DNA from: Collinsella sp. AK_207A
GTDB lineage: Bacteria; Actinomycetota; Coriobacteriia; Coriobacteriales; Coriobacteriaceae
Direction: 5' to 3'
DNA: 64,000 nucleotides
NCBI RefSeq assembly: GCF_902501965.1
Contig: NZ_CABWID010000014.1
Coordinates: 62,001 to 126,000 of the forward strand
Position numbers and translations under genes: made by a program. The notes below the pieces were generated by a model. The model had not been told where the DNA came from. It did no database searches and worked only from the letters and a program-made list of their open reading frames with translations. Positions 1 to 64,000 of this stretch are shown piece after piece. Position 1 is the first letter of the stretch. Every line of letters starts with the position of its first letter.

Positions 1-155
1 ATAAGCAGGGAGACTACCGGGCCGGTGTGGAGGCGATCGAGCGGATCGTGGATGATGCGGACCTGAGGGAGCGACTCTATAAAGGTGGAGTAGACACAGC
101 GAAAGATCGCGATTGGCACGTTTTGAAAAAGCAGATTATTGCTCTGTATGAATAA
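1..155 (+). CDS. Glycosyltransferase C-terminus (partial, GT4-like)
   Basis: An open frame enters from the left edge and stops with TAA at 153-155, leaving about 50 codons. The residues AGVEAIERIVDD followed by LRERLYKGG and a closing tryptophan-containing helix match the last helix of GT4-type glycosyltransferases, where a conserved segment on successive 'rounds' of degradation-like helices ends the second Rossmann domain. The catalytic part lies outside the window, so the call rests on a short tail only. A strong hairpin terminator follows directly, so this gene closes an operon transcribed toward the window. It suggests that the left edge lies at the end of another glycan gene cluster. Donor and acceptor cannot be inferred. 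Confidence 0.5.
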   Translation, partial: KQGDYRAGVEAIERIVDDADLRERLYKGGVDTAKDRDWHVLKKQIIALYE

Positions 156-159
156 CAGC

Positions 160-198
160 GATGCCGCCACATGCAATATGTGACGGCATCGTTTTTTG
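160..198 (+). terminator. Rho-independent terminator
   Basis: A 13-bp stem (160-172 with 178-190, one mismatch) closes a 5-nt loop and is followed by six T residues at 192-197. It sits 4 nt after the stop codon of the partial glycosyltransferase and between convergent genes. The T-tract lies only on the plus side, so it serves the upstream plus-strand gene. Confidence 0.85.
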
Positions 199-1971
199 TC
201 AGTGCAGGAAAAGGTCTCGTATTGCTCGCAGAGGCTTGGTCAATGCGCGACCGAGCCTGAATGATATTGAGCCCTCAATCTTTGAAATCACATCTTCTAA
301 TTCATGTATAAGAACATCTTTATCATGTATGGCTTCTTGACAACCATTTAGCGTCACATGCAAGGATGCTGTCTCATTCTCTATATCTGATAGATGCTGT
401 CGATAAGTGGAGAGCAGCTCCGACCAAAGCCTTGACTCTCTCGAGCCATTACTTATCAGTCTCTTGCTGTCAAGTTGGGCGTTCTGAAAGACATCGAGCC
501 AAAAGCCCCGATAGTCCCAGTTTGAAAGAGCGGCTATCTTCTGCCGCCCCTTTTCACCCATTGCATGCGCGAGGTTTTTATCGATTAATACTTGAGCCAA
601 TGCTTTTGCTGCGGCTTTGTAATTGTCCTGCTCAATGGTTAGTACGGCAGGGTTCTGCTCGGCGAGAGTCAAATTGGGAAGATCAAAGGAAACACATGGG
701 AGGCCGTGTGCCAACGCCTCGCCGAGGGCAAGGCACCATCCCTCCCGTCGTGAGGTAAGAAGAAAAGCATCTGATTTCTCGTACCATCTGCCCATCGCGC
801 TTTCAATTTGAGGGCCACATAGCTGGATGTGTTTTGTTACATGCAACTCATGCGCTTTTTGGAGTATGACTTCTTCATATCCTGGATCGATAGGACCGAC
901 CATGAGCAGCTGGGCATCGGGTATCATCTTAACGAGTTCGGCCATTATGTATAGAGCTTTTACAGGGCATTTATCCGGGGCGACTCGTGCCGGCCAGAGA
1001 ACAGTATGTCCCGAAAGAGGGGCCGCTGTTTTTGTGACGGGGCATGTAATGGGGTTTTGGGCTACTCGTATATTCGAATTGAAATGAATCCAGAAGAGGG
1101 CATCCAGTTCGCTGAGGCAGATAATCCCCGTTGCAAGCTTATACTGCAGTGGAAGATCTGCATGAATGGAGGGGAGATCTTTATCAAGAAAGAACTGGGT
1201 GAAAGAGGTTTGTATAAAAAGCTGAACGGGAATACCCAACGTTCTGATTGTCAACAGGTCAAACGTTAGAGCTTCTGAAAACCAGTGAGCAAAGACGACG
1301 TAGTCGACCTTGTTATCGATCAATGTCTCCCTCAGCGCTTTTCCTCGTGTCCAGTAGGTTTCACGCCCATAGTGGAAGAAGCTGGGAATCACGACACGTT
1401 TAACTTGAGAAGGAAGTGCGTAATCGTTTATTTCGGGTTCCTTGTTTGTAATTAGCAGGACTTCTTTTCCCATGTCGAGCCATAGTCTAGTGAGGTCCCT
1501 CGTTACCCGCTCTCCTCCTCCAATTCCAAGTGAATGGAAGAAGATTGCGACCGAATTTGTCTCATTGCTTATCGGCTGCAGTGATTTTGCCCCATCAATT
1601 CGATTGACTAAGGTGCTTGGCTTAGACCAGAAGTCAATTGCCAGGCGCGGGATTACCCTTTCGGCGCCATATTTCTCAATAAGATGGTCGAAATCCTGTG
1701 GGTTGCCAATGTTGATGCAACCATCTTCCAGCATAGAGCAATCCATGTATGTGACCCCTTCTAAATTGGCTGCCGTAGTATAGGACCATCGGGCAACACT
1801 GCTTAATTGTATATCGCTGTTTCTTTTCCCATGTAGGTTATTCGCAATATGTTTGTTCAACAGAGCGTATAGCACGTAAGCCGGTTGTTGCAATTCAATT
1901 TGCCGTAGGGCTTGTGTTAAAAATGCTGCTAATTTATTGAAAGGTATCATAACTGCAATAATTGAATCCAT
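199..1971 (-). CDS. GT4-family glycosyltransferase with C-terminal coiled coil
   Basis: About 590 residues. After an N-terminal region of about 140 residues without a recognised fold, a GT-B type glycosyltransferase begins with FFHSLGIGGGERVTRDL, the classic N-terminal GT4 glycine-rich loop. The second Rossmann domain follows (VLWPARVAPDKCP, then the donor-binding region SDAFLLTSRREGWCLALGEALA with the E-x7-E spacing typical of retaining GT4 enzymes). The last about 70 residues look like a coiled coil (SDIENETASLHVTL and on) ending in a basic helix, often seen in glycan-synthesis proteins that associate with the membrane or each other. The start chosen is ATG at 1971 (MDSIIAVMIPF). A longer reading from 2082 would overlap the divergent GH25 gene. 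No clear ribosome binding site is visible, so the start is uncertain. It is probably a cell-surface glycan enzyme; the substrate is unknown. Confidence 0.75.
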   Translation of the reverse strand: MDSIIAVMIPFNKLAAFLTQALRQIELQQPAYVLYALLNKHIANNLHGKRNSDIQLSSVARWSYTTAANLEGVTYMDCSMLEDGCINIGNPQDFDHLIEKYGAERVIPRLAIDFWSKPSTLVNRIDGAKSLQPISNETNSVAIFFHSLGIGGGERVTRDLTRLWLDMGKEVLLITNKEPEINDYALPSQVKRVVIPSFFHYGRETYWTRGKALRETLIDNKVDYVVFAHWFSEALTFDLLTIRTLGIPVQLFIQTSFTQFFLDKDLPSIHADLPLQYKLATGIICLSELDALFWIHFNSNIRVAQNPITCPVTKTAAPLSGHTVLWPARVAPDKCPVKALYIMAELVKMIPDAQLLMVGPIDPGYEEVILQKAHELHVTKHIQLCGPQIESAMGRWYEKSDAFLLTSRREGWCLALGEALAHGLPCVSFDLPNLTLAEQNPAVLTIEQDNYKAAAKALAQVLIDKNLAHAMGEKGRQKIAALSNWDYRGFWLDVFQNAQLDSKRLISNGSRESRLWSELLSTYRQHLSDIENETASLHVTLNGCQEAIHDKDVLIHELEDVISKIEGSISFRLGRALTKPLRAIRDLFLH

Positions 1972-2006
1972 GGTTTTATTCGTATCGAGGATGAAATGGA
2001 ACAAAA

Positions 2007-3887
2007 ATGAACAATAATCCCAATGATATCTATAATGATAAATCGTTTTCCAATTCGCAATTGATGACCCGTCGTGGGGCATTGTGCGCGGCTGCCGGAC
2101 TTGGTGTATCCCTCTTTCTACCCAATGTTGTTTTTGCAGACGAAGAACCCGATGCTTCAGCTGATTCTCAGCAAGATGACCGTCTTGCCCAGAGTTGGCG
2201 TTTCAGGGATGGTGCTCCTATAACGCCTGAGACGAATACCGATGATGACGGCATCATGCTGCTGGGCGATGGCATTCCCTACGGCAAGAACTCCGCCGGC
2301 CAGTGGTGCAACGGCCGCGGCGATGCTATTCCCGGGGCGCTGCTGCGGGGAGTCGATGTCAGCTACTTCCAGTTTTCGATTGATTGGAACGCCGTCATGG
2401 CTTCCGGTGTTGATTACGCGATCATCCGTGCCGCGTGGTCGGCACCCTATACCGATTCGAGTGGTACCTATCACGATGGTATCGATTCCTATTGGAACGG
2501 CAACGCGAGCGCGTGCGAGAGGGTTGGCATGCCGTACGGCGCCTATATCTACTCGTATGCGCGGACCGCTGCGGAGGCCGTGCGCGAGGCAGAGCATCTC
2601 ATTGGCCTCATGAGGGGCCATAAGCCGACGTACCCGCTCTACATCGACATCGAGGACGACAAGGTTGTGGGTGCGGACCTCAACGCCGTCGCCATTGCCT
2701 TCTGCCGGCGTATCGAGCAGGCCGGGTACCAGGCCGGCGTGTACGCCAACCTGAGCTTCTGGAACAAGTACCTGACGAGTTCCACGCTCAACAACTGGAC
2801 GCGCTGGATCGCGCAGTACAACGCGACTTGTGATTACGGTGGACGCTACGACATGTGGCAGTGCACGTCTTCAGGCGGCATCTCCGGCATCAACGGCTCG
2901 GTCGATATCAACTTCGATTACGTTGGCCTGAGCAACGAGTACTCTAGTCAGACTACATGGACTCGCGTATACGGACAGTCTCATCTTGATACCATGCTTG
3001 AGATTTCAAAAACGGGATGGGGCTCCTCGGATGCGGTGGTGATTGCTACTGAGCGGACATATTGGGACGCCCTGTCCGCGAGTGCGCTCGCAGGGTATTT
3101 GGGATGCCCTATCCTATTGACCTACACTGGGGCTTTGTCGAATCAAGCGAAGAGCGAGATCCAACGTCTTGGGGCAAAGACCGCCTATGTTGTTGGTGGC
3201 AACATTGCGATTGCCGATGCCGTTGACTCACAGATCAGAGCGGCTGGCTGCCCTACCGTTCAAAGGGTTTTTGGTCAGGACCAGCAGGGTACGGCGCGTG
3301 CGATTGCTGAATTCATCCGTAAGAAGAGCGGGGCTCAGTCAAAGACGTGCATTATTGCCACGTCTTGGAAATTCCAAGACGCCCTCAGCGTCTCCCCGTT
3401 TGCTTTCTGGAGCAAATCTCCTATATATCTGTGCGAGACCGGGTCTAATACATTGTCTGACGCTACGGTCAAATCAATTCAAAACGGTGGGTTTACCAAG
3501 GCCATTATTGTTGGTGGACCGGTCGCCGTGAATTCTTCCGTTGAAGGCCAGCTTCGGGGTATCGGCCTCTCCAACGTCAAGCGGGTGTATGGACAGACTG
3601 AATACGAAACGAGCCAGGCTATAGCTGAATGGGAGATTAGCGAAGGCATGGGCGTTTCTAATATGGCTGTAGCGACTGGTGAGACGTACTACGATGCCCT
3701 TTCCGGTGGTGCCCTTTGCGGGAAGAATGGCTCTGTCCTCACAATCGTGCATGATACCAATCGCGTCTGCCTCACAGATTTTATCCCCAAGCAAAAGGGC
3801 AAGGTGTCTCACGGATTTGTTTTTGGTGGTCCTATCGCCGTTTCGAAGACAAGCTGGCTTGTCCTATTGAGAAACTACCTGTATTAG
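2007..3887 (+). CDS. Secreted GH25 muramidase with three cell-wall-binding type 2 repeats
   Basis: 626 residues. A signal sequence (TRRGALCAAAGLGVSLFL, residues 21-38) has a twin-arginine-like pair and an AxA-type end at VVFA. Residues about 114-303 form a GH25 lysozyme domain: LLRGVDVSYFQ at its start (Asp118) and the YIDIED motif (Asp214, Glu216) carrying the catalytic carboxylates. From about residue 319 there are three CWB2 (PF04122) repeats, each starting with R-V-Y/F-G-Q and containing the A-x-WxDALS and GG-x-IA cores. The protein should hydrolyse the N-acetylmuramyl-beta-1,4-N-acetylglucosamine bond while bound to wall polymers. The start ATG at 2007 has a weak GGA upstream; an internal ATG at 2064 (MTRRGAL) would shorten the signal peptide and is an alternative. 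It diverges from the GT4 gene with only 35 bp between them. Confidence 0.93.
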   Translation: MNNNPNDIYNDKSFSNSQLMTRRGALCAAAGLGVSLFLPNVVFADEEPDASADSQQDDRLAQSWRFRDGAPITPETNTDDDGIMLLGDGIPYGKNSAGQWCNGRGDAIPGALLRGVDVSYFQFSIDWNAVMASGVDYAIIRAAWSAPYTDSSGTYHDGIDSYWNGNASACERVGMPYGAYIYSYARTAAEAVREAEHLIGLMRGHKPTYPLYIDIEDDKVVGADLNAVAIAFCRRIEQAGYQAGVYANLSFWNKYLTSSTLNNWTRWIAQYNATCDYGGRYDMWQCTSSGGISGINGSVDINFDYVGLSNEYSSQTTWTRVYGQSHLDTMLEISKTGWGSSDAVVIATERTYWDALSASALAGYLGCPILLTYTGALSNQAKSEIQRLGAKTAYVVGGNIAIADAVDSQIRAAGCPTVQRVFGQDQQGTARAIAEFIRKKSGAQSKTCIIATSWKFQDALSVSPFAFWSKSPIYLCETGSNTLSDATVKSIQNGGFTKAIIVGGPVAVNSSVEGQLRGIGLSNVKRVYGQTEYETSQAIAEWEISEGMGVSNMAVATGETYYDALSGGALCGKNGSVLTIVHDTNRVCLTDFIPKQKGKVSHGFVFGGPIAVSKTSWLVLLRNYLY

Positions 3888-3944
3888 CATGGTCCTTGGC
3901 TCGTAGATTACCTTTTCATGGGTTCGATGGGTCGATTTGCCTTT

Positions 3945-3993
3945 AAGAGAAACGACCGCCCCCGCGTTTCATGCGGGGGCGGTCGTTTCTCTT
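3945..3993. terminator. Bidirectional terminator, 21-bp perfect stem
   Basis: A perfect 21-bp inverted repeat (3945-3965 and 3973-3993) with a 7-nt loop (GTTTCAT) lies between the GH25 gene and the convergent decayed cell-wall-binding gene. The outer base pairs are A/T-rich on both sides, so it can stop transcription in both directions. Confidence 0.88.
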
Positions 3994-4008
3994 TGCGGGA
4001 TATCAGAT

Positions 4009-4945
4009 TCAGCCCAGTAGACGTTCACTGTGGGATCGCGTGCCATTTGAGTCGGTGAGGAAAATGGGAGACTTTGACCAGTATGTATAGGGCGCGATGC
4101 TCAGTGCATCCTGATAGGCTCTGGAAGTCGCGATGACGCACGTTGCGGATGAGGGGCGAGCGGGCCGGCAGACAGGGCATCCCAATAGCCGGAAATGGTG
4201 GCGACGGCGACTGTCGAACACGAGTCATCCGCCCATCCCTTCTTTGAGATTGCCTGCATAGTATCGAATTCGTCCTGTCCGAATACCCTCTCCCAGCCCT
4301 TCGGGATAGCGGTGTTCGCGGAGTTTGCCGCCGCAACCCTTGCTGCTGCAGGTCCTCCAGAATGCGAGGTCTTGGAGACCTCGCATTTAGCTTGTTTCGC
4401 CTCCTGTGGATTTTCTACTTTGTTGCTTTTGTCGGCTTTGCTGTTTTCCTCTTCAGCATCTCTCGGCGTTGGCAAGCTAACCGCAGAATCTTTGGAGCCG
4501 GAGTTTGCTTTTCCTCGGCCTCACTCGAGGCCTCCTCGCTTAAGGAGCTGTCGGTTTCCTTGTCGGCTGGATTACCGCCATCCGTTGCACCAGTGGGGAT
4601 CTCAGTTGTTTCCGTGGATGAACCACTGCCTGCAGCAGCATCTCCCGGAAGCGGTTCGGACGCGCTGCCGCTCTCATTAATAGCTTGGTTCTCCTTGGTG
4701 CCTGGCTTCATCGTCTCGATAGAATCAAGGGCTTTGACGGCGACCGTCGCCTCTTGATTGGGTGAAACCTGGCCGACTGCATCATGGGTCAAGAATGCCG
4801 GCGCGGATTGCCTACTCGTCCGCTCTATAGTGGCGGGCACATCTTCTTCGGCGATCGCCACGCACGGTACCATGCCAAGGCCGGCGGAGACGATAAGGGC
4901 AACCGAGAGGACTCGACTTGCTCGACTTGCGCGGAACGATTCCAT
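4009..4945 (-). pseudogene. Decayed secreted cell-wall-binding (CWB2) protein
   Basis: Three frames on the minus strand must be joined to follow this gene. Starting at ATG 4945 (MESFRASRASRVLSVAL) there is a signal peptide ending at VAIA, then a long Ser/Thr/Glu/Pro-rich linker. At a run of four T on the plus strand (4509-4512) the frame is lost; adding one base restores the linker, which then runs in another frame into a CWB2 repeat (RVFGQDEFDTMQAISKKGW, then YWDALSAGPLA). A second break near 4190 jumps to the middle of a different repeat unit (CVIATSRAYQDALSIAPY) and the frame stops at 4009. An intact CWB2 unit would have about 90 more residues at that junction, so an internal deletion of roughly 200 bp or more is inferred. 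The remnant is a truncated paralogue of the repeats in the neighbouring GH25 protein. A run of eight C at 4952-4959 lies just before the start codon. Confidence 0.8.
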
Positions 4946-5055
4946 GGGCATCCCCCCCCGGACGTCGAAACGCAACTTCAGAGATTATAATCTTCATAAG
5001 TTAGATAAATAATCAAAGGATTCGTGTATTCGAAACTGAAAAAAGGGGCACCACC

Positions 5056-6222
5056 ATGCAGTTCTCCCACAGGCTCGGCCTCTTCGGCGCGGAGGTCTTC
5101 GCGGCGTTGAACGACCGCCGCGTCGCCCTCGAGGCCGAGGGCCGCACCATCTACAACCTGTCCGTGGGCACGCCGGACTTCGCGCCGTACCCGCACGTGG
5201 TGGACGCCCTCACCGACGCCGCGCAGGATCCCGCCATGTGGAAGTACAGCCTGCGCGACCTGCCCGAGCTCAAGCAAGCGGTCTGTGACTACTACGAGCG
5301 CCGCTTCGGCATCTCCGGCATCACGCCCAACATGGTCGCCAGCTGCAACGGCACGCAGGAGGGCGTGGGCCACTTCGCCCTCGCGCTCGCCGATCCCGGC
5401 GATACCGTCATCGTGCCCGATCCGTGCTACCCCGTCTTCCAGGCGGGGGCCAAGCTCGCCGGGGCGGACATCTACTATTACCCGCTCTGCGCCGAGCACG
5501 ACTTCCTGCCCTACGTGGCGGATATTCCCGCCGAGGTTGCCGACCGCGCCAAGTACATGATCGTGAGCCTGCCCGCCAACCCTGTGGGCTCCGTTGGCAC
5601 GCCCGAACTCTACCAGGAGATCATCGACTTCGCTCGCGCCCACGACCTCATCATCGTGCATGACAACGCCTACTCGGACATCGTCTTCGACGGTCCGCGC
5701 GGCGGCTCGTTCCTCGGCTATCCCGGCGCGCTCGAGGTGGGCGTTGAGTTTTTCTCGCTCTCCAAGAGCTTCAACGTCACGGGCGCGCGCATCGGCTTCT
5801 GCGTGGGTCGCCCCGACGTGGTGGCCGCCTTCGCCAAGCTGCGCGGCCAGATTGACTTCGGTATGTTCCTGCCCATCCAGAAGGCCGCCATCGCCGCGCT
5901 CACCGGTCCGCTCGAGCAGGTTGAGGAACAGCGGCTCAAGTACCAGGAGCGCCGCGACGCGCTCTGCGACGGGCTCGAGGTGCTCGGCTGGGAGCGTCCG
6001 AACGCCCACGGCTCCATGTTCGTGTGGGCCAAGCTGCCCGGCGCGCGCACGGATTCCATGGCGTTCTGCGAGGAGCTCATGGAGAAGGCTGGCGTCATCG
6101 TCACGCCGGGCGCGAGCTTTGGCCCCTCGGGCGAGGGCTACGTCCGCATGGCGCTCGTGCTGCCGCCGGCGGGCATTCGCGAGGCCGTGGAGGCGATTCG
6201 CGCGGCGGGGATTCTCGGCTAA
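5056..6222 (+). CDS. PLP-dependent aminotransferase, class I/II (LL-DAP/N-acetyl-DAP aminotransferase-like)
   Basis: 388 residues, the full length of a fold-type I aminotransferase. Seen in the sequence: the N-terminal NLSVGTPDF loop, Asn175 in LPANPVG, the PLP-ring Asp203 and Tyr206 in HDNAYSD, the Schiff-base lysine Lys237 in SLSKSFNVTGARIG, and the C-terminal arginine in GYVRMAL. The closest families are LL-diaminopimelate aminotransferases and the related PatA-type enzymes. Because this window carries dapH and an M20 deacetylase but no other aminotransferase of the acetyl-DAP route, an N-acetyl-LL-2,6-diaminopimelate aminotransferase role is plausible, yet it lies 7 kb away from that operon and an aspartate or broad-range transaminase cannot be excluded. 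ATG at 5056 follows AAAAGGGG. Confidence 0.8.
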   Translation: MQFSHRLGLFGAEVFAALNDRRVALEAEGRTIYNLSVGTPDFAPYPHVVDALTDAAQDPAMWKYSLRDLPELKQAVCDYYERRFGISGITPNMVASCNGTQEGVGHFALALADPGDTVIVPDPCYPVFQAGAKLAGADIYYYPLCAEHDFLPYVADIPAEVADRAKYMIVSLPANPVGSVGTPELYQEIIDFARAHDLIIVHDNAYSDIVFDGPRGGSFLGYPGALEVGVEFFSLSKSFNVTGARIGFCVGRPDVVAAFAKLRGQIDFGMFLPIQKAAIAALTGPLEQVEEQRLKYQERRDALCDGLEVLGWERPNAHGSMFVWAKLPGARTDSMAFCEELMEKAGVIVTPGASFGPSGEGYVRMALVLPPAGIREAVEAIRAAGILG

Positions 6223-6366
6223 CGAACAGCGCGCCGTGCATCCACCGCCCTCACCAAGTCGCCGCGTTGACTCCACATCTGGAATCTCGACGAACGGTTG
6301 AGAATACCCGGCGAGTTGCGGGATAATGCAAGTCCGTAACCATTCTTCCTACCTTTGGGGGCAAAT

Positions 6367-7317
6367 ATGATTAACGACAGGAAAGTCGCCATCATCGGCT
6401 GCGGTTTCGTGGGTTCGAGCTCCGCGTTCGCCCTTATGCAGAGCGGCATCTTCTCCGAGATGGTGCTCATCGACGTGGACCGCAACCGCGCCGAGGGCGA
6501 GGCGCTCGACATCTCGCACGGCGTGCCGTTCGCCAGCCCGATGAAGATCTACGCGGGCGACTACTCCGACCTCGGCGATGCCGCCATGGTGGTCGTCACC
6601 GCCGGCGCCGCGCAGAAGCCCGGCGAGACGCGCCTCGACTTGGTCAACAAGAACGTCGCCATCTTCAAGTCCATCATCCCGCAGATTCGCGAGAGCGGTT
6701 TCTCCGGCGTACTGCTCATCGTCTCCAACCCAGTCGACGTGCTCACCTACGCTGCCGTCCAGATGTCCGGCCTACCCGAGGCCAAGGTCATCGGCTCCGG
6801 CACCGTGCTCGACACCGCCCGCCTGCGCTACATGCTCGGCGAGCACGTGGACGTGGACCCGCGCGACGTGCACGCCTACGTGATGGGCGAGCACGGTGAC
6901 TCCGAGCTCGTAGCCTGGTCCAGCGCCACGGTCGCCGGCGTTCCCCTGTCCGAGTTCTGCGAGCTTCACGGCCACTACCAGCACCGCGAGGCCGAGGCCC
7001 GCATCGCCGAGGACGTGAAGAACAGCGCGTACACCATCATCGAGAAGAAGCACGCCACCTACTACGGCGTGGCCATGGCCGTGCGCCGCATCTGCACCGC
7101 CGTCATGCGCGATGAGGACTGCGTGCTACCCGTCTCCAGCCTGATGGTGGGCGAGTACGGCCTCTCCGACCTGTGCATCTCCATGCCGACCATCGTGGGC
7201 CGCAACGGCGTGGTCGCGCGCGTGCCGGTCTCCATCAACGACGATGAGGAGAAGGAGCTGCAGAAGAGCGCCGCCGCGCTGAAGGCCATCATCGAGAAGG
7301 TCGACTTCAACGCCTAG
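6367..7317 (+). CDS. ldh: L-lactate dehydrogenase
   Basis: 316 residues. The N-terminal Rossmann motif GCGFVGSSSA binds NAD and Asp36 in LIDVD contacts the ribose. The substrate loop reads AAQKPGETRLD: the glutamine (Gln83) in this position marks lactate dehydrogenases, whereas malate dehydrogenases have arginine there, and Arg89 is the catalytic-loop arginine. Further on are DTARLR (substrate Arg152) and the catalytic His176 in GEHGDSE. It reduces pyruvate to L-lactate with NADH in the cytoplasm, regenerating NAD during fermentation. The real start is ATG at 6367 behind a GGGGG ribosome binding site; a TTG four codons upstream is unlikely. A terminator follows, so it is probably monocistronic. 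Confidence 0.93.
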   Translation: MINDRKVAIIGCGFVGSSSAFALMQSGIFSEMVLIDVDRNRAEGEALDISHGVPFASPMKIYAGDYSDLGDAAMVVVTAGAAQKPGETRLDLVNKNVAIFKSIIPQIRESGFSGVLLIVSNPVDVLTYAAVQMSGLPEAKVIGSGTVLDTARLRYMLGEHVDVDPRDVHAYVMGEHGDSELVAWSSATVAGVPLSEFCELHGHYQHREAEARIAEDVKNSAYTIIEKKHATYYGVAMAVRRICTAVMRDEDCVLPVSSLMVGEYGLSDLCISMPTIVGRNGVVARVPVSINDDEEKELQKSAAALKAIIEKVDFNA

Positions 7318-7335
7318 TCTCGCCCGCTGTTGAGG

Positions 7336-7383
7336 GGGACGCTCCCGCCCATCGATCGAGGTCGATGCGGGGGCGTCCCTTTC
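7336..7383 (+). terminator. Rho-independent terminator after ldh
   Basis: A 13-bp GC-rich stem (GGGACGCTCCCGC with its complement, one G-U pair) continues into an inner CATCGA/TCGATG stem and is followed by TTTCTC. It lies about 18 bp after the ldh stop codon. Confidence 0.8.
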
Positions 7384-7422
7384 TCGCTCTTCCGATCCGA
7401 TGCGCCCCGGGAGTTTCGCGCC

Positions 7423-8427
7423 ATGAACATCAACCACGCCATCCTGCACATCCTCGACTTCGACTCGTCAGTGAACGTCATGAGCCAGCGCGAGCTGGAG
7501 CTGGACACGCGCGCCGCCAAGTCCTTCGTGGCCACGCACCTGCGTCGCGCGCGCACCTCGGCCGATAACCGGCGGGGTAGCTTCTCGCCCGAGTCCGGTT
7601 TTGCGCCTGAGCTCAAGGCGTTCCTCTTCGGCGAGCGGGACTTCATCGACCTCTCGCAGCAGGTGGCGGAGTTTCTGGCAGCCGAGCTCGCCAAGGCCGA
7701 GAAGCCCGAGAGCACGGACGTGTTGGTCGCCGACTTCGAGGACGACGATGACGTGCGCTGGTTCGCCGTTCTGCTGCTTTCCAGCCGGCAGGCCTTCATG
7801 CACGAGGTGGGCCGCGAAGGCGGCGAGGTGGCCAACGCCATCAAGCGCCACTACGCGATCCTTCCCAATCCCTCGCAGAAGCTCGCGAGCTATGCGCTCG
7901 TGCGTGCGAGCTCGATGGAGATCTTCTACCAAGATAAGCCGCGCGAGATTGGCGGCATGGACACCCTGCTCATCCCGCAGGGGCTCCTGCAATGCGATGA
8001 GGGAACCTCGGGCAAGGAGGCCATCGAGGCCGTGACGCGCGCCGTGGCGCAGGCGGCCGAGGACCATGGCGCCAACGCGGCCGTGGCAGTTGCCGCGGTG
8101 AAGTCCGCGGTGGCGAACGCGGTGGAGGAGGACGAGGACCTGCCGCCCTGGGATGTGGTGGACGCGGCGCTCGCCGACGAGCCGCAGCTGCGCGACGCCG
8201 CCAAGGAGGCGCTGGCGAGCGAGGGGGTGCCCGAGCATGTGCCCGTGGAGCGGCACCAGGTTGAGCGCGCGGCGGTCAAGAGCCATCGCATCCGCACGGA
8301 TACGGGCATCACCATCACGTTCCCGGTGGACATGGTGGGCAACCCCAACTACGTCGAGTTTGTCAACGAGCCGAACGGCCTCATCAGCATCGAGCTCAAG
8401 CAGATCGGCAGCATCGAGAACCGGTAG
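7423..8427 (+). CDS. Nucleoid-associated protein, NA37/YejK family
   Basis: 334 residues starting at ATG 7423 (MNINHAILHILD). The N-terminal pattern INHAILHILDFDS with a nearby conserved stretch AFLFGERDFIDLSQQVA, and the C-terminal region RIRTDTGITITFPVDMVGNPNYVEF, match the 37-kDa nucleoid-associated protein family (PF04245), thought to bind chromosomal DNA. A C-terminal beta-rich segment ending in ISIELKQIG closes the family domain. A predicted start at a TTG upstream would lie inside the ldh terminator and is rejected; GGGAG sits at about 7409-7413 before the ATG. The exact role of the family in Gram-positive bacteria is not settled. No operon partner is evident. Confidence 0.82.
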   Translation: MNINHAILHILDFDSSVNVMSQRELELDTRAAKSFVATHLRRARTSADNRRGSFSPESGFAPELKAFLFGERDFIDLSQQVAEFLAAELAKAEKPESTDVLVADFEDDDDVRWFAVLLLSSRQAFMHEVGREGGEVANAIKRHYAILPNPSQKLASYALVRASSMEIFYQDKPREIGGMDTLLIPQGLLQCDEGTSGKEAIEAVTRAVAQAAEDHGANAAVAVAAVKSAVANAVEEDEDLPPWDVVDAALADEPQLRDAAKEALASEGVPEHVPVERHQVERAAVKSHRIRTDTGITITFPVDMVGNPNYVEFVNEPNGLISIELKQIGSIENR

Positions 8428-8522
8428 GTTGCGGGGCGTGGTTTGCGGGCTGCGGCTTGGGGTACGGCTTGGGCCTCGTGCATGGCCCCGTGGCTCTTGG
8501 CGATAAGTTGCATGTGGCTAAT

Positions 8523-8551
8523 TTGTAGGACCTGCGGGCGCGGCATATGCT
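8523..8551 (+). promoter_or_regulatory. Likely sigma-A type promoter for the flavodoxin gene
   Basis: TTGTAG at 8523-8528 and TATGCT at 8546-8551 are spaced by 17 bp and lie about 60 bp upstream of the flavodoxin ATG, in an AT-richer patch of otherwise GC-rich DNA. The gene also has a near-perfect AAGGAGGATCCT ribosome binding site. Confidence 0.5.
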
Positions 8552-8612
8552 AGCATCCAAGTAGCATTAGAAAATCAACGCTCGGAAGCGGGCATGTCGC
8601 AAGGAGGATCCT

Positions 8613-9035
8613 ATGAGCAAGACGGCTGTTGTGTACTGGAGCGGTACCGGCAACACCGAGGCCATGGCCGAGTATCTGGTGAACGCCATCAACGAGAAGG
8701 GTGGTCAGGCCGAGCTCTTTCCCGTGGACAGCTTCGACGTCTCCACGGCCGATGCGTACGACGCGTTCGCACTCGGCTGCTCCGCCTGGGGTTCCGAGGA
8801 GCTCGAGGCCAACGAGTTCCTGCCCGTCTACGAGGAGATCGAGCCTAAGCTGGCTGGCAAGAAGGTGCTGCTGTTCGGTTCCTACGGTCACGGCGATGCC
8901 GCCTACCAGCAGGATTGGAAGGCGCGCGCCGAGGAGGCCGGCGCTCAGGTGGTCGCTACCGTGGGCTCGCTCGACGCCCCCGAGGTCGAGGACGAGGAGG
9001 CGCTCGCCGCTGCCGCCGACCAGCTGCTGGCGTAA
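8613..9035 (+). CDS. Flavodoxin
   Basis: 140 residues, the length of a short-chain flavodoxin. The phosphate-binding loop WSGTGNTEAMA (residues 9-19) after a first beta strand VVYWS is the FMN signature; the middle loops (CSAWGSEEL and FGSYGHGD) would hold the isoalloxazine ring. It is a small cytoplasmic one- or two-electron carrier. A close paralogue lies at 52889-53308 in this window. It is probably transcribed alone: its own promoter lies upstream and a terminator follows. An unusually strong Shine-Dalgarno precedes the ATG, suggesting high expression. The redox partners cannot be told from the neighbourhood. Confidence 0.92.
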   Translation: MSKTAVVYWSGTGNTEAMAEYLVNAINEKGGQAELFPVDSFDVSTADAYDAFALGCSAWGSEELEANEFLPVYEEIEPKLAGKKVLLFGSYGHGDAAYQQDWKARAEEAGAQVVATVGSLDAPEVEDEEALAAAADQLLA

Positions 9036-9065
9036 GCGCGCCGTTCGCAATCCCATAGTCCGTAT

Positions 9066-9106
9066 GGAGTCCCGAGCATACCTAGCATGCTCGGGACTCC
9101 GTTTTT
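9066..9106 (+). terminator. Rho-independent terminator after flavodoxin
   Basis: A perfect 14-bp stem (9066-9079 with 9087-9100), a 7-nt loop and five T at 9102-9106. It lies 30 bp after the flavodoxin stop codon. Confidence 0.93.
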
Positions 9107-9146
9107 GCCCGATTGCTATCGCCGCGCCCAAGGCGTAGCGTTCGAG

Positions 9147-9202
9147 AGCGCTTTTCGCCGTCCTTGGTGCTCATATGCAGGTCGGTGCGTCGAAAAGCGC
9201 TC
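9147..9202. repeat. Inverted repeat with 12-bp arms
   Basis: GAGCGCTTTTCG at 9147-9158 is repeated as its exact complement at 9191-9202, with a 32-bp spacer. Weaker similarity continues outside the arms. No T-tract follows, so it is not a standard terminator. Confidence 0.6.
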
Positions 9203-9319
9203 GCAAAGCGCGTCGGGGACGTTTCCGATGTCGAAATCGGCGCGCAAGGTCCCCACGGCCCATCCGGACGCGACCGACTTGTTTGCGGCCACGTTCCGCG
9301 CTTTCTCGGCCTGCTGAAA

Positions 9320-9467
9320 TCAAAACTCGCCGAAACGGTACAGGTTTATTCGAACCATCGAAGTATCACCGGAATCTGGCACTTTCTTGACCTGCGCGTT
9401 CTCCACGGACCGTAGGCGCTCTCCTTCATTCCACCGCATAAACCTGTACCATTGCGGCGAGTTCTGA
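9320..9467. repeat. Long imperfect inverted repeat, 30-bp arms
   Basis: The arms 9320-9349 and 9438-9467 pair with about four mismatches; the inner 13 bp (GGTACAGGTTTAT and its complement) and a 9-bp block near the outer end are perfect. The spacer is 88 bp. It resembles other long intergenic palindromes in this window in architecture but not in sequence. There is no T-tract. It may be a decayed mobile palindrome or a structured RNA. Confidence 0.65.
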
Positions 9468-9611
9468 AAAATAGCCCCCTATAGCCGTCGCCGGCGTCCG
9501 CACATGCCCCCAAGCCTTAGCTGCGAGCTAATGAAACCGCACGGCGTTCCCCATACCATGAGGCCAATCGGTCGCCGTACGAGCGGCCTCGGCACGTGAT
9601 GGGAGAATCAC

Positions 9612-10160
9612 ATGGCAAAGGAAAAGGGCAAGAAGTCTATCGGGAAGATTGTGGTCATTGCGATTGTGGTGCTGGTCGCCATCGGCGCGTTCGCCTCGAT
9701 GGGCGGCAACGACGGTCCCAAGGTGGCGGGTTCCAGCGAGGAGCCGGCGGCTCAGAAGGAGGGCAAGCAGGAGGAGCAGAGCACCGAAAATCTCGCCGCG
9801 GGCACCGCCGTGGACATGGGCGACGGTGCCACGGTGAGCGTCGACTCTATCGAGACGGTCTCTAACTACGATGGCTCCGCGCTCATCAAGGCCACCGTCA
9901 CCTACAAGAACAACAGTGATGACACCATCTCGTTCAACAGCTTCGACTGGAAGGGCGAGGACGCGAACGGTGCGCAGGAGAATGTCGAGGTTTTTATCGG
10001 CGCTGACGCCTCCACCGACAAGTCCGCCCTCGATTCCGGTAATCTTGCAGCCGGCGGTACCAAGACTGGTACGGTGTATTTCAAGGAAGGAACCGTTAAG
10101 ATCCTCTACTCCGGTAACATCTTCAGCAAGGACGTCAAGGCGAGCTGGACGGTCGCCTAA
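9612..10160 (+). CDS. Membrane-anchored DUF4352-like protein
   Basis: 182 residues. A basic start (MAKEKGKKSIGK) leads into one hydrophobic helix (residues about 11-29), then a charged, low-complexity linker rich in Glu, Gln and Ala up to about residue 65. The remainder is a beta-rich domain with the pattern TVSVDSIETV, LIKATVTYKNNSDDTISF and TGTVYFKEGTVKILY that resembles the immunoglobulin-like DUF4352 (telomeric-repeat-binding-factor-like) fold found in exported Gram-positive proteins. It would be held in the membrane with the domain outside. GGGAG precedes the ATG. The next gene begins 28 bp later and is an XRE-like protein followed by a membrane kinase, so these three may share a transcript. 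Function unknown. Confidence 0.7.
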   Translation: MAKEKGKKSIGKIVVIAIVVLVAIGAFASMGGNDGPKVAGSSEEPAAQKEGKQEEQSTENLAAGTAVDMGDGATVSVDSIETVSNYDGSALIKATVTYKNNSDDTISFNSFDWKGEDANGAQENVEVFIGADASTDKSALDSGNLAAGGTKTGTVYFKEGTVKILYSGNIFSKDVKASWTVA

Positions 10161-10188
10161 CCGCCAAGCGTCAAAGAGGGGAGGGCGC

Positions 10189-10608
10189 ATGGCCGAACGC
10201 TTAACGGAGGAGTTGCTGGAAGAGCTGCTCGAGACGCCGCGCATCGAGGAGTACCTCGATGCCCATGCGCTCAACGCCCCCTCTCTTGCCGAGTATCTGA
10301 ACCGCCTGCTCGCGGACAAGCGCTTGAAGCGCTCCGAGGTCGTGCGTATGGCGGACCTCAACGAGACGTTCGGTTACCAGATCTTCACCGGCAGCCGCAA
10401 CCCTTCGCGCGACAAGGTGTTGCAAATCGCCTTCGCCATGGCGCTCAGCGTGCGCGAGACCGATCGCGCCCTGCGCGCCGCCGGCGTCTCGGCGCTCGAC
10501 CCCAAGGGCAGGCGCGACGCCATCATCATCTTCTGCCTCGATCGCGGGTGCTCGCTCCAGAAGGTGAACGAGGAACTCTATCGATTTGACGAGCGCACCG
10601 TCTGCTAG
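10189..10608 (+). CDS. XRE-like helix-turn-helix protein next to a Ser/Thr kinase
   Basis: 139 residues from ATG 10189, behind GAGGGGAGG. After a Leu/Glu-rich helix (TEELLEELLETPRIEEYL) there is a pattern like a lambda-repressor HTH: LLADKRLKRSEVVRMADLN, then YQIFTGSRNPSRDKVLQIAFAM, where the GSRNPSRD turn stands at the recognition-helix end. The rest (DPKGRRDAIIIFCLDRGCS) is a second helical bundle. The same two-gene arrangement (small HTH protein then protein kinase with C-terminal membrane helices) is inferred to be a functional pair, with the HTH protein a candidate kinase substrate. It could instead be a non-DNA-binding scaffold; the HTH is divergent. Confidence 0.65.
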   Translation: MAERLTEELLEELLETPRIEEYLDAHALNAPSLAEYLNRLLADKRLKRSEVVRMADLNETFGYQIFTGSRNPSRDKVLQIAFAMALSVRETDRALRAAGVSALDPKGRRDAIIIFCLDRGCSLQKVNEELYRFDERTVC

Positions 10609-10623
10609 GGTTGGCGGGTCGGT

Positions 10624-10682
10624 CCCCGGCTTCTCGTGTCCGGGGGGGGCGGAGGCAGCGGCCCCCCGGCTCCTCGTGTCCG
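10624..10682. repeat. 19-bp direct repeat plus GC hairpin
   Basis: Positions 10624-10642 and 10664-10682 are copies differing at one base (CCCCGGCT[T/C]CTCGTGTCCG). Between them the sequence CCGGGGGG pairs with CCCCCCGG across a short loop. It lies between the HTH gene and the kinase gene and could slow or split transcription there. Confidence 0.55.
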
Positions 10683-10704
10683 CGCCCTGAGCTAAGATGA
10701 ACCC

Positions 10705-11979
10705 ATGGAACAACGCAGCCTGACAGAAGACCTCATCGCGCAGCTCGCGCACATGGACGCCCCCGCACAGGGGGCGTATCGCGTTGACGAGGTGCTTAAG
10801 CGCAGTGGCACCGAGGTCACGGAGGTCGTGTACTATCCGGGTCGCGACGGGGGAGAGCTCGGCCCCTTCGTTCGCAAGCGCATCCTTGCCGCCTCGGGCG
10901 CCGGATCAGCCTACGATGCGATTATCCAGGCCGAGCGCGCGGGCGAGCGCTTTCTCTTCCTGCCACGCGTGATGGACATTCGCCGCGTGGACGACGAGGT
11001 GCATGTCGTCATGGAGTTCGTGCCAGGGGAGACCCTCGATACCCTGGTCGATTGCGTGGGTGCTTCCCCCGAACTCGCCTGCCGTCTGATGCCTGTCGTG
11101 TGCGAGGCGGCCTCGGAGCTGCATGAGCGTTTTCAGCCGCCCATCATCCACCGCGACCTCACGCCGTCGAATATCATGGTGCTGGATTCCGACGGCGCCT
11201 CAAAACCCGTTGTCACCCTGATCGACTTCGGCATCTCCCGCCGCTGGCAGGAGGGTGCGGATACCGATACCACCCATTTTGGCACGCGTTCCTATGCGCC
11301 GCCCGAGCAGTTCGGCTTCGGGCAGACCGATGTCCGCAGCGACATCTTCGCGCTCGGCGGCGTGCTCTTCTTCTGCTGCGTGGGCGAGCAGCCCCAGCCG
11401 GCGCTCGATGCCGATATGCTCGCGCGGGCGGGCGTGCCCGACCCCCTTGCCGCGGTCATCCTGCGCGCCCGGGCCTTCGACCCGGCGGACCGCTATCCCT
11501 CGGCGGCGGCGATGCGCGGGGCGTTGCTCGCTGCATGTACAGCCGCGGGCTCGGCCGCGGCTGGTGCCGCTGCGGGTGAGGTCGACCTGCCGGCGGCCAC
11601 CGCCCCCGGTCCGCTCGTCGCGCGCCCGCCCCGGCGGTCTCGCCGCCTGACGGTTCCCGCTGCCGTCGGGACCTGCTGGAACGTCATTCTACTTGCCTCC
11701 TTCGTGCTCATGGTTGCCCTCTGCGTCGCGATGGCCCTCGACCCGCCTTCCCAGTTCCGGAGCATGCCCTTCTGGCTGTTCGCCTTGCTGCTAGTGGGGA
11801 TCATCTTGGTGCCCTACGCGATCACCCTTTATTGGTTCGCCGACCGGAGGCGCTTGCTCGCCCATGTTCCCTGGTTCTCGGGCCTGAGTCTCGCACGCCG
11901 CATCGTGTGGAGCATCGCGGCGATAACGGTATCGGCGGTCGGCGCCTGCGCGATTGGCATCGCCGCGGGGTACCTCTAA
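10705..11979 (+). CDS. Serine/threonine protein kinase with C-terminal membrane helices
   Basis: 424 residues. The kinase domain covers about residues 25-280. Lys58 (FVRKRI) is the probable ATP-anchoring lysine, but the glycine-rich loop is weak. The catalytic loop HRDLTPSN (Asp151), the metal-binding DFG (Asp174) and the APPEQ motif that stands for APE (residues 198-202) are all present, followed by the SDIFALGG helix. A Pro/Ala-rich linker leads to three membrane-spanning helices (about 330-350, 357-380 and 400-424) instead of extracellular PASTA domains, so the kinase sits on the cytoplasmic side with no large sensor outside. The upstream HTH protein is the obvious candidate target. The ATG at 10705 has no strong ribosome binding site. 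The substrate and signal are unknown. Confidence 0.85.
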   Translation: MEQRSLTEDLIAQLAHMDAPAQGAYRVDEVLKRSGTEVTEVVYYPGRDGGELGPFVRKRILAASGAGSAYDAIIQAERAGERFLFLPRVMDIRRVDDEVHVVMEFVPGETLDTLVDCVGASPELACRLMPVVCEAASELHERFQPPIIHRDLTPSNIMVLDSDGASKPVVTLIDFGISRRWQEGADTDTTHFGTRSYAPPEQFGFGQTDVRSDIFALGGVLFFCCVGEQPQPALDADMLARAGVPDPLAAVILRARAFDPADRYPSAAAMRGALLAACTAAGSAAAGAAAGEVDLPAATAPGPLVARPPRRSRRLTVPAAVGTCWNVILLASFVLMVALCVAMALDPPSQFRSMPFWLFALLLVGIILVPYAITLYWFADRRRLLAHVPWFSGLSLARRIVWSIAAITVSAVGACAIGIAAGYL

Positions 11980-12123
11980 TCCCGTCGACCAGGCCGGCGG
12001 CATTCCGGCAACGCCGCCGCCCCGATCCCGGCAACGCCGCCGCCCGACCCCGTCCACATCGACAAGTTGTGGAACATGTACCCCGGCGCCCGCCCAGGCG
12101 CTGTATCGTGATAAAGTATCAGA

Positions 12124-12287
12124 ACTCGATAGAGGCGCGGATGAGAAGAGGTGCGGGCGAGCGAGCGAGCTTCGACCCCGTGCCGAGGCGATTCCGCCGA
12201 ACCTCGGGGCCCGGGCGCGGGCTGCGGGGTGGGTCCGTGGGGAACACCCACGGAACTGTCTGCACGTTGCAGGGGTGCTATCCGGGT
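12124..12287 (+). promoter_or_regulatory. Lysine riboswitch (L box) upstream of lysA
   Basis: The leader shows the hallmarks of the lysine aptamer: GATAGAGGCGCG at its 5' side, AAGAG soon after (loop-E region), GCCGAGGCGATTCCGCCG as the helix with its long loop, CTGTC followed by a small TGCA-CGT-TGCA hairpin, and GGGGTGCTATC at the 3' side. The ends pair to form P1 (12124-12132 with 12278-12287, one bulged C). The order and spacing match the Bacillus and enterobacterial L boxes as known from the literature. It precedes lysA, the enzyme making lysine, as expected for feedback control. Confidence 0.85.
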
Positions 12288-12327
12288 TTGGTTCGCGCGT
12301 TGCCGCCAAGGGCGTCGTCGCGGTCCG

Positions 12328-12348
12328 CTTCCGGCCCCTGTCCGGAAG
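12328..12348 (+). promoter_or_regulatory. Hairpin overlapping the lysA ribosome binding region
   Basis: CTTCCGG at 12328-12334 and CCGGAAG at 12342-12348 form a 7-bp stem just before the AAAGGA ribosome binding site (12349-12353) and the ATG at 12358. With no T-tract downstream, the riboswitch more likely controls translation start than termination; this hairpin is a candidate expression platform. That is an inference. Confidence 0.45.
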
Positions 12349-12357
12349 AAAGGACGC

Positions 12358-13758
12358 ATGCCCGTGGCATCGGACACCATCATCTACCCGGCACCCGATC
12401 CGGCCGAGGCCGCTCTCTACGCCGCAAAACGGCCCTTCGCCTCCAAGGAGACGCTCGAGACCATCTGCGCGGAGTATCCAACGCCCTTTCACCTCTACGA
12501 CGAGGCCGGCATACGGCGCAACATGGAGGCGGTGCGCGACGCCTTTGCCTGGAATCCCGGCTTCAAGGAATACTTCGCCGTCAAGGCGAACCCCAATCCC
12601 GCGCTGATCAAGATCCTCACCGAGTACGGCTGCGGCTGCGATTGCTCGAGCTACACCGAGCTGCTCATCGCGGATGCCTGCGGCGCGACCGGCCACGATA
12701 TCATGTTCTCGGCCAACGATGTGCCCGCCGAGGACTTCGCTCTCGCCCGCGAGCTGGGCGCGATCGTCAACTTCGACGACATCAGCCACATTCCGTTCTT
12801 CCGGCGCGTGGCAGGCCCTGTGCCCAAGACCGTGTGCTGCCGCTTTAACCCGGGCGGGCTCTTCCGCCTGGCCAATGGGCTCATGGACAACCCCGGCGAC
12901 TCCAAGTACGGCATGACAGAGGAGCAGCTCTTCCAGGCATTTCGCGAGCTCAAGGAAGCTGGCGCCGAGGAGTTCGGTATCCACGCCTTCCTGGCGAGCA
13001 ACACCGTTACCAACGAGTACTACCCGGCGCTCGCGCGCGTGCTGTTCGACCTTGCGCGACGCCTGCAGGAGGAGACGGGCTGCCATGTGGGCTTCGTCAA
13101 TCTCTCCGGCGGCGTGGGCGTGCCCTACCGTCCGGACCAGACGCCGAACGACATCGCCCGGATCGGTGCGGGCGTGCACGAGGTCTTCGACGAGGTGCTC
13201 GTTCCTGCTGGTATGGGCGACGTGCGGATCTTCTGCGAGATGGGTCGCTTCATGATGGCACCGTATGGCTGCCTGGTGACGCGCGCCATCCACGAGAAGC
13301 GCATCTACAAGCACTACATCGGTGTGGACGCCAACGCCTGCAACCTCATTCGCCCGGCCATGTACGGGGCGTACCACCACATCTCCGTGGTGGGGCAGCC
13401 GGGGGGTCCTGACAAAACAGCGGCTCCTGCCACCTGCGTGTACGACGTGACCGGCAATCTCTGCGAGAACAACGACAAGTTCGCCATCGACCGCCCCTTG
13501 CCCGAGGTGGAGATGGGGGATCTGCTCGTGATCCACGACACGGGCGCGCACGGGCACGCCATGGGCTACAACTACAACGGACGCTTGCGCTCTGCGGAGG
13601 TGCTGCTGCGCCCCGATGGCTCCACGCGCCTCATTCGCCGCGCCGAGCGTCCGAGCGACTACTTCGCCACGCTCGACGTGCTGCTCGAGGGTCGGGATCT
13701 GCTCGCGCGGACGGCGTTTCTCGAGGGCGAGGCGAGTTCGGAGGGAGAAGAATCCTAA
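12358..13758 (+). CDS. lysA: Diaminopimelate decarboxylase
   Basis: 466 residues. An alanine-racemase-type TIM barrel binds PLP through Lys76 in YFAVKANPN, and the glycine-rich phosphate loop is SGGVGVPY. The beta domain supplies the catalytic and substrate-binding residues (FCEMGRFM and the GNLCENNDKFA motif, in which the cysteine acts across the dimer). It converts meso-diaminopimelate to L-lysine and CO2, the last step of the pathway. The start ATG at 12358 follows GAAGAAAGGA and lies 71 nt after the riboswitch aptamer. It is the first gene of the lysine cluster; dapA follows after 169 bp holding a long inverted repeat, so dapA may be uncoupled from lysA. Proteins of this subgroup are longer than the usual 420 residues owing to an N-terminal extension. 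Confidence 0.93.
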   Translation: MPVASDTIIYPAPDPAEAALYAAKRPFASKETLETICAEYPTPFHLYDEAGIRRNMEAVRDAFAWNPGFKEYFAVKANPNPALIKILTEYGCGCDCSSYTELLIADACGATGHDIMFSANDVPAEDFALARELGAIVNFDDISHIPFFRRVAGPVPKTVCCRFNPGGLFRLANGLMDNPGDSKYGMTEEQLFQAFRELKEAGAEEFGIHAFLASNTVTNEYYPALARVLFDLARRLQEETGCHVGFVNLSGGVGVPYRPDQTPNDIARIGAGVHEVFDEVLVPAGMGDVRIFCEMGRFMMAPYGCLVTRAIHEKRIYKHYIGVDANACNLIRPAMYGAYHHISVVGQPGGPDKTAAPATCVYDVTGNLCENNDKFAIDRPLPEVEMGDLLVIHDTGAHGHAMGYNYNGRLRSAEVLLRPDGSTRLIRRAERPSDYFATLDVLLEGRDLLARTAFLEGEASSEGEES

Positions 13759-13878
13759 AGTGTAGAGTTTGGCCGGGGCTGTCGGAGTATAGGCATCTAC
13801 CGCATTACCGCGACCTGCGGAAATGTTGGCGCGTGTTACGGGTCTACTCACCGGACCGGCTGAAAACTCTACACTTTA
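13756..13878. repeat. 15-bp inverted repeat between lysA and dapA
   Basis: TAAAGTGTAGAGTTT at 13756-13770 (its first three bases are the lysA stop codon) recurs inverted at 13864-13878, 93 bp apart, with a second loose pairing (CCGG/CCGG) inside. It could form a large hairpin in the transcript between the two genes. No clear T-tract follows beyond CGTTTTATC. Confidence 0.65.
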
Positions 13879-13927
13879 CGTTTTATCTCAATCGTTGAAG
13901 GCAAAAACCAGTTCTGAGGAGGAGCAT

Positions 13928-14890
13928 ATGGACGTCAGGAAGCTCGAGGGGTCGATCGTCGCGCTCGTGACGCCGTTCGCGGCGGACGGCAGCGTGGACT
14001 TCGACGCGCTGGGCAGGTTGGTCGATTTCCACGTGGCCAACGGGACCGACGCCATTCTGGCGCTCGGCACCACGGGCGAGTCCGCTACGATGACGGACGA
14101 GGAGGATTGCGCCGTCGTGCGCTTCGTGGTCGATCGCGTGGCCGGCCGCGTTCCGGTGATCGCGGGCTCCGGTTCCAACAACACGGCCACGCAGATTCGT
14201 AAGAGTCTGGCCTACCAAGAGTTGGGCGCGGACGCGCTGTTGATCATCAGCCCCTACTACAACAAGAGCAACGAGGAGGGCATCTACCGGCACCTGACCG
14301 CGACCGCCGACGCAGTGGACATCCCTTGCATCCTGTATAACATCCCCGGTCGCACGGGCTGCTCCATCTCCGCGGCAAACGTGCGCCGGCTGAGCGTGCA
14401 TCCCAACATCATGGGTATCAAGGAGGCGAGCGGTAGCCTGGCCTATGCGGCGAGCATCGCCGACTGCCTCTCGGATGACTTCCGCATGTACTCGGGTGAG
14501 GACGCGCTCACGCTACCGCTTATGTCGCTCGGCGCGTCGGGCACCATCAGCGTCTGGGCGAACGTGCAGCCCGCGCTCGTGCACGCCATGTGCCGCGCCT
14601 ACTTGGACGGTGATCTGGCCGGTGCCAAGCGCATCCAGGTAGAGGGCCAGCCGCTCATCGCGCAGCTGTTCTGTGAGGTGAACCCCATCCCTGTCAAGGA
14701 CGCTCTGGCGCAGATGGGGTTCATCGAGGGACCCGTGTACCGCATGCCGCTTTGGCCTCTGACGGACGCGCACCGCGCTCAGCTCGCGGATGCGCTCGGC
14801 GCCGCGGGTGTCGATCTTCCTGTTGCAAACGACCTCGCACCCCAATCGCTGCTGAGCAGCGTCACCGAGAAGGAGGGCCGCAATGATTAG
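13928..14890 (+). CDS. dapA: 4-hydroxy-tetrahydrodipicolinate synthase
   Basis: 320 residues, a full TIM-barrel of the DapA/NAL family. Seen: GTTGES (residues 47-52) with the threonine pair that relays protons, the catalytic Tyr137 in LYNIPGRTG with Arg142 for substrate binding, and the Schiff-base Lys165 in GIKEASG. It condenses pyruvate with aspartate semialdehyde, the committed step to diaminopimelate. ATG 13928 is chosen because GAGGAG stands just upstream; a longer frame has no ribosome binding site. It overlaps dapB by 8 bp, so the two are translationally coupled. Confidence 0.95.
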   Translation: MDVRKLEGSIVALVTPFAADGSVDFDALGRLVDFHVANGTDAILALGTTGESATMTDEEDCAVVRFVVDRVAGRVPVIAGSGSNNTATQIRKSLAYQELGADALLIISPYYNKSNEEGIYRHLTATADAVDIPCILYNIPGRTGCSISAANVRRLSVHPNIMGIKEASGSLAYAASIADCLSDDFRMYSGEDALTLPLMSLGASGTISVWANVQPALVHAMCRAYLDGDLAGAKRIQVEGQPLIAQLFCEVNPIPVKDALAQMGFIEGPVYRMPLWPLTDAHRAQLADALGAAGVDLPVANDLAPQSLLSSVTEKEGRND

Positions 14891-15632
14891 CGTCGTCATC
14901 GTCGGCACGGGCCGCATGGGCACGCTCATCCGGCAGACGGCCGAGGCGGCCCGCGGGGTGGACGGCGCGCCCGTCTTCGGCGTGGCGGCCCAGGTGGGCT
15001 TCGAGCTGGATGAGCTCGCGGCCGCTCCCGCCGCGGACGCCATCATCGACTTCTCCAACGCGGCCACGCTCGATGCCGTTGACGCCTACGTGCGCCGGAC
15101 CGGAGCCGCGCTGGTGAGCGGGACCACGGGTTATACCGAGGAGCAGCTGGGGCTGCTCCACGCTCTGGGGGAGGTGGCCCCGGTGCTCCATTCTGGCAAC
15201 TACTCCATCGGCGTGGCGGCGCTCAGGCACCTGACCGCCCAGGCCGTGCGCGAGCTGCCGGGCTTTGACGTGGAGATCACCGAGACGCATCACAATCAGA
15301 AGGTGGACGCTCCCAGCGGGACGGCGAAGCTGCTGCTCGACACCGTGATCGAGGAGGAGGCTGCGGGGGATCGCGGAGACTATCATCCCGTCTTCGGCCG
15401 CGAGGGCATGGTCGGCGCGCGCGATCCCCGCGAGGTCGGGGTGCACTCGCTGCGCGGTGGCACCGTCGCCGGTGTGCACACGGTGGGTTTCTTCGGTGAG
15501 GACGAGGAGGTCACGCTCACCCACCGCGCCACAAGCCGTCAGATCTTCGTGAACGGCGCCCTCGCCGCAACCGCCAAACTGGTAGGTAAGCCCGCCGGCT
15601 TCTACACATTCGATGAGATATTGTTCGGCTAG
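14883..15632 (+). CDS. dapB: 4-hydroxy-tetrahydrodipicolinate reductase
   Basis: 249 residues. The N-terminal dinucleotide-binding motif VIVGTGRMG is followed by [11 protein letters not shown] and SGTTGYTEE, typical of the family. The catalytic histidine pair and lysine are in [15 protein letters not shown], whose SGTA binds the substrate carboxylates, and the C-terminal [14 protein letters not shown] closes the dimer domain. It reduces the DapA product with NAD(P)H to tetrahydrodipicolinate. The ATG overlaps the dapA stop by 8 bp and has GAGGG just before it inside dapA. Slightly short of the usual 265 residues, with compact loops. Confidence 0.94.
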
Positions 15633-15715
15633 CGGGTCGAGCGCCACCGCGTGCACATCGCGCGCAATGGGCGCCACTGCGAGCAACACGCCGACACAAG
15701 GGAAAGGACAAGAAC

Positions 15716-16432
15716 ATGGCAGATACCAATATGGATGCGCAGGAGATCATCGACTTCATCGCCAACGCCAAGAAGAAGACCCCCGTCAAGCTCTACGTTC
15801 GCGAAAAGCCGGGCCGCCGCGTGGACTGGGGCCAGGCGCACGTCTACGGCGGCCGCAAGGGCAAGACCATCTTCGGCGATTGGGCCGAGCTGAAGCCCAT
15901 TCTCGACGCTAACGCCGAGAACATCGACTTCTACGACGTTGAGGGCGATTGCCGCAACTCTGCCGTTCCCCTGCTGGACACTAAGGGGCTGAACGCGCGC
16001 ATCGAGCCCGGCGCCATCATCCGCGACCGCGTTGAGATCGGCGACGGTGCGGTGATCATGATGGGCGCGATCATCAACATCGGCGCGCAGATCGGCGCGG
16101 GCACCATGATCGACATGGGCGCCGTGCTGGGCGGTCGCGCCACGGTGGGCAAGAACTGCCACATCGGCGCCGGTACCGTGCTGGCCGGCGTGGTGGAGCC
16201 CGCGAGCGCCACGCCCGTCATCGTCGAGGACGACGTGATGATGGGCGCCAACGCCGTGGTGCTCGAGGGTGTGCACGTGGGTCGCGGCGCCGTGGTGGCC
16301 GCCGGGGCCGTCGTCATCGAGGACGTGCCCGAGAACGCGGTGGTGGCCGGCGTGCCCGCCCGCGTGATCAAGCAGCGCGACGAGCGCACGGACAGCAAGA
16401 CGGGCCTCGAGGAGGCGCTCCGCACGCTGTAG
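15716..16432 (+). CDS. dapH: Tetrahydrodipicolinate N-acetyltransferase
   Basis: 238 residues. After an N-terminal alpha/beta domain ([22 protein letters not shown]), repeated hexapeptides ([29 protein letters not shown] and on) form a left-handed beta helix, and the family signature of DapH (rather than succinyl-DapD) is the block [16 protein letters not shown]. It transfers acetyl from acetyl-CoA to tetrahydrodipicolinate, so the organism uses the acetylase branch. GGAAAGGA lies before the ATG. It is 83 bp after dapB and 68 bp before the M20 deacetylase, in one apparent operon. Confidence 0.93.
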
Positions 16433-16500
16433 CAGCGGCGGGCACTGAGGTCTGCGACGACGCGGCGGCGAATCCATCCTTTGCGAAAGGGGCGGCTCTT

Positions 16501-17757
16501 ATGGCTTGGGAGGAACGGGATAGGAATTGGCTCGAGACGGCATCGGAGCTGGAGCTGCTCACGCGGTTCCGGCGCGATCTTCATCGGATTCCCGAGCTGG
16601 ACGATGAGCTGCCGCAGACCGTCGCGTATGTGGAGGGCGTGCTGGGCCTGCTCTCCTGCGAGGTGGGGTATCCCTGCAAGGGGAGTGTGAGCGCGTTCTT
16701 CGACCTGGGCCATGGTCGCGAGGCGGGAGCCACCGTGGCCGTGCGCGCCGACATGGACGCGCTGCCCATCTGCGAGCGGACGGGCGTGGCCTTCGCCTCG
16801 GAGCATGCGGGCTGCATGCACGCGTGCGGGCACGACGGCCACATGGCCATGGCGCTCACGACGGCCGTGCTGGTCGATCGGGCCGTCCGGGCGGGGGTCG
16901 CGCTCGCGCGGAACGTGCTCTTCATCTTCCAGCCGGCAGAGGAGACCACGGGCGGCGCCAAGCGCGTGTGCGAGTCCGGGGTCTTCGAGTGCTATGGAGC
17001 GAATCGGATCTTCGGCTTCCACGTGTGGCCCGACCTGCCGTCCGGCACCGTGTGGTCGCGCCCCGGGGCGCTCCTCGCCCGTTCCTGCGAGGTGCATATC
17101 GACATCCACGGCCAGAGCACGCACGTGGGTAAGACGCTCGGCATGCCGGATGATCAGAGCCACGATACGCTGCTAGCGGCCTCGCGGTTCGTGGCCGCAA
17201 CGCGTCCCTTCCTGGCCGAGCTGAGCGAGGGCAATCCGGTGATCTGCCGCTTTGGCCTCCTACAGGCTGGTACGGTCTGCAACGCGCTCGCGGGCGAGGC
17301 CAAGCTGCGCGGCACGCTGCGCACGTTTTCCGACGAGACACACGACCAAGCGATGGAGGGCCTGCGTGAGCTGCTGGCCAAAAGCTGCGAGGAGACCGGC
17401 TGCACGTTCGACCTCGAGTTCACGCTCGGCTATCCGCCGGTGGTGAACGATGCGGGCCTGGACCGCGCCGCGGCCGGTGTGCTCGACGGGGATGGTGGCG
17501 CGCCTCGACTGCAGGAGCTTCCCGACCCGCTGCTCATCTCCGAGGACTTCTCCTTCTATCAGCGTCATCTACCGGGGCTCTTCATGCTGCTCGGCGTGGG
17601 CACGCCGGCTGAGGGTGCTGAGGGTCAGGAGGGCGTGGCTGAGGACGGCGGAGTGCGGCGCTTCGCCACGAGCGCCCTGCATACGGATACGCTCATGTTC
17701 TCCGAGGAACAGCTGCTGCCCGGCGTGGCGGTGTATCGCAGACTGCTGGGGTTGTAG
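16501..17757 (+). CDS. M20 peptidase-family amidohydrolase, probable N-acetyldiaminopimelate deacetylase
   Basis: 418 residues. The M20D amidohydrolase pattern is clear: DLHRIPEL at the start, VRADMDALPI, the metal-binding HACGHDGH (Cys109, His111), the catalytic QPAEE pair, then GFHVWPDLPSG. The dimerisation domain follows and the last metal ligand is in LISEDFSFY and ALHTDTLMF. Family members remove N-acetyl groups from amino acids, and the best known one in this context releases LL-diaminopimelate and acetate from N-acetyl-LL-DAP. Position right after dapH makes that role likely. It is longer than the usual 380 residues because of an insertion near residues 370-385 (EGAEGQEGVAEDGG). An alternative is a general aminoacylase. 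Confidence 0.85.
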   Translation: MAWEERDRNWLETASELELLTRFRRDLHRIPELDDELPQTVAYVEGVLGLLSCEVGYPCKGSVSAFFDLGHGREAGATVAVRADMDALPICERTGVAFASEHAGCMHACGHDGHMAMALTTAVLVDRAVRAGVALARNVLFIFQPAEETTGGAKRVCESGVFECYGANRIFGFHVWPDLPSGTVWSRPGALLARSCEVHIDIHGQSTHVGKTLGMPDDQSHDTLLAASRFVAATRPFLAELSEGNPVICRFGLLQAGTVCNALAGEAKLRGTLRTFSDETHDQAMEGLRELLAKSCEETGCTFDLEFTLGYPPVVNDAGLDRAAAGVLDGDGGAPRLQELPDPLLISEDFSFYQRHLPGLFMLLGVGTPAEGAEGQEGVAEDGGVRRFATSALHTDTLMFSEEQLLPGVAVYRRLLGL

Positions 17758-17870
17758 CGCGGCGAGCGGGCGGACGCCGGGCGGGCGCCGACCGGGGAAG
17801 TTCGGGCTGGTGCCAGGCGAGGTACCGGGTTGGTGCCGCCTGCCGCGGCGTCGTTCCGCGTAGCTTTATC

Positions 17871-17942
17871 GGAGTTGTGAACGCGCGGTCATCGGTTTTT
17901 CGGTCTTCCGAACGCTCCGTTCACAACTCCAAGAAACCGATG
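17871..17942. repeat. Two interleaved inverted repeats (pseudoknot order)
   Basis: GGAGTTGTGAACG (17871-17883) pairs with its complement at 17918-17930. CATCGGTTT (17890-17898) pairs with AAACCGATG (17934-17942). The order is a-b-a'-b', so the two helices either form a pseudoknot or exclude each other. It lies in the 354-bp gap between the M20 gene and the convergent peptidoglycan hydrolase, which otherwise holds only a terminator. Confidence 0.6.
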
Positions 17943-18060
17943 CACTCTGACCTGCGGCTTTCTTGATGCTGCCTCATCGGCAGTATCTGCAGTGTTCATT
18001 ACTCGGAATAATCGACGGTAACCCGCGTCCGGCAACCCGTACCCAGCAATTCATGGAGCA

Positions 18061-18090
18061 AAATAAGAAGGTCCCTACCGGGACCTTCTA
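18061..18090 (-). terminator. Terminator of the coiled-coil peptidoglycan hydrolase gene
   Basis: AGAAGGTCCC (18067-18076) and GGGACCTTCT (18081-18090) form a perfect 10-bp stem with a 4-nt loop. On the minus strand it is followed by TATTTT (18061-18066). It stands 22 bp beyond the stop codon of the minus-strand gene at 18112. Confidence 0.88.
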
Positions 18091-18111
18091 ATGGAAACAA
18101 TAACCAACGCC

Positions 18112-19179
18112 CTATATCTTGTTCATCTCGGCGAGCGTCTTGTTGTACCACTCGTACCAGTTGGGCGGGCAGTACTTCTGGGCGCCCTTCACGCTGATGG
18201 TGTAGCCGTAGCCGGCGGCCAGGCCGGAGACATGGCTGTCGATGGCCTGCTCCCAGCTGCTCCAGGACTTGCTGCCCCAGCCCCAGGCGTTGCACGGCAG
18301 GAAGCAGTTGGCGCCCTTGGAGCTCTCGGTGTTGGAGATGGCAGGGGAGAAGCGTGGGTCAACGCCGTACTTCCACGCGGCGGAGGCAAACGCGTTGCCA
18401 TAGCCGGCGAGCGGGGAACCAGCCAAGTAGGCATCGATGCGCGGACCCCATTGGGCCACGAACGTGGCCTCATCGACGGACCAATCCACGGCGGAGTTAT
18501 CCACCGTGCCAGCCTGGGCGGAGCCGCTCGCGCTCGACTGCGTGCCGTTGCCGGCGGCCTGCTGGGCGGCGGCCTGCTGGAGCGCGGCGAGCTCGTCGGC
18601 GGCTTCCTTGTCGGCCTGCGCCTGCGCTGCCTCGCGCAGCTGCTGCGCCTGTTTGAGCGCCTCGTCCGCCTTCTGCTGCTCGGCATTGGCCTGCGCCTTG
18701 GCCTGGGCGAGCTCGGTCTTCTGCTGCTCGAGCTGCTGCTCGGCATCGTTCAGCTCGGAGAGGGCCGCGGTGTTGGAGGACTGGATCTGGTTGAGGTAGG
18801 TCACCCGGGTGAGCAGGTCCTCCAACGAGTCGGACTGGAGCACCAGGCTCATGAGCACGTTCGTGCCCTGCTGGTTCTTGTACGAGGCGCGCATGGCCTT
18901 GCCGGCCTTCTCGCGCATGTCGGGAAGCTGGGCCTCGATCTCGTCGATCTTGGCCTGGTTGTCGTTGATCTGCTGCTGGAGCTTCTGGACGTTGGCCGTG
19001 GCCTCGTCGTACGCAGCGGCAGAGGATTCAACCTGCTTCTGGGTCTCGGTGAGCTTGGCCTCGGTCTCCTGGGTCACGGCATGGGCCGCAACAGGGGAGA
19101 GCGCCGTGCCGGCCAACGCGAACGAGAGTGCAGCTCCCACCACGAGGGCCCGATGCGTCAGTGTTCTAGCTCCGTGCAT
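18112..19179 (-). CDS. Secreted peptidoglycan hydrolase with PcsB-type coiled coil
   Basis: 355 residues. A signal peptide runs to about residue 34 (ALSPVAAHA). Residues about 36-215 are a long coiled coil rich in Gln, Ala, Glu and Lys (KQVESSAAAYDEATANVQ, then EAQLPDMREKAGKAMRA and a Q/A-rich second half) like the N-terminal domain of PcsB/RipC-type cell-division hydrolases. After a short Ser/Gly linker, residues about 235-355 (WGPRIDAYLAGSPLAGYG, SPAISNTESSKG, NAWGWGSKSW) match a lysozyme/glucosaminidase-like catalytic fold with a probable catalytic Glu in SNTESS. It likely acts on septal peptidoglycan, with the coiled coil controlling activity. No FtsEX genes are nearby. The start ATG at 19179 is well placed. 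Confidence 0.82.
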   Translation of the reverse strand: MHGARTLTHRALVVGAALSFALAGTALSPVAAHAVTQETEAKLTETQKQVESSAAAYDEATANVQKLQQQINDNQAKIDEIEAQLPDMREKAGKAMRASYKNQQGTNVLMSLVLQSDSLEDLLTRVTYLNQIQSSNTAALSELNDAEQQLEQQKTELAQAKAQANAEQQKADEALKQAQQLREAAQAQADKEAADELAALQQAAAQQAAGNGTQSSASGSAQAGTVDNSAVDWSVDEATFVAQWGPRIDAYLAGSPLAGYGNAFASAAWKYGVDPRFSPAISNTESSKGANCFLPCNAWGWGSKSWSSWEQAIDSHVSGLAAGYGYTISVKGAQKYCPPNWYEWYNKTLAEMNKI

Positions 19180-19250
19180 GAACCATCCTCGACAATCCGT
19201 GTCATAGACCTTTCAAGTACGTGAGGATAGTGTACTACCGGTCTAGACCT

Positions 19251-19286
19251 CAACTTGAACCTTAGACTACTTTAAGGTTCAAGTTG
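19251..19286. repeat. Hairpin with perfect 14-bp arms upstream of the hydrolase gene
   Basis: CAACTTGAACCTTA (19251-19264) and its complement (19273-19286) enclose 8 nt. Related words (TTGAAGGT) recur at 19282-19291 and 19356-19371. It lies 70 bp upstream of the minus-strand hydrolase start and may be an operator or leader hairpin. Confidence 0.6.
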
Positions 19287-19370
19287 AAGGTTTACCATGC
19301 CTTGGAGCTGCGGAAATACCGCAATGTAGAGCAACTGTGGAGTTTAGAGTTTCACTTGAAGGTTGAAGGT

Positions 19371-19405
19371 ATGAAAAACGCCGCAGGCTTCTGACCTGCG
19401 GCGTT
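19371..19405 (-). terminator. Terminator of the MOSC gene
   Basis: AACGCCGCAGG (19377-19387) pairs perfectly with 19395-19405 around a 7-nt loop. On the minus strand five T follow (19374-19378). It lies 5 bp beyond the MOSC stop codon. Confidence 0.88.
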
Positions 19406-19409
19406 GCTG

Positions 19410-20042
19410 TTAGAGCGTTCCGTCTGCCCGGGCGCGTTCAACCTCGGCCAGCGCCTCGGGCGGGGTGTGGGTACAAGTTCCGTCACCCAGGTGGACGACC
19501 TCGATCGCGTCGCCCTCGCGGACCTCGCCGCCGTGGAGCACCACGCCGAAGATGCCCTCGTGCGGGAAGATGCAATCGCCCGCCAGATAGTAGATGGCGC
19601 ACCGCGTGTGGCATACCTTGCCGATCTGGCTGATCTCCACGAGCACGTCCCTGCCTAGGCGAAGCTGCGTTCCCAGGGGGAGTGAGAGGAGGTCGATCCC
19701 CTCCGTGGTGAAGTTCTCGCCAAAGTCGCCGCGCTTGACATCCAGCCCGCGGGCTTGAGCCGTCTCGATGGATTCCTTGGCGAGGAACGAGACCTGGCGG
19801 TGCCAATGGCCCGCATGGGCGTCCTCGGCCACGCCGAAGTCCTCGATCACCCGCGCCACGCCGTCGGGAATCGGCGACTTGCGCGTGCCCTTGCGCGGCG
19901 AGGCGTTGACGGAGATGATGCGGGCGGGACCCTGAAAGGCCTCCGCATTGGTTCGCATGGGCCTCTGGGCCCCTTCGGCCTCCGCGCGCGCGGCACGGTC
20001 CTCAAGCTCGCGTTTTGCAGCGTCGAGCAGCATATCTGCCAT
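19410..20042 (-). CDS. MOSC domain protein
   Basis: 210 residues from ATG 20042, where GGGGAGG precedes the start; the longer frame to 20234 has no ribosome binding site and would overlap the divergent gene. The N-terminal helix (LLDAAKRELEDRAARA) precedes the MOSC beta-barrel: ISVNASPRKGTRKSPIP, HAGHWHRQVSFL, the family motif GDFGENFTTEG and CHTRCAIYYLAGDCIFPHEG, which contains the conserved cysteine used by molybdenum-cofactor sulfurase C-terminal domains. MOSC proteins are thought to bind or carry sulfur or molybdopterin. A ModE-type regulator lies 40 kb away in this window but no Mo-cofactor genes are adjacent, so the substrate is open. Confidence 0.85.
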   Translation of the reverse strand: MADMLLDAAKRELEDRAARAEAEGAQRPMRTNAEAFQGPARIISVNASPRKGTRKSPIPDGVARVIEDFGVAEDAHAGHWHRQVSFLAKESIETAQARGLDVKRGDFGENFTTEGIDLLSLPLGTQLRLGRDVLVEISQIGKVCHTRCAIYYLAGDCIFPHEGIFGVVLHGGEVREGDAIEVVHLGDGTCTHTPPEALAEVERARADGTL

Positions 20043-20232
20043 GATTGTTCCTCCCCTGCTTATTTGTCGGCAGCATCCTAGCACATCCCTGTGGGGCGTA
20101 CCTGTGCGGCCCGGGTGGGGGAGCGGTGCCGGGGCCATGCATGCTAGAATCGGCTCGCCGGACGGATGTATGGCAGCGATTGCCCCGTGCCCCCGCGATG
20201 AGGGCACTTCGTAATTGAAAGGACTCACGCGC

Positions 20233-21096
20233 ATGGCTCAAGACGCAGGGAACACCAAGCAGCCTCGGGGTGAGCGGCGGGATATGGACGAGCGCGTGTA
20301 TCCCGGGGCCCCGTCTTGTGCGGATGCGGCGGCGGAGGGACGGAGTGGCGGCCCCGCAGGCTCGGCTCGGTGCCAGCGACGCGTGGCAATCGCCCTCGCG
20401 ACGGTATCCGCGCTGCTCATCGTGGCGGCGCTCGCGATGGTGCTCTTCAACGGGCAGCCCGGCTTCGACGGCCTCATGCATACGGTCGCCGGGCAGGGCA
20501 GCGAGCCGGCCGCCGTTGAATCCTCTGATTCCGCCGGGCAGACCGCGGCGGGTTCCGGCGCCGAAACCGCCTCATCAGAAAACGACGCTGCGGACTCTTC
20601 GACCCGGGGTGGCGACGAAACCTCTGACGGCTTTCGCGCCGCAACGGCTGGTTCGGAATCCGGATCATCTTCCGCAGCCTCGGGCGACGAGGCCCCGGGC
20701 GGGCGATCCCCGAACAATACAACCGCTTCAAGCAGCGGAAACGCCAAGCCAGGCAACGGCGCCTCCAATGGCAACGCGCCAGCGCAAACCATTACCGTTT
20801 CCGTGGTCGTGGACGCATCCGCGGCTGGCGGCGGCACCCTGGCGAGCACCAGTCTCACCTTCGAGCCGGGCGCGACTGTCTACGACGCACTGCGCGGTAC
20901 CGGCCTTTCCGTCAACGCGCGGGGCACGGCGTACGGCACCTACGTTGCGGCCATTGGAGGCTATGCGGAAAAGGAGCACGGCGGCACGAGCGGCTGGACC
21001 TACTCCGTGAACGGGGCGTCTCCTACCGCCGCGTGCGACGCGTATGAGCTCTCGAATGGGGATGTCGTTTGCTGGACGTACGTCACGTCAAACTGA
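20233..21096 (+). CDS. Membrane-anchored surface protein with DUF4430 domain
   Basis: 287 residues. A cytoplasmic N-terminus of about 48 residues precedes one membrane helix (VAIALATVSALLIVAALAMVLF). A disordered, Ser/Gly/Asp/Glu-rich stretch of about 115 residues follows, and the C-terminal about 95 residues form a DUF4430 domain, the transcobalamin-like fold (VVVDASAAGGGTLAS, PGATVYDALRGTGLSV, GGTSGWTYSVNG, WTYVTSN). DUF4430 domains in Gram-positive surface proteins are associated with cobalamin or other ligand capture, but a role here cannot be assigned. GAAAGGA lies about ten bases before the ATG. It diverges from the MOSC gene. Confidence 0.78.
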   Translation: MAQDAGNTKQPRGERRDMDERVYPGAPSCADAAAEGRSGGPAGSARCQRRVAIALATVSALLIVAALAMVLFNGQPGFDGLMHTVAGQGSEPAAVESSDSAGQTAAGSGAETASSENDAADSSTRGGDETSDGFRAATAGSESGSSSAASGDEAPGGRSPNNTTASSSGNAKPGNGASNGNAPAQTITVSVVVDASAAGGGTLASTSLTFEPGATVYDALRGTGLSVNARGTAYGTYVAAIGGYAEKEHGGTSGWTYSVNGASPTAACDAYELSNGDVVCWTYVTSN

Positions 21097-21147
21097 CCGA
21101 CCGCACGAGCTCGGCGCGGCCTTCAGCCTGCGATCTCTTGCGGCCCC

Positions 21148-21588
21148 TTACGCCCGGCTCGCTAGGAAATGGCGACGGCTGAAGTAGTTGTACCAGGTGA
21201 CGAAGAACGTGGAGATGAGCTTCATCAGCTGGTAGCCGATGTTGAACATGGTGACGCCTACGAACATGTAAAGGTCGTTCAGCCCCAGGCCCACGGCGGA
21301 GAGCACGGCGAAGATGGTGAACTCGCGCCGACGGCTCATGCCGTCGCGGTGATCGAACACAAAGCGCAGCGAGAGGTAGTAGTTCACCACGACGCTCAAG
21401 ATGAACGCGAGGGTGGTGGAGACCAGGTAGTCCACGTGCAGGAGCTCCACGAGGAGGAGCAGGACCGAGTACTCGACGACGAGCGAGGTCAGGCCCACCA
21501 AGGCAAACTTGGTGAACTCCTTGGTGCCCGGCGTCAGGTGCGGCGCGTGCAGCTTATGTCCGCGAAACCCCTTCAAAATACTCCCCAT
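21148..21588 (-). CDS. GtrA-family membrane protein
   Basis: About 146 residues with four predicted membrane helices (ALVGLTSLVVEYSVLLLLVE; LVSTTLAFILSVVVNYYLS; FAVLSAVGLGLNDLYMFVG; LMKLISTFFVTWYNYFSRR). The order and the conserved NYYLSLRFVF block after helix two are those of GtrA (PF04138), which flips or helps flip bactoprenyl-linked glucose. The start ATG at 21588 (MGSILKG) is about 20 nt after the inferred transcription start and has only a distant GAGG, so a later start is possible. It reads away from the polysaccharide operon and has its own promoter. Together with the GtrB-like gene at 24904 it suggests a sugar-decoration pathway. Confidence 0.85.
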   Translation of the reverse strand: MGSILKGFRGHKLHAPHLTPGTKEFTKFALVGLTSLVVEYSVLLLLVELLHVDYLVSTTLAFILSVVVNYYLSLRFVFDHRDGMSRRREFTIFAVLSAVGLGLNDLYMFVGVTMFNIGYQLMKLISTFFVTWYNYFSRRHFLASRA

Positions 21589-21616
21589 ATGTGGAATAGT
21601 GTGTGAACCTCTGCTT

Positions 21617-21645
21617 ACTATACGCGCGATGTCAGGGAGATGTAA
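21617..21645 (-). promoter_or_regulatory. Promoter for the GtrA gene
   Basis: On the minus strand TTACAT (21640-21645) and TATAGT (21617-21622) are spaced by 17 bp, leaving a leader of about 20 nt before the ATG at 21588. Confidence 0.65.
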
Positions 21646-21850
21646 GGATTCGAAACGGCTTCCCACAGCTATTTCTCGCTATCTGCGCAGCATCTCCATG
21701 GGAGAGCGCGCTTCGGCGAGGTCGGAGCTGCGAATGCGGACGCGCACGAACGGGGCGCAATTATGGGCGTTTTGTGCGCGGGGGGGGGTTCTGGCTTCAA
21801 TCGCAGTGTTTAGCAACGTTCACCTGTGCTCTTGCCATGGAAGTGGGGTT

Positions 21851-22111
21851 TTACCGAGACTTCGCCTTTGAGCTATAGTTAACAAGCTTGTCGCTTTGTG
21901 GCCATCCTTGAGGCGTGCGGGCGTCCGACATAGCTTGCGAAGACGGGGCGGTGCCTGGTGTGGGTCCCGGAATTGCAGGTGCTCTATATATGACGACCGG
22001 TTGTCTTTCCAAGACGGGGCGAAGCCATGCAGCAACTCCGTGTCCCTGGGTGCGGTGCGTTTGCATTCCTTGCTTTGACGGGCACTCGGTCGAGGGAGAA
22101 GTGGGGTCCAT
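21851..22111 (+). promoter_or_regulatory. Promoter and 225-nt leader of the loaP operon
   Basis: TTACCG (21851-21856) and TATAGT (21874-21879), 17 bp apart, form a plausible promoter. The transcript would then carry about 225 nt before the LoaP start. In it AAGACGGGGCG occurs twice (21940-21950 and 22011-22021), the second time closing a small GTCTT-TCC-AAGAC hairpin. LoaP proteins are known to need an RNA hairpin in the leader of the operon they antiterminate, so these are candidate recognition elements. The region 21646-21850 between the divergent promoters shows no gene and contains a nine-G run at 21780-21788. Confidence 0.5.
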
Positions 22112-22792
22112 ATGGAGGCCGATACCGTCGAGTTCGCCGGGTCGCGTGTGCCCGACGCGCGTGAGCGTGCGAGCGCACGTAACCGTGCACGGGACTATGC
22201 ACACGAGGAGCGCGCCCAGGCGGCATGCATCGGAGGCGCGCGCGCCAAGTGGTACGTGATCCAGGTGGTCTCCGGCAGGGAACGCAAGGTTTGCGAGCTG
22301 CTTCGCGCCAAGATCGGAGAAGACGTGCTCAAGGAGTGCTTCTCGCCCGCTTACGCCACGCAGCGCAAGGTCAAGGGCGAGTGGCAGGAATGCCAGACGC
22401 TCCTGTTCCCGGGGTACGTGATCGTCGTCACGCGGGACGCCACCGAGCTCAAGGCCCGCCTGGGCGGCGTGACGGAATTCACGCGCCTGCTCTCGCTCGG
22501 CGAGCGCTTCACCTCGCTCACCAAGGCCGAGCGCGCCTGGATCTGCGCCTACACGCAGCAGGGCGAGCGCGTCATGCCCATGAGCATGGCCGTTATGGAG
22601 GGGGATCAGGTGCGCGTGGTCCAGGGTCCGCTGCTCGGGCAGGAGGCGCTCATCGACCACGTGGATCGCCGCCGCAGCACCGCATATATAGAGTTCGAGA
22701 TGTTCGGACGAAGGATCAAGACCAAGATCGGCCTGGGGGTTGTGGCGAAGAAGTCGCAGCCCGATGATGTATGGGGGGATAATCAAGTATGA
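22112..22792 (+). CDS. loaP: NusG paralogue, LoaP-type transcription antiterminator
   Basis: 226 residues. After a 45-residue arginine-rich extension comes an NGN domain (KWYVIQVVSGRERKVCELL at 46, LLFPGYVIVVT for the beta strand that contacts RNA polymerase) and a C-terminal KOW domain (VMEGDQVRVVQGPLLGQEALI). Unlike housekeeping NusG it stands alone at the head of a polysaccharide operon rather than between secE and rplK, as in LoaP and UpxY-type specialised antiterminators. Its job would be to let RNA polymerase read through internal terminators of the following 22 kb. The last codons overlap the ATP-grasp gene by 4 bp (ATGA). Whether it acts on its own leader is inferred. Confidence 0.85.
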   Translation: MEADTVEFAGSRVPDARERASARNRARDYAHEERAQAACIGGARAKWYVIQVVSGRERKVCELLRAKIGEDVLKECFSPAYATQRKVKGEWQECQTLLFPGYVIVVTRDATELKARLGGVTEFTRLLSLGERFTSLTKAERAWICAYTQQGERVMPMSMAVMEGDQVRVVQGPLLGQEALIDHVDRRRSTAYIEFEMFGRRIKTKIGLGVVAKKSQPDDVWGDNQV

Positions 22793-23976
22793 GCTCTCAG
22801 CGCCTGCTCATCCTGAACGGTAGCTTGAGCGAACTGCCGCTCATCAAGAAGGCAAAGGAACTTGGCTACTATGTCATAACCTCTGGTAACGCTCCTGAGC
22901 TTATTGGTCATCGCTATGCCGACGAGTACATCCCGGCTGATTATTCAGACAAAGAGGCCATACTTCAGCTCGTCAAGGACAATGCTATCGACCGCATCGT
23001 CTCTCCAGCCAATGATTTTGGCGTCATCAGCGCTTGCTACGTTGCCCAGACCATGGGCTGGCCCGGTCACGATACCTATCAGAACGCGCTTACCCTCCAC
23101 CACAAAGATGCGTTCAAGATGCTCATCCAGGAGATGGGCATCAGGACGCCGCACTCGGTTGTTTTCCACTCAAAGGATGAAGCGCTCGACGGCATTGATG
23201 ATTTCAACTACCCCGTTATCGTCAAGGCGGTTGACCTCACGGGCGGCAAGGGCATCCATCGGGCCAACAACCGCGAGGAGGCAATCGCTGCCATCGAGAA
23301 CGCCTACAGCATCTCGCGTTCCAACAACGTCGTTGTCGAGCCGTACCTGACGGGCGTCCAGCAGTCCATTGACACCTTCGTTCGCGATGGCAAGGTCATC
23401 GCTTCTGTAAGCAACGACTGCTACATGCCAATGAATCCCTATCTCATCCAGTCCGAGACGCTGCCCGCACGAGGCATCGAGGACATCCAGGACGAGCTCC
23501 ATGGGATCATCGAGGCCATTTGCAAGCGTCTCTCTCTGGTAGATGGTATGTTCACCCTGCAGTACATCATCTGCGACGGCAAGCCGTACGTTATCGAGAT
23601 GATGCGGCGCTGCCTAGGCAACCAGTTCCTGACTGTTGCCGGCCGTGTTACCGGTTTCCCTTGGGAAGAGGCCTTGCTTCGCGCGGAAACGGGCATGCCT
23701 CTCGATGGACTTACCTTCGAGACCCCAAAGTCCGCTTTCGCTGGGCATCATGGGGTCATGGGCGATCACAACGGAAAGATTGCCGGCTATCGCATCGATC
23801 CTGAGCTGCAGGATCATCTTTTTCAGACGATCGAGATCATGCAGCCCGGTGAGGAGATCACTAATTTCATGAACGAGCGCGTTGCCTATCTGTATTACGA
23901 AGCGGACACCCGCCAGGAGATTGAATCGTTTGCAACCAGGCTGAACAGCCTGGCGTACGTTGTCTATGCAGAGTAG
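22789..23976 (+). CDS. ATP-grasp domain enzyme in the polysaccharide operon
   Basis: 395 residues. The preATP-grasp domain (LLILNGSLSELPLIKKAKELGYYVI) precedes the ATP-grasp core with YPVIVKAVDLTGGKGI as the ATP-binding loop, VVVEPYLTG, and the metal-binding end VIEMMRRCLGNQ. This is the carbamoyl-phosphate-synthase-like branch that joins a carboxylate to an amine or thiol with ATP. In this place it may attach an amino acid or acid to a sugar, or make a modified building block used by the downstream epimerase and aldolase. It overlaps loaP by 4 bp and ends 16 bp before the epimerase gene. The actual substrates are unknown. Confidence 0.75.
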   Translation: MSSQRLLILNGSLSELPLIKKAKELGYYVITSGNAPELIGHRYADEYIPADYSDKEAILQLVKDNAIDRIVSPANDFGVISACYVAQTMGWPGHDTYQNALTLHHKDAFKMLIQEMGIRTPHSVVFHSKDEALDGIDDFNYPVIVKAVDLTGGKGIHRANNREEAIAAIENAYSISRSNNVVVEPYLTGVQQSIDTFVRDGKVIASVSNDCYMPMNPYLIQSETLPARGIEDIQDELHGIIEAICKRLSLVDGMFTLQYIICDGKPYVIEMMRRCLGNQFLTVAGRVTGFPWEEALLRAETGMPLDGLTFETPKSAFAGHHGVMGDHNGKIAGYRIDPELQDHLFQTIEIMQPGEEITNFMNERVAYLYYEADTRQEIESFATRLNSLAYVVYAE

Positions 23977-23992
23977 AAAGCGCAGGGTAGCT

Positions 23993-24907
23993 ATGCATCT
24001 TTTGGTCACAGGTTCAAACGGATTCATTGGCCGCAACTTTTGCGCATGGTGCCACGAGCATTACGGATGGGAGATTACCGGTCTCGACCTTTCCGAGTCC
24101 TCCCGCATTCCCGTGGAGCACTATGTGCAGTATTCGCTCGGGCCTGCCGGTTCCATCGATGCCCTCGATGATGCCATGAGCGGTGTTGACGCCGTCGTGC
24201 ACTTTGCTGCTGACATGCGTCGCGAGCCTCACAACGTCGCCGTCGTGCGCGACAACTGCACGGGTACCCAGATGCTCCTCGAGGCGTGCGAGCGCGCGGG
24301 CGTTTCGTGCTTTGTCCAACTTTCCAGTCTGCCGGTCATCGGCCATCCGGTCGAGCATCCCATCGACGAGCATCATCCCCTGAAGCCGCCCACGGTGTAC
24401 CACGCCACCAAGGTCATGGATGAGCTGCTTGCCAATTACGCCGACTATGCGCGCGGAATTCGTGGCGTGAGTCTGAGAATCTGCGCCCCGGTGGGCGAGG
24501 GCGTCAAGCCCACGACCATCTTCCCGACGTTTGTCCGTAACGCCTTGGATGGAAAAGACATCGTGCTGTACGGCAGGGGCACGCGCAAGCAGACCTTCAT
24601 CCATGTCTACGACATCGCTCAGGCGATTTGCAAGGCCATTACCTCCGAGAACGCCCATGGTGTGTATAACCTAGCCAGCAGGAATCTTATCTCCAATATG
24701 GAGCTTGCTGAGAAGTGCATCGAGATCCTTGGATCTAGTTCCCAAATCGTCTACAACGGTCAGCCTGACCCGTCCGATGATGAGGTCTGGGACGTGTGCA
24801 TCGATCGACTTGAAAAGGATACCGGGTACGAGCCAAAGCTATCAATCGATGAGTGCATCCGTCGTCAGGCGGCGTATCTTGCTGGCGAGGAGAACGCATC
24901 CAAATGA
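23993..24907 (+). CDS. NAD-dependent sugar epimerase/dehydratase (extended SDR)
   Basis: 304 residues from ATG 23993. Extended short-chain dehydrogenase pattern: LLVTGSNGFIG binds NAD, VVHFAADMR is the strand-4 motif, the catalytic serine is in VQLSSLPV and the catalytic pair is YHATK. The tail VWDVCIDRLEKDTGYEPKLSIDECI is typical of nucleotide-sugar epimerases and 4,6-dehydratases. The proper subfamily (UDP-glucose, GDP- or dTDP-sugar) cannot be read from the sequence. Upstream GGGTA is weak, but the gene follows the ATP-grasp gene closely and overlaps the GT2 gene by 4 bp (ATGA), so it is translated from the same message. Confidence 0.85.
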   Translation: MHLLVTGSNGFIGRNFCAWCHEHYGWEITGLDLSESSRIPVEHYVQYSLGPAGSIDALDDAMSGVDAVVHFAADMRREPHNVAVVRDNCTGTQMLLEACERAGVSCFVQLSSLPVIGHPVEHPIDEHHPLKPPTVYHATKVMDELLANYADYARGIRGVSLRICAPVGEGVKPTTIFPTFVRNALDGKDIVLYGRGTRKQTFIHVYDIAQAICKAITSENAHGVYNLASRNLISNMELAEKCIEILGSSSQIVYNGQPDPSDDEVWDVCIDRLEKDTGYEPKLSIDECIRRQAAYLAGEENASK

Positions 24908-25842
24908 TGATTTCCGTTGTCATTCCCTGCTATCGTTCGGCTCACACCGTTGCCGATATCGTTCATCGCGTACAGAATACCATCGAGGCCGATGGCCGAT
25001 ATGATTACGAGGTCATCTGCATCAACGATAATCCCCCTGATGAGACCCTCAAGGTTCTGAAGGGTTTGGTTGCAGAAAGCGAGAAGGTCAAGGTCATCTC
25101 ATTCACAAGGAACTTCGGCCAGCATTCCGCCCTCATGGCGGGTTTCAACAACGTTTCCGGAGACGTTGTTATCTGCCTGGACGATGACGGCCAGAATCCC
25201 CCTGAGGACATGTTCAAGCTCATCGACAAGCTGGACGACGGGTACGACCTTGTTTCCGCGCGTTATGTCGATGAGCATCGTCCTCTCATTCGTCAACTGG
25301 GGTCCAAGGTCGCGATGAGCATGTCATCGCATCTCATCGGCATGCCCAAGGGCATTGAGCTCAATAGCTTCTGCACCTTCAAGCGATTCATTGCAGATGA
25401 GGTCGTCCGTTACACCAATCCGTATCCGTTCGTCCACGGTCTGATGCTCCGCGTGACGCGCAACATCGCGAACGTCGACATGGTCCGAAGTGACCGAGAG
25501 GAGGGGAGTTCTGGCTACACGATCTCTAAGCTGTTCTCGCTTTGGTTGAACGGCTTTACCGCGTTCTCCGTTACGCCGCTGCGCGCTGCATCGGTTTGCG
25601 GTGCACTCTTCGCGAGCATCGGGTTCATCGCCGCCATTGTCGTTGTCGTTCGCAAGTTCGTCGTGCCCGAGATTTCTGCGGGCTACAGTTCCCTTATGGC
25701 AGCGATTCTCTTCTTCTTCGGCCTGAACATGTTGTTCTTGGGTCTGATTGGCGAGTATATCGGCCGTATGTACATCTGCATGAATGAAGCTCCCCAATTT
25801 GCTATACGCGATACGTACAACTTGTCACGGAAGGAAAGGTAA
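24904..25842 (+). CDS. GtrB/DPM1-like polyprenyl-phosphate glycosyltransferase (GT2)
   Basis: 312 residues. The GT2 domain (ISVVIPCYRSAHTVADIV; ICINDNPPDETL; FTRNFGQHSALMAGF) has a DDDGQ metal-binding motif near residue 96. Two C-terminal membrane helices follow (about 236-260 and 268-295) and the tail IGEYIGRMY is diagnostic of the GtrB/ArnC/DPM1 branch. These enzymes move a sugar from a nucleotide to undecaprenyl or dolichyl phosphate on the cytoplasmic face. The flipped lipid sugar is then used by a large membrane transferase; candidates are the 27314 and 30816 genes, and GtrA (21148) would be the flippase. ATGA overlap with the epimerase. Confidence 0.9.
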   Translation: MMISVVIPCYRSAHTVADIVHRVQNTIEADGRYDYEVICINDNPPDETLKVLKGLVAESEKVKVISFTRNFGQHSALMAGFNNVSGDVVICLDDDGQNPPEDMFKLIDKLDDGYDLVSARYVDEHRPLIRQLGSKVAMSMSSHLIGMPKGIELNSFCTFKRFIADEVVRYTNPYPFVHGLMLRVTRNIANVDMVRSDREEGSSGYTISKLFSLWLNGFTAFSVTPLRAASVCGALFASIGFIAAIVVVVRKFVVPEISAGYSSLMAAILFFFGLNMLFLGLIGEYIGRMYICMNEAPQFAIRDTYNLSRKER

Positions 25843-25848
25843 GACACC

Positions 25849-26649
25849 ATGGCTATGAACGCTACCGGAAGGAAGATGGTCGAGCTCCTGAAGGAGCTAC
25901 GCGATGACTACGGCTGCACGGCCATCAAGTCTGAGTTCGAGGCCGAGGGCTCGCGCACGGACGAGATGATCATGCTCTGCGAGGTCATGAACACGTGCGA
26001 GGTGCCCTGCACCATCAAGATTGGTGGCTGCGAGGCCGTGCGCGATCTTGACCAGTGCAAGCTCCTCGGCGCTGACAACATCATGGCCCCCATGATCGAG
26101 ACGCCCTACGCCATGAAGAAGTTCAAGGAGGCCGCCGCCAAGGTCTACGGTGACCGCCTGGGAGAGATCAACTGGGTCATCAACGCCGAGACCAAGACCT
26201 GTCATGAGAACTACGACGCCATTCTCGCTGAGGGTGCCGGCTTCGTGAACATGGTGGGCATCGGCCGCGTGGACTACTCCGGCTCCTGGGGCCTCACCCG
26301 TGCAGACATCAACGGCGATTTCATGCTGGAGAAGGTCACGGATATGGCCAAGCGCGCCAAGAAGGCCGGCATCATGGTCGCCTTCGGCGGCGGCATCTCG
26401 TTTGACGCCATCCCGTTCATCAAGGCCATGGTGCCCTTTGCGGACCGCTTCGAGACACGCAAGGTTAATTTCCAGATTACCGATGACGAGCGCATCCTCA
26501 AGGGCGGCATCCTCCGCGCCATGAAGTTCGAGACACTCTACCTTGAGAGCAAGTGCGCCTACTACGACTCTATGGCCAATGAGGACCGCGCGCGTCTGAA
26601 GATGATGCACGAGCGCGTGGAAAAGGCCGAGTCCGAGCTGGGGCTATAG
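25849..26649 (+). CDS. HpcH/HpaI-like aldolase-family protein
   Basis: 266 residues with a TIM-barrel pattern close to HpcH/HpaI and citrate-lyase beta aldolases: KSEFEAEGSRTDEMIML at the start, KIGGCEAVRDLDQCKLLG, the MIETPYAM motif with its glutamate, and a GFVNMVGIGRVDYSGSWG segment where classic members have the metal-binding aspartate. The family splits or joins pyruvate-derived acids with aldehydes using a divalent metal. In this operon it might build a branched or acidic sugar. It is divergent from characterised members and the substrate cannot be named. A good AAGGAAAGG precedes the ATG. The following HAD gene starts one base after its stop codon. Confidence 0.65.
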   Translation: MAMNATGRKMVELLKELRDDYGCTAIKSEFEAEGSRTDEMIMLCEVMNTCEVPCTIKIGGCEAVRDLDQCKLLGADNIMAPMIETPYAMKKFKEAAAKVYGDRLGEINWVINAETKTCHENYDAILAEGAGFVNMVGIGRVDYSGSWGLTRADINGDFMLEKVTDMAKRAKKAGIMVAFGGGISFDAIPFIKAMVPFADRFETRKVNFQITDDERILKGGILRAMKFETLYLESKCAYYDSMANEDRARLKMMHERVEKAESELGL

Positions 26650-26650
26650 C

Positions 26651-27307
26651 GTGGCCGTGAAACTTGCGATCTTCGACTTGGACGGCACCCTCGTCAATAC
26701 GATTGAGGACGTTTGCGACTGTTTCAATCAGGCGCTTGAGAACTGCGGGCATCCACGAGTGGATGACGGCGTCATAGCCGCGCTCGTGGGCAAGCCACTC
26801 CCAGTGATTGTGCGTGGGCTCCTGCCCGAGGGTATCTCCGATGATGAAGTGGACGCGATAGCAGGGGAGTACCGTCGCGTGTACGGCTCGAGCGCAAAAC
26901 CCAACACCAAGCCATACCCGGGCATCCCGGAGATGCTTGCGCACCTGCAGGCCGAGGGTGTTCGCCTTGCCGTTAACAGCAACAAGCCTCACGAGGCTGC
27001 TGTTGAGGTGGTCAATCGCATGTTTCCGAAGCTCGATATGGACGTTGTGGGATTCGGTGCCGTGGCTACCACCAAGCCCGATCCCGCCGGTGCGAACCTG
27101 CTCATGGAACGCGCCGGCGTTATCCCGGCCGATACCGTCTACGTGGGTGATACCGTGGTGGATGTGGATACCGCCGATGCCGCCGGAGTTCGCTGCGTGT
27201 TGGTGACCTGGGGACAGGGTACGCCGGAACTTCGTGATGATTCGCGGATTTGGGTTGTGGCGGAGGACGCCGTAGACCTGCTCAATCTCTTCTTGCATCG
27301 GGATTAA
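26651..27307 (+). CDS. HAD-superfamily phosphatase (phosphoglycolate phosphatase-like)
   Basis: 218 residues. Motif I DLDGT (Asp9 nucleophile, Asp11 acid/base), motif II serine in NSNKPHE, motif III lysine in TKPDPAGA and motif IV VGDTVVDVDTA are in order with the alpha-helical cap of subclass I. It should remove phosphate from a small metabolite, perhaps the aldolase product or a sugar phosphate in this pathway. Start is GTG at 26651, one base after the preceding TAG, so reinitiation is likely. Broad-specificity family; the substrate is not predictable. Confidence 0.85.
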   Translation: MAVKLAIFDLDGTLVNTIEDVCDCFNQALENCGHPRVDDGVIAALVGKPLPVIVRGLLPEGISDDEVDAIAGEYRRVYGSSAKPNTKPYPGIPEMLAHLQAEGVRLAVNSNKPHEAAVEVVNRMFPKLDMDVVGFGAVATTKPDPAGANLLMERAGVIPADTVYVGDTVVDVDTADAAGVRCVLVTWGQGTPELRDDSRIWVVAEDAVDLLNLFLHRD

Positions 27308-27313
27308 CGCGTG

Positions 27314-29455
27314 ATGGAACCAAATAATCGAATGAAGCAATCAAATACAAATAAATCACTTTACGATTACATCCCGGTTGTAGTCGTGTGTCTTGTTTTC
27401 CTGATCGTCGGCATCCTGTTTGTTCAGAACGAGATATTTCAGGATGACTGGTATATCGAGGCGAGTGCCGATGGGTTTTTTGGTAACAGCAACCGAAGCC
27501 TTTTTGTTGTAGGTCCAAATTATCTCATTACTGGACTGATTTGGGTTCTATCGCTCACGGGCATTAGGCTCTTCTGGCTTCATATCCTGCTTGTTCTATT
27601 CAACTTTCTTTCACATCTTCTCATCAGTTGCGTCATGGTGCGGAGAGTCGGTTCACGTGGCGCGACCCTATCATCCGTCTGCATTGGGTTGCTGTTTGCG
27701 CCTATCGTGAGCTTCGAGCTGCAATTTACTACCACTGCTGCCTACGTAATCACCTCGGGTTGTTTTGCGCTTCTTGATGCGGTCGAGCGCGATGCTCACT
27801 TGAAATGGAAGTTGCTTGCCATTGCATGGATTGTCATCGGATCCTCGCTTAGATTTGATTGTCTTGTTTACTCCGTGCTACTGTTCGGCTTGCTATGGCT
27901 ATTGAACTCGATTGATGTCATTCGCCATTGCGACGTTGGTGACAGGATTATCTTCACTCTAAGAAGACTGGCACCTTTTGCCGCTACCTTATTTGTCTGC
28001 GTTTGTCTTGAACTGAGTCATAATGCGTTACTTAATTGGCAAAATCCAGGATTCAGTAGCTGGAATGCTGTTCGTGCCAGCGTTGATGACTATGCACTGC
28101 CCTCGTACGACGAAGCTGCTCAGGAGTACGAGCAAATTGGACTTTCCAAGGTTGATGTCAACCTTCTCAAGTCATGGAACAATATCGATGAGATCACATT
28201 TTCTGAAGAGACGTACAACAAGCTAAAAGATATTAAATTGCACTGGAAAGGCCAGGGAGAAGGCAAAGATGTCTCCCTTCTTACAGTCGTTTCCTTTTCG
28301 CTCTTTTCTTCCGCTAAGAGCTTTATTGGAACCACATGGTTTTGGGAAGCAGCTTTGTTTCTTATCTTGATCGTGTTCCTATCTGATCGAAAAGCCATTC
28401 TTTCCGCCGGTCTCGTTTTTCTAGGCTCGTTCGCACTGTATGCGTATCTGCTAGCAATCGGTAGGTTGATTTGGCGAACGGAGTGGCCAATCTGGATAGC
28501 GCTTATCTTTGCGCTTCTGTTTGTTTTCTCGAATAATCGTGTTCGCTCAATTCGACTACTCGATTCTGTCTCCAAGACGCAGCGTACACTACTCGTAGTT
28601 GCTCTGTTTTGCTTGGCGTTCTTTGGACGTTCTTACAATGCTGATTCCGCACTGTTTACGCGATATAAAGATAGGATAAATAATCCAAATACGTATGGTC
28701 GATACATCATTTCGCTTGTAACTGGAAAAACTATAAACTATGTGACGTATAGTAGCAGCGCTGCTGTTGATCTGAGCGAAGACGATAACCATTTTTATTT
28801 TTCACTGTGGTCTAATGATTGGCTGCAGCAGTATCCTCTGTATGCAGTTGACACCTTCCGCTTTTTTCCTATTGGTTCCGGTAAGAACTGGGGGACGCTC
28901 GGGCAGTATCAGATTCGCTTGAAGCCTATTCGGAGTAATTTCTCTAACTGGAAGATAGACAATCCCTTCGAAGCCTTAACAAATGAAAAAGTTCGAGTAG
29001 CTGCTAGGCCATCTGAAGCACTCGCTAGAAACGATGAGCTTTTGGCTTATTTGAACGAGAGATACTCAGCGACTACAACATATTCTGTAGACCGGATGGT
29101 TGCAAACGATACTTTGATTACTCGCTATTGCGATGTTAAAAAAATTCCCGAAGCGGATAATACGGATATAGCCGTTAGCTTTACAAGTATGGTATCTGAT
29201 GAGCTGTCTGACTTTCTTGAAATCGATGCTCGTTTTCCAGATAGCCAGTCCGGCCTTCACTATCGGCAAGCCTTCCTTGTCTTAACCAACGAGTCGGGTG
29301 TTACAAAAGCGTTTAGTTGTGAAAGATCATCAATTCGGACGACTATTCCTAAAACGCAGATTGGTAACGGCAACTATATTGCTTCATTGGTTTTTGAAAC
29401 GGATGAGGGAAATTGGCTTTCGTCCGCTTCAGCTGAATTAAGGGTATCGGAATAG
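27314..29455 (+). CDS. Polytopic membrane protein, GtrC-like glycan transferase candidate
   Basis: About 713 residues with roughly 11 hydrophobic helices in the first 450 (VVVVCLVFLIVGILFV; FWLHILLVLFNFLSHLLIS; ALFLILIVFLSDRKA and others), followed by a soluble C-terminal region of about 260 residues. This shape, and the acidic FQDDWY loop after the first helix, are like GT-C-fold sugar transferases that use lipid-linked donors outside the cell, such as GtrC-type O-antigen glucosyltransferases. The GC content is clearly lower than in neighbours, suggesting later acquisition. Start taken at ATG 27314; a GTG three bases earlier is an alternative. A family assignment is not possible from sequence alone. 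Confidence 0.6.
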   Translation: MEPNNRMKQSNTNKSLYDYIPVVVVCLVFLIVGILFVQNEIFQDDWYIEASADGFFGNSNRSLFVVGPNYLITGLIWVLSLTGIRLFWLHILLVLFNFLSHLLISCVMVRRVGSRGATLSSVCIGLLFAPIVSFELQFTTTAAYVITSGCFALLDAVERDAHLKWKLLAIAWIVIGSSLRFDCLVYSVLLFGLLWLLNSIDVIRHCDVGDRIIFTLRRLAPFAATLFVCVCLELSHNALLNWQNPGFSSWNAVRASVDDYALPSYDEAAQEYEQIGLSKVDVNLLKSWNNIDEITFSEETYNKLKDIKLHWKGQGEGKDVSLLTVVSFSLFSSAKSFIGTTWFWEAALFLILIVFLSDRKAILSAGLVFLGSFALYAYLLAIGRLIWRTEWPIWIALIFALLFVFSNNRVRSIRLLDSVSKTQRTLLVVALFCLAFFGRSYNADSALFTRYKDRINNPNTYGRYIISLVTGKTINYVTYSSSAAVDLSEDDNHFYFSLWSNDWLQQYPLYAVDTFRFFPIGSGKNWGTLGQYQIRLKPIRSNFSNWKIDNPFEALTNEKVRVAARPSEALARNDELLAYLNERYSATTTYSVDRMVANDTLITRYCDVKKIPEADNTDIAVSFTSMVSDELSDFLEIDARFPDSQSGLHYRQAFLVLTNESGVTKAFSCERSSIRTTIPKTQIGNGNYIASLVFETDEGNWLSSASAELRVSE

Positions 29456-29479
29456 CGAGAATCGAAGGGGTTGGACGCT

Positions 29480-30628
29480 ATGTCTATCGCTTTTAATGTA
29501 CCTCCTTATGTTGGTAAAGAGCTTGATTACGTGCGTCAAGCAGTTGAAGTCAACCATAAAATATCCGGCGATGGACCTTTTACCGGGCTTTGTCATAAGT
29601 GGATTCAGGAACACTGCGACACTCAAAAGGCGCTACTGACGACAAGCGGAACTACCGCACTTGAAATGGCTGCTCTTCTCTGCGATATCAAGCCTGGTGA
29701 CGAGGTGATTCTTCCGAGCTTTACGTTCTCAACAACCGCAACTGCCTTTGTGCTGGTTGGAGCGAAGCTCGTGTTTGTTGACGTTCGCCCTGACACGATG
29801 AATATTGACGAGAAAAAGATCGAGCGGGCAATTACTGAGAAAACACGAGTAATTGTCGCTGTGCATTATGCCGGTGTTTCCTGTGAGATGGACACTATCA
29901 TGAGAATTGCTCATGAACATAATCTTTTGGTTGTTGAAGATGCCGCGCAAGGGGTTATGAGTTCTTATAAGGGTAAACCCCTCGGATCAATCGGTGACTT
30001 CGGTTGTTTTTCGTTCCATGAAACTAAGAACTATTCCATGGGCGAGGGGGGGGCTCTTCTCATTAAGAACTCTAAGTATAATGACCGCGCAGAAATCATT
30101 AGGGAGAAGGGTACCAATCGTCAGCGTTTTCTCCGTGGCCAGGTTGATAAATACACTTGGGAAGAATACGGGAGCAGCTACCTTCCGAGCGATATGAACG
30201 CGGCGTATCTTTGGGCCGAGCTTGAAGAGGCTGATCTCATTAACGACAATCGACTTAAAACTTGGGATACATATTATCAAGCTTTGCTGCCCCTGGCTTC
30301 AGGCGGTAAGCTTGAACTTCCGGTTATTCCTGATGGGTGCAAGCATAACGCTCACATGTTTTACGTGAAGCTGCGTGATTTGGAGGAAAGGACCTCCTTC
30401 ATTTCGTATCTTAAGGACCGTGGTATTACTTCCGTGTTCCATTACATTCCGCTTCACTCCTCTCCTGCAGGCATGCGGTTTGGTCACTTCGATGGTGACG
30501 ATCAGTACACCACAAGCGAATCTAATCGTCTTGCTCGTCTTCCCCTGTATTTCAATCTTGAGAAGAAGGACTTCGATTACATCATTTCGTCTATTTACAG
30601 CTTCTTTGATTCATCTGCTGCCTGCTAA
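29480..30628 (+). CDS. wecE: dTDP-4-amino-4,6-dideoxy-D-galactose transaminase (RffA/WecE)
   Basis: 382 residues, matching almost throughout the enterobacterial WecE/RffA sequence as known from memory: the FNVPPYVGKELDYV start, SGDGPFT, DVRPDTMNID, VVEDAAQGVMSSYKGKPLG, SFHETKNYS with the PLP lysine Lys183, the EIIREKGTNR loop and VFHYIPLHSSPAG near the end. It transfers an amino group to dTDP-4-keto-6-deoxy-D-glucose to give dTDP-Fuc4N. GAAGGGG precedes the ATG at 29480. No rmlA or rmlB homologue is in this window, so the substrate must come from genes elsewhere. It lies between two large AT-richer membrane-protein genes and shares their base composition. Confidence 0.9.
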   Translation: MSIAFNVPPYVGKELDYVRQAVEVNHKISGDGPFTGLCHKWIQEHCDTQKALLTTSGTTALEMAALLCDIKPGDEVILPSFTFSTTATAFVLVGAKLVFVDVRPDTMNIDEKKIERAITEKTRVIVAVHYAGVSCEMDTIMRIAHEHNLLVVEDAAQGVMSSYKGKPLGSIGDFGCFSFHETKNYSMGEGGALLIKNSKYNDRAEIIREKGTNRQRFLRGQVDKYTWEEYGSSYLPSDMNAAYLWAELEEADLINDNRLKTWDTYYQALLPLASGGKLELPVIPDGCKHNAHMFYVKLRDLEERTSFISYLKDRGITSVFHYIPLHSSPAGMRFGHFDGDDQYTTSESNRLARLPLYFNLEKKDFDYIISSIYSFFDSSAAC

Positions 30629-30815
30629 CTCCATTGATTTGCTCCCTATGCTGCCGACAGCTTCCCCGTTTATGACTCGGGAGAGCTTTCGGCTGCTTGG
30701 TTGTTCTTTGTATTGTTGTTTTTTCATCCCCAATCTATTCGGCAGAAATGGAAACGGCTGACTTCTTTCCTATATATGAGCAAAGAATCCTCCAGTTTAT
30801 TCGGTTGACTTCATT

Positions 30816-32783
30816 ATGTATAGTTTCAGACGTAGTATTCGCGATAGCGCAGCATTGTCTTTTTCCGCGTTGAATGTGCGGCACCTAACTGTCGCTCTTT
30901 CTGCTTCGCTCGTTAGCTTTCTAGCAACTGTTATTCTTCTTTCTTCTTTTTTCGCCACTAATGACGATAGCTATATACAAATGGCATTGGCTGGATCTCT
31001 TTCCGGTGATTATTCCGCTTTTGTCACCTTCGTTGGTTTTTCTCTTACATGGTCCGTTTCACGACTTTTCGCATGCATTCCGGGGGTGCCCTGGTGGGGC
31101 ATCATGCATTATGTTTCCCTTTTTGCGAGTGTAGTGTTTTTTAACCTCTCTCTTCTGTCTTTATCTTTTTCTAGGCGCTTTCGAGAAAGAGGAGTTTTTT
31201 CTTTCTTCGTACTTTCATTGACTGATTTCTGTCTTTTTTCTTTTTTTGTTTCGCGGGTTCAATTTACTGAAACTGGGTCTGTTGCTGCGGCTGTTGGCTC
31301 GATGCTTTTTGCTGCTAATATCTTCCGACATAAACGGGGCAATAGGCTTGACAATGAGATGAAAACCCGGTTGGTTCCTTGGGCGTTTTCCGTTCCATTC
31401 TTTTTGCTGGCTTTTTGCTATCGCATGGAATGCGGTTTGCTTGCTTTGACGTTTTGCGGGCTTGCAGTGTTCATAAAGGTTGTTGTCGACAAGGTTGAGC
31501 ATGTCTCTTTTGATTATCGAATAGCCTTGCACTTCCTTATCGCATGCATGGTTTGCTCGATCGCGTTCGGTATCCACGTCGGTGCGTATTCATCTCCGGA
31601 GTGGAAGAGCGTCAAGACCACCATTAAGGCTTTTGCCGGATGTACCGACTATCCCCATGCAACATATGAAGATAATCCTTCCCTGTATGATTCGGTTGGT
31701 TGGGATGAATCGCTGGTAAAGCTTGTTCCCATGTTTTTCTATATGGACAAGCGCGAGACCCCTGAGGCACTTGAACATGTCGCCAACTCTGATTCAACGT
31801 ATTTGTGGGAGCTTAGGGCCAATCCTCTGGGAACGTTGAAGACCAGGCTTTCCGATCTCGCAAATCCGGTCGTTATTCCCTTCGTTGGATTGTGCGTCCT
31901 ACTTTTCATCATTGCCAACACCCACGCCGAACGCTCCGTGCGGTTCACGGCTCGCGCGGTCTTTATCGTTGCCCTTGCCTTTTTAGCCTATCTAGTCGTT
32001 CGCGGGCGCATGCCGTATCGAGCTGCTCTTTCTGTGATTCTTCCTGCTATGGGAGTCTTAGCTGGTTCTTTGATGGGAAGTGGTCACGGTTTCAGGTTTC
32101 TTGAGAGTAGAGGACGTTTTTTTGATATTGCTTTTGACGCTGTGGCGCTCCTGATGCTCGCTGTTCTCTTCTTTGCTTCCACGCGTCTCGGCAAAGTGCT
32201 CGTTCTTTTCATGGTTCTGGGCTTGGGCCTCATTTCCGTTGTCCGATTCATTCGTCTTGACGCTCGGACGGCGTGTCATCGCGTTTGCAGCGCTATGAGT
32301 ATGTGGCTGGTCCCAGCATCCCTCGTTGTCTTCATTGGCGCCGCTGGATGCGTTACGGTTTATAAATGTGGACCGTGGAGTGAGGACTATCACGAACTCA
32401 CCATTACCGAGCAGAATGGCGATGCAATCTACTCCTATGCAGAGAATAATCCTGACCTGCTGGTTATCTTTGATTCTGCTATTGGTAGGTATGGTGCGGT
32501 TCCTCGCGATGTATGGAGCCTGCGATGGCCGGTCAACCAGACGAACTGGGGAAGTCTCTTTTACCAATACCCCTGGTTCGATTCCACGCTCAAATCCGCA
32601 GGGTTCAAGGGCACGCCTACGACTGAAGACCTGTTTGACGACAACGTGCGCCTGGTCATCGGATCCGATTACGTCTATGAGCTTATGAGACAATATTTAA
32701 CCAACCTGTACGGCGACGTTCAGATGACGTGCGTGGATGTCATCGGCAACGGCCTGAGGGTATACCGATTCAGCAAGGACTAG
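30816..32783 (+). CDS. Polytopic membrane protein, second GtrC-like candidate
   Basis: About 655 residues. Roughly ten to twelve hydrophobic segments (LTVALSASLVSFLATVILLSS; LLALTFCGLAVFIKVVV; FIGLCVLLF and so on) fill the first 510 residues, with an FFATNDDSY loop after helix one that recalls the acidic first loop of GT-C transferases, and a C-terminal soluble domain of about 130 residues. It resembles the protein at 27314 in architecture but not in sequence. It is AT-richer than its surroundings and has no Shine-Dalgarno, and 187 bp without any gene separate it from wecE, so it may depend on its own signal or be a recent insertion. Function is inferred from context only. Confidence 0.55.
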   Translation: MYSFRRSIRDSAALSFSALNVRHLTVALSASLVSFLATVILLSSFFATNDDSYIQMALAGSLSGDYSAFVTFVGFSLTWSVSRLFACIPGVPWWGIMHYVSLFASVVFFNLSLLSLSFSRRFRERGVFSFFVLSLTDFCLFSFFVSRVQFTETGSVAAAVGSMLFAANIFRHKRGNRLDNEMKTRLVPWAFSVPFFLLAFCYRMECGLLALTFCGLAVFIKVVVDKVEHVSFDYRIALHFLIACMVCSIAFGIHVGAYSSPEWKSVKTTIKAFAGCTDYPHATYEDNPSLYDSVGWDESLVKLVPMFFYMDKRETPEALEHVANSDSTYLWELRANPLGTLKTRLSDLANPVVIPFVGLCVLLFIIANTHAERSVRFTARAVFIVALAFLAYLVVRGRMPYRAALSVILPAMGVLAGSLMGSGHGFRFLESRGRFFDIAFDAVALLMLAVLFFASTRLGKVLVLFMVLGLGLISVVRFIRLDARTACHRVCSAMSMWLVPASLVVFIGAAGCVTVYKCGPWSEDYHELTITEQNGDAIYSYAENNPDLLVIFDSAIGRYGAVPRDVWSLRWPVNQTNWGSLFYQYPWFDSTLKSAGFKGTPTTEDLFDDNVRLVIGSDYVYELMRQYLTNLYGDVQMTCVDVIGNGLRVYRFSKD

Positions 32784-32798
32784 CAGTTACGATTAGCC

Positions 32799-33572
32799 AT
32801 GATACGCGGGAATGAACATAAGATGAGCAGTCAGAACATACGGTTCGAACGAGCTGACGGGGATTCGCATGTCCAGGCATCTACGCCTCCCTGTTATGAA
32901 CGCGGCGAGTACCGAGCTCCCGCGCCGGATCCCAGCGTCCCGGCTCCCAAGCCGGGCGGCGTTCTCTACCTTGTCCTTAAACGCTTCTTTGATATCTGCA
33001 TCTCACTGGTGATCATGGTCCTCGGCATCATCCCTGGGTTCTTGCTGAGCATCCTTATCATGTTGGATTCTCCCGGTGCCTCTCTGTACCGGCAGGCGCG
33101 TATCGGCCTGGGTGGCGCGCCGATCAGGATTTGGAAGTTCCGCACCATGGCCGCGGACGCCCATGAGCACCCCGAGCGGTACATGACGCCCGAACAGCTT
33201 GCCCTCTGGCGCCGGGAGCAGAAGATCGATGACGACCCGCGCGTCACGAGGATTGGGCGCGTACTGCGCCGCTACTCCATCGACGAGTTTCCGCAGTTCC
33301 TGAACGTGCTCATGGGCGACCTTGCTATCATCGGCCCTCGTCCGGTCACGCAGGAGGAGACGCTGGAGCTCGGTGACGCGCGTGACGAGTTCCTCTCGGT
33401 CAAGCCCGGCATCACCGGATGGTGGCAGGTAACCGAGCGCAACGAGGCAACCTGGGCCAACGGGCACCGCCAGGCGCTCGAGCTCTTCTATGTGAGACAT
33501 GCCAGCGTGGCTCTCGATTTGCGCATCTTCGTTCGCACCTTTCGTGCCATTTTTTCCGGCACCGGTAAATAA
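32799..33572 (+). CDS. Initiating sugar-phosphate transferase (polyprenyl glycosylphosphotransferase)
   Basis: 257 residues. One long membrane helix (residues about 64-88, FDICISLVIMVLGIIPGFLLS) then the WbaP/WcaJ-type catalytic domain: WKFRTMAADA, VTRIGRVLRRYSIDEFPQ with the essential Asp-Glu pair (162-163), NVLMGDLAIIGPRP and KPGITGWWQV. It transfers a sugar phosphate, commonly galactose, glucose or an amino sugar 1-phosphate, from a nucleotide to undecaprenyl phosphate, opening repeat-unit synthesis. Start may be ATG 32799 or ATG 32823; neither has a strong ribosome binding site. The disordered first 55 residues favour the shorter one, but this is undecided. Confidence 0.92.
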   Translation: MIRGNEHKMSSQNIRFERADGDSHVQASTPPCYERGEYRAPAPDPSVPAPKPGGVLYLVLKRFFDICISLVIMVLGIIPGFLLSILIMLDSPGASLYRQARIGLGGAPIRIWKFRTMAADAHEHPERYMTPEQLALWRREQKIDDDPRVTRIGRVLRRYSIDEFPQFLNVLMGDLAIIGPRPVTQEETLELGDARDEFLSVKPGITGWWQVTERNEATWANGHRQALELFYVRHASVALDLRIFVRTFRAIFSGTGK

Positions 33573-33608
33573 CGCGCTTCTTCAATGGGAAAGGATGGGT
33601 AGCTCGCA

Positions 33609-34625
33609 ATGAAAAAAGGTCGAGGCACGCACGTCGTGCTCCTCTCAGGTGGGTCGGGTAGCCGGCTCTGGCCGCTCTCAAACGATGTCCGCTCCAAGCA
33701 GTTCCTCAAGGTGCTGCGCGACGATTCCGGTAATCACGTCTCCATGGTGCAGCGCACCTACGCCCAGCTCCGGCGGAACCTCCCCGGTGCGGATGTCACC
33801 GTGGCCACCTGTGCTTCGCAGGCAAGCATGCTCGCCGAGCAAATTGGTGGCGGCTTTGGGCTCGTGGTTGAGCCCGAGCGACGCGACACAGCGCCTGCGA
33901 TCCTGCTCGCTGCGGCACACCTCGCTTGGGAGCAGGGCGCGGATCAAGACGACGCCATGGTCGTCATGCCTATAGACTCCTTTGTTGAGGACGCCTACTA
34001 CGACCGTCTGGCCGACGTGGCCGATGCTGTGCGGGCTCGGGCGGCGGAAATCGTGCTCCTGGGCGTGGAGCCCACCTACCCGAGCGAGAAGTACGGCTAC
34101 ATCGTCCCCTCCGCCCCCTCGGGCTCGCCCCGGCAGGTGGAGAGCTTCCGCGAGAAGCCCGATGCTGAGACCGCGGCTTCGCTCATTGCCCGCGGAGCGC
34201 TTTGGAACTGTTGCGTGTTTGGCATGACGGTGGGGCACGCGCTCGAGGTCCTTGCCGGCTACGGGGAGTTCTCGGGCTTCCGCGACCTGCGCGAGCGTTA
34301 TGCCGAGCTCCCGCGGAACAGCTTTGACTACGAGGTGGTCGAGCGCGCCTCGTCCGTGGCGGTGGTGCCCTACGGAGGTGCCTGGAAGGACCTGGGTACC
34401 TGGAACACGCTTTGCGAGGAGATGGCCGACGACGTGGCTGGTCCCGTGGTAGTGGATGCCAGCTGCCGAAACGTCCACGTCATCGACGAGCTCGGAGTGC
34501 CCATCGTCATCTCCGGCATAGAGGACGCCGTGGTGGTGGCCACCGAGGACGGCATCCTCGTCTGCGCCAAGGAGCGCAGCGCCGGCATCAAGCCGCTGGT
34601 CGCGCGGGCTGAGGAGCTGGCGTGA
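33609..34625 (+). CDS. manC: Mannose-1-phosphate guanylyltransferase
   Basis: 338 residues. The nucleotidyltransferase signature VVLLSGGSGSRLWPLSND with the SKQFLKV follow-up, the EPERRDTAPAILLAA strand, MPIDSFV metal region, EKYGYIVP and FREKPDAET substrate loop are all present. It makes GDP-mannose from GTP and mannose-1-phosphate. At 338 residues it lacks the isomerase domain of long bifunctional ManC proteins. The mannose-1-phosphate could come from the phosphohexomutase at 41854. It ends overlapping the next glycosyltransferase start (ATGA-like TGATG), so this and the GT genes are translated together. Confidence 0.88.
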   Translation: MKKGRGTHVVLLSGGSGSRLWPLSNDVRSKQFLKVLRDDSGNHVSMVQRTYAQLRRNLPGADVTVATCASQASMLAEQIGGGFGLVVEPERRDTAPAILLAAAHLAWEQGADQDDAMVVMPIDSFVEDAYYDRLADVADAVRARAAEIVLLGVEPTYPSEKYGYIVPSAPSGSPRQVESFREKPDAETAASLIARGALWNCCVFGMTVGHALEVLAGYGEFSGFRDLRERYAELPRNSFDYEVVERASSVAVVPYGGAWKDLGTWNTLCEEMADDVAGPVVVDASCRNVHVIDELGVPIVISGIEDAVVVATEDGILVCAKERSAGIKPLVARAEELA

Positions 34626-35743
34626 TGGCGGGCGGTCCCAAGGTCGCGCTCGTTCACGACTGGCTCGTGGGCTCGGGTGGTGGCGAGCGCGTGCTGCGCT
34701 GCATGCACGAGATGTGGCCCGATGCTCCCATCTTCACGCTCGTGTACGACGAACGGAGCGCGCCCGCGTGGTGCCGTGGACTCGATATACGTACCACTTA
34801 CATCCAGCGGTGGCCCGGTGGCAGGACCCATCACAAGCTACTGCTTTCCTTTATGCCGCGCGCATGGGAGACGTTCGACCTCACCGATTACGACCTGGTG
34901 GTCAGCTCATGCATGAGCTGCTGCAAGGGTGTGCTCACCCGCCCGGACGCCCTGCACGTGTGCTACTGCCATAGCCCCATCCGTTACGTGTGGGACCTCT
35001 ACTACGACTACCTCGCCGGTGCGGGTGGCTTCAAGCGGCTCTTCATGCCGCCGCTCATCTACCGGGTTCGCCAGTGGGATTATCTTGCGGCGCAGCGCGT
35101 GGACCGTTTCGTGGCGAACTCTGCGTTCGTGGCGAAGAGGATCGCCAAGTTCTACCGGCGCGACGCCATGGTCATCCATCCCGGCGCGGCCGTTCCCGGC
35201 GAGTTGCCGGCGTCCACGGCCAAGGGCGATTACTACCTCGTGGTCTCGCGGTTCGTGGGCTACAAACGGATCGACCTCGCTGTGGAGGCGTGTAACCGGC
35301 TCGGGCGCCGGCTCGTAATCGCAGGTTCCGGTGGTGAGGAGGAAGCCAACCTGCGAGCGCTCGCGGGTCCCACGGTGGAGTTCCGCGGCCGCGTCTCCGA
35401 CGAGGAGCTGGACGAGCTCTACGCCGGTGCCCGCGCCTTTCTGTTCCCGGGCGTGGAGGACTACGGCCTTACCCCCGTGGAGGCCATGGGGCACGGCGTG
35501 CCGGTTCTCGCCTTCGGCCGCGGCGGCGCGCTTGAGACCGTGGTGGACGGGGAGACCGGCCTGTTTTTCTCCAAGCAGACGGCGGAGTCGCTCTGCGGCT
35601 GCATCGAGCGGTTTGAGCGTGACGGCGTGGCGCTCTCCGTCGAGGGTATCCACCGACACGCCCTGGGCCTCTCCGAGGAGTGCTTCAAGGAGCGCTTCGG
35701 CGCCTACGTGCGGCGCGCGATGGGGGAGGCGGGATTGATTTGA
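34625..35743 (+). CDS. GT4 glycosyltransferase, likely mannosyltransferase
   Basis: 372 residues, a GT-B enzyme. VALVHDWLVGSGGGERVL opens it; CYCHSPIRYVWDLYYDYL is a hallmark of WbaZ/MtfB-type mannosyltransferases; the second domain has YYLVVSRFVGYKRIDLAVEA and the donor site FLFPGVEDYGLTPVEAMGHG with the E-x7-E spacing. Next to manC it likely transfers mannose from GDP-mannose to the growing lipid-linked chain in the cytoplasm. ATG at 34625 overlaps the manC stop by one base; a GTG three bases earlier is possible. The following GT starts inside its stop codon. Confidence 0.85.
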   Translation: MAGGPKVALVHDWLVGSGGGERVLRCMHEMWPDAPIFTLVYDERSAPAWCRGLDIRTTYIQRWPGGRTHHKLLLSFMPRAWETFDLTDYDLVVSSCMSCCKGVLTRPDALHVCYCHSPIRYVWDLYYDYLAGAGGFKRLFMPPLIYRVRQWDYLAAQRVDRFVANSAFVAKRIAKFYRRDAMVIHPGAAVPGELPASTAKGDYYLVVSRFVGYKRIDLAVEACNRLGRRLVIAGSGGEEEANLRALAGPTVEFRGRVSDEELDELYAGARAFLFPGVEDYGLTPVEAMGHGVPVLAFGRGGALETVVDGETGLFFSKQTAESLCGCIERFERDGVALSVEGIHRHALGLSEECFKERFGAYVRRAMGEAGLI

Positions 35744-36834
35744 CAGTTACAGCGCCCCGCAAGATCATCATCAACGGCCTGTTCCTGTCCCGCCGCTTGA
35801 CGGGTATGGAGCGCACGGCACGGGAGCTCGTTCGCGAGATGGACGCCCTTGTCGATGACTGCTACACGCCCCTTGAGCTTGCGGTTCCCTGGGATGCCGT
35901 GGACGATCTTCATCTCCGGAACATCTCGATTCGGGTCGTCGGCTCGCGTACGGGCACGGCCTGGGAGCAAACCTCCCTGGCACGCTACGTCCTTCGCGAG
36001 CGTGGGTGGTGCCTGAGTATCTGCTCCACGGCGCCCCTGTTCTGCAAGGGGGGTGTCTTCATCCACGACATTGCGTACCTGCAGCATCCCGAGTGGTTCA
36101 CCTCGCTTTACTCGCGCCTTTCTGCGGCCTGGCATCGGGTGAACTACGCCTACGCTGCCAGGAGGGCGGACGTGCTCTACACGGTTTCCGAGTGGTCCAA
36201 GGAGCAAATCTGCGCTTGCCTTGGCGTCGATTCCCAGAAGGTGGTCGTCGTTCCCAACGGTTGGCAGCACATTCTGCATGTTAAAGAGGATGAAGGTGCG
36301 GCGCGCCTTCATCCCGAGCTGCTTGAGCGACCCTTCTTCTTCACGTTATGCAGTTTGGCCCCTAACAAGAACCTGCCATGGGTGGTCGGGGCGGCGAAGC
36401 GCAACCCCGATACGCTCTTCGTCGTGGCGGGCAATCTGAACAAGGTCGCCTACGGCGAGCGCTTCAAGGATGAGCTTCCTGGGAACATGCTGCTTCTGGG
36501 CTATGTTTCCGATGGCGAGAGCCGCTGGCTCATGGGTCATTGCCGCGCTTTCCTCTTCCCCTCGCTCTATGAAGGGTTCGGGATTCCACCGCTCGAGGCC
36601 TTGTCCTGCGGCGCCGCGGTTGTCGTCTCCCATGCGACGGCGTTGCCCGAGGTCCTTGGTGACGCCGTTCACTACGTGGACCCCGAGGCTGCGATCCCCG
36701 ATCTTGATGAGATCCTGGCGGAACCCGTCGGGGACGCCGGAGCCGTCCTTTCCCGATACAGTTATTCCAAAGCCGCCGAGGTCGTTTGCCGGTCCCTGGA
36801 GGACCGCGGCCTCCTGCGGCGAAAGGTGGTGTGA
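35740..36834 (+). CDS. GT4 glycosyltransferase (second)
   Basis: 364 residues beginning at TTG 35740, which overlaps the previous stop (TTGA) and follows GGGGGAGGCGGG. GT-B fold: IIINGLFLSRRLTGMERTARELV, then VFIHDIAYLQHPEWF, TVSEWSKEQICACLG, VVVVPNGWQHI, and the donor-binding FLFPSLYEGFGIPPLEALSCG with the conserved glutamates. It is related in length and motifs to the gene just downstream, so the two probably arose by duplication and add consecutive sugars. The sugar is unknown; GDP-mannose is possible given the manC neighbour. The rare TTG start may lower its translation. Confidence 0.82.
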   Translation: MTVTAPRKIIINGLFLSRRLTGMERTARELVREMDALVDDCYTPLELAVPWDAVDDLHLRNISIRVVGSRTGTAWEQTSLARYVLRERGWCLSICSTAPLFCKGGVFIHDIAYLQHPEWFTSLYSRLSAAWHRVNYAYAARRADVLYTVSEWSKEQICACLGVDSQKVVVVPNGWQHILHVKEDEGAARLHPELLERPFFFTLCSLAPNKNLPWVVGAAKRNPDTLFVVAGNLNKVAYGERFKDELPGNMLLLGYVSDGESRWLMGHCRAFLFPSLYEGFGIPPLEALSCGAAVVVSHATALPEVLGDAVHYVDPEAAIPDLDEILAEPVGDAGAVLSRYSYSKAAEVVCRSLEDRGLLRRKVV

Positions 36835-36837
36835 CGC

Positions 36838-37884
36838 GTGCCACGCCTTCTCATCGATGGTCTCTTTCTCACCAAGGAAGTGAACGGGATACCGCGCTAT
36901 GTGCGCGAGCTGCTTCGCTGTCTGGACGATACGCCGCGCTCGTTCGACGTGGAGGTGCTCGTTCCGGGTGGGGGAGAGGTGAACGACTTTCCACGGTACC
37001 GCACGATGAGCGTATCCCGTGTGGGGCGCCATACGGGGCAGCGCTGGGAGCAGTTTGAGCTTCCATGTTTCATGCGCTCGCGCGAGGGCGTGGGGCTCTA
37101 TCCCTGCAACACCGCACCGGTGCTCAGCCCCGGCATCACCATCATCCATGACATATCGCCCGTGGTGAACCCTAGCTTCTATTCTCCTGTCAACGCTCGT
37201 TACCATGGGGCGCTCTTCGCCCTGACGATTCCCCGAGCGCGCCTCATCCTCACGGTGAGCGAGTTCTCAAAGCGGGAGATCGAGCGCGTGTACCCCGCCG
37301 CGCGCGGCAAGGTCGAGGTGGTTCCCTGCGCCTGGCAGCACATGGAGCGTGTGGGTGCCGATCCCGATATCCTGGGCAAGCTGGGTCTCGTGCCCGGTGG
37401 GTACTTTTTCGCGCTGTCCACGTTGTCCCCCAACAAGAACCTGCGCTGGATCGCGGAGACGGCGCGCCTGAACCGGGGTTACACCTTCGTCATTGCGGGC
37501 GGCATGGATCCCCGCGTGTTCGGCGAGCACGGTATTCCCCGGGCGGACAACGTGATCTATCCCGGCTTTGTCTCCGATAGCGAGGCCAAGGCCCTTATGG
37601 CATCCTGTCGCGGATTCCTGTTCCCAACGTTCTACGAGGGTTTTGGCATTCCGCCGCTCGAGGCGCTCTCGTGCGGGGCACCCGTGGCAGTCTCCGACAC
37701 TGAGGTCATGCATGAGGTTTACGGTTCCTCGGCGCACTACCTCGACCCCCATGTCCCCTGCGAAGACGTAGAGGTGCTCTTCAGCACTCCCGTTGACGAG
37801 CCGGGGGATGTGCTCAAGCGCTTTGGCTGGGATATCTCCGCACTTAGGTTTTCTGATGCGGTCGGGAGGTGTCTTGCATGTTAG
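36838..37884 (+). CDS. GT4 glycosyltransferase (third)
   Basis: 348 residues from GTG 36838, three bases after the previous stop. It is a paralogue of the gene before it: LLIDGLFLTKEVNGIPRYVRELL, IIHDISPVVNPSF, LTVSEFSKREIERVYP, VEVVPCAWQHM, LSTLSPNKNL and FLFPTFYEGFGIPPLEALSCG line up in the same order. The Y-E-G-F-G donor site with both glutamates marks it as an active retaining enzyme. It should add one sugar on the cytoplasmic side. It overlaps the polymerase-fusion gene by 7 bp. Confidence 0.82.
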   Translation: MPRLLIDGLFLTKEVNGIPRYVRELLRCLDDTPRSFDVEVLVPGGGEVNDFPRYRTMSVSRVGRHTGQRWEQFELPCFMRSREGVGLYPCNTAPVLSPGITIIHDISPVVNPSFYSPVNARYHGALFALTIPRARLILTVSEFSKREIERVYPAARGKVEVVPCAWQHMERVGADPDILGKLGLVPGGYFFALSTLSPNKNLRWIAETARLNRGYTFVIAGGMDPRVFGEHGIPRADNVIYPGFVSDSEAKALMASCRGFLFPTFYEGFGIPPLEALSCGAPVAVSDTEVMHEVYGSSAHYLDPHVPCEDVEVLFSTPVDEPGDVLKRFGWDISALRFSDAVGRCLAC

Positions 37885-40373
37885 ATTCGTGGACGCTCTG
37901 CGCGGTTCTCGCGCTCGCGAGCGCGGTGCTGTTCGTCGCTTATCTGGCGACCACCTTCGTGCGATACGGGTACATCGTCTCGCCGTTCAACGTCACCATG
38001 TTCCTTGCCGCCGTCGCGTTCTGCCTGAGCCCGTTCTTCTATCTTGAGGACGGCACGTGGGCCTCGGTGTGGATTTACGACGCAGCGTCTATGCGCGCGT
38101 ACCTGGCGCAGTCACTGAATATCAACCTGCTGGGCACGGTGGTGTTCCTGGGCTTCCTGCTCTTCAAGACGGTGCGCGAGAGGAACAGCGGGGCCGAGCT
38201 GGGCCGTAATCGGGTGCTGAACGTCATGCCACGGGTCGACGCGCGGGTGGCGGGATTCGTCACGCTTGGTTCGATCGCTGTGTTCACCGCGATCTGCCTG
38301 ATATTTAACAGGGGAACCTTCCCGCTCCTCAACGGGGACCGTGATTTCTATTACCAGTCCTCGATCTCTCCCGTGTACCAGGCCATGCTCTTCGCCATGC
38401 AGTTTATGGGCGTGTACTATGGTTTTCGCTTCGTGTCGCAACGGCGCGGGCTCCTCGGTTTTCTGGCGGTGCTGTTCTTCCAACTCCTTTCCGGCACGCG
38501 CGGGGGGATGCTCCAGAACACGCTCGCTCCCGTGCTCGTATATGCGATCAGCTATCCCTACCAGGTGCTGCGCGCCGGCAGGCCGGTGGAGAGGCGCGGC
38601 CTGGTAAGGCGTTGGAGCACGCTGCTGATCGGCGTCGCTTGCGTGGGCGTCCTCGTGCTGGGGCTGGAGATCCAGACCGTGCGCTCGGGCGAGGGTCTCG
38701 GCGGCATCGCGCGCATGGCACAGGAGGTCGTTGACGGCAACACGTTCAGCGACATCCGCGATGGTGCGTTCCTCCTAAAGGGTTTCGCAGAGCGTACTGA
38801 TAGCTCGTTCGTCCACGGTCTCACGTACCTCGCGGGGCTTCTCGGATTCGTCCCCTCTTCGCTGAGCGCGTTCCGTCAGACCTGGTCATGGGGACGGTTT
38901 AGTGCCCATACGCTAGCCGGAATTCGCCAAACGCATTTTGGCCTGCGCGGCGGATGGTTCCTTGAGTCCTATTTCAACTTTGGGATTCTGGGAATCCTCG
39001 CGCTCGCCCTGGTGCTTGGGCTGCTCATGTTCAAGAGCGAGCAGATTTATCGCAGGTTCATCCTGGGCCGGGGAGGTCGGGGAGGGATCGTGCACCCGGC
39101 GGCGGACGCATCCCTGCTGCTCGTGCTCGTTCGCACCTTGTTCTCGGCGCTGACCTGCTCGTCGGGCACGATCGAGCTCTACGCCTGTCTGGCTACCATG
39201 TGTCTTCTCGTGGGCGGCTCCCATTGGGTACGGCACCTTCGTGCGTCGCGCGCCGAGCAGGTGGCGGGGACGGCCATGAGCATATGCCTCATGGGCGGGG
39301 ACGAGCCCGGGGTTCGCTGCGGGGTGACGGATTACAGCCGCCGGCTCGCGCAGGAGCTGCGCTTGGAGGGAACGCGGGTTCTTGAGGTGGTTCGCGGCGG
39401 ATCTGGCGGCGTGGGGTTCGATGCCGACGGGTGTCTGCGTCTTTCGGGGGGCTGGAAGAATCCCATCGCACTCGCGTTGACGCTGATTGGGGCCAAGCGC
39501 GCCGGATGCAACGTGGTGCATGTTGAATACCCGACCGTCGCCTACGGTCGGTCCCTGGGCATCAGCTTGGTTGGTTGGATGGTTCGCTTCCTCGGGCTCT
39601 CTTTCGTCTACACGGCTCACGAGTTTTCTAGCTACGGCCCACTCGGCCATGTGCGGCAGTTGCCCAGTCTGTATGCCGCAGATGCCGTTGTTGCCGTGGA
39701 TGAGCAGGAGCGCGACGCGATTCTGGAGTATTTGCCCGCCGGAGCCGAGGTGCATCTCATCCACATTGGCTCGAACATCTCCCGGTTCGCCGGCTCGGCG
39801 TCTGACGTGCAGCAGCTCAGGGCCTCACTGGCCGGACCAGGTACGACGGTGGCAGCGTTTTTTGGATTCGTGCTGCCGAGCAAGCATTTCCACGAGATTC
39901 TTCGCGCCATGGCGGAGCTCAAGGGGAGCGAGCGCTTGAGCACCAAGCTCCTGCTCGTGGGGGAGCTCGATCCGGCGAACGGGTACCAGGCCGAGGCGCT
40001 GAATCTCATCAAGGGACTTGGGCTCACGGACGACGTCATCACGACCGGCTACCTGCCCGCGGAGAACGTTGGCCTCTATCTTCGTGCGGCCGACTACGCG
40101 CTGCTTCCCACCGACCACGGTGCCTCTGTGCGCAACGGCAGCTTCTTAGCGGCCTATCAGGAGGGGATCGAGGTCGTCACTTCCGCCCCCAAGGGCGATT
40201 TCCCCTTCCATGATGTTCGGTTCCTCGATACGAACGATGTGGAGGGCATCAAGAAGGCGATCGTTGCGGAGCAGAAGCGCGAGATTCCGCGATACGACCG
40301 CGATGTTGACTTCGGCTGGAAGCGCGTAGCCCGTTCCCACGCCAATCTCTACCAGGAGGTGCTTGACCATTAG
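37878..40373 (+). CDS. O-antigen-type polymerase fused to a GT4 glycosyltransferase
   Basis: 831 residues from ATG 37878 with GGGAGG eight bases upstream. Residues about 1-455 carry 11-12 hydrophobic helices with the large, arginine-containing outer loop typical of Wzy repeat-unit polymerases (LLGFVPSSLSAFR, then FGLRGGWFLESYFNFG). After a short linker, residues about 470-831 are a soluble GT-B domain: CLMGGDEPGVRCGVTDYSRRL, VYTAHEFSSYGPLGHVRQL, AAFFGFVLPSKHFHEIL, then LLVGELDPANGYQ and RAADYALLPTDHGASVRNGS. Normally these are separate proteins on opposite sides of the membrane. Both frames are intact and no start signal stands at the junction, so this is a true fusion. The polymerase would join flipped repeats while the GT domain works in the cytoplasm. 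Confidence 0.82.
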   Translation: MLDSWTLCAVLALASAVLFVAYLATTFVRYGYIVSPFNVTMFLAAVAFCLSPFFYLEDGTWASVWIYDAASMRAYLAQSLNINLLGTVVFLGFLLFKTVRERNSGAELGRNRVLNVMPRVDARVAGFVTLGSIAVFTAICLIFNRGTFPLLNGDRDFYYQSSISPVYQAMLFAMQFMGVYYGFRFVSQRRGLLGFLAVLFFQLLSGTRGGMLQNTLAPVLVYAISYPYQVLRAGRPVERRGLVRRWSTLLIGVACVGVLVLGLEIQTVRSGEGLGGIARMAQEVVDGNTFSDIRDGAFLLKGFAERTDSSFVHGLTYLAGLLGFVPSSLSAFRQTWSWGRFSAHTLAGIRQTHFGLRGGWFLESYFNFGILGILALALVLGLLMFKSEQIYRRFILGRGGRGGIVHPAADASLLLVLVRTLFSALTCSSGTIELYACLATMCLLVGGSHWVRHLRASRAEQVAGTAMSICLMGGDEPGVRCGVTDYSRRLAQELRLEGTRVLEVVRGGSGGVGFDADGCLRLSGGWKNPIALALTLIGAKRAGCNVVHVEYPTVAYGRSLGISLVGWMVRFLGLSFVYTAHEFSSYGPLGHVRQLPSLYAADAVVAVDEQERDAILEYLPAGAEVHLIHIGSNISRFAGSASDVQQLRASLAGPGTTVAAFFGFVLPSKHFHEILRAMAELKGSERLSTKLLLVGELDPANGYQAEALNLIKGLGLTDDVITTGYLPAENVGLYLRAADYALLPTDHGASVRNGSFLAAYQEGIEVVTSAPKGDFPFHDVRFLDTNDVEGIKKAIVAEQKREIPRYDRDVDFGWKRVARSHANLYQEVLDH

Positions 40374-41787
40374 CGAGGTTTTGCAGGCTCGTAGAGGCGA
40401 CGTCATCTGGAACTACGTGGGCACGATCGTGTCCATGGGGAGCGGTTTCATCCTGCTGCCGATTCTCTTGGCATTCCTCTCTGCTGACGAGCTCGGTCTT
40501 TGGTACGCCTTTTTGGCGGTGAGCAACTTCACGTTGCTGTTTGAGTTTGGCTTCAGCCCCACGTTCGCGCGCAACATCGTCTACTGCCTGAGCGGCGTCT
40601 CCTCGCTCTCGCGCGAGGGGAAGACCGAGCGCGGCGATGAGATCGATTGGCATCTGTTCGCTTCTATCCTCAAGACATCCAAGCTTATCTATGCCGGCAT
40701 CGCGCTCGTGGCACTGCTTATCTCCGTCACGCTCGGCAGCGTCTACGTCGCCTCCATTACGAGCGACCTGGAGGGGCTCGACCATTGGCTTGCCTGGGGC
40801 GTCTTCTGCGTCTCCATCTTCCTCAACCTCTACTATCTCTGGACCATCACGTTCCTGCGCGGGTTCGGTGACGTGGCAGGGGAGAGCCGTGCCAAGACGT
40901 TCGCCAAGGTGTCCCAGCTGGTTGTGACTGCCCTGCTCTGCGTCATCGGGCTGGGGCTCATGGGGGCAGCGATTGGTTTTCTGCTCAATGGTATCCTGCT
41001 GAGGGCCTTCGCGAAGGTCGAACTCAGGCGTCATGAAAAGCTGCTCGAGTCCGCGCGGACGCTCGGCGGGAAGGTCTCGCGAGGGGATGTCAAATCTGTC
41101 TTGGACAGCGTTTCGCACCTTGCCGTCCGCGACGGGTTGGTTCAGCTGTCGCTCTACTTTGCTACCCAGGCTTCGTCCATCGTGTGCTCGCTCTACCTCG
41201 GGCTTGCGGAGACGGGAACGTACTCGCTCCAGCTGCAGCTCGCGAACGCAGTCGGGAGCGTCTGCATCGCCTACATATCGTCGTTCTATCCAAGTTATCA
41301 ATCTGCGTACACGCGGGACGATGTGGCGAAGATGCGCGAGATCGTCGAGCGTGGCTTCAGCGTCTTCTGGGCGTGCGCCATCGTTGGAATCGGAGGCGTG
41401 ATCCTCGTCGTGTATCCGCTGCTCCCCCTGGTGAAGCCCGGGGTATCGCTGGATGCGTGGATGTTCGTGGCGCTGGCGGTCTATACCTGCCTCCTCCAGC
41501 AGTATTCCGCGTTCTGCTCCCTAATCGTCGCCACGAACCGCATTCCCTACGTGCGGGCGTACGTCCTCGCGTCCGTTTGCGGCATCCTCTGCTCCATAGT
41601 GCTCATCAGGGTTTTTGGCCTGGGGGCATGGGGCCTGGTGCTCGGCCAGGCGATTGTCCAGCTCGCCTACAACGACTGGCATTGGCCCGGCCTGGTTATG
41701 AGCGAGTTGGGATTGGGTTATCTGAGTGCCCTCAGGGAGGGGTACCGCTGGCTGGGCGGTAGGCTTTCTCGCCGTCTCTCTCGGTAA
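40363..41787 (+). CDS. Wzx-type polysaccharide flippase (first)
   Basis: About 474 residues with 12-14 membrane helices of the MATE/polysaccharide-export superfamily: NYVGTIVSMGSGFILLPILL, FEFGFSPTFARNIVY, LVVTALLCVIGLGLMG, FVALAVYTCLLQQYS, with a charged middle loop of about 60 residues (LRRHEKLLESARTLGGKVS). It should move the lipid-linked repeat across the membrane. The start is TTG 40363 behind AGGAGG, but only three bases separate them; another TTG at 40381 is possible. It overlaps the polymerase fusion gene by 11 bp. Confidence 0.82.
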   Translation: MTISEVLQARRGDVIWNYVGTIVSMGSGFILLPILLAFLSADELGLWYAFLAVSNFTLLFEFGFSPTFARNIVYCLSGVSSLSREGKTERGDEIDWHLFASILKTSKLIYAGIALVALLISVTLGSVYVASITSDLEGLDHWLAWGVFCVSIFLNLYYLWTITFLRGFGDVAGESRAKTFAKVSQLVVTALLCVIGLGLMGAAIGFLLNGILLRAFAKVELRRHEKLLESARTLGGKVSRGDVKSVLDSVSHLAVRDGLVQLSLYFATQASSIVCSLYLGLAETGTYSLQLQLANAVGSVCIAYISSFYPSYQSAYTRDDVAKMREIVERGFSVFWACAIVGIGGVILVVYPLLPLVKPGVSLDAWMFVALAVYTCLLQQYSAFCSLIVATNRIPYVRAYVLASVCGILCSIVLIRVFGLGAWGLVLGQAIVQLAYNDWHWPGLVMSELGLGYLSALREGYRWLGGRLSRRLSR

Positions 41788-41853
41788 CGCGTTGTCTTTG
41801 CGCGCCGCCCGCGTATGATGTGGTGGCTGGAATTATCTACAGGAGCTTTGAAT

Positions 41854-43563
41854 ATGGATGAACGCATCGTTTCCACCTACGATCGCTGGTTGCGCTTGGC
41901 CGAGGTGGCCGATTCTCGGGCGCTGGAAGGTCTCAAAGCCGAGCCGGGTGAGTTGGCGGACGCTTTCGCGCGTGATTTGAGCTTTGGTACCGGCGGACTG
42001 CGCGGTTTGATGGGACTTGGTCCCAATCGGCTGAACGTTTACACCGTTGGTCGGGCGACGCAGGGGCTCGCGAACTGGCTGCTCGCCGACTGTTCTGCGG
42101 TCGGCACGTCCGTTGCCATCGCGTACGACTCGCGCAATCATTCCGCGGAGTTCGCCCGCCGGGCTGCTTCGGTTCTCGCCGGCAACGGCATTCATGCTCT
42201 GGTTTTCCCGCATTTGGAGCCAACCCCCGTGCTCTCCTACGCGGTGCGTCGGCTTGGCTGTGCGGCTGGTATCGTGCTCACGGCTTCACACAATCCCAAG
42301 GAGTACAACGGCTACAAGGTATATGGGCCGGATGGTTGTCAGGCCACCACGGAGGCGTGCCGCTCCATTCAGGGTGCTATTCTCAAGGTGGACCCCTTCG
42401 ACGATGTGCGTGCCCTGCCCTTTGAAACCGCGCTGGATGCGGGCGCGGTGAGTTGGATCGATGACGAGCTACTGGATGGTTACGTGAACGCGACCGTGTC
42501 GTTTCGCGCTAGACAGGATTTGTCGAACCTTTCCGTGGTGTATACCCCGTTGAACGGAACCGGCGCCGAGCCGGTCGCACGCGTGCTGCGCGAAGCCGGC
42601 GTGACCGATTTTGCCGTCGTGCCCGAGCAGGCGGAGGCAAACGGGGACTTCCCCACGTGCCCCAAGCCGAACCCGGAGGAGCGCGCTGCGCTAGAGCTCG
42701 CCGTCGCCCTCGGCGAGAGGCGTGGGGCCGATCTGGTGCTCGCGACCGATCCCGATGCAGACCGTGTGGGCGTGGCCGTTCTCCACGAGGGCAGCTACGA
42801 GCTGTTGACCGGCAACGAGGTGGGATTGCTGCTGTTGGACTGGCTGGCGCGCCGGTCCCGCCGAAGCGGTTCTGTGGCTATGACGACCATCGTCTCGGCC
42901 CCCATGGCGGATGACCTGGCCCGGGCGCACGGAATCGAGCTCCGCCGGACGCTCACCGGCTTCAAGTTCATCGGCGAACAGATCGGCCTGCTGGAAGGGG
43001 AGGGCAGGGAGGACGACTTCCTCATGGGCTTTGAGGAGAGCTATGGTTACCTTGCTGGGACCCACGTTCGCGACAAGGATGCCATGATATCCTGTCTGCT
43101 CATCTGCGAACTGGCAGCTGAGGCCAAGGAGCGCGGATCCGATTTGTACGTCGATATGCGACGCCTCTACGATGACTATGGCCATTGGGGTAACGAGCAG
43201 GTCTCCATCCGGTATGCTGGAGCCGACGGACCGGAGCGGATGGCGGCGCTGATGGCCGGCCTGCGCACCCAGCCTCCCGCCTCGCTCGCAGGGCTCGGGG
43301 TCGAACGGATGATAGATTACCTGGCCGGCGCTGAGATGCCTGTGGTCAATCCAAGGCCTGACGAGGGGGTGCAGACCCTGCCGGCGTCGAACGTGCTCGA
43401 GTTCCGGCTCACGGGCGGAAGCCGTGTGCTCGTGCGACCGAGCGGGACCGAGCCCAAGGTCAAGGGCTACGTGTTCGCGAAGGCATCCACGCAGGACGCG
43501 GCCGAGCGGCTGCAGACCAGGCTCGTCTCCGACCTGAGAACGCTTTTGAACGGAAACGAGTGA
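41854..43563 (+). CDS. Phosphoglucomutase/phosphomannomutase
   Basis: 569 residues of the alpha-D-phosphohexomutase family, the long PGM2-like type. The active-site serine is Ser145 in TASHNPKEYNG, the metal loop DPDADRVGV lies near 300, the sugar-binding loop GFEESYGYLAG near 390 and the phosphate-binding RPSGTEPKVKGYVF near the end. It interconverts hexose-1- and 6-phosphates, supplying mannose-1-phosphate for ManC or glucose-1-phosphate. ACAGGAGC stands before ATG 41854. It may serve this locus or general metabolism. The second flippase gene overlaps its stop codon. Confidence 0.9.
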   Translation: MDERIVSTYDRWLRLAEVADSRALEGLKAEPGELADAFARDLSFGTGGLRGLMGLGPNRLNVYTVGRATQGLANWLLADCSAVGTSVAIAYDSRNHSAEFARRAASVLAGNGIHALVFPHLEPTPVLSYAVRRLGCAAGIVLTASHNPKEYNGYKVYGPDGCQATTEACRSIQGAILKVDPFDDVRALPFETALDAGAVSWIDDELLDGYVNATVSFRARQDLSNLSVVYTPLNGTGAEPVARVLREAGVTDFAVVPEQAEANGDFPTCPKPNPEERAALELAVALGERRGADLVLATDPDADRVGVAVLHEGSYELLTGNEVGLLLLDWLARRSRRSGSVAMTTIVSAPMADDLARAHGIELRRTLTGFKFIGEQIGLLEGEGREDDFLMGFEESYGYLAGTHVRDKDAMISCLLICELAAEAKERGSDLYVDMRRLYDDYGHWGNEQVSIRYAGADGPERMAALMAGLRTQPPASLAGLGVERMIDYLAGAEMPVVNPRPDEGVQTLPASNVLEFRLTGGSRVLVRPSGTEPKVKGYVFAKASTQDAAERLQTRLVSDLRTLLNGNE

Positions 43564-44897
43564 TGGCTGGAAAACTCAACCCGGATCGGAATCGGGCGGT
43601 GCCTGAATCAGAGGAATCGCGTCGGCGGCGCTCGGCGTATGTCTGGAACACCGTGGGCGGTCTGCTCATGGCATTCCAGTCCGTTATCATGCTCATGGTG
43701 CTCACCCGGGTGTGTGACATTGCCACGGCCGGCGTCTTTACGCTCGCGTACGCCAACGCGAACCTCTTCCTCAACTTGGGCAAGTACGGCGTTCGCAACT
43801 ACCAGGTCTCTGACGTTCGCGCCCGCTTCTCGTTCTCGGCCTATCTGCGCGCCCGCGCGGTCTCCACGTTCGCCATGCTCGTCGTGGGCGGGGCCTATAC
43901 CTTGGGGTGCGCTGTCTCGGTGGGATGGTCGACGGAGAAGACGGCGACGGTCGCGGTCATGCTGCTCTTCAAGGCGGTGGATGCGCTCGAGGACGTGTTC
44001 CACGGCAACTATCAGCAGCATGATCGTCTGGATGTGGCGTCCAAGGTCATCACGGCGCGCCTGGGCACGTTGATCGTCGTCTTTGCGGGGCTTATCATCG
44101 CCATGCGCTCGCTGCTCATGCCGCTTGCGATCACCACGGCGTTCACCGCGCTCTTCTTTGTGGGGGAGACACTCTGGGCCCGTCGTTTCGGCCTGCCGGT
44201 GGCGGACGGATCGACGGGGGAGGGCCTGCGTGCCGTGTGGCGCGAGACGGCCACGCTGCTGCGCGAGTGCTTCCCGGTCTTTCTTGCGGCGTTTCTGCTC
44301 TTCTACATCGGCAATGCTCCCAAGTACGCCATCGATGCCGCCATGGACGATGCCGCTCAGGCCTATTTCGGCTACATCGCCATGCCGGTCTTCGTGGTGG
44401 GGCTGCTCGCGAGCTTTGTCTACAACCCCATCATCGCCTCGCTCGCCGAGGATTGGGAAACGCGGCGCGCCGGTCGTTTTGCCCGGCGGCTCGGCGTGCA
44501 GGCGCTCATCATCGTGGGCATCACGCTCGTCTGCATCCTCGGCGCCCTGATCTGCGGCATCCCCGTGCTGGGGACGCTGTACAACGCGGACCTGTCTCCG
44601 TACCGGGTCGATCTTCTGATCCTGCTTGCCGGCGGTGGGTTTTTAGCGCTCGCCACCCTGCTCACCATGGGTATCACCATCATGCGCCGGCAGGGGCTGC
44701 TGGTTCCCGGTTACGTCGTGGTAGCTGTGTTCGCCGCCGTGCTCTCGCCCTGGGCGGTCGGCCTTGCCGGCGTGGACGGCGCCTCGTGGATCTACCTGGC
44801 GCTCATGGCGGTGCTCACCTTGTGGTTCACGGTCGTCTTCGCGCTTGGAGTCCGGCGGGGAGATAGCCTTCCCTTCGAGTCGCTTGATCCTCGATGA
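43563..44897 (+). CDS. Polysaccharide flippase (second)
   Basis: 444 residues, another 12-helix MATE/Wzx-like protein: NTVGGLLMAFQSVIMLMVLT, FAMLVVGGAYTLGCAV, RLGTLIVVFAGLIIAM, NAPKYAIDAAMDDAAQAYFGYIA (family signature region), and a C-terminal cluster of helices. Its sequence differs from the first flippase at 40363, so the locus has two. One may export the main repeat and the other a second lipid-linked glycan or a decorated form. ATG 43563 overlaps the mutase stop codon (TGATG). It is the last gene of the operon reading in this direction; no terminator is seen. Confidence 0.85.
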   Translation: MAGKLNPDRNRAVPESEESRRRRSAYVWNTVGGLLMAFQSVIMLMVLTRVCDIATAGVFTLAYANANLFLNLGKYGVRNYQVSDVRARFSFSAYLRARAVSTFAMLVVGGAYTLGCAVSVGWSTEKTATVAVMLLFKAVDALEDVFHGNYQQHDRLDVASKVITARLGTLIVVFAGLIIAMRSLLMPLAITTAFTALFFVGETLWARRFGLPVADGSTGEGLRAVWRETATLLRECFPVFLAAFLLFYIGNAPKYAIDAAMDDAAQAYFGYIAMPVFVVGLLASFVYNPIIASLAEDWETRRAGRFARRLGVQALIIVGITLVCILGALICGIPVLGTLYNADLSPYRVDLLILLAGGGFLALATLLTMGITIMRRQGLLVPGYVVVAVFAAVLSPWAVGLAGVDGASWIYLALMAVLTLWFTVVFALGVRRGDSLPFESLDPR

Positions 44898-44999
44898 CAA
44901 TGCCTACGATAGGGAAGTCACCGTGGGGGTGTTTGCAGCAACAGTTCCGACGCAATCGATTCGTCTCGTCTGGGAAGTTGTCCCGCCCCATTTCTTCCA

Positions 45000-45027
45000 T
45001 TCTTTTACAAAAGAACTTATGTATAAT
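45000..45027 (+). promoter_or_regulatory. Toxin-antitoxin promoter with palindromic operator
   Basis: TTCTTTT (45000-45006) and AAAAGAA (45009-45015) form a perfect palindrome with a 2-bp centre, seven bases before TATAAT at 45022-45027. The antitoxin ATG follows at 45058. Phd/YefM-type antitoxins usually bind palindromes overlapping their own promoter, so this is a candidate operator. A good -35 box is not visible. Confidence 0.55.
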
Positions 45028-45057
45028 CCTATGAAGAATCTCATGAAGGGAGTGCAT

Positions 45058-45357
45058 ATGCCCGTTGTAAAACCCGTTTCAGACCTCCAACGCAACCTTG
45101 GTTCGGTGAGCAAACTCTGCCACGAAACGGGTGAGGCCGTGTACCTTACCAAAAACGGATCCGCCTCCCTTGTCGTCATGGATGCGGCGGCCTTCGATAA
45201 GAAGGTTTCCATCGTCGAGGATGTCCTGCGCCATGAGGAGCGTATCTCGCGCGCAATTGCGCGGGGATACGACGACCTCGCCAATGGTCGCGTGAGGCCT
45301 TGGTCCCAGGCTAGGGGAGACGTCGACCGAATGAGGGCTGAGCGTCGTGCCGGCTAG
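45058..45357 (+). CDS. Phd/YefM-type antitoxin
   Basis: 99 residues from ATG 45058 behind GAAGGGA. The N-terminal MPVVKPVSDLQRNLGSVSKL and YLTKNGSASLVVMD match the Phd/YefM antitoxin fold, in which this half dimerises and binds DNA. The second half (DVLRHEERISRAIARGYDDLANGRVRP) would neutralise the toxin. It overlaps the toxin start by 11 bp, so the pair is coupled, and a TATAAT box with a palindrome lies upstream. The unit sits between the polysaccharide operon and the ATPase/TOPRIM pair. Confidence 0.88.
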   Translation: MPVVKPVSDLQRNLGSVSKLCHETGEAVYLTKNGSASLVVMDAAAFDKKVSIVEDVLRHEERISRAIARGYDDLANGRVRPWSQARGDVDRMRAERRAG

Positions 45358-45667
45358 TGGGAGCGAGGACGCTCCGTTCCAGATCCAAATGACCGACGAG
45401 GCCCTCTACGGCTATGCCCGGGTGGAGCCTGAACGGGTGTATCGCCGCATTGGTGATTTAATCGACACACTTTGTGTCTTTCCTCGCTATGGCATGGAGT
45501 ATGACCCGTATTACCCCGCCGCCCAGCCGTCGGTGCCCTCTCGGGTGTTCTATTGCGGGCATTATGGCGTTTACTACTGTGTTGACGATGACCATCGACT
45601 CGTGACCATTCTTGCCGTAGAAGACGAGCGGCGCGATCCCCGAAATAGGTTTTCCTATCTCAACTAG
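45347..45667 (+). CDS. RelE/ParE-family toxin
   Basis: 106 residues from GTG 45347. It has the compact ParE/RelE layout: alpha-helical start (DEALYGYARVEPERVYRRIGDLID), then PRYGMEYDPYYPAAQPS and the three-strand core SRVFYCGHYGVYYCVDDDHRLVTILAVEDERRDP ending in RFSYLN. ParE members block gyrase and RelE members cut mRNA on the ribosome; the sequence does not decide between them. The frame stays open for 38 more codons after its TAG (see the next feature), unusual for a toxin end. Confidence 0.82.
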   Translation: MPASGSEDAPFQIQMTDEALYGYARVEPERVYRRIGDLIDTLCVFPRYGMEYDPYYPAAQPSVPSRVFYCGHYGVYYCVDDDHRLVTILAVEDERRDPRNRFSYLN

Positions 45668-45784
45668 GTTGGTGCATTCGAGGGCTTTACGGACGCTGGC
45701 ATCGAATTACTGGAGCGTCTGATTCGCGACAATGAGCCGCTTATCTACGAGCTTGCCGCGCGGGCGCCGCAGGAGGCCGTGTGA
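45668..45784 (+). pseudogene. Orphan C-terminal coding remnant in frame with the toxin stop
   Basis: Directly after the toxin TAG the same frame continues for 38 sense codons and stops with TGA at 45782-45784. The text reads as protein (EGFTDAGIELLERLIRDNEP, then LIYELAARAP) with GC-rich third positions like coding DNA. There is no start codon with a ribosome binding site. It is either the remainder of a lost gene or a former extension of the toxin cut by a nonsense codon. No family is recognised. Confidence 0.4.
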
Positions 45785-45787
45785 GAG

Positions 45788-46480
45788 CTACGCCGACGCC
45801 TTGTTTGCTTTCCTGAACGCCAACGCGAGGTTCGAGGCTCGATTCATCGAGTTGCCGTTCTCAAAGATGTACTCCCAAGAATCACGGAACTTCTGGCAGG
45901 GGAGTAGCTCTTCCAGCAGGGTACGGAATCCCTCCAAGTCTCTCGCATATCGCTGCTGAAATGCGCGCGCGAGCAGTTCCTTCTTGTGGGGCGTGAGCTC
46001 GCTGCCATGGATGCCGTGTAGGGCGTCCTCCATATCCTGCGAGAAATAGTAGAGCGAGTAAGGCACGGTGCGCTTTTTAAATGTGAACGCGCTCTTGCGT
46101 GCGAGGATCCGTGCGTTCCCTCGCTTGATCTCGTTTCTGTGCACGAGATGGTCCGGTGCGAGCTCCTCGGGGACGAAGGCGGCGTCCGTGTCGGTGATCT
46201 GGATGATGCACGCCAGGTCGTTCCAGGTAATCTTCGGTGAGAGGCCCTGAAGGTAATCAAGGATCCCCTTGCGAACCCATTCGTCAACCCGTTTCGATTC
46301 TGCGTTGCCGCCAGGGGTGACGCAGAATCGTTGCTGGGTCAGTAGATCCCCGTGGACGACCTCAAAATGCAGCCTGCCCATGGCGCGGAACAGCTGGGAG
46401 AAGACGAGACCCAGGGTGAGCTCCTCCGTCGGACCTTCCACGATGACGAGCACGACGTTCGGCCTCTTACTCATTGTCAT
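45788..46480 (-). CDS. TOPRIM-like nuclease partner of an ATPase (defence candidate)
   Basis: 230 residues. The first strand and loop VVLVIVEGPTEELTLGLVF carries the conserved TOPRIM glutamate (Glu15) and the strand IIQITDTDAAF supplies the D-x-D pair (Asp97, Asp99), the metal-binding set of TOPRIM nucleases such as those of RloB, OLD and AbiL-type proteins. Towards the end are SLYYFSQDMEDALHG and LPCQKFRDSWEYIFENG. It lies downstream of the ATPase gene, overlapping it by 14 bp (or 8 if ATG 46474 is used), so the pair is made together. In known ATPase/TOPRIM systems the ATPase senses phage and frees or activates the nuclease. No close named family is recognised. Confidence 0.7.
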   Translation of the reverse strand: MTMSKRPNVVLVIVEGPTEELTLGLVFSQLFRAMGRLHFEVVHGDLLTQQRFCVTPGGNAESKRVDEWVRKGILDYLQGLSPKITWNDLACIIQITDTDAAFVPEELAPDHLVHRNEIKRGNARILARKSAFTFKKRTVPYSLYYFSQDMEDALHGIHGSELTPHKKELLARAFQQRYARDLEGFRTLLEELLPCQKFRDSWEYIFENGNSMNRASNLALAFRKANKASA

Positions 46481-47975
46481 CGACGCCTTGGGGCTTCAGC
46501 GCCTGTCCCGCCTGGTAGAAGGCATTGTCCATCTCATAGCGGTCGGTCCTGTTGTATATCGCCGCAGGCCCGTCCTCGAGCTCTATGGCGCGCAGGTACA
46601 CGTCGCGCAGGTTGTTCGTCTTGCGGATGTTCGTGAACGTGATGAACTTGTCGGAAGGGCTCGACGTGGCGAAGACGACGGACTGCTTGGGCAGCTTCTC
46701 GAGCGGGAACAGGTCGTGCGCGGTGAAGAGGAGCTGGCCCTTCGCGTACTTGCTGAACGTCTCGACGATCTGCCCCAAGAGGTACTCGAAGATCCCCGAG
46801 TCGAACTCGTCGATGGCGAGAAACGCCGAGGGGTTCGTGTAGACATTCACAAGCAACGTGGAGATGGAGACGATTTTCTTGATGCCCTCGGATTCGCACC
46901 GGAAGGGGATGAGCGCCGAGCCTCGCTGAGAGAAGAGCTCCGCACGCACGCCCGTCTCGCCGTTATCGAGGGCTTGTCGGCCGTGGTTTTGAACAATGAG
47001 GGAGAGGCCAGGGACCAGCGTGCCGATAACCTCGTTCAGGGCGCCGATCGTTTGCTTGAGGCGTTCGAAGGTCTTGAGGTCCAGGGTGTTCGCGGCAAGC
47101 AGGTCGAGCCTGATTCCATCGGGCTCGGAGCCCCAATAGTCGGCATGGCGCGACTGGACGTGTAGGAAGTTGAGCGAAACCTCGGCATGCGCGGACGTGG
47201 AGATGACGTCCATGTTCTCCAAGGCGTTCAGGGCGAGCGCCGGCACGCACAGGAGATAGTGGTGCAGGTGAGCAAGCGCCGCCAGGGTGTTCTTGCTCAT
47301 GTTGGTGCCCTTGCGTGCTTGCTCCGAAAGTGCTCGCTCCACAATCGCGTAGACGTTGTAAGAGAAGATGCCCGAGGAAGAGCGCTCGTTTGCGAGGGCG
47401 AGCTGGACCATGAGTTGCGAGCGGTCATCGGACCTGCCGGTGAAGAGCGACTTCCAATCTCCCGTGGGGGAGAGGGAGGTGCTGAGTGCGGGGTCATCGG
47501 ACGCGGAGAGCGCGATTAGCGTGCGGAGGCTCTCTTGCGCGAGGAGGTTCTTGATGCGCAGGCGCTCGTGGGAGATTCGAAACGTGGCCGCGTTTTTGTT
47601 TTGGGAGCGTTGTGGATTGGCGCTCCGGGCGATTTCAACGTCGTAGATCAGGCGATAGTCGAATTGTTGCTTGCCAGAGGAGGCGTCATCGGCATCGGTC
47701 AGGCGAATCTGGAGCTCGATCTTGTAGGAGTCCGCGCCGGGCTGAAAGTAATCGGCCGCCTGCGAAGGAAGGCTCGAACCGGACATGAGGCGTTGGAGCA
47801 GGGCAAACGCCTCGACGACGGATGACTTGCCGGAACCGTTCTGGCCGTAGATACCGATAATGGAGGGCAGGGAATTTTCGAGGTCGTCGGTATGGGGGAA
47901 CGAGATTTCGCCCTGGTCGATGTTCTTGAAATGGCGCAGTGCGACCCGCTCGAATCGAATCAAGGCATCCTCCAC
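46467..47975 (-). CDS. AAA/ABC-type ATPase (RloA/OLD-like, defence candidate)
   Basis: About 502 residues. An ABC-like ATPase that reads RFERVALRHFKNIDQGEIS, then Walker A GIYGQNGSGKSS (Lys50), the signature-like ESEGIKKIVSI (361-371), Walker B FLAIDEFD (385-392) and an H-switch in LLFTAHD (His420). The middle holds a helical insert of about 200 residues. This is the layout of overcoming-lysogeny-defect, RloA and PARIS AriA-type ATPases that work with a TOPRIM partner, which here is encoded just downstream. The ORF opens with GTG 47975, but TTG 47963 has a better GGAGG five bases before it. The AT-rich intergenic region upstream has an AAACGG/CCGTTT inverted repeat (48010-48032). Confidence 0.78.
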   Translation of the reverse strand: MEDALIRFERVALRHFKNIDQGEISFPHTDDLENSLPSIIGIYGQNGSGKSSVVEAFALLQRLMSGSSLPSQAADYFQPGADSYKIELQIRLTDADDASSGKQQFDYRLIYDVEIARSANPQRSQNKNAATFRISHERLRIKNLLAQESLRTLIALSASDDPALSTSLSPTGDWKSLFTGRSDDRSQLMVQLALANERSSSGIFSYNVYAIVERALSEQARKGTNMSKNTLAALAHLHHYLLCVPALALNALENMDVISTSAHAEVSLNFLHVQSRHADYWGSEPDGIRLDLLAANTLDLKTFERLKQTIGALNEVIGTLVPGLSLIVQNHGRQALDNGETGVRAELFSQRGSALIPFRCESEGIKKIVSISTLLVNVYTNPSAFLAIDEFDSGIFEYLLGQIVETFSKYAKGQLLFTAHDLFPLEKLPKQSVVFATSSPSDKFITFTNIRKTNNLRDVYLRAIELEDGPAAIYNRTDRYEMDNAFYQAGQALKPQGVDDNE

Positions 47976-48231
47976 TCAGGCTGGCTGTAAAACTACAACA
48001 ATAATAGTAAAACGGAATAGAAAATACCGTTTAGCGAGAACTAATCCATTCAGAGCAGACGGATGACGGACAGTCGGCATCCACGTTACATGCTACGCCG
48101 TAGCAGCCTCTCTCCTGGGCCGACCGGGCCAAACCAACCCAAATTATCGCAGGTTTGGTGCTCTTATGGTCTCCCATCAGCTGATGCGCTAGAATCAAGC
48201 GGTTATTCGCTATGGAAAGGTTCTAGGCACT

Positions 48232-48663
48232 ATGTCCAAGTACATCCAGGAGCTCATGTCTCCGCAGCTCATGGGCGCGCTCTATCTGTTCATTGCGTTC
48301 ATCGTGGCTCTGTACCTGCTCGCCATCGTCTACGTGTTCATCGACGCCCGCCGTCGCGGTGCGCAGGCCTGGTGGGCATGGGGCTTGGTTTCCATCATCC
48401 CCTTCGTGGGTCTGATCGCCTATATCGCGCTTCGCCCCGGTTCGTACCAGAGCGATCGCGAGGAGCAGGAACTCGACATGGCGCTGCGCGAGCATCAGCT
48501 GGCGCAGTTCGGCTCCTGCCCCAACTGCGGCACCACCATCGAGAAGGACTTCATCGTCTGCCCCGTGTGCAACACGCAGGTGCGCAACGTCTGCCCCAGC
48601 TGCCATAAGCCGCTCGACGCGCACTGGAAGGTTTGCCCGTACTGCCGAACTCACATCCAGTAG
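48232..48663 (+). CDS. Membrane protein with C-terminal double zinc ribbon
   Basis: 143 residues. Two membrane helices (LMGALYLFIAFIVALYLLAIVYVF and WWAWGLVSIIPFVGLIAYIAL) like the phospholipase-D-nuclease N-terminal module, then a basic-acidic stretch and two CxxC pairs per ribbon: SCPNCG, VCPVCN, CPSCH and CPYCR. The zinc ribbons would lie in the cytoplasm and may bind RNA or protein. Monocistronic, with a terminator following. ATG 48232 has GGAAAGG about 16 bases before it. Confidence 0.7.
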   Translation: MSKYIQELMSPQLMGALYLFIAFIVALYLLAIVYVFIDARRRGAQAWWAWGLVSIIPFVGLIAYIALRPGSYQSDREEQELDMALREHQLAQFGSCPNCGTTIEKDFIVCPVCNTQVRNVCPSCHKPLDAHWKVCPYCRTHIQ

Positions 48664-48710
48664 GCGTGGTCCGCGCCGGGTAGCCCCGGTGTCGTCCATG
48701 CTGTCTCGCG

Positions 48711-48752
48711 CCCGCTCGCCCCGGAAAGGGGAGGGCGGGTTCTCTGTTCTTC
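48711..48752 (+). terminator. Terminator between the zinc-ribbon gene and thrS
   Basis: A 12-bp stem (CCCGCTCGCCCC, 48711-48722, with 48728-48739, one mismatch) and a 5-nt loop are followed by TTCTCTGTTCTT. It separates this gene from thrS. Confidence 0.75.
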
Positions 48753-48809
48753 GTTATCCAACCGCCGCCAGCCGATCGCGCAGCATACATCCATGGGAGG
48801 AAGCATCAT

Positions 48810-50576
48810 ATGAAAGCGCTCTACAACGACGGGCACGTAGCCGAGCTGCCTGAGGACGAGGTCACGCACGTCGTCCGCCACTCCGCCGCCCACATCATGG
48901 CGCAGGCCATCAAGCGCCTGTACCCCGAGGCCGACTTTGCCTATGGCCCCGCCACTGAGCACGGCTTCTACTACGACATCGACCTTCCCGAGGGCACCAA
49001 GATCTCCGACGACGACCTGCCCGCCATCGAGGACGAGATGAAGAAGATCGTGAAGGAGAACCTCAAGTTCACGACCTTCGAGCTGTCTCGCCCCGAGGCC
49101 ATCAAGCTCATGGAGGAGCGCGGCGAGAAGTACAAGGTCGAGCACATCGGCGACCTTCCCGAGGACGCGCGCATCACGTTCTTCCAGCAGGGTGAGTACA
49201 TCGACATGTGCGTGGGCCCGCACATCACCTACACCAAGGCCCTCAAGGCCTTCAAGCTCACGGGCGTCTCCGGTGCCTACTGGAAGGGCGATTCCAGCAA
49301 CAAGATGCTCACCCGCGTGAACGGCGTGGCCTTCGCGTCCAAGGACGAGATGGACAAGTATTTCGAGATGCTCGCCGAGGCGGAGCGCCGCGACCACCGC
49401 AAGATCGGCAAGGAGATGGAGCTCTTCATGATGAACGAGGCCGGTCCCGGCTTCCCGTTCTGGCTGCCCAACGGCATGATCGTGAAGAACTCCCTCATGG
49501 ACTACTGGCACGAGATGCAGTCCAAGTTCGGCTACGAGGAGGTGCAGACGCCCATCATCCTCTCCCGCACCCTGTGGGAGACCTCCGGCCACTGGGACCA
49601 CTACAAGGCCAACATGTACACCACCAAGATCGATGACGAGGACTACGCCATCAAGCCGATGAACTGCCCGGGCGCCTGCCTCATCTACAAGATGAAGCCC
49701 CGCAGCTATCGCGACCTGCCCATGAAGCTCGCCGAGGCCGGTATCGACCACCGTCACGAGCTGAAGGGCGCGCTGCATGGCCTGTTCCGCGTGCGCGAGT
49801 TCCAGCAGGATGACGCGCACCTGTTCATCCGCCCGGACCAGATCACCGAGCAGGTGACGGATGTGGCGCATCTCATCACCGCCTACTACGCGCAGTTCGG
49901 CTTCCCTTACAAGGTCGAGCTCTCCACCCGTCCGGATGACTCCATGGGCTCCGACGAGGACTGGGCGAACGCCGAGGCCGGCCTCAAGGCCGCGCTCGAG
50001 GCCATGGGCGTCGAGTACACGGTGAACGAGGGCGACGGCGCCTTCTACGGCCCCAAGATCGACTTCCACCTGCAGGACTGCCTGGGCCGCACCTGGCAGT
50101 GCGGGACCATCCAGCTCGACTTCCAGCTGCCGCACAACTTCCAGCTGGAGTACACGGACGTGGACGGTACCAAGAAGCAGCCCATCATGATCCATCGCGC
50201 CGGTTTTGGCTCCTTCGAGCGCTTCATCGGCATGCTTACCGAGGAGTATGCGGGCAAGTTCCCCACGTGGCTCTCGCCGCTGCAGGTGAAGGTCCTGCCC
50301 GTATCCGAGAAGAGCCGTCCCTACGCGCATGAGATTGCGGCTGAGCTGCGCGACGCCAAGGTCCGCGTGAAGGTTGACGACCGCGACGAGAAGATCGGCT
50401 TCAAGATCCGCGAGGCCCGCAGCATCGACCGCGTGCCCTACATGTTGATCATCGGCGAGCAGGAGGTCGAGGCCGGTAACATCTCCGTGCGCGACCGCTC
50501 CAACAAGACCGTCCAGCGTGAGCTAGGCGAGTTCATCGCTGACATCAAGGCCGAGATCGAGGAGCGCCGGGGTTAG
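48810..50576 (+). CDS. thrS: Threonyl-tRNA synthetase lacking the TGS domain
   Basis: 588 residues, whereas bacterial ThrS usually has about 640. The usual N-terminal TGS domain (about 60 residues) is missing: the protein opens with MKALYNDGHVAELPEDEVTH and goes straight into the editing domain (RHSAAHIMAQAIK, the HxxxH motif, then FAYGPATEHGFYYDI). The catalytic core is intact with the zinc cysteine in PMNCPGACLIY, REFQQDDAH, FYGPKIDFHLQD, WQCGTIQLDF and motif 3 HRAGFGSFERFIG, and the anticodon-binding domain follows. GGGAGGAAG stands before ATG 48810 and the upstream frame has no TGS-like sequence. It charges tRNA-Thr. No T-box leader is visible. Confidence 0.95.
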   Translation: MKALYNDGHVAELPEDEVTHVVRHSAAHIMAQAIKRLYPEADFAYGPATEHGFYYDIDLPEGTKISDDDLPAIEDEMKKIVKENLKFTTFELSRPEAIKLMEERGEKYKVEHIGDLPEDARITFFQQGEYIDMCVGPHITYTKALKAFKLTGVSGAYWKGDSSNKMLTRVNGVAFASKDEMDKYFEMLAEAERRDHRKIGKEMELFMMNEAGPGFPFWLPNGMIVKNSLMDYWHEMQSKFGYEEVQTPIILSRTLWETSGHWDHYKANMYTTKIDDEDYAIKPMNCPGACLIYKMKPRSYRDLPMKLAEAGIDHRHELKGALHGLFRVREFQQDDAHLFIRPDQITEQVTDVAHLITAYYAQFGFPYKVELSTRPDDSMGSDEDWANAEAGLKAALEAMGVEYTVNEGDGAFYGPKIDFHLQDCLGRTWQCGTIQLDFQLPHNFQLEYTDVDGTKKQPIMIHRAGFGSFERFIGMLTEEYAGKFPTWLSPLQVKVLPVSEKSRPYAHEIAAELRDAKVRVKVDDRDEKIGFKIREARSIDRVPYMLIIGEQEVEAGNISVRDRSNKTVQRELGEFIADIKAEIEERRG

Positions 50577-50621
50577 GGCGTCGTATCCTTGGGCACCGCG
50601 CCCGATCGGTTGACGTGATGA

Positions 50622-50656
50622 AAAGGGAGCCTCTCGCAAGGCTCCCTTTCTTGTTT
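50622..50656 (+). terminator. Terminator after thrS
   Basis: AAAGGGAGCCT (50622-50632) and AGGCTCCCTTT (50639-50649) make a perfect 11-bp stem with a 6-nt loop, followed by CTTGTTTGG. It stands about 45 bp after the thrS stop codon. Confidence 0.85.
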
Positions 50657-50709
50657 GGTTTGGATTGCGGGTCGGGATGCTGGGTGGTAGCCAGCCGGTT
50701 GCCTACCGG

Positions 50710-51096
50710 CTATCGGCAGTTGGGGCACAGTCCGAGGAAGACGGTGCCATGGCTCTCGACCACGTAGCCGGTGGCGCGGGCGGCCTCCTTGTCGGCATGC
50801 GCGTTGTAGGTAACGGGCGCGTCCACAACGGCGCCGCAGCGGCGGCACATCACATGGGAGTGGTTGTCGGTTCGCAAATCGAAGCGATTTCCGCCGGGAA
50901 CGTGCACGGTGAGGATGGTTCCCTCATCCGAGAGCAGGTTGAGGTTGCGATAGACGGTGCCGCGGCTGATCTTGGGGTCCCGCTGGCGCACCTCGGTGTA
51001 GACTTCCTCCGCCGTGGGGTGGTCACAGCGGCCGGTAACAGCGTCGAGCACGAGCTGGCGCTGGCGGGTATTGCGTCTCTGGATGGTCGCGGGCAC
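50710..51096 (-). CDS. Fur-family metal- or peroxide-responsive repressor (PerR-like)
   Basis: 128 residues from GTG 51096 behind AAAGGAG. The Fur DNA-binding half has RQRQLVLDAVTGRCDHPTAEEVYTEV and SRGTVYRNLNLLSDEG, and the metal-binding half has DNHSHVMCRRCGAVVDAP and a C-terminal CPNC pair (two CxxC that hold structural zinc). The HPTAEEVY and DNHSHVMC motifs are those of the PerR/Fur group; the sequence does not decide between peroxide, iron or zinc sensing. A candidate operator lies 60 bp upstream. It reads convergently with thrS. Its regulon is not visible here. Confidence 0.9.
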   Translation of the reverse strand: MPATIQRRNTRQRQLVLDAVTGRCDHPTAEEVYTEVRQRDPKISRGTVYRNLNLLSDEGTILTVHVPGGNRFDLRTDNHSHVMCRRCGAVVDAPVTYNAHADKEAARATGYVVESHGTVFLGLCPNCR

Positions 51097-51158
51097 GGGT
51101 CATCGACTCCTTTCTGCGCAAAAACGATACCACGGAACACGGGATTTCAAGTAAACGA

Positions 51159-51173
51159 TATCAATTCCTGATA
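51159..51173. promoter_or_regulatory. Possible Fur-family operator
   Basis: TATCAATTCCTGATA is a palindrome with 5-bp arms and a 5-bp spacer, located about 60 bp upstream of the Fur-family gene start in a locally AT-rich patch. It does not match the classic Fur or PerR box base for base, so the link is positional. Confidence 0.35.
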
Positions 51174-51179
51174 CCAGGT

Positions 51180-51329
51180 TTCAATCGCACCCTGGGGGAG
51201 CTCGGCGTGTGCGCACCCTATATCGAGCGCCTGATCCCCGGTCTGCGCCTCACTCGCGGCGAGGAGTTCGGGACGTTCCAGAAGCTCACCCTCGACGACG
51301 CGCGGGCCATCTACCGCAGCGCGCTGTAG
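51180..51329 (+). pseudogene. C-terminal fragment of an unidentified gene
   Basis: A plus-strand frame open from at least 51150 to TAG at 51327-51329 encodes about 49 protein-like residues (APYIERLIPGLRLTRGEEFG and TFQKLTLDDARAIYRSAL). It has no start codon with a ribosome binding site. It lies between the Fur-family gene and a large palindrome. It looks like the 3' end of a gene whose front has been lost, perhaps when the palindromic element moved. The family is not recognised. Confidence 0.45.
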
Positions 51330-51356
51330 GCTGGGCTGGGGTCAATCCGCGTCCCA

Positions 51357-51555
51357 GGCGCTTCGGCACCCCGTCCGCATGGCGCTGTCCTCGCGAGACT
51401 GGAAGACCTCGGTGGGAAACCGCGGGAACGGGCAAAACGAAGATGGGCGCATCGGCTGCGATGTGCCCTTTTCCGTCGCCCGTTCCCGCGGTTTCCCACC
51501 GAGGTCTTCTCAGTTCGCTGCGGGGTGCGCCACGCGGACGGGGTGCCATAGCGCC
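51357..51555. mobile_element. 199-bp MITE-like near-palindrome
   Basis: The whole stretch folds on itself. The outer 29 bp (51357-51385 and 51527-51555) pair at 26 positions. Inside, a perfect 32-bp inverted repeat (51402-51433 with 51478-51509) surrounds a 44-bp centre, and the centre again shows partial pairing. It has no gene. Size, terminal inverted repeats and lack of coding capacity fit a miniature inverted-repeat element, though no target-site duplication is evident. A 23-bp stretch of its left arm recurs at 59340-59362. Confidence 0.7.
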
Positions 51556-51569
51556 TTGCAGCCTATTGC

Positions 51570-51953
51570 CTAAAGATGCGGCACGTAGTAGCCGGCGTCC
51601 TTGATAGCCTGCTCGTAAACGGCCTCGTCGATCGGCTGCTTGGCGTGTACGTGGGCCACGCTGTCCTCCAGGCTCACCTTGGCGAGTGTGCCGGGAATGG
51701 CGTTCAGCGCATTGGTCACATTCTTCACGCAGTTCGCGCAGCTCATGCCGTTGACCATGATGTCCGCTTCGTAGGGGTAGTGGGAAAGGTCGGTGTCCTC
51801 GACCTTCACCTGCTTGGGATGCGGGCGGTCGTCTGCGTCGGTGCAGCAGCTCTGACCCCTGAAGCTCCCGATGATGCGGCGCCCGCCAAAATAGAGCGCC
51901 ACGAGCACGATTGCCAGGACGATGATGTTTCCCGGTGTGAAGATGCCACTCAT
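51570..51953 (-). CDS. Membrane-anchored heavy-metal-associated (HMA) domain protein
   Basis: 127 residues from ATG 51953, behind AGAGGAAAT. One membrane helix near the start (PGNIIVLAIVLVALYFGG), then SCCTDADD and a C-terminal HMA fold with the metal-binding GMSCANCVKNV (CxxC) and VSLEDSVAHVHA. HMA proteins bind Cu(I) or similar ions as chaperones or sensors. A P-type ATPase partner is not in the window. A longer frame upstream has no ribosome binding site and is rejected. Confidence 0.85.
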   Translation of the reverse strand: MSGIFTPGNIIVLAIVLVALYFGGRRIIGSFRGQSCCTDADDRPHPKQVKVEDTDLSHYPYEADIMVNGMSCANCVKNVTNALNAIPGTLAKVSLEDSVAHVHAKQPIDEAVYEQAIKDAGYYVPHL

Positions 51954-52150
51954 CGCTATTTCCTCTCCCTCTGGTTTCCGCTTGGGCGAAACCACTATAC
52001 TCGCTCCTCCTATTGGTACATAAAAAGTTTCCAAAGGCTCACTTCTCCGCTTGACCGCTGCGCGATTCCGAGTAAGTTATCTCTAGTTAACTGTTAACCG
52101 CAGTCAACTTACATGGCGGAGCCGGAACACGGCTGGGGAGGGGAGGCCTG

Positions 52151-52834
52151 ATGACGAGAAGCATCGACGTCGATTCCATCGCGGACGCCCTCGTGCGCAA
52201 CGCCGCGCCCACGCTCGCCGGCATCAAGCCCGCGAGCCTCTTCACTTTTCCCGGTCGCTTCGTGGGCGGCGCTCGCGAGCGCGCGGCCGTCCTTTCCCGG
52301 CGGGAAGCCTTCTTGAACGCACTCGACGCCTGCCGCGCCGAGCTCGCTGCTTCGGGCGTGCTCATCCGCGTGCTCGTCTGGCGGCATTGCGGTGCGCTCG
52401 TGTACGTGTACCGGCCCCGTTCCCTTGCGCGTTATCTGGCGGATCCGCGGGCGGCCATGCCCCTCGCGGGCGAGGGTTATCGCGTGAACGACCTCGATGC
52501 GTGCCTGGACCTCCTGGCCGAGCGCCTGGAGGCGCGCGGTAAGTTCACCGTGGCCGCGCACGACGCCGAGCACGACTGCCCCTGCACCGCCCGTTCGTGC
52601 CGGGCGCGATTCCCGCACGAGATCGGCTTCTTCCTGGGTTATCCCTATGCGGACGTGGCCGGGTTCATGGAGCACGAGGGTCGCGACTTCATCCTCATGG
52701 GGCAGTGGAAGGTCTACGCCGATCCGGCGGGGGCACTCGCGCTCTTCGAGCGGATCAAAACCTGTACCGAGCGTTGCTGCGAGCAGCGCGCACGGGGCGC
52801 GGGGCTGGCGGAGCTTGCCGCCTGCGCCGCGTAA
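52151..52834 (+). CDS. DUF3793-family protein
   Basis: 227 residues. The pattern PTLAGIKPASLFTFP near the start, IRVLVWRHCGALVYVYRP in the middle and GFFLGYPYADVAGFMEHEG followed by LMGQWKVYADP near the end is that of DUF3793, a family common in anaerobic Firmicutes and Coriobacteria and repeatedly found beside flavodoxins and iron-related genes. Several cysteines (DCPCTARSC) could bind a metal or cofactor, but no function is known. The flavodoxin at 52889 follows after 54 bp, so a joint redox role is an inference. Confidence 0.8.
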   Translation: MTRSIDVDSIADALVRNAAPTLAGIKPASLFTFPGRFVGGARERAAVLSRREAFLNALDACRAELAASGVLIRVLVWRHCGALVYVYRPRSLARYLADPRAAMPLAGEGYRVNDLDACLDLLAERLEARGKFTVAAHDAEHDCPCTARSCRARFPHEIGFFLGYPYADVAGFMEHEGRDFILMGQWKVYADPAGALALFERIKTCTERCCEQRARGAGLAELAACAA

Positions 52835-52888
52835 CTCTTTGGTATCCATGCCGCGTAACAACGCGCGGCCGAACAGAAGGGAATGGAT

Positions 52889-53308
52889 ATGAGCAAGGTA
52901 GCCATCGTGTACTGGAGCGGCACGGGCAACACGGAGGCCATGGCCGACGCCGTGGCCGAGGGCGTCACCGGCAAGGGCGGCGAAGCCGAGATCATCCAGT
53001 GCTCGGACTTCAGCGCCGGCAAGCTGGGCGACTACGATGCCATCGCCTTCGGGTGCCCCGCCATGGGCTCCGAGGAGCTGGAGGACACCGAGTTCCAGCC
53101 CATGTGGGATGATGTGAAGGGCGAGCTGGGCGACAAGCCCGTGGCGCTCTTCGGCAGCTACGAGTGGGCCGACGGCGAGTGGATGGAGAACTGGAAGGCC
53201 GACGCCGACGAGGCCGGCGTCAACGTGGTGGATACGCTCATCTGCTACGACGCCCCCGACGACGAAGGCGTTGCCAACTGTCGCGCGCTCGGCGAGAAGC
53301 TGGCCTAG
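52889..53308 (+). CDS. Flavodoxin (second copy)
   Basis: 139 residues from ATG 52889, where AAGGG stands seven bases upstream; another ATG six bases earlier is less well placed. The FMN phosphate loop reads VYWSGTGNTEAMA, then the ring-binding CPAMGSEELED and FGSYEWADGEW. It shares the sequence type of the flavodoxin at 8613. It carries electrons for an unknown partner, possibly with the DUF3793 protein just upstream. Its end faces the YolD gene with 3 bp between stop codons. Confidence 0.9.
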   Translation: MSKVAIVYWSGTGNTEAMADAVAEGVTGKGGEAEIIQCSDFSAGKLGDYDAIAFGCPAMGSEELEDTEFQPMWDDVKGELGDKPVALFGSYEWADGEWMENWKADADEAGVNVVDTLICYDAPDDEGVANCRALGEKLA

Positions 53309-53311
53309 GAC

Positions 53312-53653
53312 CTAGCTTTCGGCGTGGCGCTCGATGGCGCAGATGTCATCGAAGGGTATGGAGCGCGTTCCCAGCCTGAGGCGGTGGAAGACCGTCTCCA
53401 CGCCCGCCACCACGCCCGCGCGCGTGACGTAGCCGTCTCGGTCGTAGAACGTCACGCGGATGAGGTCGCCGCGACGCACCTGCACGAGTTCTCGTGAGAG
53501 CGTCTCGGCGGCCTCTTCGGTGAGCTCCCTCCGGGGCTCGACGACGCGCTCCTGCTCCCGTGCGAGCTCGTAGTAGCCCGTGAGGGCGGCGAACGGCATG
53601 AACTGGGCGGCCCGGTCTGCGCGGGGCCGCCCGTTTTTTGTGTACTCAGGCAT
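53312..53653 (-). CDS. YolD-like protein
   Basis: 113 residues starting with MPEYTKNGRPRADRAAQFMPF, the DR-A-QF-PF signature of YolD-like proteins (PF08863). The middle helix (ELTEEAAETLSRELVQ) and a C-terminal beta part (TFYDRDGYVTRAGVVAGV, then RLRLGTRSIPFDDICAI) complete the family layout. YolD proteins are nearly always encoded next to a Y-family polymerase of the UvrX type and are thought to control it. Here the polymerase gene is upstream and overlaps by 8 bp, so both are made from the SOS-controlled transcript. Confidence 0.88.
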   Translation of the reverse strand: MPEYTKNGRPRADRAAQFMPFAALTGYYELAREQERVVEPRRELTEEAAETLSRELVQVRRGDLIRVTFYDRDGYVTRAGVVAGVETVFHRLRLGTRSIPFDDICAIERHAES

Positions 53654-55073
53654 GGTGCCCTCCCACCTGCTCGTTACGCTCGCGCCCGGTGGCGCCCGAG
53701 CGGAAGCTCGTGCCGCGCAGCAGCGCGTTCTTGCCGTAGCGCCCCTTCACCGCGTTGACCGTCTCGGCCAGCCGGTGCTCCTCTTCCTCGGCCGCCACGT
53801 CGGTGAAGAGGTCCAGGTCGGCGAACTCTTCGGGCATGAGGTCGCCGAAGCCTATGTTCACCCGGCGGATGGCCCGCGCGGGGTCCACCGTCTCGTGCAA
53901 GAGCGCGTCGAAGGCCGTCCAGAGCTTGCGGCGCGAGTTGGTGCGGCCGGGGAGCTTGCGCTGGCCGCCGCCGTGGCCAAAGCGCGCGGCCATGAGCCGC
54001 CGGGTGCCGTGCTCGCCCTGAAAGACGGCCCCCGCCGCCCGCGCCCCCTCGGCGGCCGCCACACGGGCCCGCCGGTCCAGGAGCAGCGTGTCGTCCTGCG
54101 CGCTCGCCCGCGAGGCGTCCACGCAGGCTGGTTCCGCGCCCGAGGGCGCCGGGCCCGACCCATAGCCCACGGAGAGCGAGATGACGCTCGCCACCGTACC
54201 GTGCTCCACCAAATCGAGCGCGCTGGCGTCCACCATCTCGCGGAGCACCGTGCGTGCCTCCTCGAAGCCGTAGTCGCGCGAGAGCACCTGCCCGGAGGTC
54301 TGGCTCGTGGCGGCGGGGCGGTAGGCGTGGATCTGGGCGATGGTGCAGGGCTCGCGCCCGTGCGCGTGGTCGATCAGGTACTCCGCGGCCACCCCGAACT
54401 CCCGATAGAGGATCTCCTCGTTCAGCGCGGCCACCCCCGCGAGGTCGTAGACGTGGTAGCGCGCCAGGCGGTTTGCGATGCCGGGGCCGATGCCCCAGAT
54501 GTCCGTGATGGGGTGGTGCGGCCAGATGAGCTGGCGAAAGCTCTCCTGGTCGAGCACGCCGATGCCGTCGTTCACGTGCTTGGCCGTGACGTCCAGCGCC
54601 ACCTTGGCCAGGAAGAGGTTGGGGCCGATCCCCGCGGTGGCGTAGATGCCCGTGGCCGCGCGCACGGCCCCCATGAGTTCGAGCGCGAACGCGCGGGCGT
54701 CCGTGTGGTAGAGCTTGAGATAGGGCGTGGCGTCTATGAAGCACTCGTCCACGGAGTACACGTGCACGTCGTCCGCGCTCACGTACTCCAGGTAGATGCC
54801 GTAGATGCGGGCCGAGACCTCCATGTAGTGCCGCATGCGCGGGCGCGCCATGATGTAGTCCACGCCCTGGGGAATCTCGAACACGCGGCAGCGGTTGCGG
54901 ATGCCGAGCTTCTTCATGGCGGGCGATATGGCCAGGCAGATGGTATTGGGCCCACGATCGGGATCCGCCACCACCAAGTTGGTGGTGAACGGGTCGCGTC
55001 CGCGCGCCGCGCACTCCACCGAGGCGTAGAACGTCTTCAGGTCGATGCAGATATAGGTGCGTTCCTCTTCCAT
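53646..55073 (-). CDS. Y-family DNA polymerase (UvrX/UmuC/DinB type)
   Basis: 475 residues. The catalytic palm has YICIDLKTFYASVECAARG (first Asp) and YSVDECFIDATPYLKL with the Asp-Glu pair; the helix-hairpin-helix thumb reads PITDIWGIGPGIANRLARY; the little finger follows with an insertion of about 40 residues rich in Ala, Arg and Gly (AARVAAAEGARAAGAVF) that is not typical. It copies damaged DNA with low fidelity. The gene starts at ATG 55073; the LexA-type box at 55109-55120 lies 36 bp upstream. The YolD gene overlaps its end. Confidence 0.92.
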   Translation of the reverse strand: MEEERTYICIDLKTFYASVECAARGRDPFTTNLVVADPDRGPNTICLAISPAMKKLGIRNRCRVFEIPQGVDYIMARPRMRHYMEVSARIYGIYLEYVSADDVHVYSVDECFIDATPYLKLYHTDARAFALELMGAVRAATGIYATAGIGPNLFLAKVALDVTAKHVNDGIGVLDQESFRQLIWPHHPITDIWGIGPGIANRLARYHVYDLAGVAALNEEILYREFGVAAEYLIDHAHGREPCTIAQIHAYRPAATSQTSGQVLSRDYGFEEARTVLREMVDASALDLVEHGTVASVISLSVGYGSGPAPSGAEPACVDASRASAQDDTLLLDRRARVAAAEGARAAGAVFQGEHGTRRLMAARFGHGGGQRKLPGRTNSRRKLWTAFDALLHETVDPARAIRRVNIGFGDLMPEEFADLDLFTDVAAEEEEHRLAETVNAVKGRYGKNALLRGTSFRSGATGRERNEQVGGHHA

Positions 55074-55108
55074 GGCCCTCCTTTAGGGTGTAGTATAGCG
55101 TAAAATAC

Positions 55109-55120
55109 GAACACGCGTTC
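55109..55120. promoter_or_regulatory. SOS (LexA) box
   Basis: GAACACGCGTTC, preceded by C and followed by C, fits the Gram-positive/actinobacterial LexA consensus GAAC-N4-GTTC with purine-pyrimidine symmetry in the centre. It lies 36 bp upstream of the Y-family polymerase start, and the divergent PAP2 gene starts 98 bp to the right. Confidence 0.85.
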
Positions 55121-55218
55121 CTAACGAAAAACAAGTATATGTGTTCGGGCGGACACATCTTGCGTTCATCTGGGGACAGGGGTGGGGCGGTTACAATGAC
55201 GGGGACGAAGGGAGATTG

Positions 55219-55920
55219 ATGGAGAGATTCGACGACACCCGGATGACCGATGAGGAGCGCCGGAGCCTGCCGGCCCGGTTGGCGCGGCTCGTCCGCACGC
55301 ATCGGCGGCTCGTGGTCGTGGCTTGCTGCCTGGCGCTGTTCCTGCTGCTGCTCGATGAGGTGCTCGAGCCCGACGCGCTCCGTATCGACCGATGGGCCTA
55401 CGCGCTCATCGTGGAGCGCCTGCGCACGCCGTGGCTCACCCCCGTGATGGAGGGGTTCTCGGCGCTCGCGAGCCCGGTGGTGCTCGTGGTGCTGCTCCTC
55501 GTGATCGCCGCCTTCGCCCCGGGTGCCCGGCCGGGATGGTGCTGCGCCATCAACCTGGTGCTCGTGGCGCTCTTGAACGTGGGGCTGAAGACCCTGGTCC
55601 AGCGGCCCCGGCCCGAGGGTTTCCGCCTCATCGAGGAGACGGGCTTCTCGTTCCCCTCCGGGCACTCAATGGTGGCCATGGCGTTCTTCGGGCTCATCGT
55701 CTGGCTGGTGTGGCGCTACGAGCGGGACCGTCGCCAGCGGAACCTTCTGACCATCGCCTTCGGCATCGTGATCGCCGCGATCGGCATCAGCCGTATCTAC
55801 CTGGGCGTCCACTACGCGAGCGACGTGCTGGGCGGCTTCTGTGCGAGCATCATCTGGCTGGCGCTCTACACCCGCCTGGTCGTGCCGCTCTTTTTGGGCG
55901 AGCGGGGGAGCGCGGCGTAG
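55219..55920 (+). CDS. PAP2-family phosphatase
   Basis: 233 residues from ATG 55219 behind GAAGGGAG. Five or six membrane helices with the three phosphatase motifs in order: KTLVQRPRP (Lys and Arg), the FPSGHSM core with the histidine, and [15 protein letters not shown] (Arg and His). It releases phosphate from a membrane lipid substrate such as undecaprenyl pyrophosphate or phosphatidate; its exact substrate is unknown. TACAAT at 55192-55197 may be its -10 box. It starts beyond the SOS box and reads away from the polymerase gene. Confidence 0.88.
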
Positions 55921-55980
55921 CACTGCGGCGCGCCCGGCGCCGCAGCCGCTCCTCACGGGCGCGTTCCCGCGCGCTCGCGC

Positions 55981-55986
55981 TACAAT
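55981..55986 (+). promoter_or_regulatory. Possible -10 box for pgi
   Basis: TACAAT, preceded by GC, stands about 40 bp upstream of the pgi ATG. The same GCTACAAT word appears before guaB (62222-62227) and a TACAAT before the PAP2 gene. No convincing -35 box accompanies it. Confidence 0.3.
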
Positions 55987-56023
55987 GGGCCTGTTTGCAA
56001 AAACGTCCAAGGAGGGACCGTAC

Positions 56024-57712
<1,689 letters not shown>

Positions 57713-57749
57713 GTCTGACTCCTCCATAGACCTCTAGACCTGGCTCCGA

Positions 57750-57785
57750 AGGGGCGGGACGACATGTTCGTTCCGCCCCTTTGCC
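57750..57785 (+). terminator. Terminator after pgi
   Basis: AAGGGGCGGGACGA (57750-57763) pairs along its whole length with 57769-57782 (one G-U) around a 5-nt loop. The last Ts of the stem and TTG follow. It stands 38 bp after the pgi stop. Confidence 0.85.
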
Positions 57786-57830
57786 GTTGTCAGGAGCGGT
57801 GTCTGCCTGCACCGGGGGAGGGCGCTGGCA

Positions 57831-58110
57831 GTTGCTAAGCAAACTTGTCCACCTAGGGGGACGTTGCAAAGCGGGCTGTCCACCGAGGGGGACGTTGCTA
57901 AGCGGGCTGTCCACATAGGGGGACGTTGCTAAGCAAACCTTCCAGCTAGATGCGCTTGCTAAGCATATTTTCCACGAAGGGCGCTGAAACGGGCCCTTCG
58001 TGGCAGAAGTGCTTAGCAACCGCCCCTTGGTGGCGTATCTGCTTAGCAACCGCTCCTTGGTGACGGATGTGCTTAGCAACCGCCCCTTGGTGGACAGTCT
58101 GCTTAGCAAC
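57831..58110. repeat. Palindromic array: five forward and four reverse copies of a 10-mer
   Basis: GTTGCTAAGC occurs at 57831, 57863 (one mismatch), 57894, 57925 and 57955 (one mismatch). The exact complement GCTTAGCAAC occurs at 58011, 58041, 58071 and 58101. Units are 30-32 bp apart: exactly 30 on the right, 30-32 on the left. The spacers are also alike and inverted between halves (CTGTCCACCGAGGGG on the left, CCCCTTGGTGGACAG on the right). A perfect 11-bp hairpin sits at the centre (57972-57982 with 57993-58003, 10-nt loop). The entire 280 bp can fold into one large structure. It fills the gap between pgi and a LacI-type gene, which begins 156 bp later. It has no gene. Confidence 0.85.
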
Positions 58111-58265
58111 GGCCCGGGGAAGCTCGGGGAAGTCCGGGGGAGGGGGTTTCCGACGGGTACGATTCGGCAGCTCGGTAGCTGCCACTCGTCCGTTCTGTGG
58201 CCTGGTGCGGCGGGAGCCCTGGAGTACCGGGGGTATCATGGTTCGGACCAGTGAAGGGGGGCATC

Positions 58266-59274
58266 GTGACGATCAAGGAAGTGGCGGAGCTCGCAGGCGT
58301 CTCCAGTGCTGCGGTGTCGCGCTATCTGAACGGCGGCTACCTGGCGGATGACAAGCGCGAGCGGATTCGCCAGGCGATCGAGCGCACCGGGTACGCGCCC
58401 TCCGCGCAGGCCCGAGCGCTGCGCACCGGTTCCACGCGCATCGTCGGCGTCATCGTGCCCAAGATCAACTCCGAGTCCATCAGCCGCATCACCGCCGGTA
58501 TCGGCCAGGTGCTGCGTGAACGCGGCTGCCAGATGCTCCTGGCCAACACCGATAACCACGCCGAGCGCGAGCTCGAGTACCTCGAACTCTTCCAGGGACA
58601 TCCCGTGGACGGCATCGTGCTCCTCGCCACGATCCTCACACCCCGCCACCGTGCCTTCCTGCGCGAGGCCAAGGTGCCCGTGGTGCTCGTGGGGCAGCGC
58701 GCCCGCGGCTTCAACTGCGTGTACCACGACGACGCCGGCGCCGCACGAGACCTCGGACGCCATGTGGCCGAGCAGGCGGGCCCGAGCGGACGGGTGGCCT
58801 ACCAAGGGCGTGACCCGCGAGGACCGCGTCGCCGGCCGCGCTCGCATGGACGGCTTCATCGCGGGTCTGGAGGCAGGCGGCATCGGTTTCGACGAGCGCC
58901 TCTACCGCGAGGGCGCCTTCACCATGGAAGCCGGCTACGAGGGTGCCCTGAGCCTGTTCGATGACGGGTTCGCCGTTGCATCTGAACGAGGATCTGGAGC
59001 CGATTTCATATCCTGTGCCACCGACACCATCGCCGCTGGCGCCATCCATGCGATCGCCGAGCGCTTCGGCGGCCTTGCCGCGCACGGTGCGCCGCGCGTC
59101 TCCGGTTTTGGCGACGACCGGTTCCTCCGCGCGGCGACCGGTGGCATCCCCACCGTGCACTTCGGCTACATGACGAGTGGCATTAAGGCAACGCAGATGC
59201 TCATGGACATCATCGACGGCGAGACCACCGTGGCCAGGCAAATGGAACTCGGCTACCAGCTCGTGGGCGTGTAG
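58266..59274 (+). pseudogene. LacI-family regulator with a frameshift (sucrose-type, ScrR-like)
   Basis: GTG 58266 follows AAGGGGGG. The frame reads a LacI HTH (TIKEVAELAGVSSAAVSRYL, then LADDKRERIRQAIERTGY) and a periplasmic-binding-type domain (RIVGVIVPKINSESISRIT) up to GRVAY at 58802. There the sequence CAAG (58803-58806) stands in place of one codon, and the rest continues in the next frame (KGVTREDRVAGRARMDGF to YQLVGV at 59274). Joining the frames gives a normal 335-residue protein whose end (IPTVHFGYMTSG) is like ScrR. Taken as written, the gene is broken; a sequencing or assembly error is possible. The next gene is a sucrase remnant, which fits a sucrose role. Confidence 0.8.
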
Positions 59275-59324
59275 CAACTATTTGCTGCCGCGTGAGTGCC
59301 CCGCCCCGGCCGGAGGGCCGTTGG

Positions 59325-59376
59325 GGGTTCTGCTCGCTGCTCGCGAGACTGGATGACCTCGGGGAGAACAGAACCC
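59325..59376. repeat. Short inverted repeat carrying a copy of the 51.4-kb element
   Basis: GGGTTCTG (59325-59332) and CAGAACCC (59369-59376) surround 59340-59362, which is 22 of 23 bases identical to 51390-51412 in the MITE-like palindrome (CTCGCGAGACTGGATGACCT and on). It ends at the ATG of the sucrase remnant. It may be a decayed member of the same family. Confidence 0.55.
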
Positions 59377-59812
59377 ATGAGCAACGCTCTCGGATGCGAC
59401 CTTGCCCGCCTCGTCGGCGCAGCTGAGCAGGCGCACGACGCCTGCATCGGTAACGGGCGCTTTTCGCAGCGCATCCACGTGCTCGATCGCGGGGGGCTGG
59501 CAGCACTGCCTGGGCCTTCCCCGCGAGCTCACCGCCGGCCAAAACGGAGCGCTGCGCCAGCAGCCGGTGCGCGAGGTCGAGGGGATGCGCGGCGCCGAGA
59601 CGGCTGCCACGGGCGAGCTCGCCATCGAGGGCGATGCGGCCCGGTGCTTCGACTTCATCGCCATGGGTATCGATGCCTCCTTCGAGCTCGTGCTCGCGGA
59701 CGGACTGCGCCTGGCGTGGCTGCCGGCGGGGGAGGGCCTGCCGGCGCGGCTCGAGCTGCGCTTCCTGGACGAGTCGCGCGGGGGCATCGGGTGCGGTTCT
59801 GGCCCTTGGGGT
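59377..59812 (+). pseudogene. GH32 sucrose-6-phosphate hydrolase remnant
   Basis: ATG 59377 starts MSNALGCDLARLVGAAEQAH, ending at RIHVLDRGG where intact enzymes continue into the GWMNDPNG catalytic region. At a run of six G (near 59490) the frame changes and the sequence resumes at the far end of the protein: GGWQHCLGLPRELTAGQNG, then PVREVEGMRG, which is the GH32 region after the last catalytic motif, followed by the C-terminal beta-sandwich start (GDAARCFDFIAMGIDASFEL). About two thirds of the enzyme, including both catalytic acids, are missing. The decayed regulator before it supports a former sucrose locus. Confidence 0.7.
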
Positions 59813-59887
59813 AACGGCGTGCGTAGGCGGCGTCTCCGCTTTTCAGGAGCGGTCGCTATTGCCTGTGGCCCTTGCATGGTTCCTCTC

Positions 59888-59926
59888 GGATTCCCCCGTG
59901 CGGCGCATCGCGGCACGGGGGAATCC
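59888..59926. repeat. Perfect 14-bp hairpin upstream of the PLP-fold gene
   Basis: GGATTCCCCCGTGC (59888-59901) pairs exactly with 59913-59926 around an 11-nt loop. No T-tract follows; TACACT at 59929-59934 could be a -10 box for the next gene. It may be a terminator remnant of the sucrose locus or a regulatory hairpin. Confidence 0.55.
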
Positions 59927-59968
59927 GCTACACTGGAAAAACTTTGCAATGCGAGAGGGGGCGGCGCC

Positions 59969-61081
59969 ATGGGGCTTTCATTCTCTGAGGTTGCCGAACG
60001 GTTCGCCGAGGCGCATCGCGGCCGCGCCGCCTGGTTTCTTTCTGCGCGCAACGTCCCCGAGGCCATCGCCAAGCTGGGGCTCGTGGGGCCGACGGACCGG
60101 CTGGTCGTCTGCGCCGACGATTTCGCGCACGCCTTCCACCGGGGCTTCCATGAGGGGACCGTTCGGTTCGTCGATGAGCCCACGCCGGAGGCGTTCACCG
60201 AGGCGTCCGATCCGGACGAGGAGCCGGAGCCCGATCCCGCTCGGACCTCCTACGCGTCCGCTCCCGAGCCCGCCCACCACGCGAGCTACGCGCACGCGGC
60301 GGGGGCCTGCGTGGATCGCCTCTTCTGGTTCGTGAACGCCATCGGCTGCCGGGGGCTTCGCGTACCCGACCTGCGCGCCCTCGTGCGCGCCGCCCAGGCG
60401 GCGGGCGCCGTCCTCATCGTGGACGACACCGTACCCTCCTCGTTTTGCTGCCACCCGCTCGCGCTCGGCGCCCATCTCGTCTTCGAGGCGCTCGACCGCG
60501 TGGCCGCGGGCGAGCTGTCGGAGAAACTCGTGGGCCTGGCTGTTGCGCCCTCCGTCACCGGCAAGGGCCGCCGGCGCCGTACCGACCCGCTCGCCGAGGA
60601 TGCCTACCTGCTGCTCGCCATGCGCTTGGGCCAGGGAACGACGCCCTCGGCCTTAGCCCCTGCGGACCTGGATGCCGTCGCGCGCGGTCTCGAGACCCTC
60701 CCGGCGCGCATGCAGGCCCACCTGGACCATGCCCGCGCGCTCGCCGCCTACCTCGACTGCCATCCCGCCATCCCCTGGGTCGGCTATCCCGGCCTCGCCT
60801 CGCATCCCGACCACGACGTCGCCGCCGCGGTCCTCGAGCACGGGTTCGGTCCCGCGGTCGAGTTCGAGCTGCCGTACCCGGTCACCGCCGCCTCGCTCAT
60901 CGCCGTGTGCGACCCCTCCTTCCGCGCGGCGCCTGCGGGCGGCGCCATAACGAGGATGTCGGCGCGCGACGGCGCAGAGGCGCGCTTCATCCGGCTCTTC
61001 GCGGGCGTGGACGACCCTCTGGCGGTTGCGGACAACCTGGACCAAGCGCTTCGCATGTTCTGCAACCCGCCGCAGCCTTAG
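59969..61081 (+). CDS. Cys/Met-metabolism PLP-fold homologue without the catalytic lysine
   Basis: 370 residues from ATG 59969 behind GAGAGGGG. The order of elements follows cystathionine gamma-synthase-like enzymes: the AAWFLSARNVPEAIAKL region, an acidic insert (DPDEEPEPDPARTSYASAPE), the PLP-ring Asp152 or 153 in VLIVDDTVPSSF, HPLALGAHLVFEALDRVAAGE where active enzymes read SATK-YLGGHS, and an end SARDGAEARFIRLFAGVDDPL matching RLSVGIEDPEDL. At the Schiff-base position there is arginine (Arg177) instead of lysine. If the alignment is right, it cannot form the internal aldimine and would be a pseudoenzyme or bind something else. An intact frame and codon usage argue that it is expressed. 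Confidence 0.7.
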   Translation: MGLSFSEVAERFAEAHRGRAAWFLSARNVPEAIAKLGLVGPTDRLVVCADDFAHAFHRGFHEGTVRFVDEPTPEAFTEASDPDEEPEPDPARTSYASAPEPAHHASYAHAAGACVDRLFWFVNAIGCRGLRVPDLRALVRAAQAAGAVLIVDDTVPSSFCCHPLALGAHLVFEALDRVAAGELSEKLVGLAVAPSVTGKGRRRRTDPLAEDAYLLLAMRLGQGTTPSALAPADLDAVARGLETLPARMQAHLDHARALAAYLDCHPAIPWVGYPGLASHPDHDVAAAVLEHGFGPAVEFELPYPVTAASLIAVCDPSFRAAPAGGAITRMSARDGAEARFIRLFAGVDDPLAVADNLDQALRMFCNPPQP

Positions 61082-61149
61082 CTTCGCCGGGCGCATCCGG
61101 GCGCATCCAATCTATCTCATCGTCAACCCCAAGCATCAGGGAGGGTGCC

Positions 61150-61722
61150 GTGGGTTCCTTCGACCTCGCCAATCTTGCCGAGGCGATGCTGCTCGGCGTC
61201 GCGCTCGCCATGGACGCCATGGCCGTCACGCTGTCCAATTCGCTCTGCGAGCCCCATATGCCGTTCTCCAAGAAGATTGCCATGCCGATCGCGTTCGCGA
61301 TCTTCCAGGTCGCCATGCCTATTGCCGGCTTCTTCGGCGGCACGCTCATCGCGGGTCTCATCGACGCCTACGCGGGCATCGTGAGCCTCGCCATTCTCGC
61401 CTTCGTGGGAGGCAAGATGGTGTGGGAGGCGGTGCGCGAGCTGCGCGAGCCCGAGACGTGCGAGAACGCGAGCCTCACGTTCGCGACGATCTTCTTCGAG
61501 GCCATCGCCACGTCCATCGACGCATTCGTGGTTGGCGTCTCGTTCGCCGCCGCGCGCAAGAACATCGTCCTCTATTCCGGCGCCATCGGTGTGATGACGT
61601 TTCTCTGCTGCGGGTTCGTGCTCGTGCTCGGTCGACGCCTGGGCGAGCGATTCGGCGCGCGCGCCCAGGTAGCGGGCGGCTTCGTGCTCATCCTGATCGG
61701 CCTCAAGACGTTTTTAGGGTAG
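61150..61722 (+). CDS. mntP: MntP-type manganese efflux pump
   Basis: 190 residues from GTG 61150 behind CAGGGAGGG. Six membrane helices in two repeated halves, each with an acidic, substrate-binding motif: LGVALAMDAMAVTLSN in the first and FEAIATSIDAFVVGVSF in the second, plus FVGGKMVWEAVREL between them. This is the MntP/YebN family that exports Mn(II). No yybP-ykoY riboswitch is visible upstream. It is convergent with the ModE-type gene. Confidence 0.92.
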   Translation: MGSFDLANLAEAMLLGVALAMDAMAVTLSNSLCEPHMPFSKKIAMPIAFAIFQVAMPIAGFFGGTLIAGLIDAYAGIVSLAILAFVGGKMVWEAVRELREPETCENASLTFATIFFEAIATSIDAFVVGVSFAAARKNIVLYSGAIGVMTFLCCGFVLVLGRRLGERFGARAQVAGGFVLILIGLKTFLG

Positions 61723-61746
61723 GATTCGGCGAGGAGGCTCGCCCTT

Positions 61747-61774
61747 CTCCGCGCGAATCCCTTACCGCGCGGAG
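61747..61774. terminator. Hairpin between convergent mntP and the ModE-type gene
   Basis: CTCCGCGCG (61747-61755) and CGCGCGGAG (61766-61774) form a perfect 9-bp stem with a 10-nt loop. There is no T-tract on either side, so termination is only suggested by position. Confidence 0.4.
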
Positions 61775-61795
61775 GAGACGTTCGTGCGCAGCGCG

Positions 61796-62125
61796 CTAGA
61801 GCAGCTCCGGGAGGCGCCTCGCCACGAGCGCATCGACCTCTGCCTGGAGCTTCCGGTACCCGTCCACGGCGCGGTGGCCTTCCTCGGTGAGGGTCGAGCC
61901 GAGCGCGCCGTTGCGGTCGAGCAGCTTGCATCCCAGCTGGTCCTCGGCCTCGTTGACGATGCGCCAGGCCTTGGAGTACGCCATACCCATGCGCTTGGCG
62001 GCGCGGTTGAGCGAATGCTCCTCGTCCACGCCCTCGAGCAGCTCCACGCATCCGGCTCCGAAGCCGCCCGGCAGCTCTGCCTCGGCGTTGCGTACCGTGA
62101 TGCGCGTGCTCGCCTTGAGTGCCAT
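61796..62125 (-). CDS. ModE-type (LysR-like HTH) transcriptional regulator, DNA-binding domain only
   Basis: 109 residues from ATG 62125 behind AAGGGGAAG. The winged HTH of ModE N-terminal domains is clear: ELLEGVDEEHSLNRAAKRMGMAYSKAWRIVNEAEDQLG, with LLDRNGALGSTLTEEG as the wing. The molybdate-binding Mop domains of full ModE are absent. Such short forms still act as repressors or activators of molybdate uptake genes, but none are in the window. The longer frame to 62293 overlaps the guaB start and has no ribosome binding site. Confidence 0.85.
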   Translation of the reverse strand: MALKASTRITVRNAEAELPGGFGAGCVELLEGVDEEHSLNRAAKRMGMAYSKAWRIVNEAEDQLGCKLLDRNGALGSTLTEEGHRAVDGYRKLQAEVDALVARRLPELL

Positions 62126-62221
62126 ACGTGCTTCCCCTTGCTTTTTTCGCCCGCCTGGGCGCTCCCGCGCGGCGTGCAGATGTACATTCGACGAGTCGCA
62201 TTGTAGCAGCCCCGCGTGCGC

Positions 62222-62227
62222 TACAAT
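62222..62227 (+). promoter_or_regulatory. Possible -10 box for guaB
   Basis: TACAAT (62222-62227, preceded by GC) lies about 36 bp upstream of the guaB ATG, in the same arrangement as before pgi. No clear -35 is seen. Confidence 0.35.
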
Positions 62228-62263
62228 AGCTGCACTTGTACCGCTGCGTAGAATAGGAGCATC

Positions 62264-63775
62264 ATGGCCACGATCTTCCCCGGTGAGTCGCATACCTTCT
62301 CTGAGTACCTGCTCGTCCCCGGTTACTCATCCTCGGAAAACGTGCCCGCCAACGTGTCGCTCAAGACCCCGCTCGTGCGCTACCGCAAGGGCGAGGAGCC
62401 TTCCATTACGCTGAACATCCCCATGGTTTCCGCCATCATGCAGTCCGTCTCCGGCGTCGACATGGGCGTGGCGCTCGCTACCGAGGGCGGCATCTCCTTC
62501 ATCTACGGCTCGCAGAAGCCCGAGCAGGAGGCCGCCATGGTCAAGGCCGTGAAGGATCACAAGGCGGGCTTCGTCGAGTCCGATTCCACCCTCACGCCCG
62601 ACATGACCATGGCCCAGGTCATGGAGCTTAAGGAGCGCACCGGGCACTCTACCATGCCCGTTACCGAGGACGGCACCTCGCGCGGCCGCCTGCTGGGCAT
62701 CGTCACCTCGCGCGACTACCGCCCCTCGCGCGACGATCCCAAGATGCTCGTCGCCGACTTCATGACCCCGCGCGAGAAGCTCATCGTGGGCAGCTGCGAC
62801 ATCACCCTCTCCGAGGCCAATAACATCATCTGGGACCGCAAGCTGAACGCGCTTCCCGTGGTGGACGAGAACGACCACCTCATGGGCATCGTCTTCCGCA
62901 AGGACTACGACGCGCACAAGACCAACCCCAACGAGCTGCTCGACTCCGATAAGCGCTACATGGTGGGCGCGGGCATCAACACCCGCGACTACGCCGAGCG
63001 CGTGCCCCTGCTGCTCGAGGCCGGTGCCGACGTCCTCTGCATCGACTCCTCCGAGGGCTTCTCCGAGTGGCAGAAGCGCACTATCGAGTGGATCCGCGCC
63101 AACTACGGCGAGGACGTCAAGGTGGGCGCCGGCAACGTGGTGGACGCCGAGGGCTTCCGCTTCCTCGCCGACTGCGGCGCCGACTTCGTGAAGGTGGGCA
63201 TCGGCGGCGGCTCCATCTGCATCACCCGCGAGACCAAGGGCATCGGCCGTGGCCAGGCCTCCGCGCTGCTCGACGTGTGCGCCGCGCGCGACGAGTACTA
63301 CAAGGAGACGGGCGTCTACGTGCCCGTGTGCTCCGACGGCGGCATCGTCTACGACTACCACATGACGCTTGCGCTCGCCATGGGCGCCGACTTCCTCATG
63401 CTCGGCCGCTACTTCGCGCGCTTCGACGAGAGCCCCACCGAGCGTGTTAACGTGAACGGCCAGTACATGAAGGAGTACTGGGGCGAGGGTTCCGCCCGCG
63501 CCCGCAACTGGCAGCGCTACGACCTGGGCGGCGCGGCCAAGCTCTCCTTCGTGGAGGGCGTGGACTCCTATGTTCCCTACGCCGGCTCCCTCAAGGACGG
63601 CGTGGGCTCCACGCTCTACAAGGTCAAGTCCACCATGTGCAACTGCGGTGCCAACTCCATCAAGGAGCTCCAGGAGAAGGCCCGACTAACGCTCGTGTCC
63701 GCCACGTCCATCGTCGAGGGCGGCGCCCATGACGTCGTGGTCAAGGACTCCCAGCAGACGGTCGGTTTCAACTAA
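62264..63775 (+). CDS. guaB: Inosine-5'-monophosphate dehydrogenase
   Basis: 503 residues from ATG 62264 behind AGGAGCATC. The barrel opens with [20 protein letters not shown] and GGISFIYGS; two CBS domains (about residues 110-225) carry [18 protein letters not shown] and [14 protein letters not shown]; the catalytic Cys319 lies in [16 protein letters not shown] with the flap GIGRGQASA, and [14 protein letters not shown] ends the active site. It oxidises IMP to XMP with NAD, the committed step to GTP, which also limits the GDP-mannose supply. The order of loops is somewhat unlike classic GuaB. It precedes leuS. Confidence 0.93.
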
Positions 63776-63804
63776 TCCTTAAGCAGTAAGAAGGACAAGC
63801 GTAT

Positions 63805-64000
63805 ATGAGCGACATCATCTCTCGCGAGGTGCCCACCTATGATGCGCGGGCCATCGAGTCCCGCTGGATGAAGACGTGGGACGAGGAGAACCTCTTTGCC
63901 GTGGACACGGACCCCGCCAAGCCCAAGAAGTACGTGCTCGAGATGTTCCCGTACCCCTCGGGCGACCTGCACATGGGACATGCGCGCAACTACACCATCG
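63805..64000 (+). CDS. leuS: Leucyl-tRNA synthetase (N-terminal part)
   Basis: The first 65 codons up to the right edge: [20 protein letters not shown] then [20 protein letters not shown] and the class I signature [17 protein letters not shown], in which HMGH is the HIGH motif that binds ATP. It charges tRNA-Leu. ATG 63805 follows AGAAGGAC. The rest of the enzyme (editing domain and KMSKS) lies outside the window. Confidence 0.95.

Follow-up and report, generated by a model that had tools for sequence, protein, structure and literature searches.

One open reading frame joins a predicted Wzy-type polymerase to a putative GT4-like glycosyltransferase in a member of the Coriobacteriales

The fused frame and its surroundings

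The window, the 64,000-nucleotide stretch of DNA that we analysed, comes from one of the Coriobacteriales and carries a series of predicted polysaccharide genes on the + strand. An initiating sugar-phosphate transferase gene (Bac_transf, 32799-33572; PF02397, E 2.4e-55) and a manC-like nucleotidyltransferase gene (33609-34625; PF00483) are followed by three GT4 glycosyltransferase (GT) genes at 34622-35743, 35680-36834 (start uncertain) and 36838-37884. The last of these overlaps by 7 bases with a wzy-GT4 gene at 37878-40373, which in turn shares 11 bases with an O-unit flippase-like wzx at 40363-41787 (NF041503, 351.5 bits against a cut-off of 300).

A repeat-unit polymerase and a GT are normally encoded by separate genes. 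Here, counted from ATG 37878, a frame and translation check gave one stop-free + strand frame of 831 aa that ends with the stop codon at 40371-40373. An alternative start is GTG 37869, and the Shine-Dalgarno (SD)-like energy was −14.1 kcal/mol ahead of ATG 37878 versus −2.9 ahead of GTG 37869. The earlier note had described the frame as uninterrupted, and this was borne out by zero internal stops and a steady GC content by codon position. Because third-position GC in the fused frame stayed high across the junction (0.82, 0.83 and 0.80 in three 60-codon windows, 39048-39407), there is no hint of a change of frame, and we rejected a frameshift as the default reading of the gene because GC by codon position follows the frame of the ORF. 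The polymerase-GT fusion is thus genuine in the sequence; so far it is a singleton, present in one genome.

The polymerase half and the glycosyltransferase half

Judged by its sequence, the polymerase half (residues 1-460, 37878-39257, +) is a complete Wzy-type polymerase with 11 predicted transmembrane helices and a large outer loop at about residues 266-365. The length of about 455 residues given by the earlier note was close, as the two nearest relatives stop at the column of residue 460 and the GT begins at Met467. The match to TIGR04370 (oligosaccharide repeat unit polymerase; E 2e-7, 30.4 bits) lies below the 40-bit cut-off of the family; of four homologues, L070 (75.4) and L074 (45.5) pass this cut-off, L066 (25) fails and L063 has no match. 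The polymerase half is 40-41% identical to two standalone polymerases and, in the alignment, keeps 32 of the 33 columns that are invariant in 11 standalone homologues; R269, R294, R333, H353 and R357 are invariant. Two features expected of such polymerases are present: about 10-14 transmembrane helices with a large Arg-bearing loop, the outer position of which is a prediction, and a cluster containing wzx and repeat-unit GT genes. A hydrophobicity scan yielded 10 hydrophobic segments and our reading of the structure model 11 helices of membrane length, with 38 of 46 ten-residue blocks of this half at a pLDDT of at least 70. The full-length model had a mean pLDDT of 64.3 with a poor GT half, and Foldseek returned no match for it at E ≤ 0.001. 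In its own genome, the fusion is the sole TIGR04370 match, and a profile search of that genome gave no match to Wzy_C.

With loop borders that we set ourselves and the large outer loop left out, the density of K+R was higher in predicted inner than in predicted outer loops in 12 of 12 homologues (20/98 for inner and 4/57 for outer loops of the window protein, with 9/100 in the large loop). When the loops were counted automatically from the hydrophobicity scan, no separation of the membrane sides was seen (K+R of 16 versus 17 in the window protein). The 11-helix model and the positive-inside signal predict a cytoplasmic C-terminus of the polymerase, which would place the GT in the cytoplasm and keep both enzymes in their expected compartments. 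Topology thus allows the idea in the earlier note that the fusion moves the GT to the site of the polymerase, with the GT on its normal side. The side of the C-terminus differs among predicted Wzy types (PMC12502699).

The second half (residues 467-831, 39276-40370, +) starts at Met467 and appears to be a complete GT4-like glycosyltransferase of putative activity. It passes the cut-off of PF00534 (Glycos_transf_1; 34.3 bits, cut-off 26.4) and falls below those of the N-terminal-domain models PF13579 (27.6, cut-off 29.7) and PF13439 (23.6, cut-off 28.5). GT4 glycosyltransferases are expected to have a GT-B fold of two Rossmann domains and to carry an E-x7-E motif in the C-terminal domain. In the GT half, this canonical motif is replaced by G-A-S-x-R-x-G-S-F, an atypical catalytic motif that makes the activity of this half less certain. 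The closest relative that we found, WP_155625445.1 of Burkholderia multivorans (30% identical, annotated as hypothetical), is a whole standalone protein whose alignment with the GT half begins at its own start region, and the two have a G-x-S-x-R-x-G-S-F motif in common. The Burkholderia protein also has four weak plasmid relatives (about 25%) in Rhizobium and Neorhizobium. A two-row profile (E ≤ 1e-12) recovered no relatives of the GT half other than the window itself in 246 genomes of the class, and the class matches that we read (L006, L007 and L009) were general GT4 proteins by eye. Because GT4 rows aligned with the whole fusion landed on the polymerase half, the GT half was modelled apart; this model, built on a GT4-row alignment, had a mean pLDDT of 59.3 with a poor N-domain and matched the GT-B enzymes sucrose-phosphate synthase, BshA and MshA in Foldseek (E 3e-12 to 1e-9).

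Homologous loci, further fused copies and the junction

All 11 other polymerase homologues found are standalone proteins that terminate at residue 460 or close to it; three of them extend 4-11 residues past the aligned linker. The clusters of the two closest, in genomes G424 and G258, have the order manC-GT-GT-GT-wzy-GT-wzx, the same as in the window, as established by sequence for G424 (three GTs and wzy) and by Pfam matches and ORF order for G258. The three upstream GT4 genes are collinear with G424 at identities of 66% over 366, 42% over 350 and 39% over 251 residues, respectively, and the similarity to that cluster breaks off just after wzy. Sequence comparison showed that the GT half does not correspond to the GT encoded after wzy in G424 or G258, and that the flippase does not correspond to the one of G424. 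In 10 of the 11 homologous loci, the next same-strand ORF of at least 200 aa past wzy encodes a GT. The ten products scanned comprise eight GT2 or GT4 enzymes, one polysialyltransferase-like protein and one methyltransferase; that of the eleventh locus shares 96% identity with one of the scanned GT2 enzymes. The window has an unrelated GT and flippase after wzy; the fusion thus occupies the usual slot of a GT behind wzy and lies where the cluster changes origin.

The expectation that the fusion would be conserved was not supported, as no second fused copy was found. What stood of the interpretation in the earlier note is that one frame holds an apparently complete Wzy-type polymerase together with an apparently complete GT4-like enzyme. 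No fused copy beyond that of its own genome occurred among 148 genomes of relatives, 396 of the class, 43 of the genus and 395 of the order, sets that overlap and include the genome itself, nor were fused homologues found in plasmids (near-match and protein searches) or viral contigs. In genome contigs, single-sequence patterns returned 10 stretches with zero relatives, and alignment patterns returned 67 stretches with 11 relatives, none of them fused. The TIGR04370 scan of the class gave 66 matches in 63 of 396 genomes, 13 of them with open frames of length at least 600, the window included. We read the 12 others, with Pfam run on 11 and L051 judged by eye alone. L044 is a sugar transferase-Wzy fusion; L020, L029, L031, L034 and L050 are long O-ag_pol_Wzy proteins lacking a GT domain, L046 and L047 are Wzy_C proteins that end in a weak TPR-like tail, and L045, L048, L049 and L051 are not polymerases. 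A PF14296 scan of the phylum (178 genomes, 9 with a match) contained no frame above 622 aa among the 11 matches listed and did not match the window. The titles and beginnings of abstracts listed from the open-licence literature contained no report of a Wzy-GT fusion, and we found no paper there on a Collinsella capsule.

The two halves are joined by a linker of about 6 residues (461-466; 39258-39275, +), with the SD-like sequence AGGTGG at 39259-39264 and the ATG of Met467 at 39276. The earlier note had pointed to a start codon at the junction as a sign of two proteins; such an ATG is present together with an SD-like site, but because no stop precedes it, the fusion is still predicted. The halves are thus not deeply welded, and the junction looks young, given that the GT starts with a Met behind an SD-like site and that the G424 similarity ends there. 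The internal ATG may in addition give rise to some free GT.

These features bear on a possible, although doubtful, reading in which two genes lost their boundary: the stop codon would have gone recently or be polymorphic, the GT would be made mainly from ATG 39276, and read-through would be incidental and without selected function. The short linker, the end of the similarity to the G424 cluster and the lack of another fused homologue agree with it, as does the SD-like energy of −8.7 kcal/mol ahead of ATG 39276. Among the other in-frame ATGs inside 17 ORFs of the cluster, this strength was reached by 2 of 141 (1 of 51 in 7 ORFs), as opposed to 6 of 16 gene starts. However, a G-rich stretch may reach such energies by chance, as was the case at 4.1% of in-frame codons (n = 6646) and at 14 of 441 ATG, GTG or TTG codons in internal positions; the 11-base spacing exceeds the usual length; and, as no stop codon is present, the fusion is made by any ribosome that reads wzy through to the end.

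An error of sequence or assembly, where the true genome would have a stop or a length difference of one base close to the junction and thus two ordinary genes, is improbable. The genome is a single draft assembly of 24 contigs, and each of the 11 homologues is encoded by a gene of its own. In the +1 frame, the last 41 codons before the junction are open, and the closing TGA overlaps the ATG (ATGA), much as genes overlap by 4 bases at 34622 and 43560; a length error of one base would therefore give a typical overlap. Against this, codon-position GC is consistent through the junction, and the last hydrophobic helix and basic tail of the polymerase align with relatives when read in the frame of the ORF. 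That the joining inactivated one half and left a decaying relic in a silent cluster is very improbable: the atypical motif in place of E-x7-E fits such decay, but it also occurs in the standalone Burkholderia GT, the conserved polymerase residues are intact, stops and frame breaks are absent, and the models used (TIGR04370 and Wzy_C) detect no second Wzy in the genome.

A probable natural fusion and its closest known systems

We consider it fairly probable that in this gene a complete Wzy-type polymerase and a complete cytoplasmic GT4-like GT are naturally fused, within a Wzx/Wzy-type capsule or exopolysaccharide cluster. The fusion likely arose through local rearrangement: recombination within the cluster would have joined a foreign segment of GT and wzx onto the end of the resident wzy with no stop codon left between them, at the slot where homologous loci usually hold a separate GT gene. 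On the outer face, the large loop with its conserved Arg and His would then allow the 11-helix polymerase to join lipid-linked repeat units, the last helix would run into the cytoplasm and keep the GT there, and the GT would place one sugar onto the lipid-linked unit at the inner face, beside the flippase and the polymerase. We infer both enzyme activities, a benefit of tethering and functional coupling of the two halves.

It is rather unlikely that the natural fusion is also a selected two-sided enzyme, in which completion of the repeat unit by the cytoplasmic GT, right beside flippase and polymerase, would be physically coupled across the membrane to chain extension. Such an enzyme would be a covalent version of the complex of GT, flippase and polymerase that is so far largely postulated for Wzx/Wzy pathways. 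A natural fusion that holds one GT and a polymerase at a fixed stoichiometry and place would offer a handle on whether these proteins work together in such a complex and would also show on which side the C-terminus of the polymerase lies.

Like the standalone TIGR04370 polymerases L064-L074, the window protein is a polytopic membrane protein with a large loop bearing invariant Arg and His, encoded beside GT genes; it differs from them in its score below the family cut-off and in its additional 365-residue GT. Among GT4 glycosyltransferases (PF00534/PF13439), the Burkholderia GT shares the variant motif, aligns over most of its length and is likewise encoded directly 3′ of a membrane-protein gene (DUF6418); it is a separate gene, whereas the window GT is tethered to a polymerase, and E-x7-E is non-canonical in both. 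Wzy polymerases are expected to have a GT-C-type fold like that of WaaL. In a VIA-align comparison, from which rows 2-6 were left out because they fall on the poorly modelled GT half, the best row for the polymerase half was the O-antigen ligase WaaL (7tpg_B; Z 7.2, 259 residues, rmsd 5.2), and RodA (8tj3_B) aligned with Z 5.8 over 226 residues (rmsd 5.6), both Z values being under the level that VIA-align calls safe for helical proteins; neither protein has an attached GT. L044, from genome G395 of the same order, resembles the window protein as a polymerase or ligase fused with an enzyme of repeat-unit assembly, but its partner is an N-terminal initiating phosphoglycosyl transferase (PF02397) and its polymerase is of the Wzy_C type.

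The fused frame and its junction

We found that the earlier note's claim of one uninterrupted frame for a Wzy-type polymerase and a glycosyltransferase (GT) holds: ORF reading gives a single 831-aa frame at 37878-40373 (+), and GC by codon position is uniform through the whole frame, including the junction. Its ATG is preceded by a strong SD-like site, as judged by pairing energy. The frame shares 7 bases with the GT gene upstream (36838-37884, +) and 11 bases with the flippase gene downstream (40363-41787, +). The polymerase half (residues 1-460) matches TIGR04370 (oligosaccharide repeat unit polymerase) with 30.4 bits, which is under the 40-bit cut-off, and the GT4-like half (467-831) matches Glycos_transf_1 with 34.3 bits, over the cut-off. 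The polymerase-GT fusion is real in sequence, unusual and a singleton, with a young-looking junction.

The suggestion that a start codon at the junction yields two proteins fared less clearly. ATG 39276 is the first codon of the GT half, and an AGGTGG that ends 11 bases upstream pairs with the 16S tail at -8.7 kcal/mol. In the 17 cluster ORFs, pairing at least this strong precedes 2 of the 141 other internal ATGs; it also precedes 14 of 441 internal ATG/GTG/TTG codons, 4.1% of 6646 codons and 6 of the 16 gene starts. We regard this as moderate evidence that ATG 39276 is an extra internal start or the former start site of a separate gene. No stop lies ahead of it, so translation of wzy still gives the fused protein, provided that the sequence is correct. 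The genes at 34622-41787 are tightly packed, with overlaps of 4, 64, 7 and 11 bases by the ORF-list starts, and the loss of a single stop codon could therefore easily create a fusion.

Standalone relatives and the change of cluster origin

A species-level genome collection was scanned with a three-row polymerase alignment, relying on two short peptide patterns that more distant or motif-less homologues would escape. The scan returned 11 loci, in all of which the polymerase is standalone (437-456 aa from the chosen starts, or as long as 500 aa if counted from the earliest available start codon). The two closest polymerase homologues lie in genomes G424 and G258, which belong to the same order as the window, Coriobacteriales. 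Among 395 genomes of the order, a profile search detected the polymerase gene in three, and the window genome (2.1 Mb, 24 contigs, 99% complete) was the only one of these with a fused copy. In a 12-row alignment the two nearest relatives stop at window residue 460, six residues ahead of Met467, and the remaining homologues end near that residue, three of them with 4-11 extra residues. The window polymerase retains 32 of the 33 columns that are invariant across the 11 other homologues.

The G424 cluster runs manC, GT, GT, GT, wzy, GT, wzx, and so, according to Pfam and ORF order, does that of G258. Three window GTs are 66, 42 and 39% identical to their G424 counterparts over 366, 350 and 251 residues, and the polymerase is 40 and 41% identical to the G424 and G258 homologues. 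The GT half matches the G424 GT that follows wzy over a 91-residue segment only (24%, E 0.006) and shows no significant similarity to the GT in that position in G258; the flippase matches its G424 counterpart over 142 residues (23%, E 8e-4). Because the match to G424 stops after the polymerase, the cluster, as judged by these alignments, changes origin at the fusion point. In 10 of the 11 homologous loci, a GT is the next same-strand ORF of at least 200 aa behind wzy; the count includes a polysialyltransferase-like protein (L068), a GT4 gene at a distance of about 1.15 kb (L073) and a product taken as a GT by 96% identity to a Pfam-scanned GT2 (L072). The remaining locus, L074, has a methyltransferase there. 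The fusion partner thus occupies a slot usually held by a separate GT.

Predicted function, topology and relatives of the GT half

The fusion is the only TIGR04370 match in its genome, in which Wzy_C has no match, and its neighbours include an initiating transferase, a manC-like gene, GTs and the flippase, by which we recognise a Wzx/Wzy-type cluster. Because of these two features, we infer that the polymerase half would polymerise repeat units outside while the tethered GT would add a sugar inside, both activities being putative.

Further genes of the region were noted. Two large membrane proteins have no Pfam match (27311-29455, 714 aa; 30816-32783, 655 aa). In both, an acidic pair (DDW / NDDS) comes after a hydrophobic stretch early in the sequence, and by eye they look GT-C glycosyltransferase-like. 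A 445-aa polytopic protein without a Pfam match (43560-44897) resembles by eye a second flippase, besides the NF041503 match at 40363-41787. Genes for ATP-grasp, epimerase, GT2, HpcH/HpaI aldolase-like, HAD phosphatase, membrane and transaminase proteins stand in a row at 22789-30628, the last being a WecE-type dTDP-4-amino-4,6-dideoxyhexose transaminase (>600 bits); this appears to be an unusual sugar-modification block.

Because the side of the C-terminus differs among Wzy types, it needed checking here. Reporter fusions placed both termini of P. aeruginosa Wzy-beta in the cytoplasm (PMC4815439), and among modelled pneumococcal Wzy proteins some types have the C-terminus mostly outside and others typically inside (PMC12502699). 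In an AlphaFold model of the polymerase half (pLDDT at least 70 in 38 of 46 ten-residue blocks) we read 11 helices of a membrane-crossing type and, around residues 266-365, a large loop. From a simple hydrophobicity scan we counted 8-11 segments in each homologue and 10 in the window polymerase; the loop count derived automatically from it failed to tell the two sides apart (window K+R 16 vs 17). With the 11-helix model, K+R is denser in predicted inner than in short outer loops in 12 of 12 sequences (window 20/98 vs 4/57, leaving out the large outer loop with 9/100), which is support and not an independent test, since the loop borders were set with the model in view. The model places the C-terminus inside, and hence the GT half would be cytoplasmic. 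VIA-align ranked WaaL first for the polymerase half, with a Z of 7.2, which is lower than the tool's own safe level.

The GT half gave only weak matches in 396 class genomes, to general GT4 proteins (three read), and a profile search at E <= 1e-12 found no relatives in 246 class genomes. Its best match was a whole 399-aa protein from a plasmid of Burkholderia multivorans, which aligns at 30% identity and starts about 11 residues before the position equivalent to Met467. Because its gene directly follows that of a DUF6418 membrane protein, which may act as a polymerase, the adjacency of membrane protein and GT recurs there. The E-x7-E motif is absent from both GTs. In its place, G-x-S-x-R-x-G-S-F occurs in the GT half encoded at 39276-40370 and in the plasmid protein (L075:1962-3158), from two distant phyla, and a gene or domain for a membrane protein immediately precedes each of these GT4-like sequences. 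The GT-half model resembles sucrose-phosphate synthase, BshA and MshA, a likeness that is supportive only, because the input alignment was made of GT4 proteins and the N-domain was poorly modelled.

Rarity of the fusion

A class-wide TIGR04370 search gave 66 matches in 63 of 396 genomes, of which 13 lie in frames of at least 600 aa, with room for a polymerase plus a GT. None of the 12 besides the window shows a GT1, GT2 or GT4 domain (11 by Pfam, one by eye). The conservation that the earlier note had proposed to look for in other genomes was thus not borne out among the 11 collection homologues, the 395 order genomes and these 12 frames. One of the 12, a 729-aa frame from the same order (L044:1327-3516, genome G395), combines an initiating sugar transferase (Bac_transf, PF02397, E 6.5e-57) with a Wzy_C-type polymerase/ligase (PF04932, E 2.3e-17). 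Like the window fusion, it joins repeat-unit assembly to a polymerase function, and it is the sole such case among the 12.
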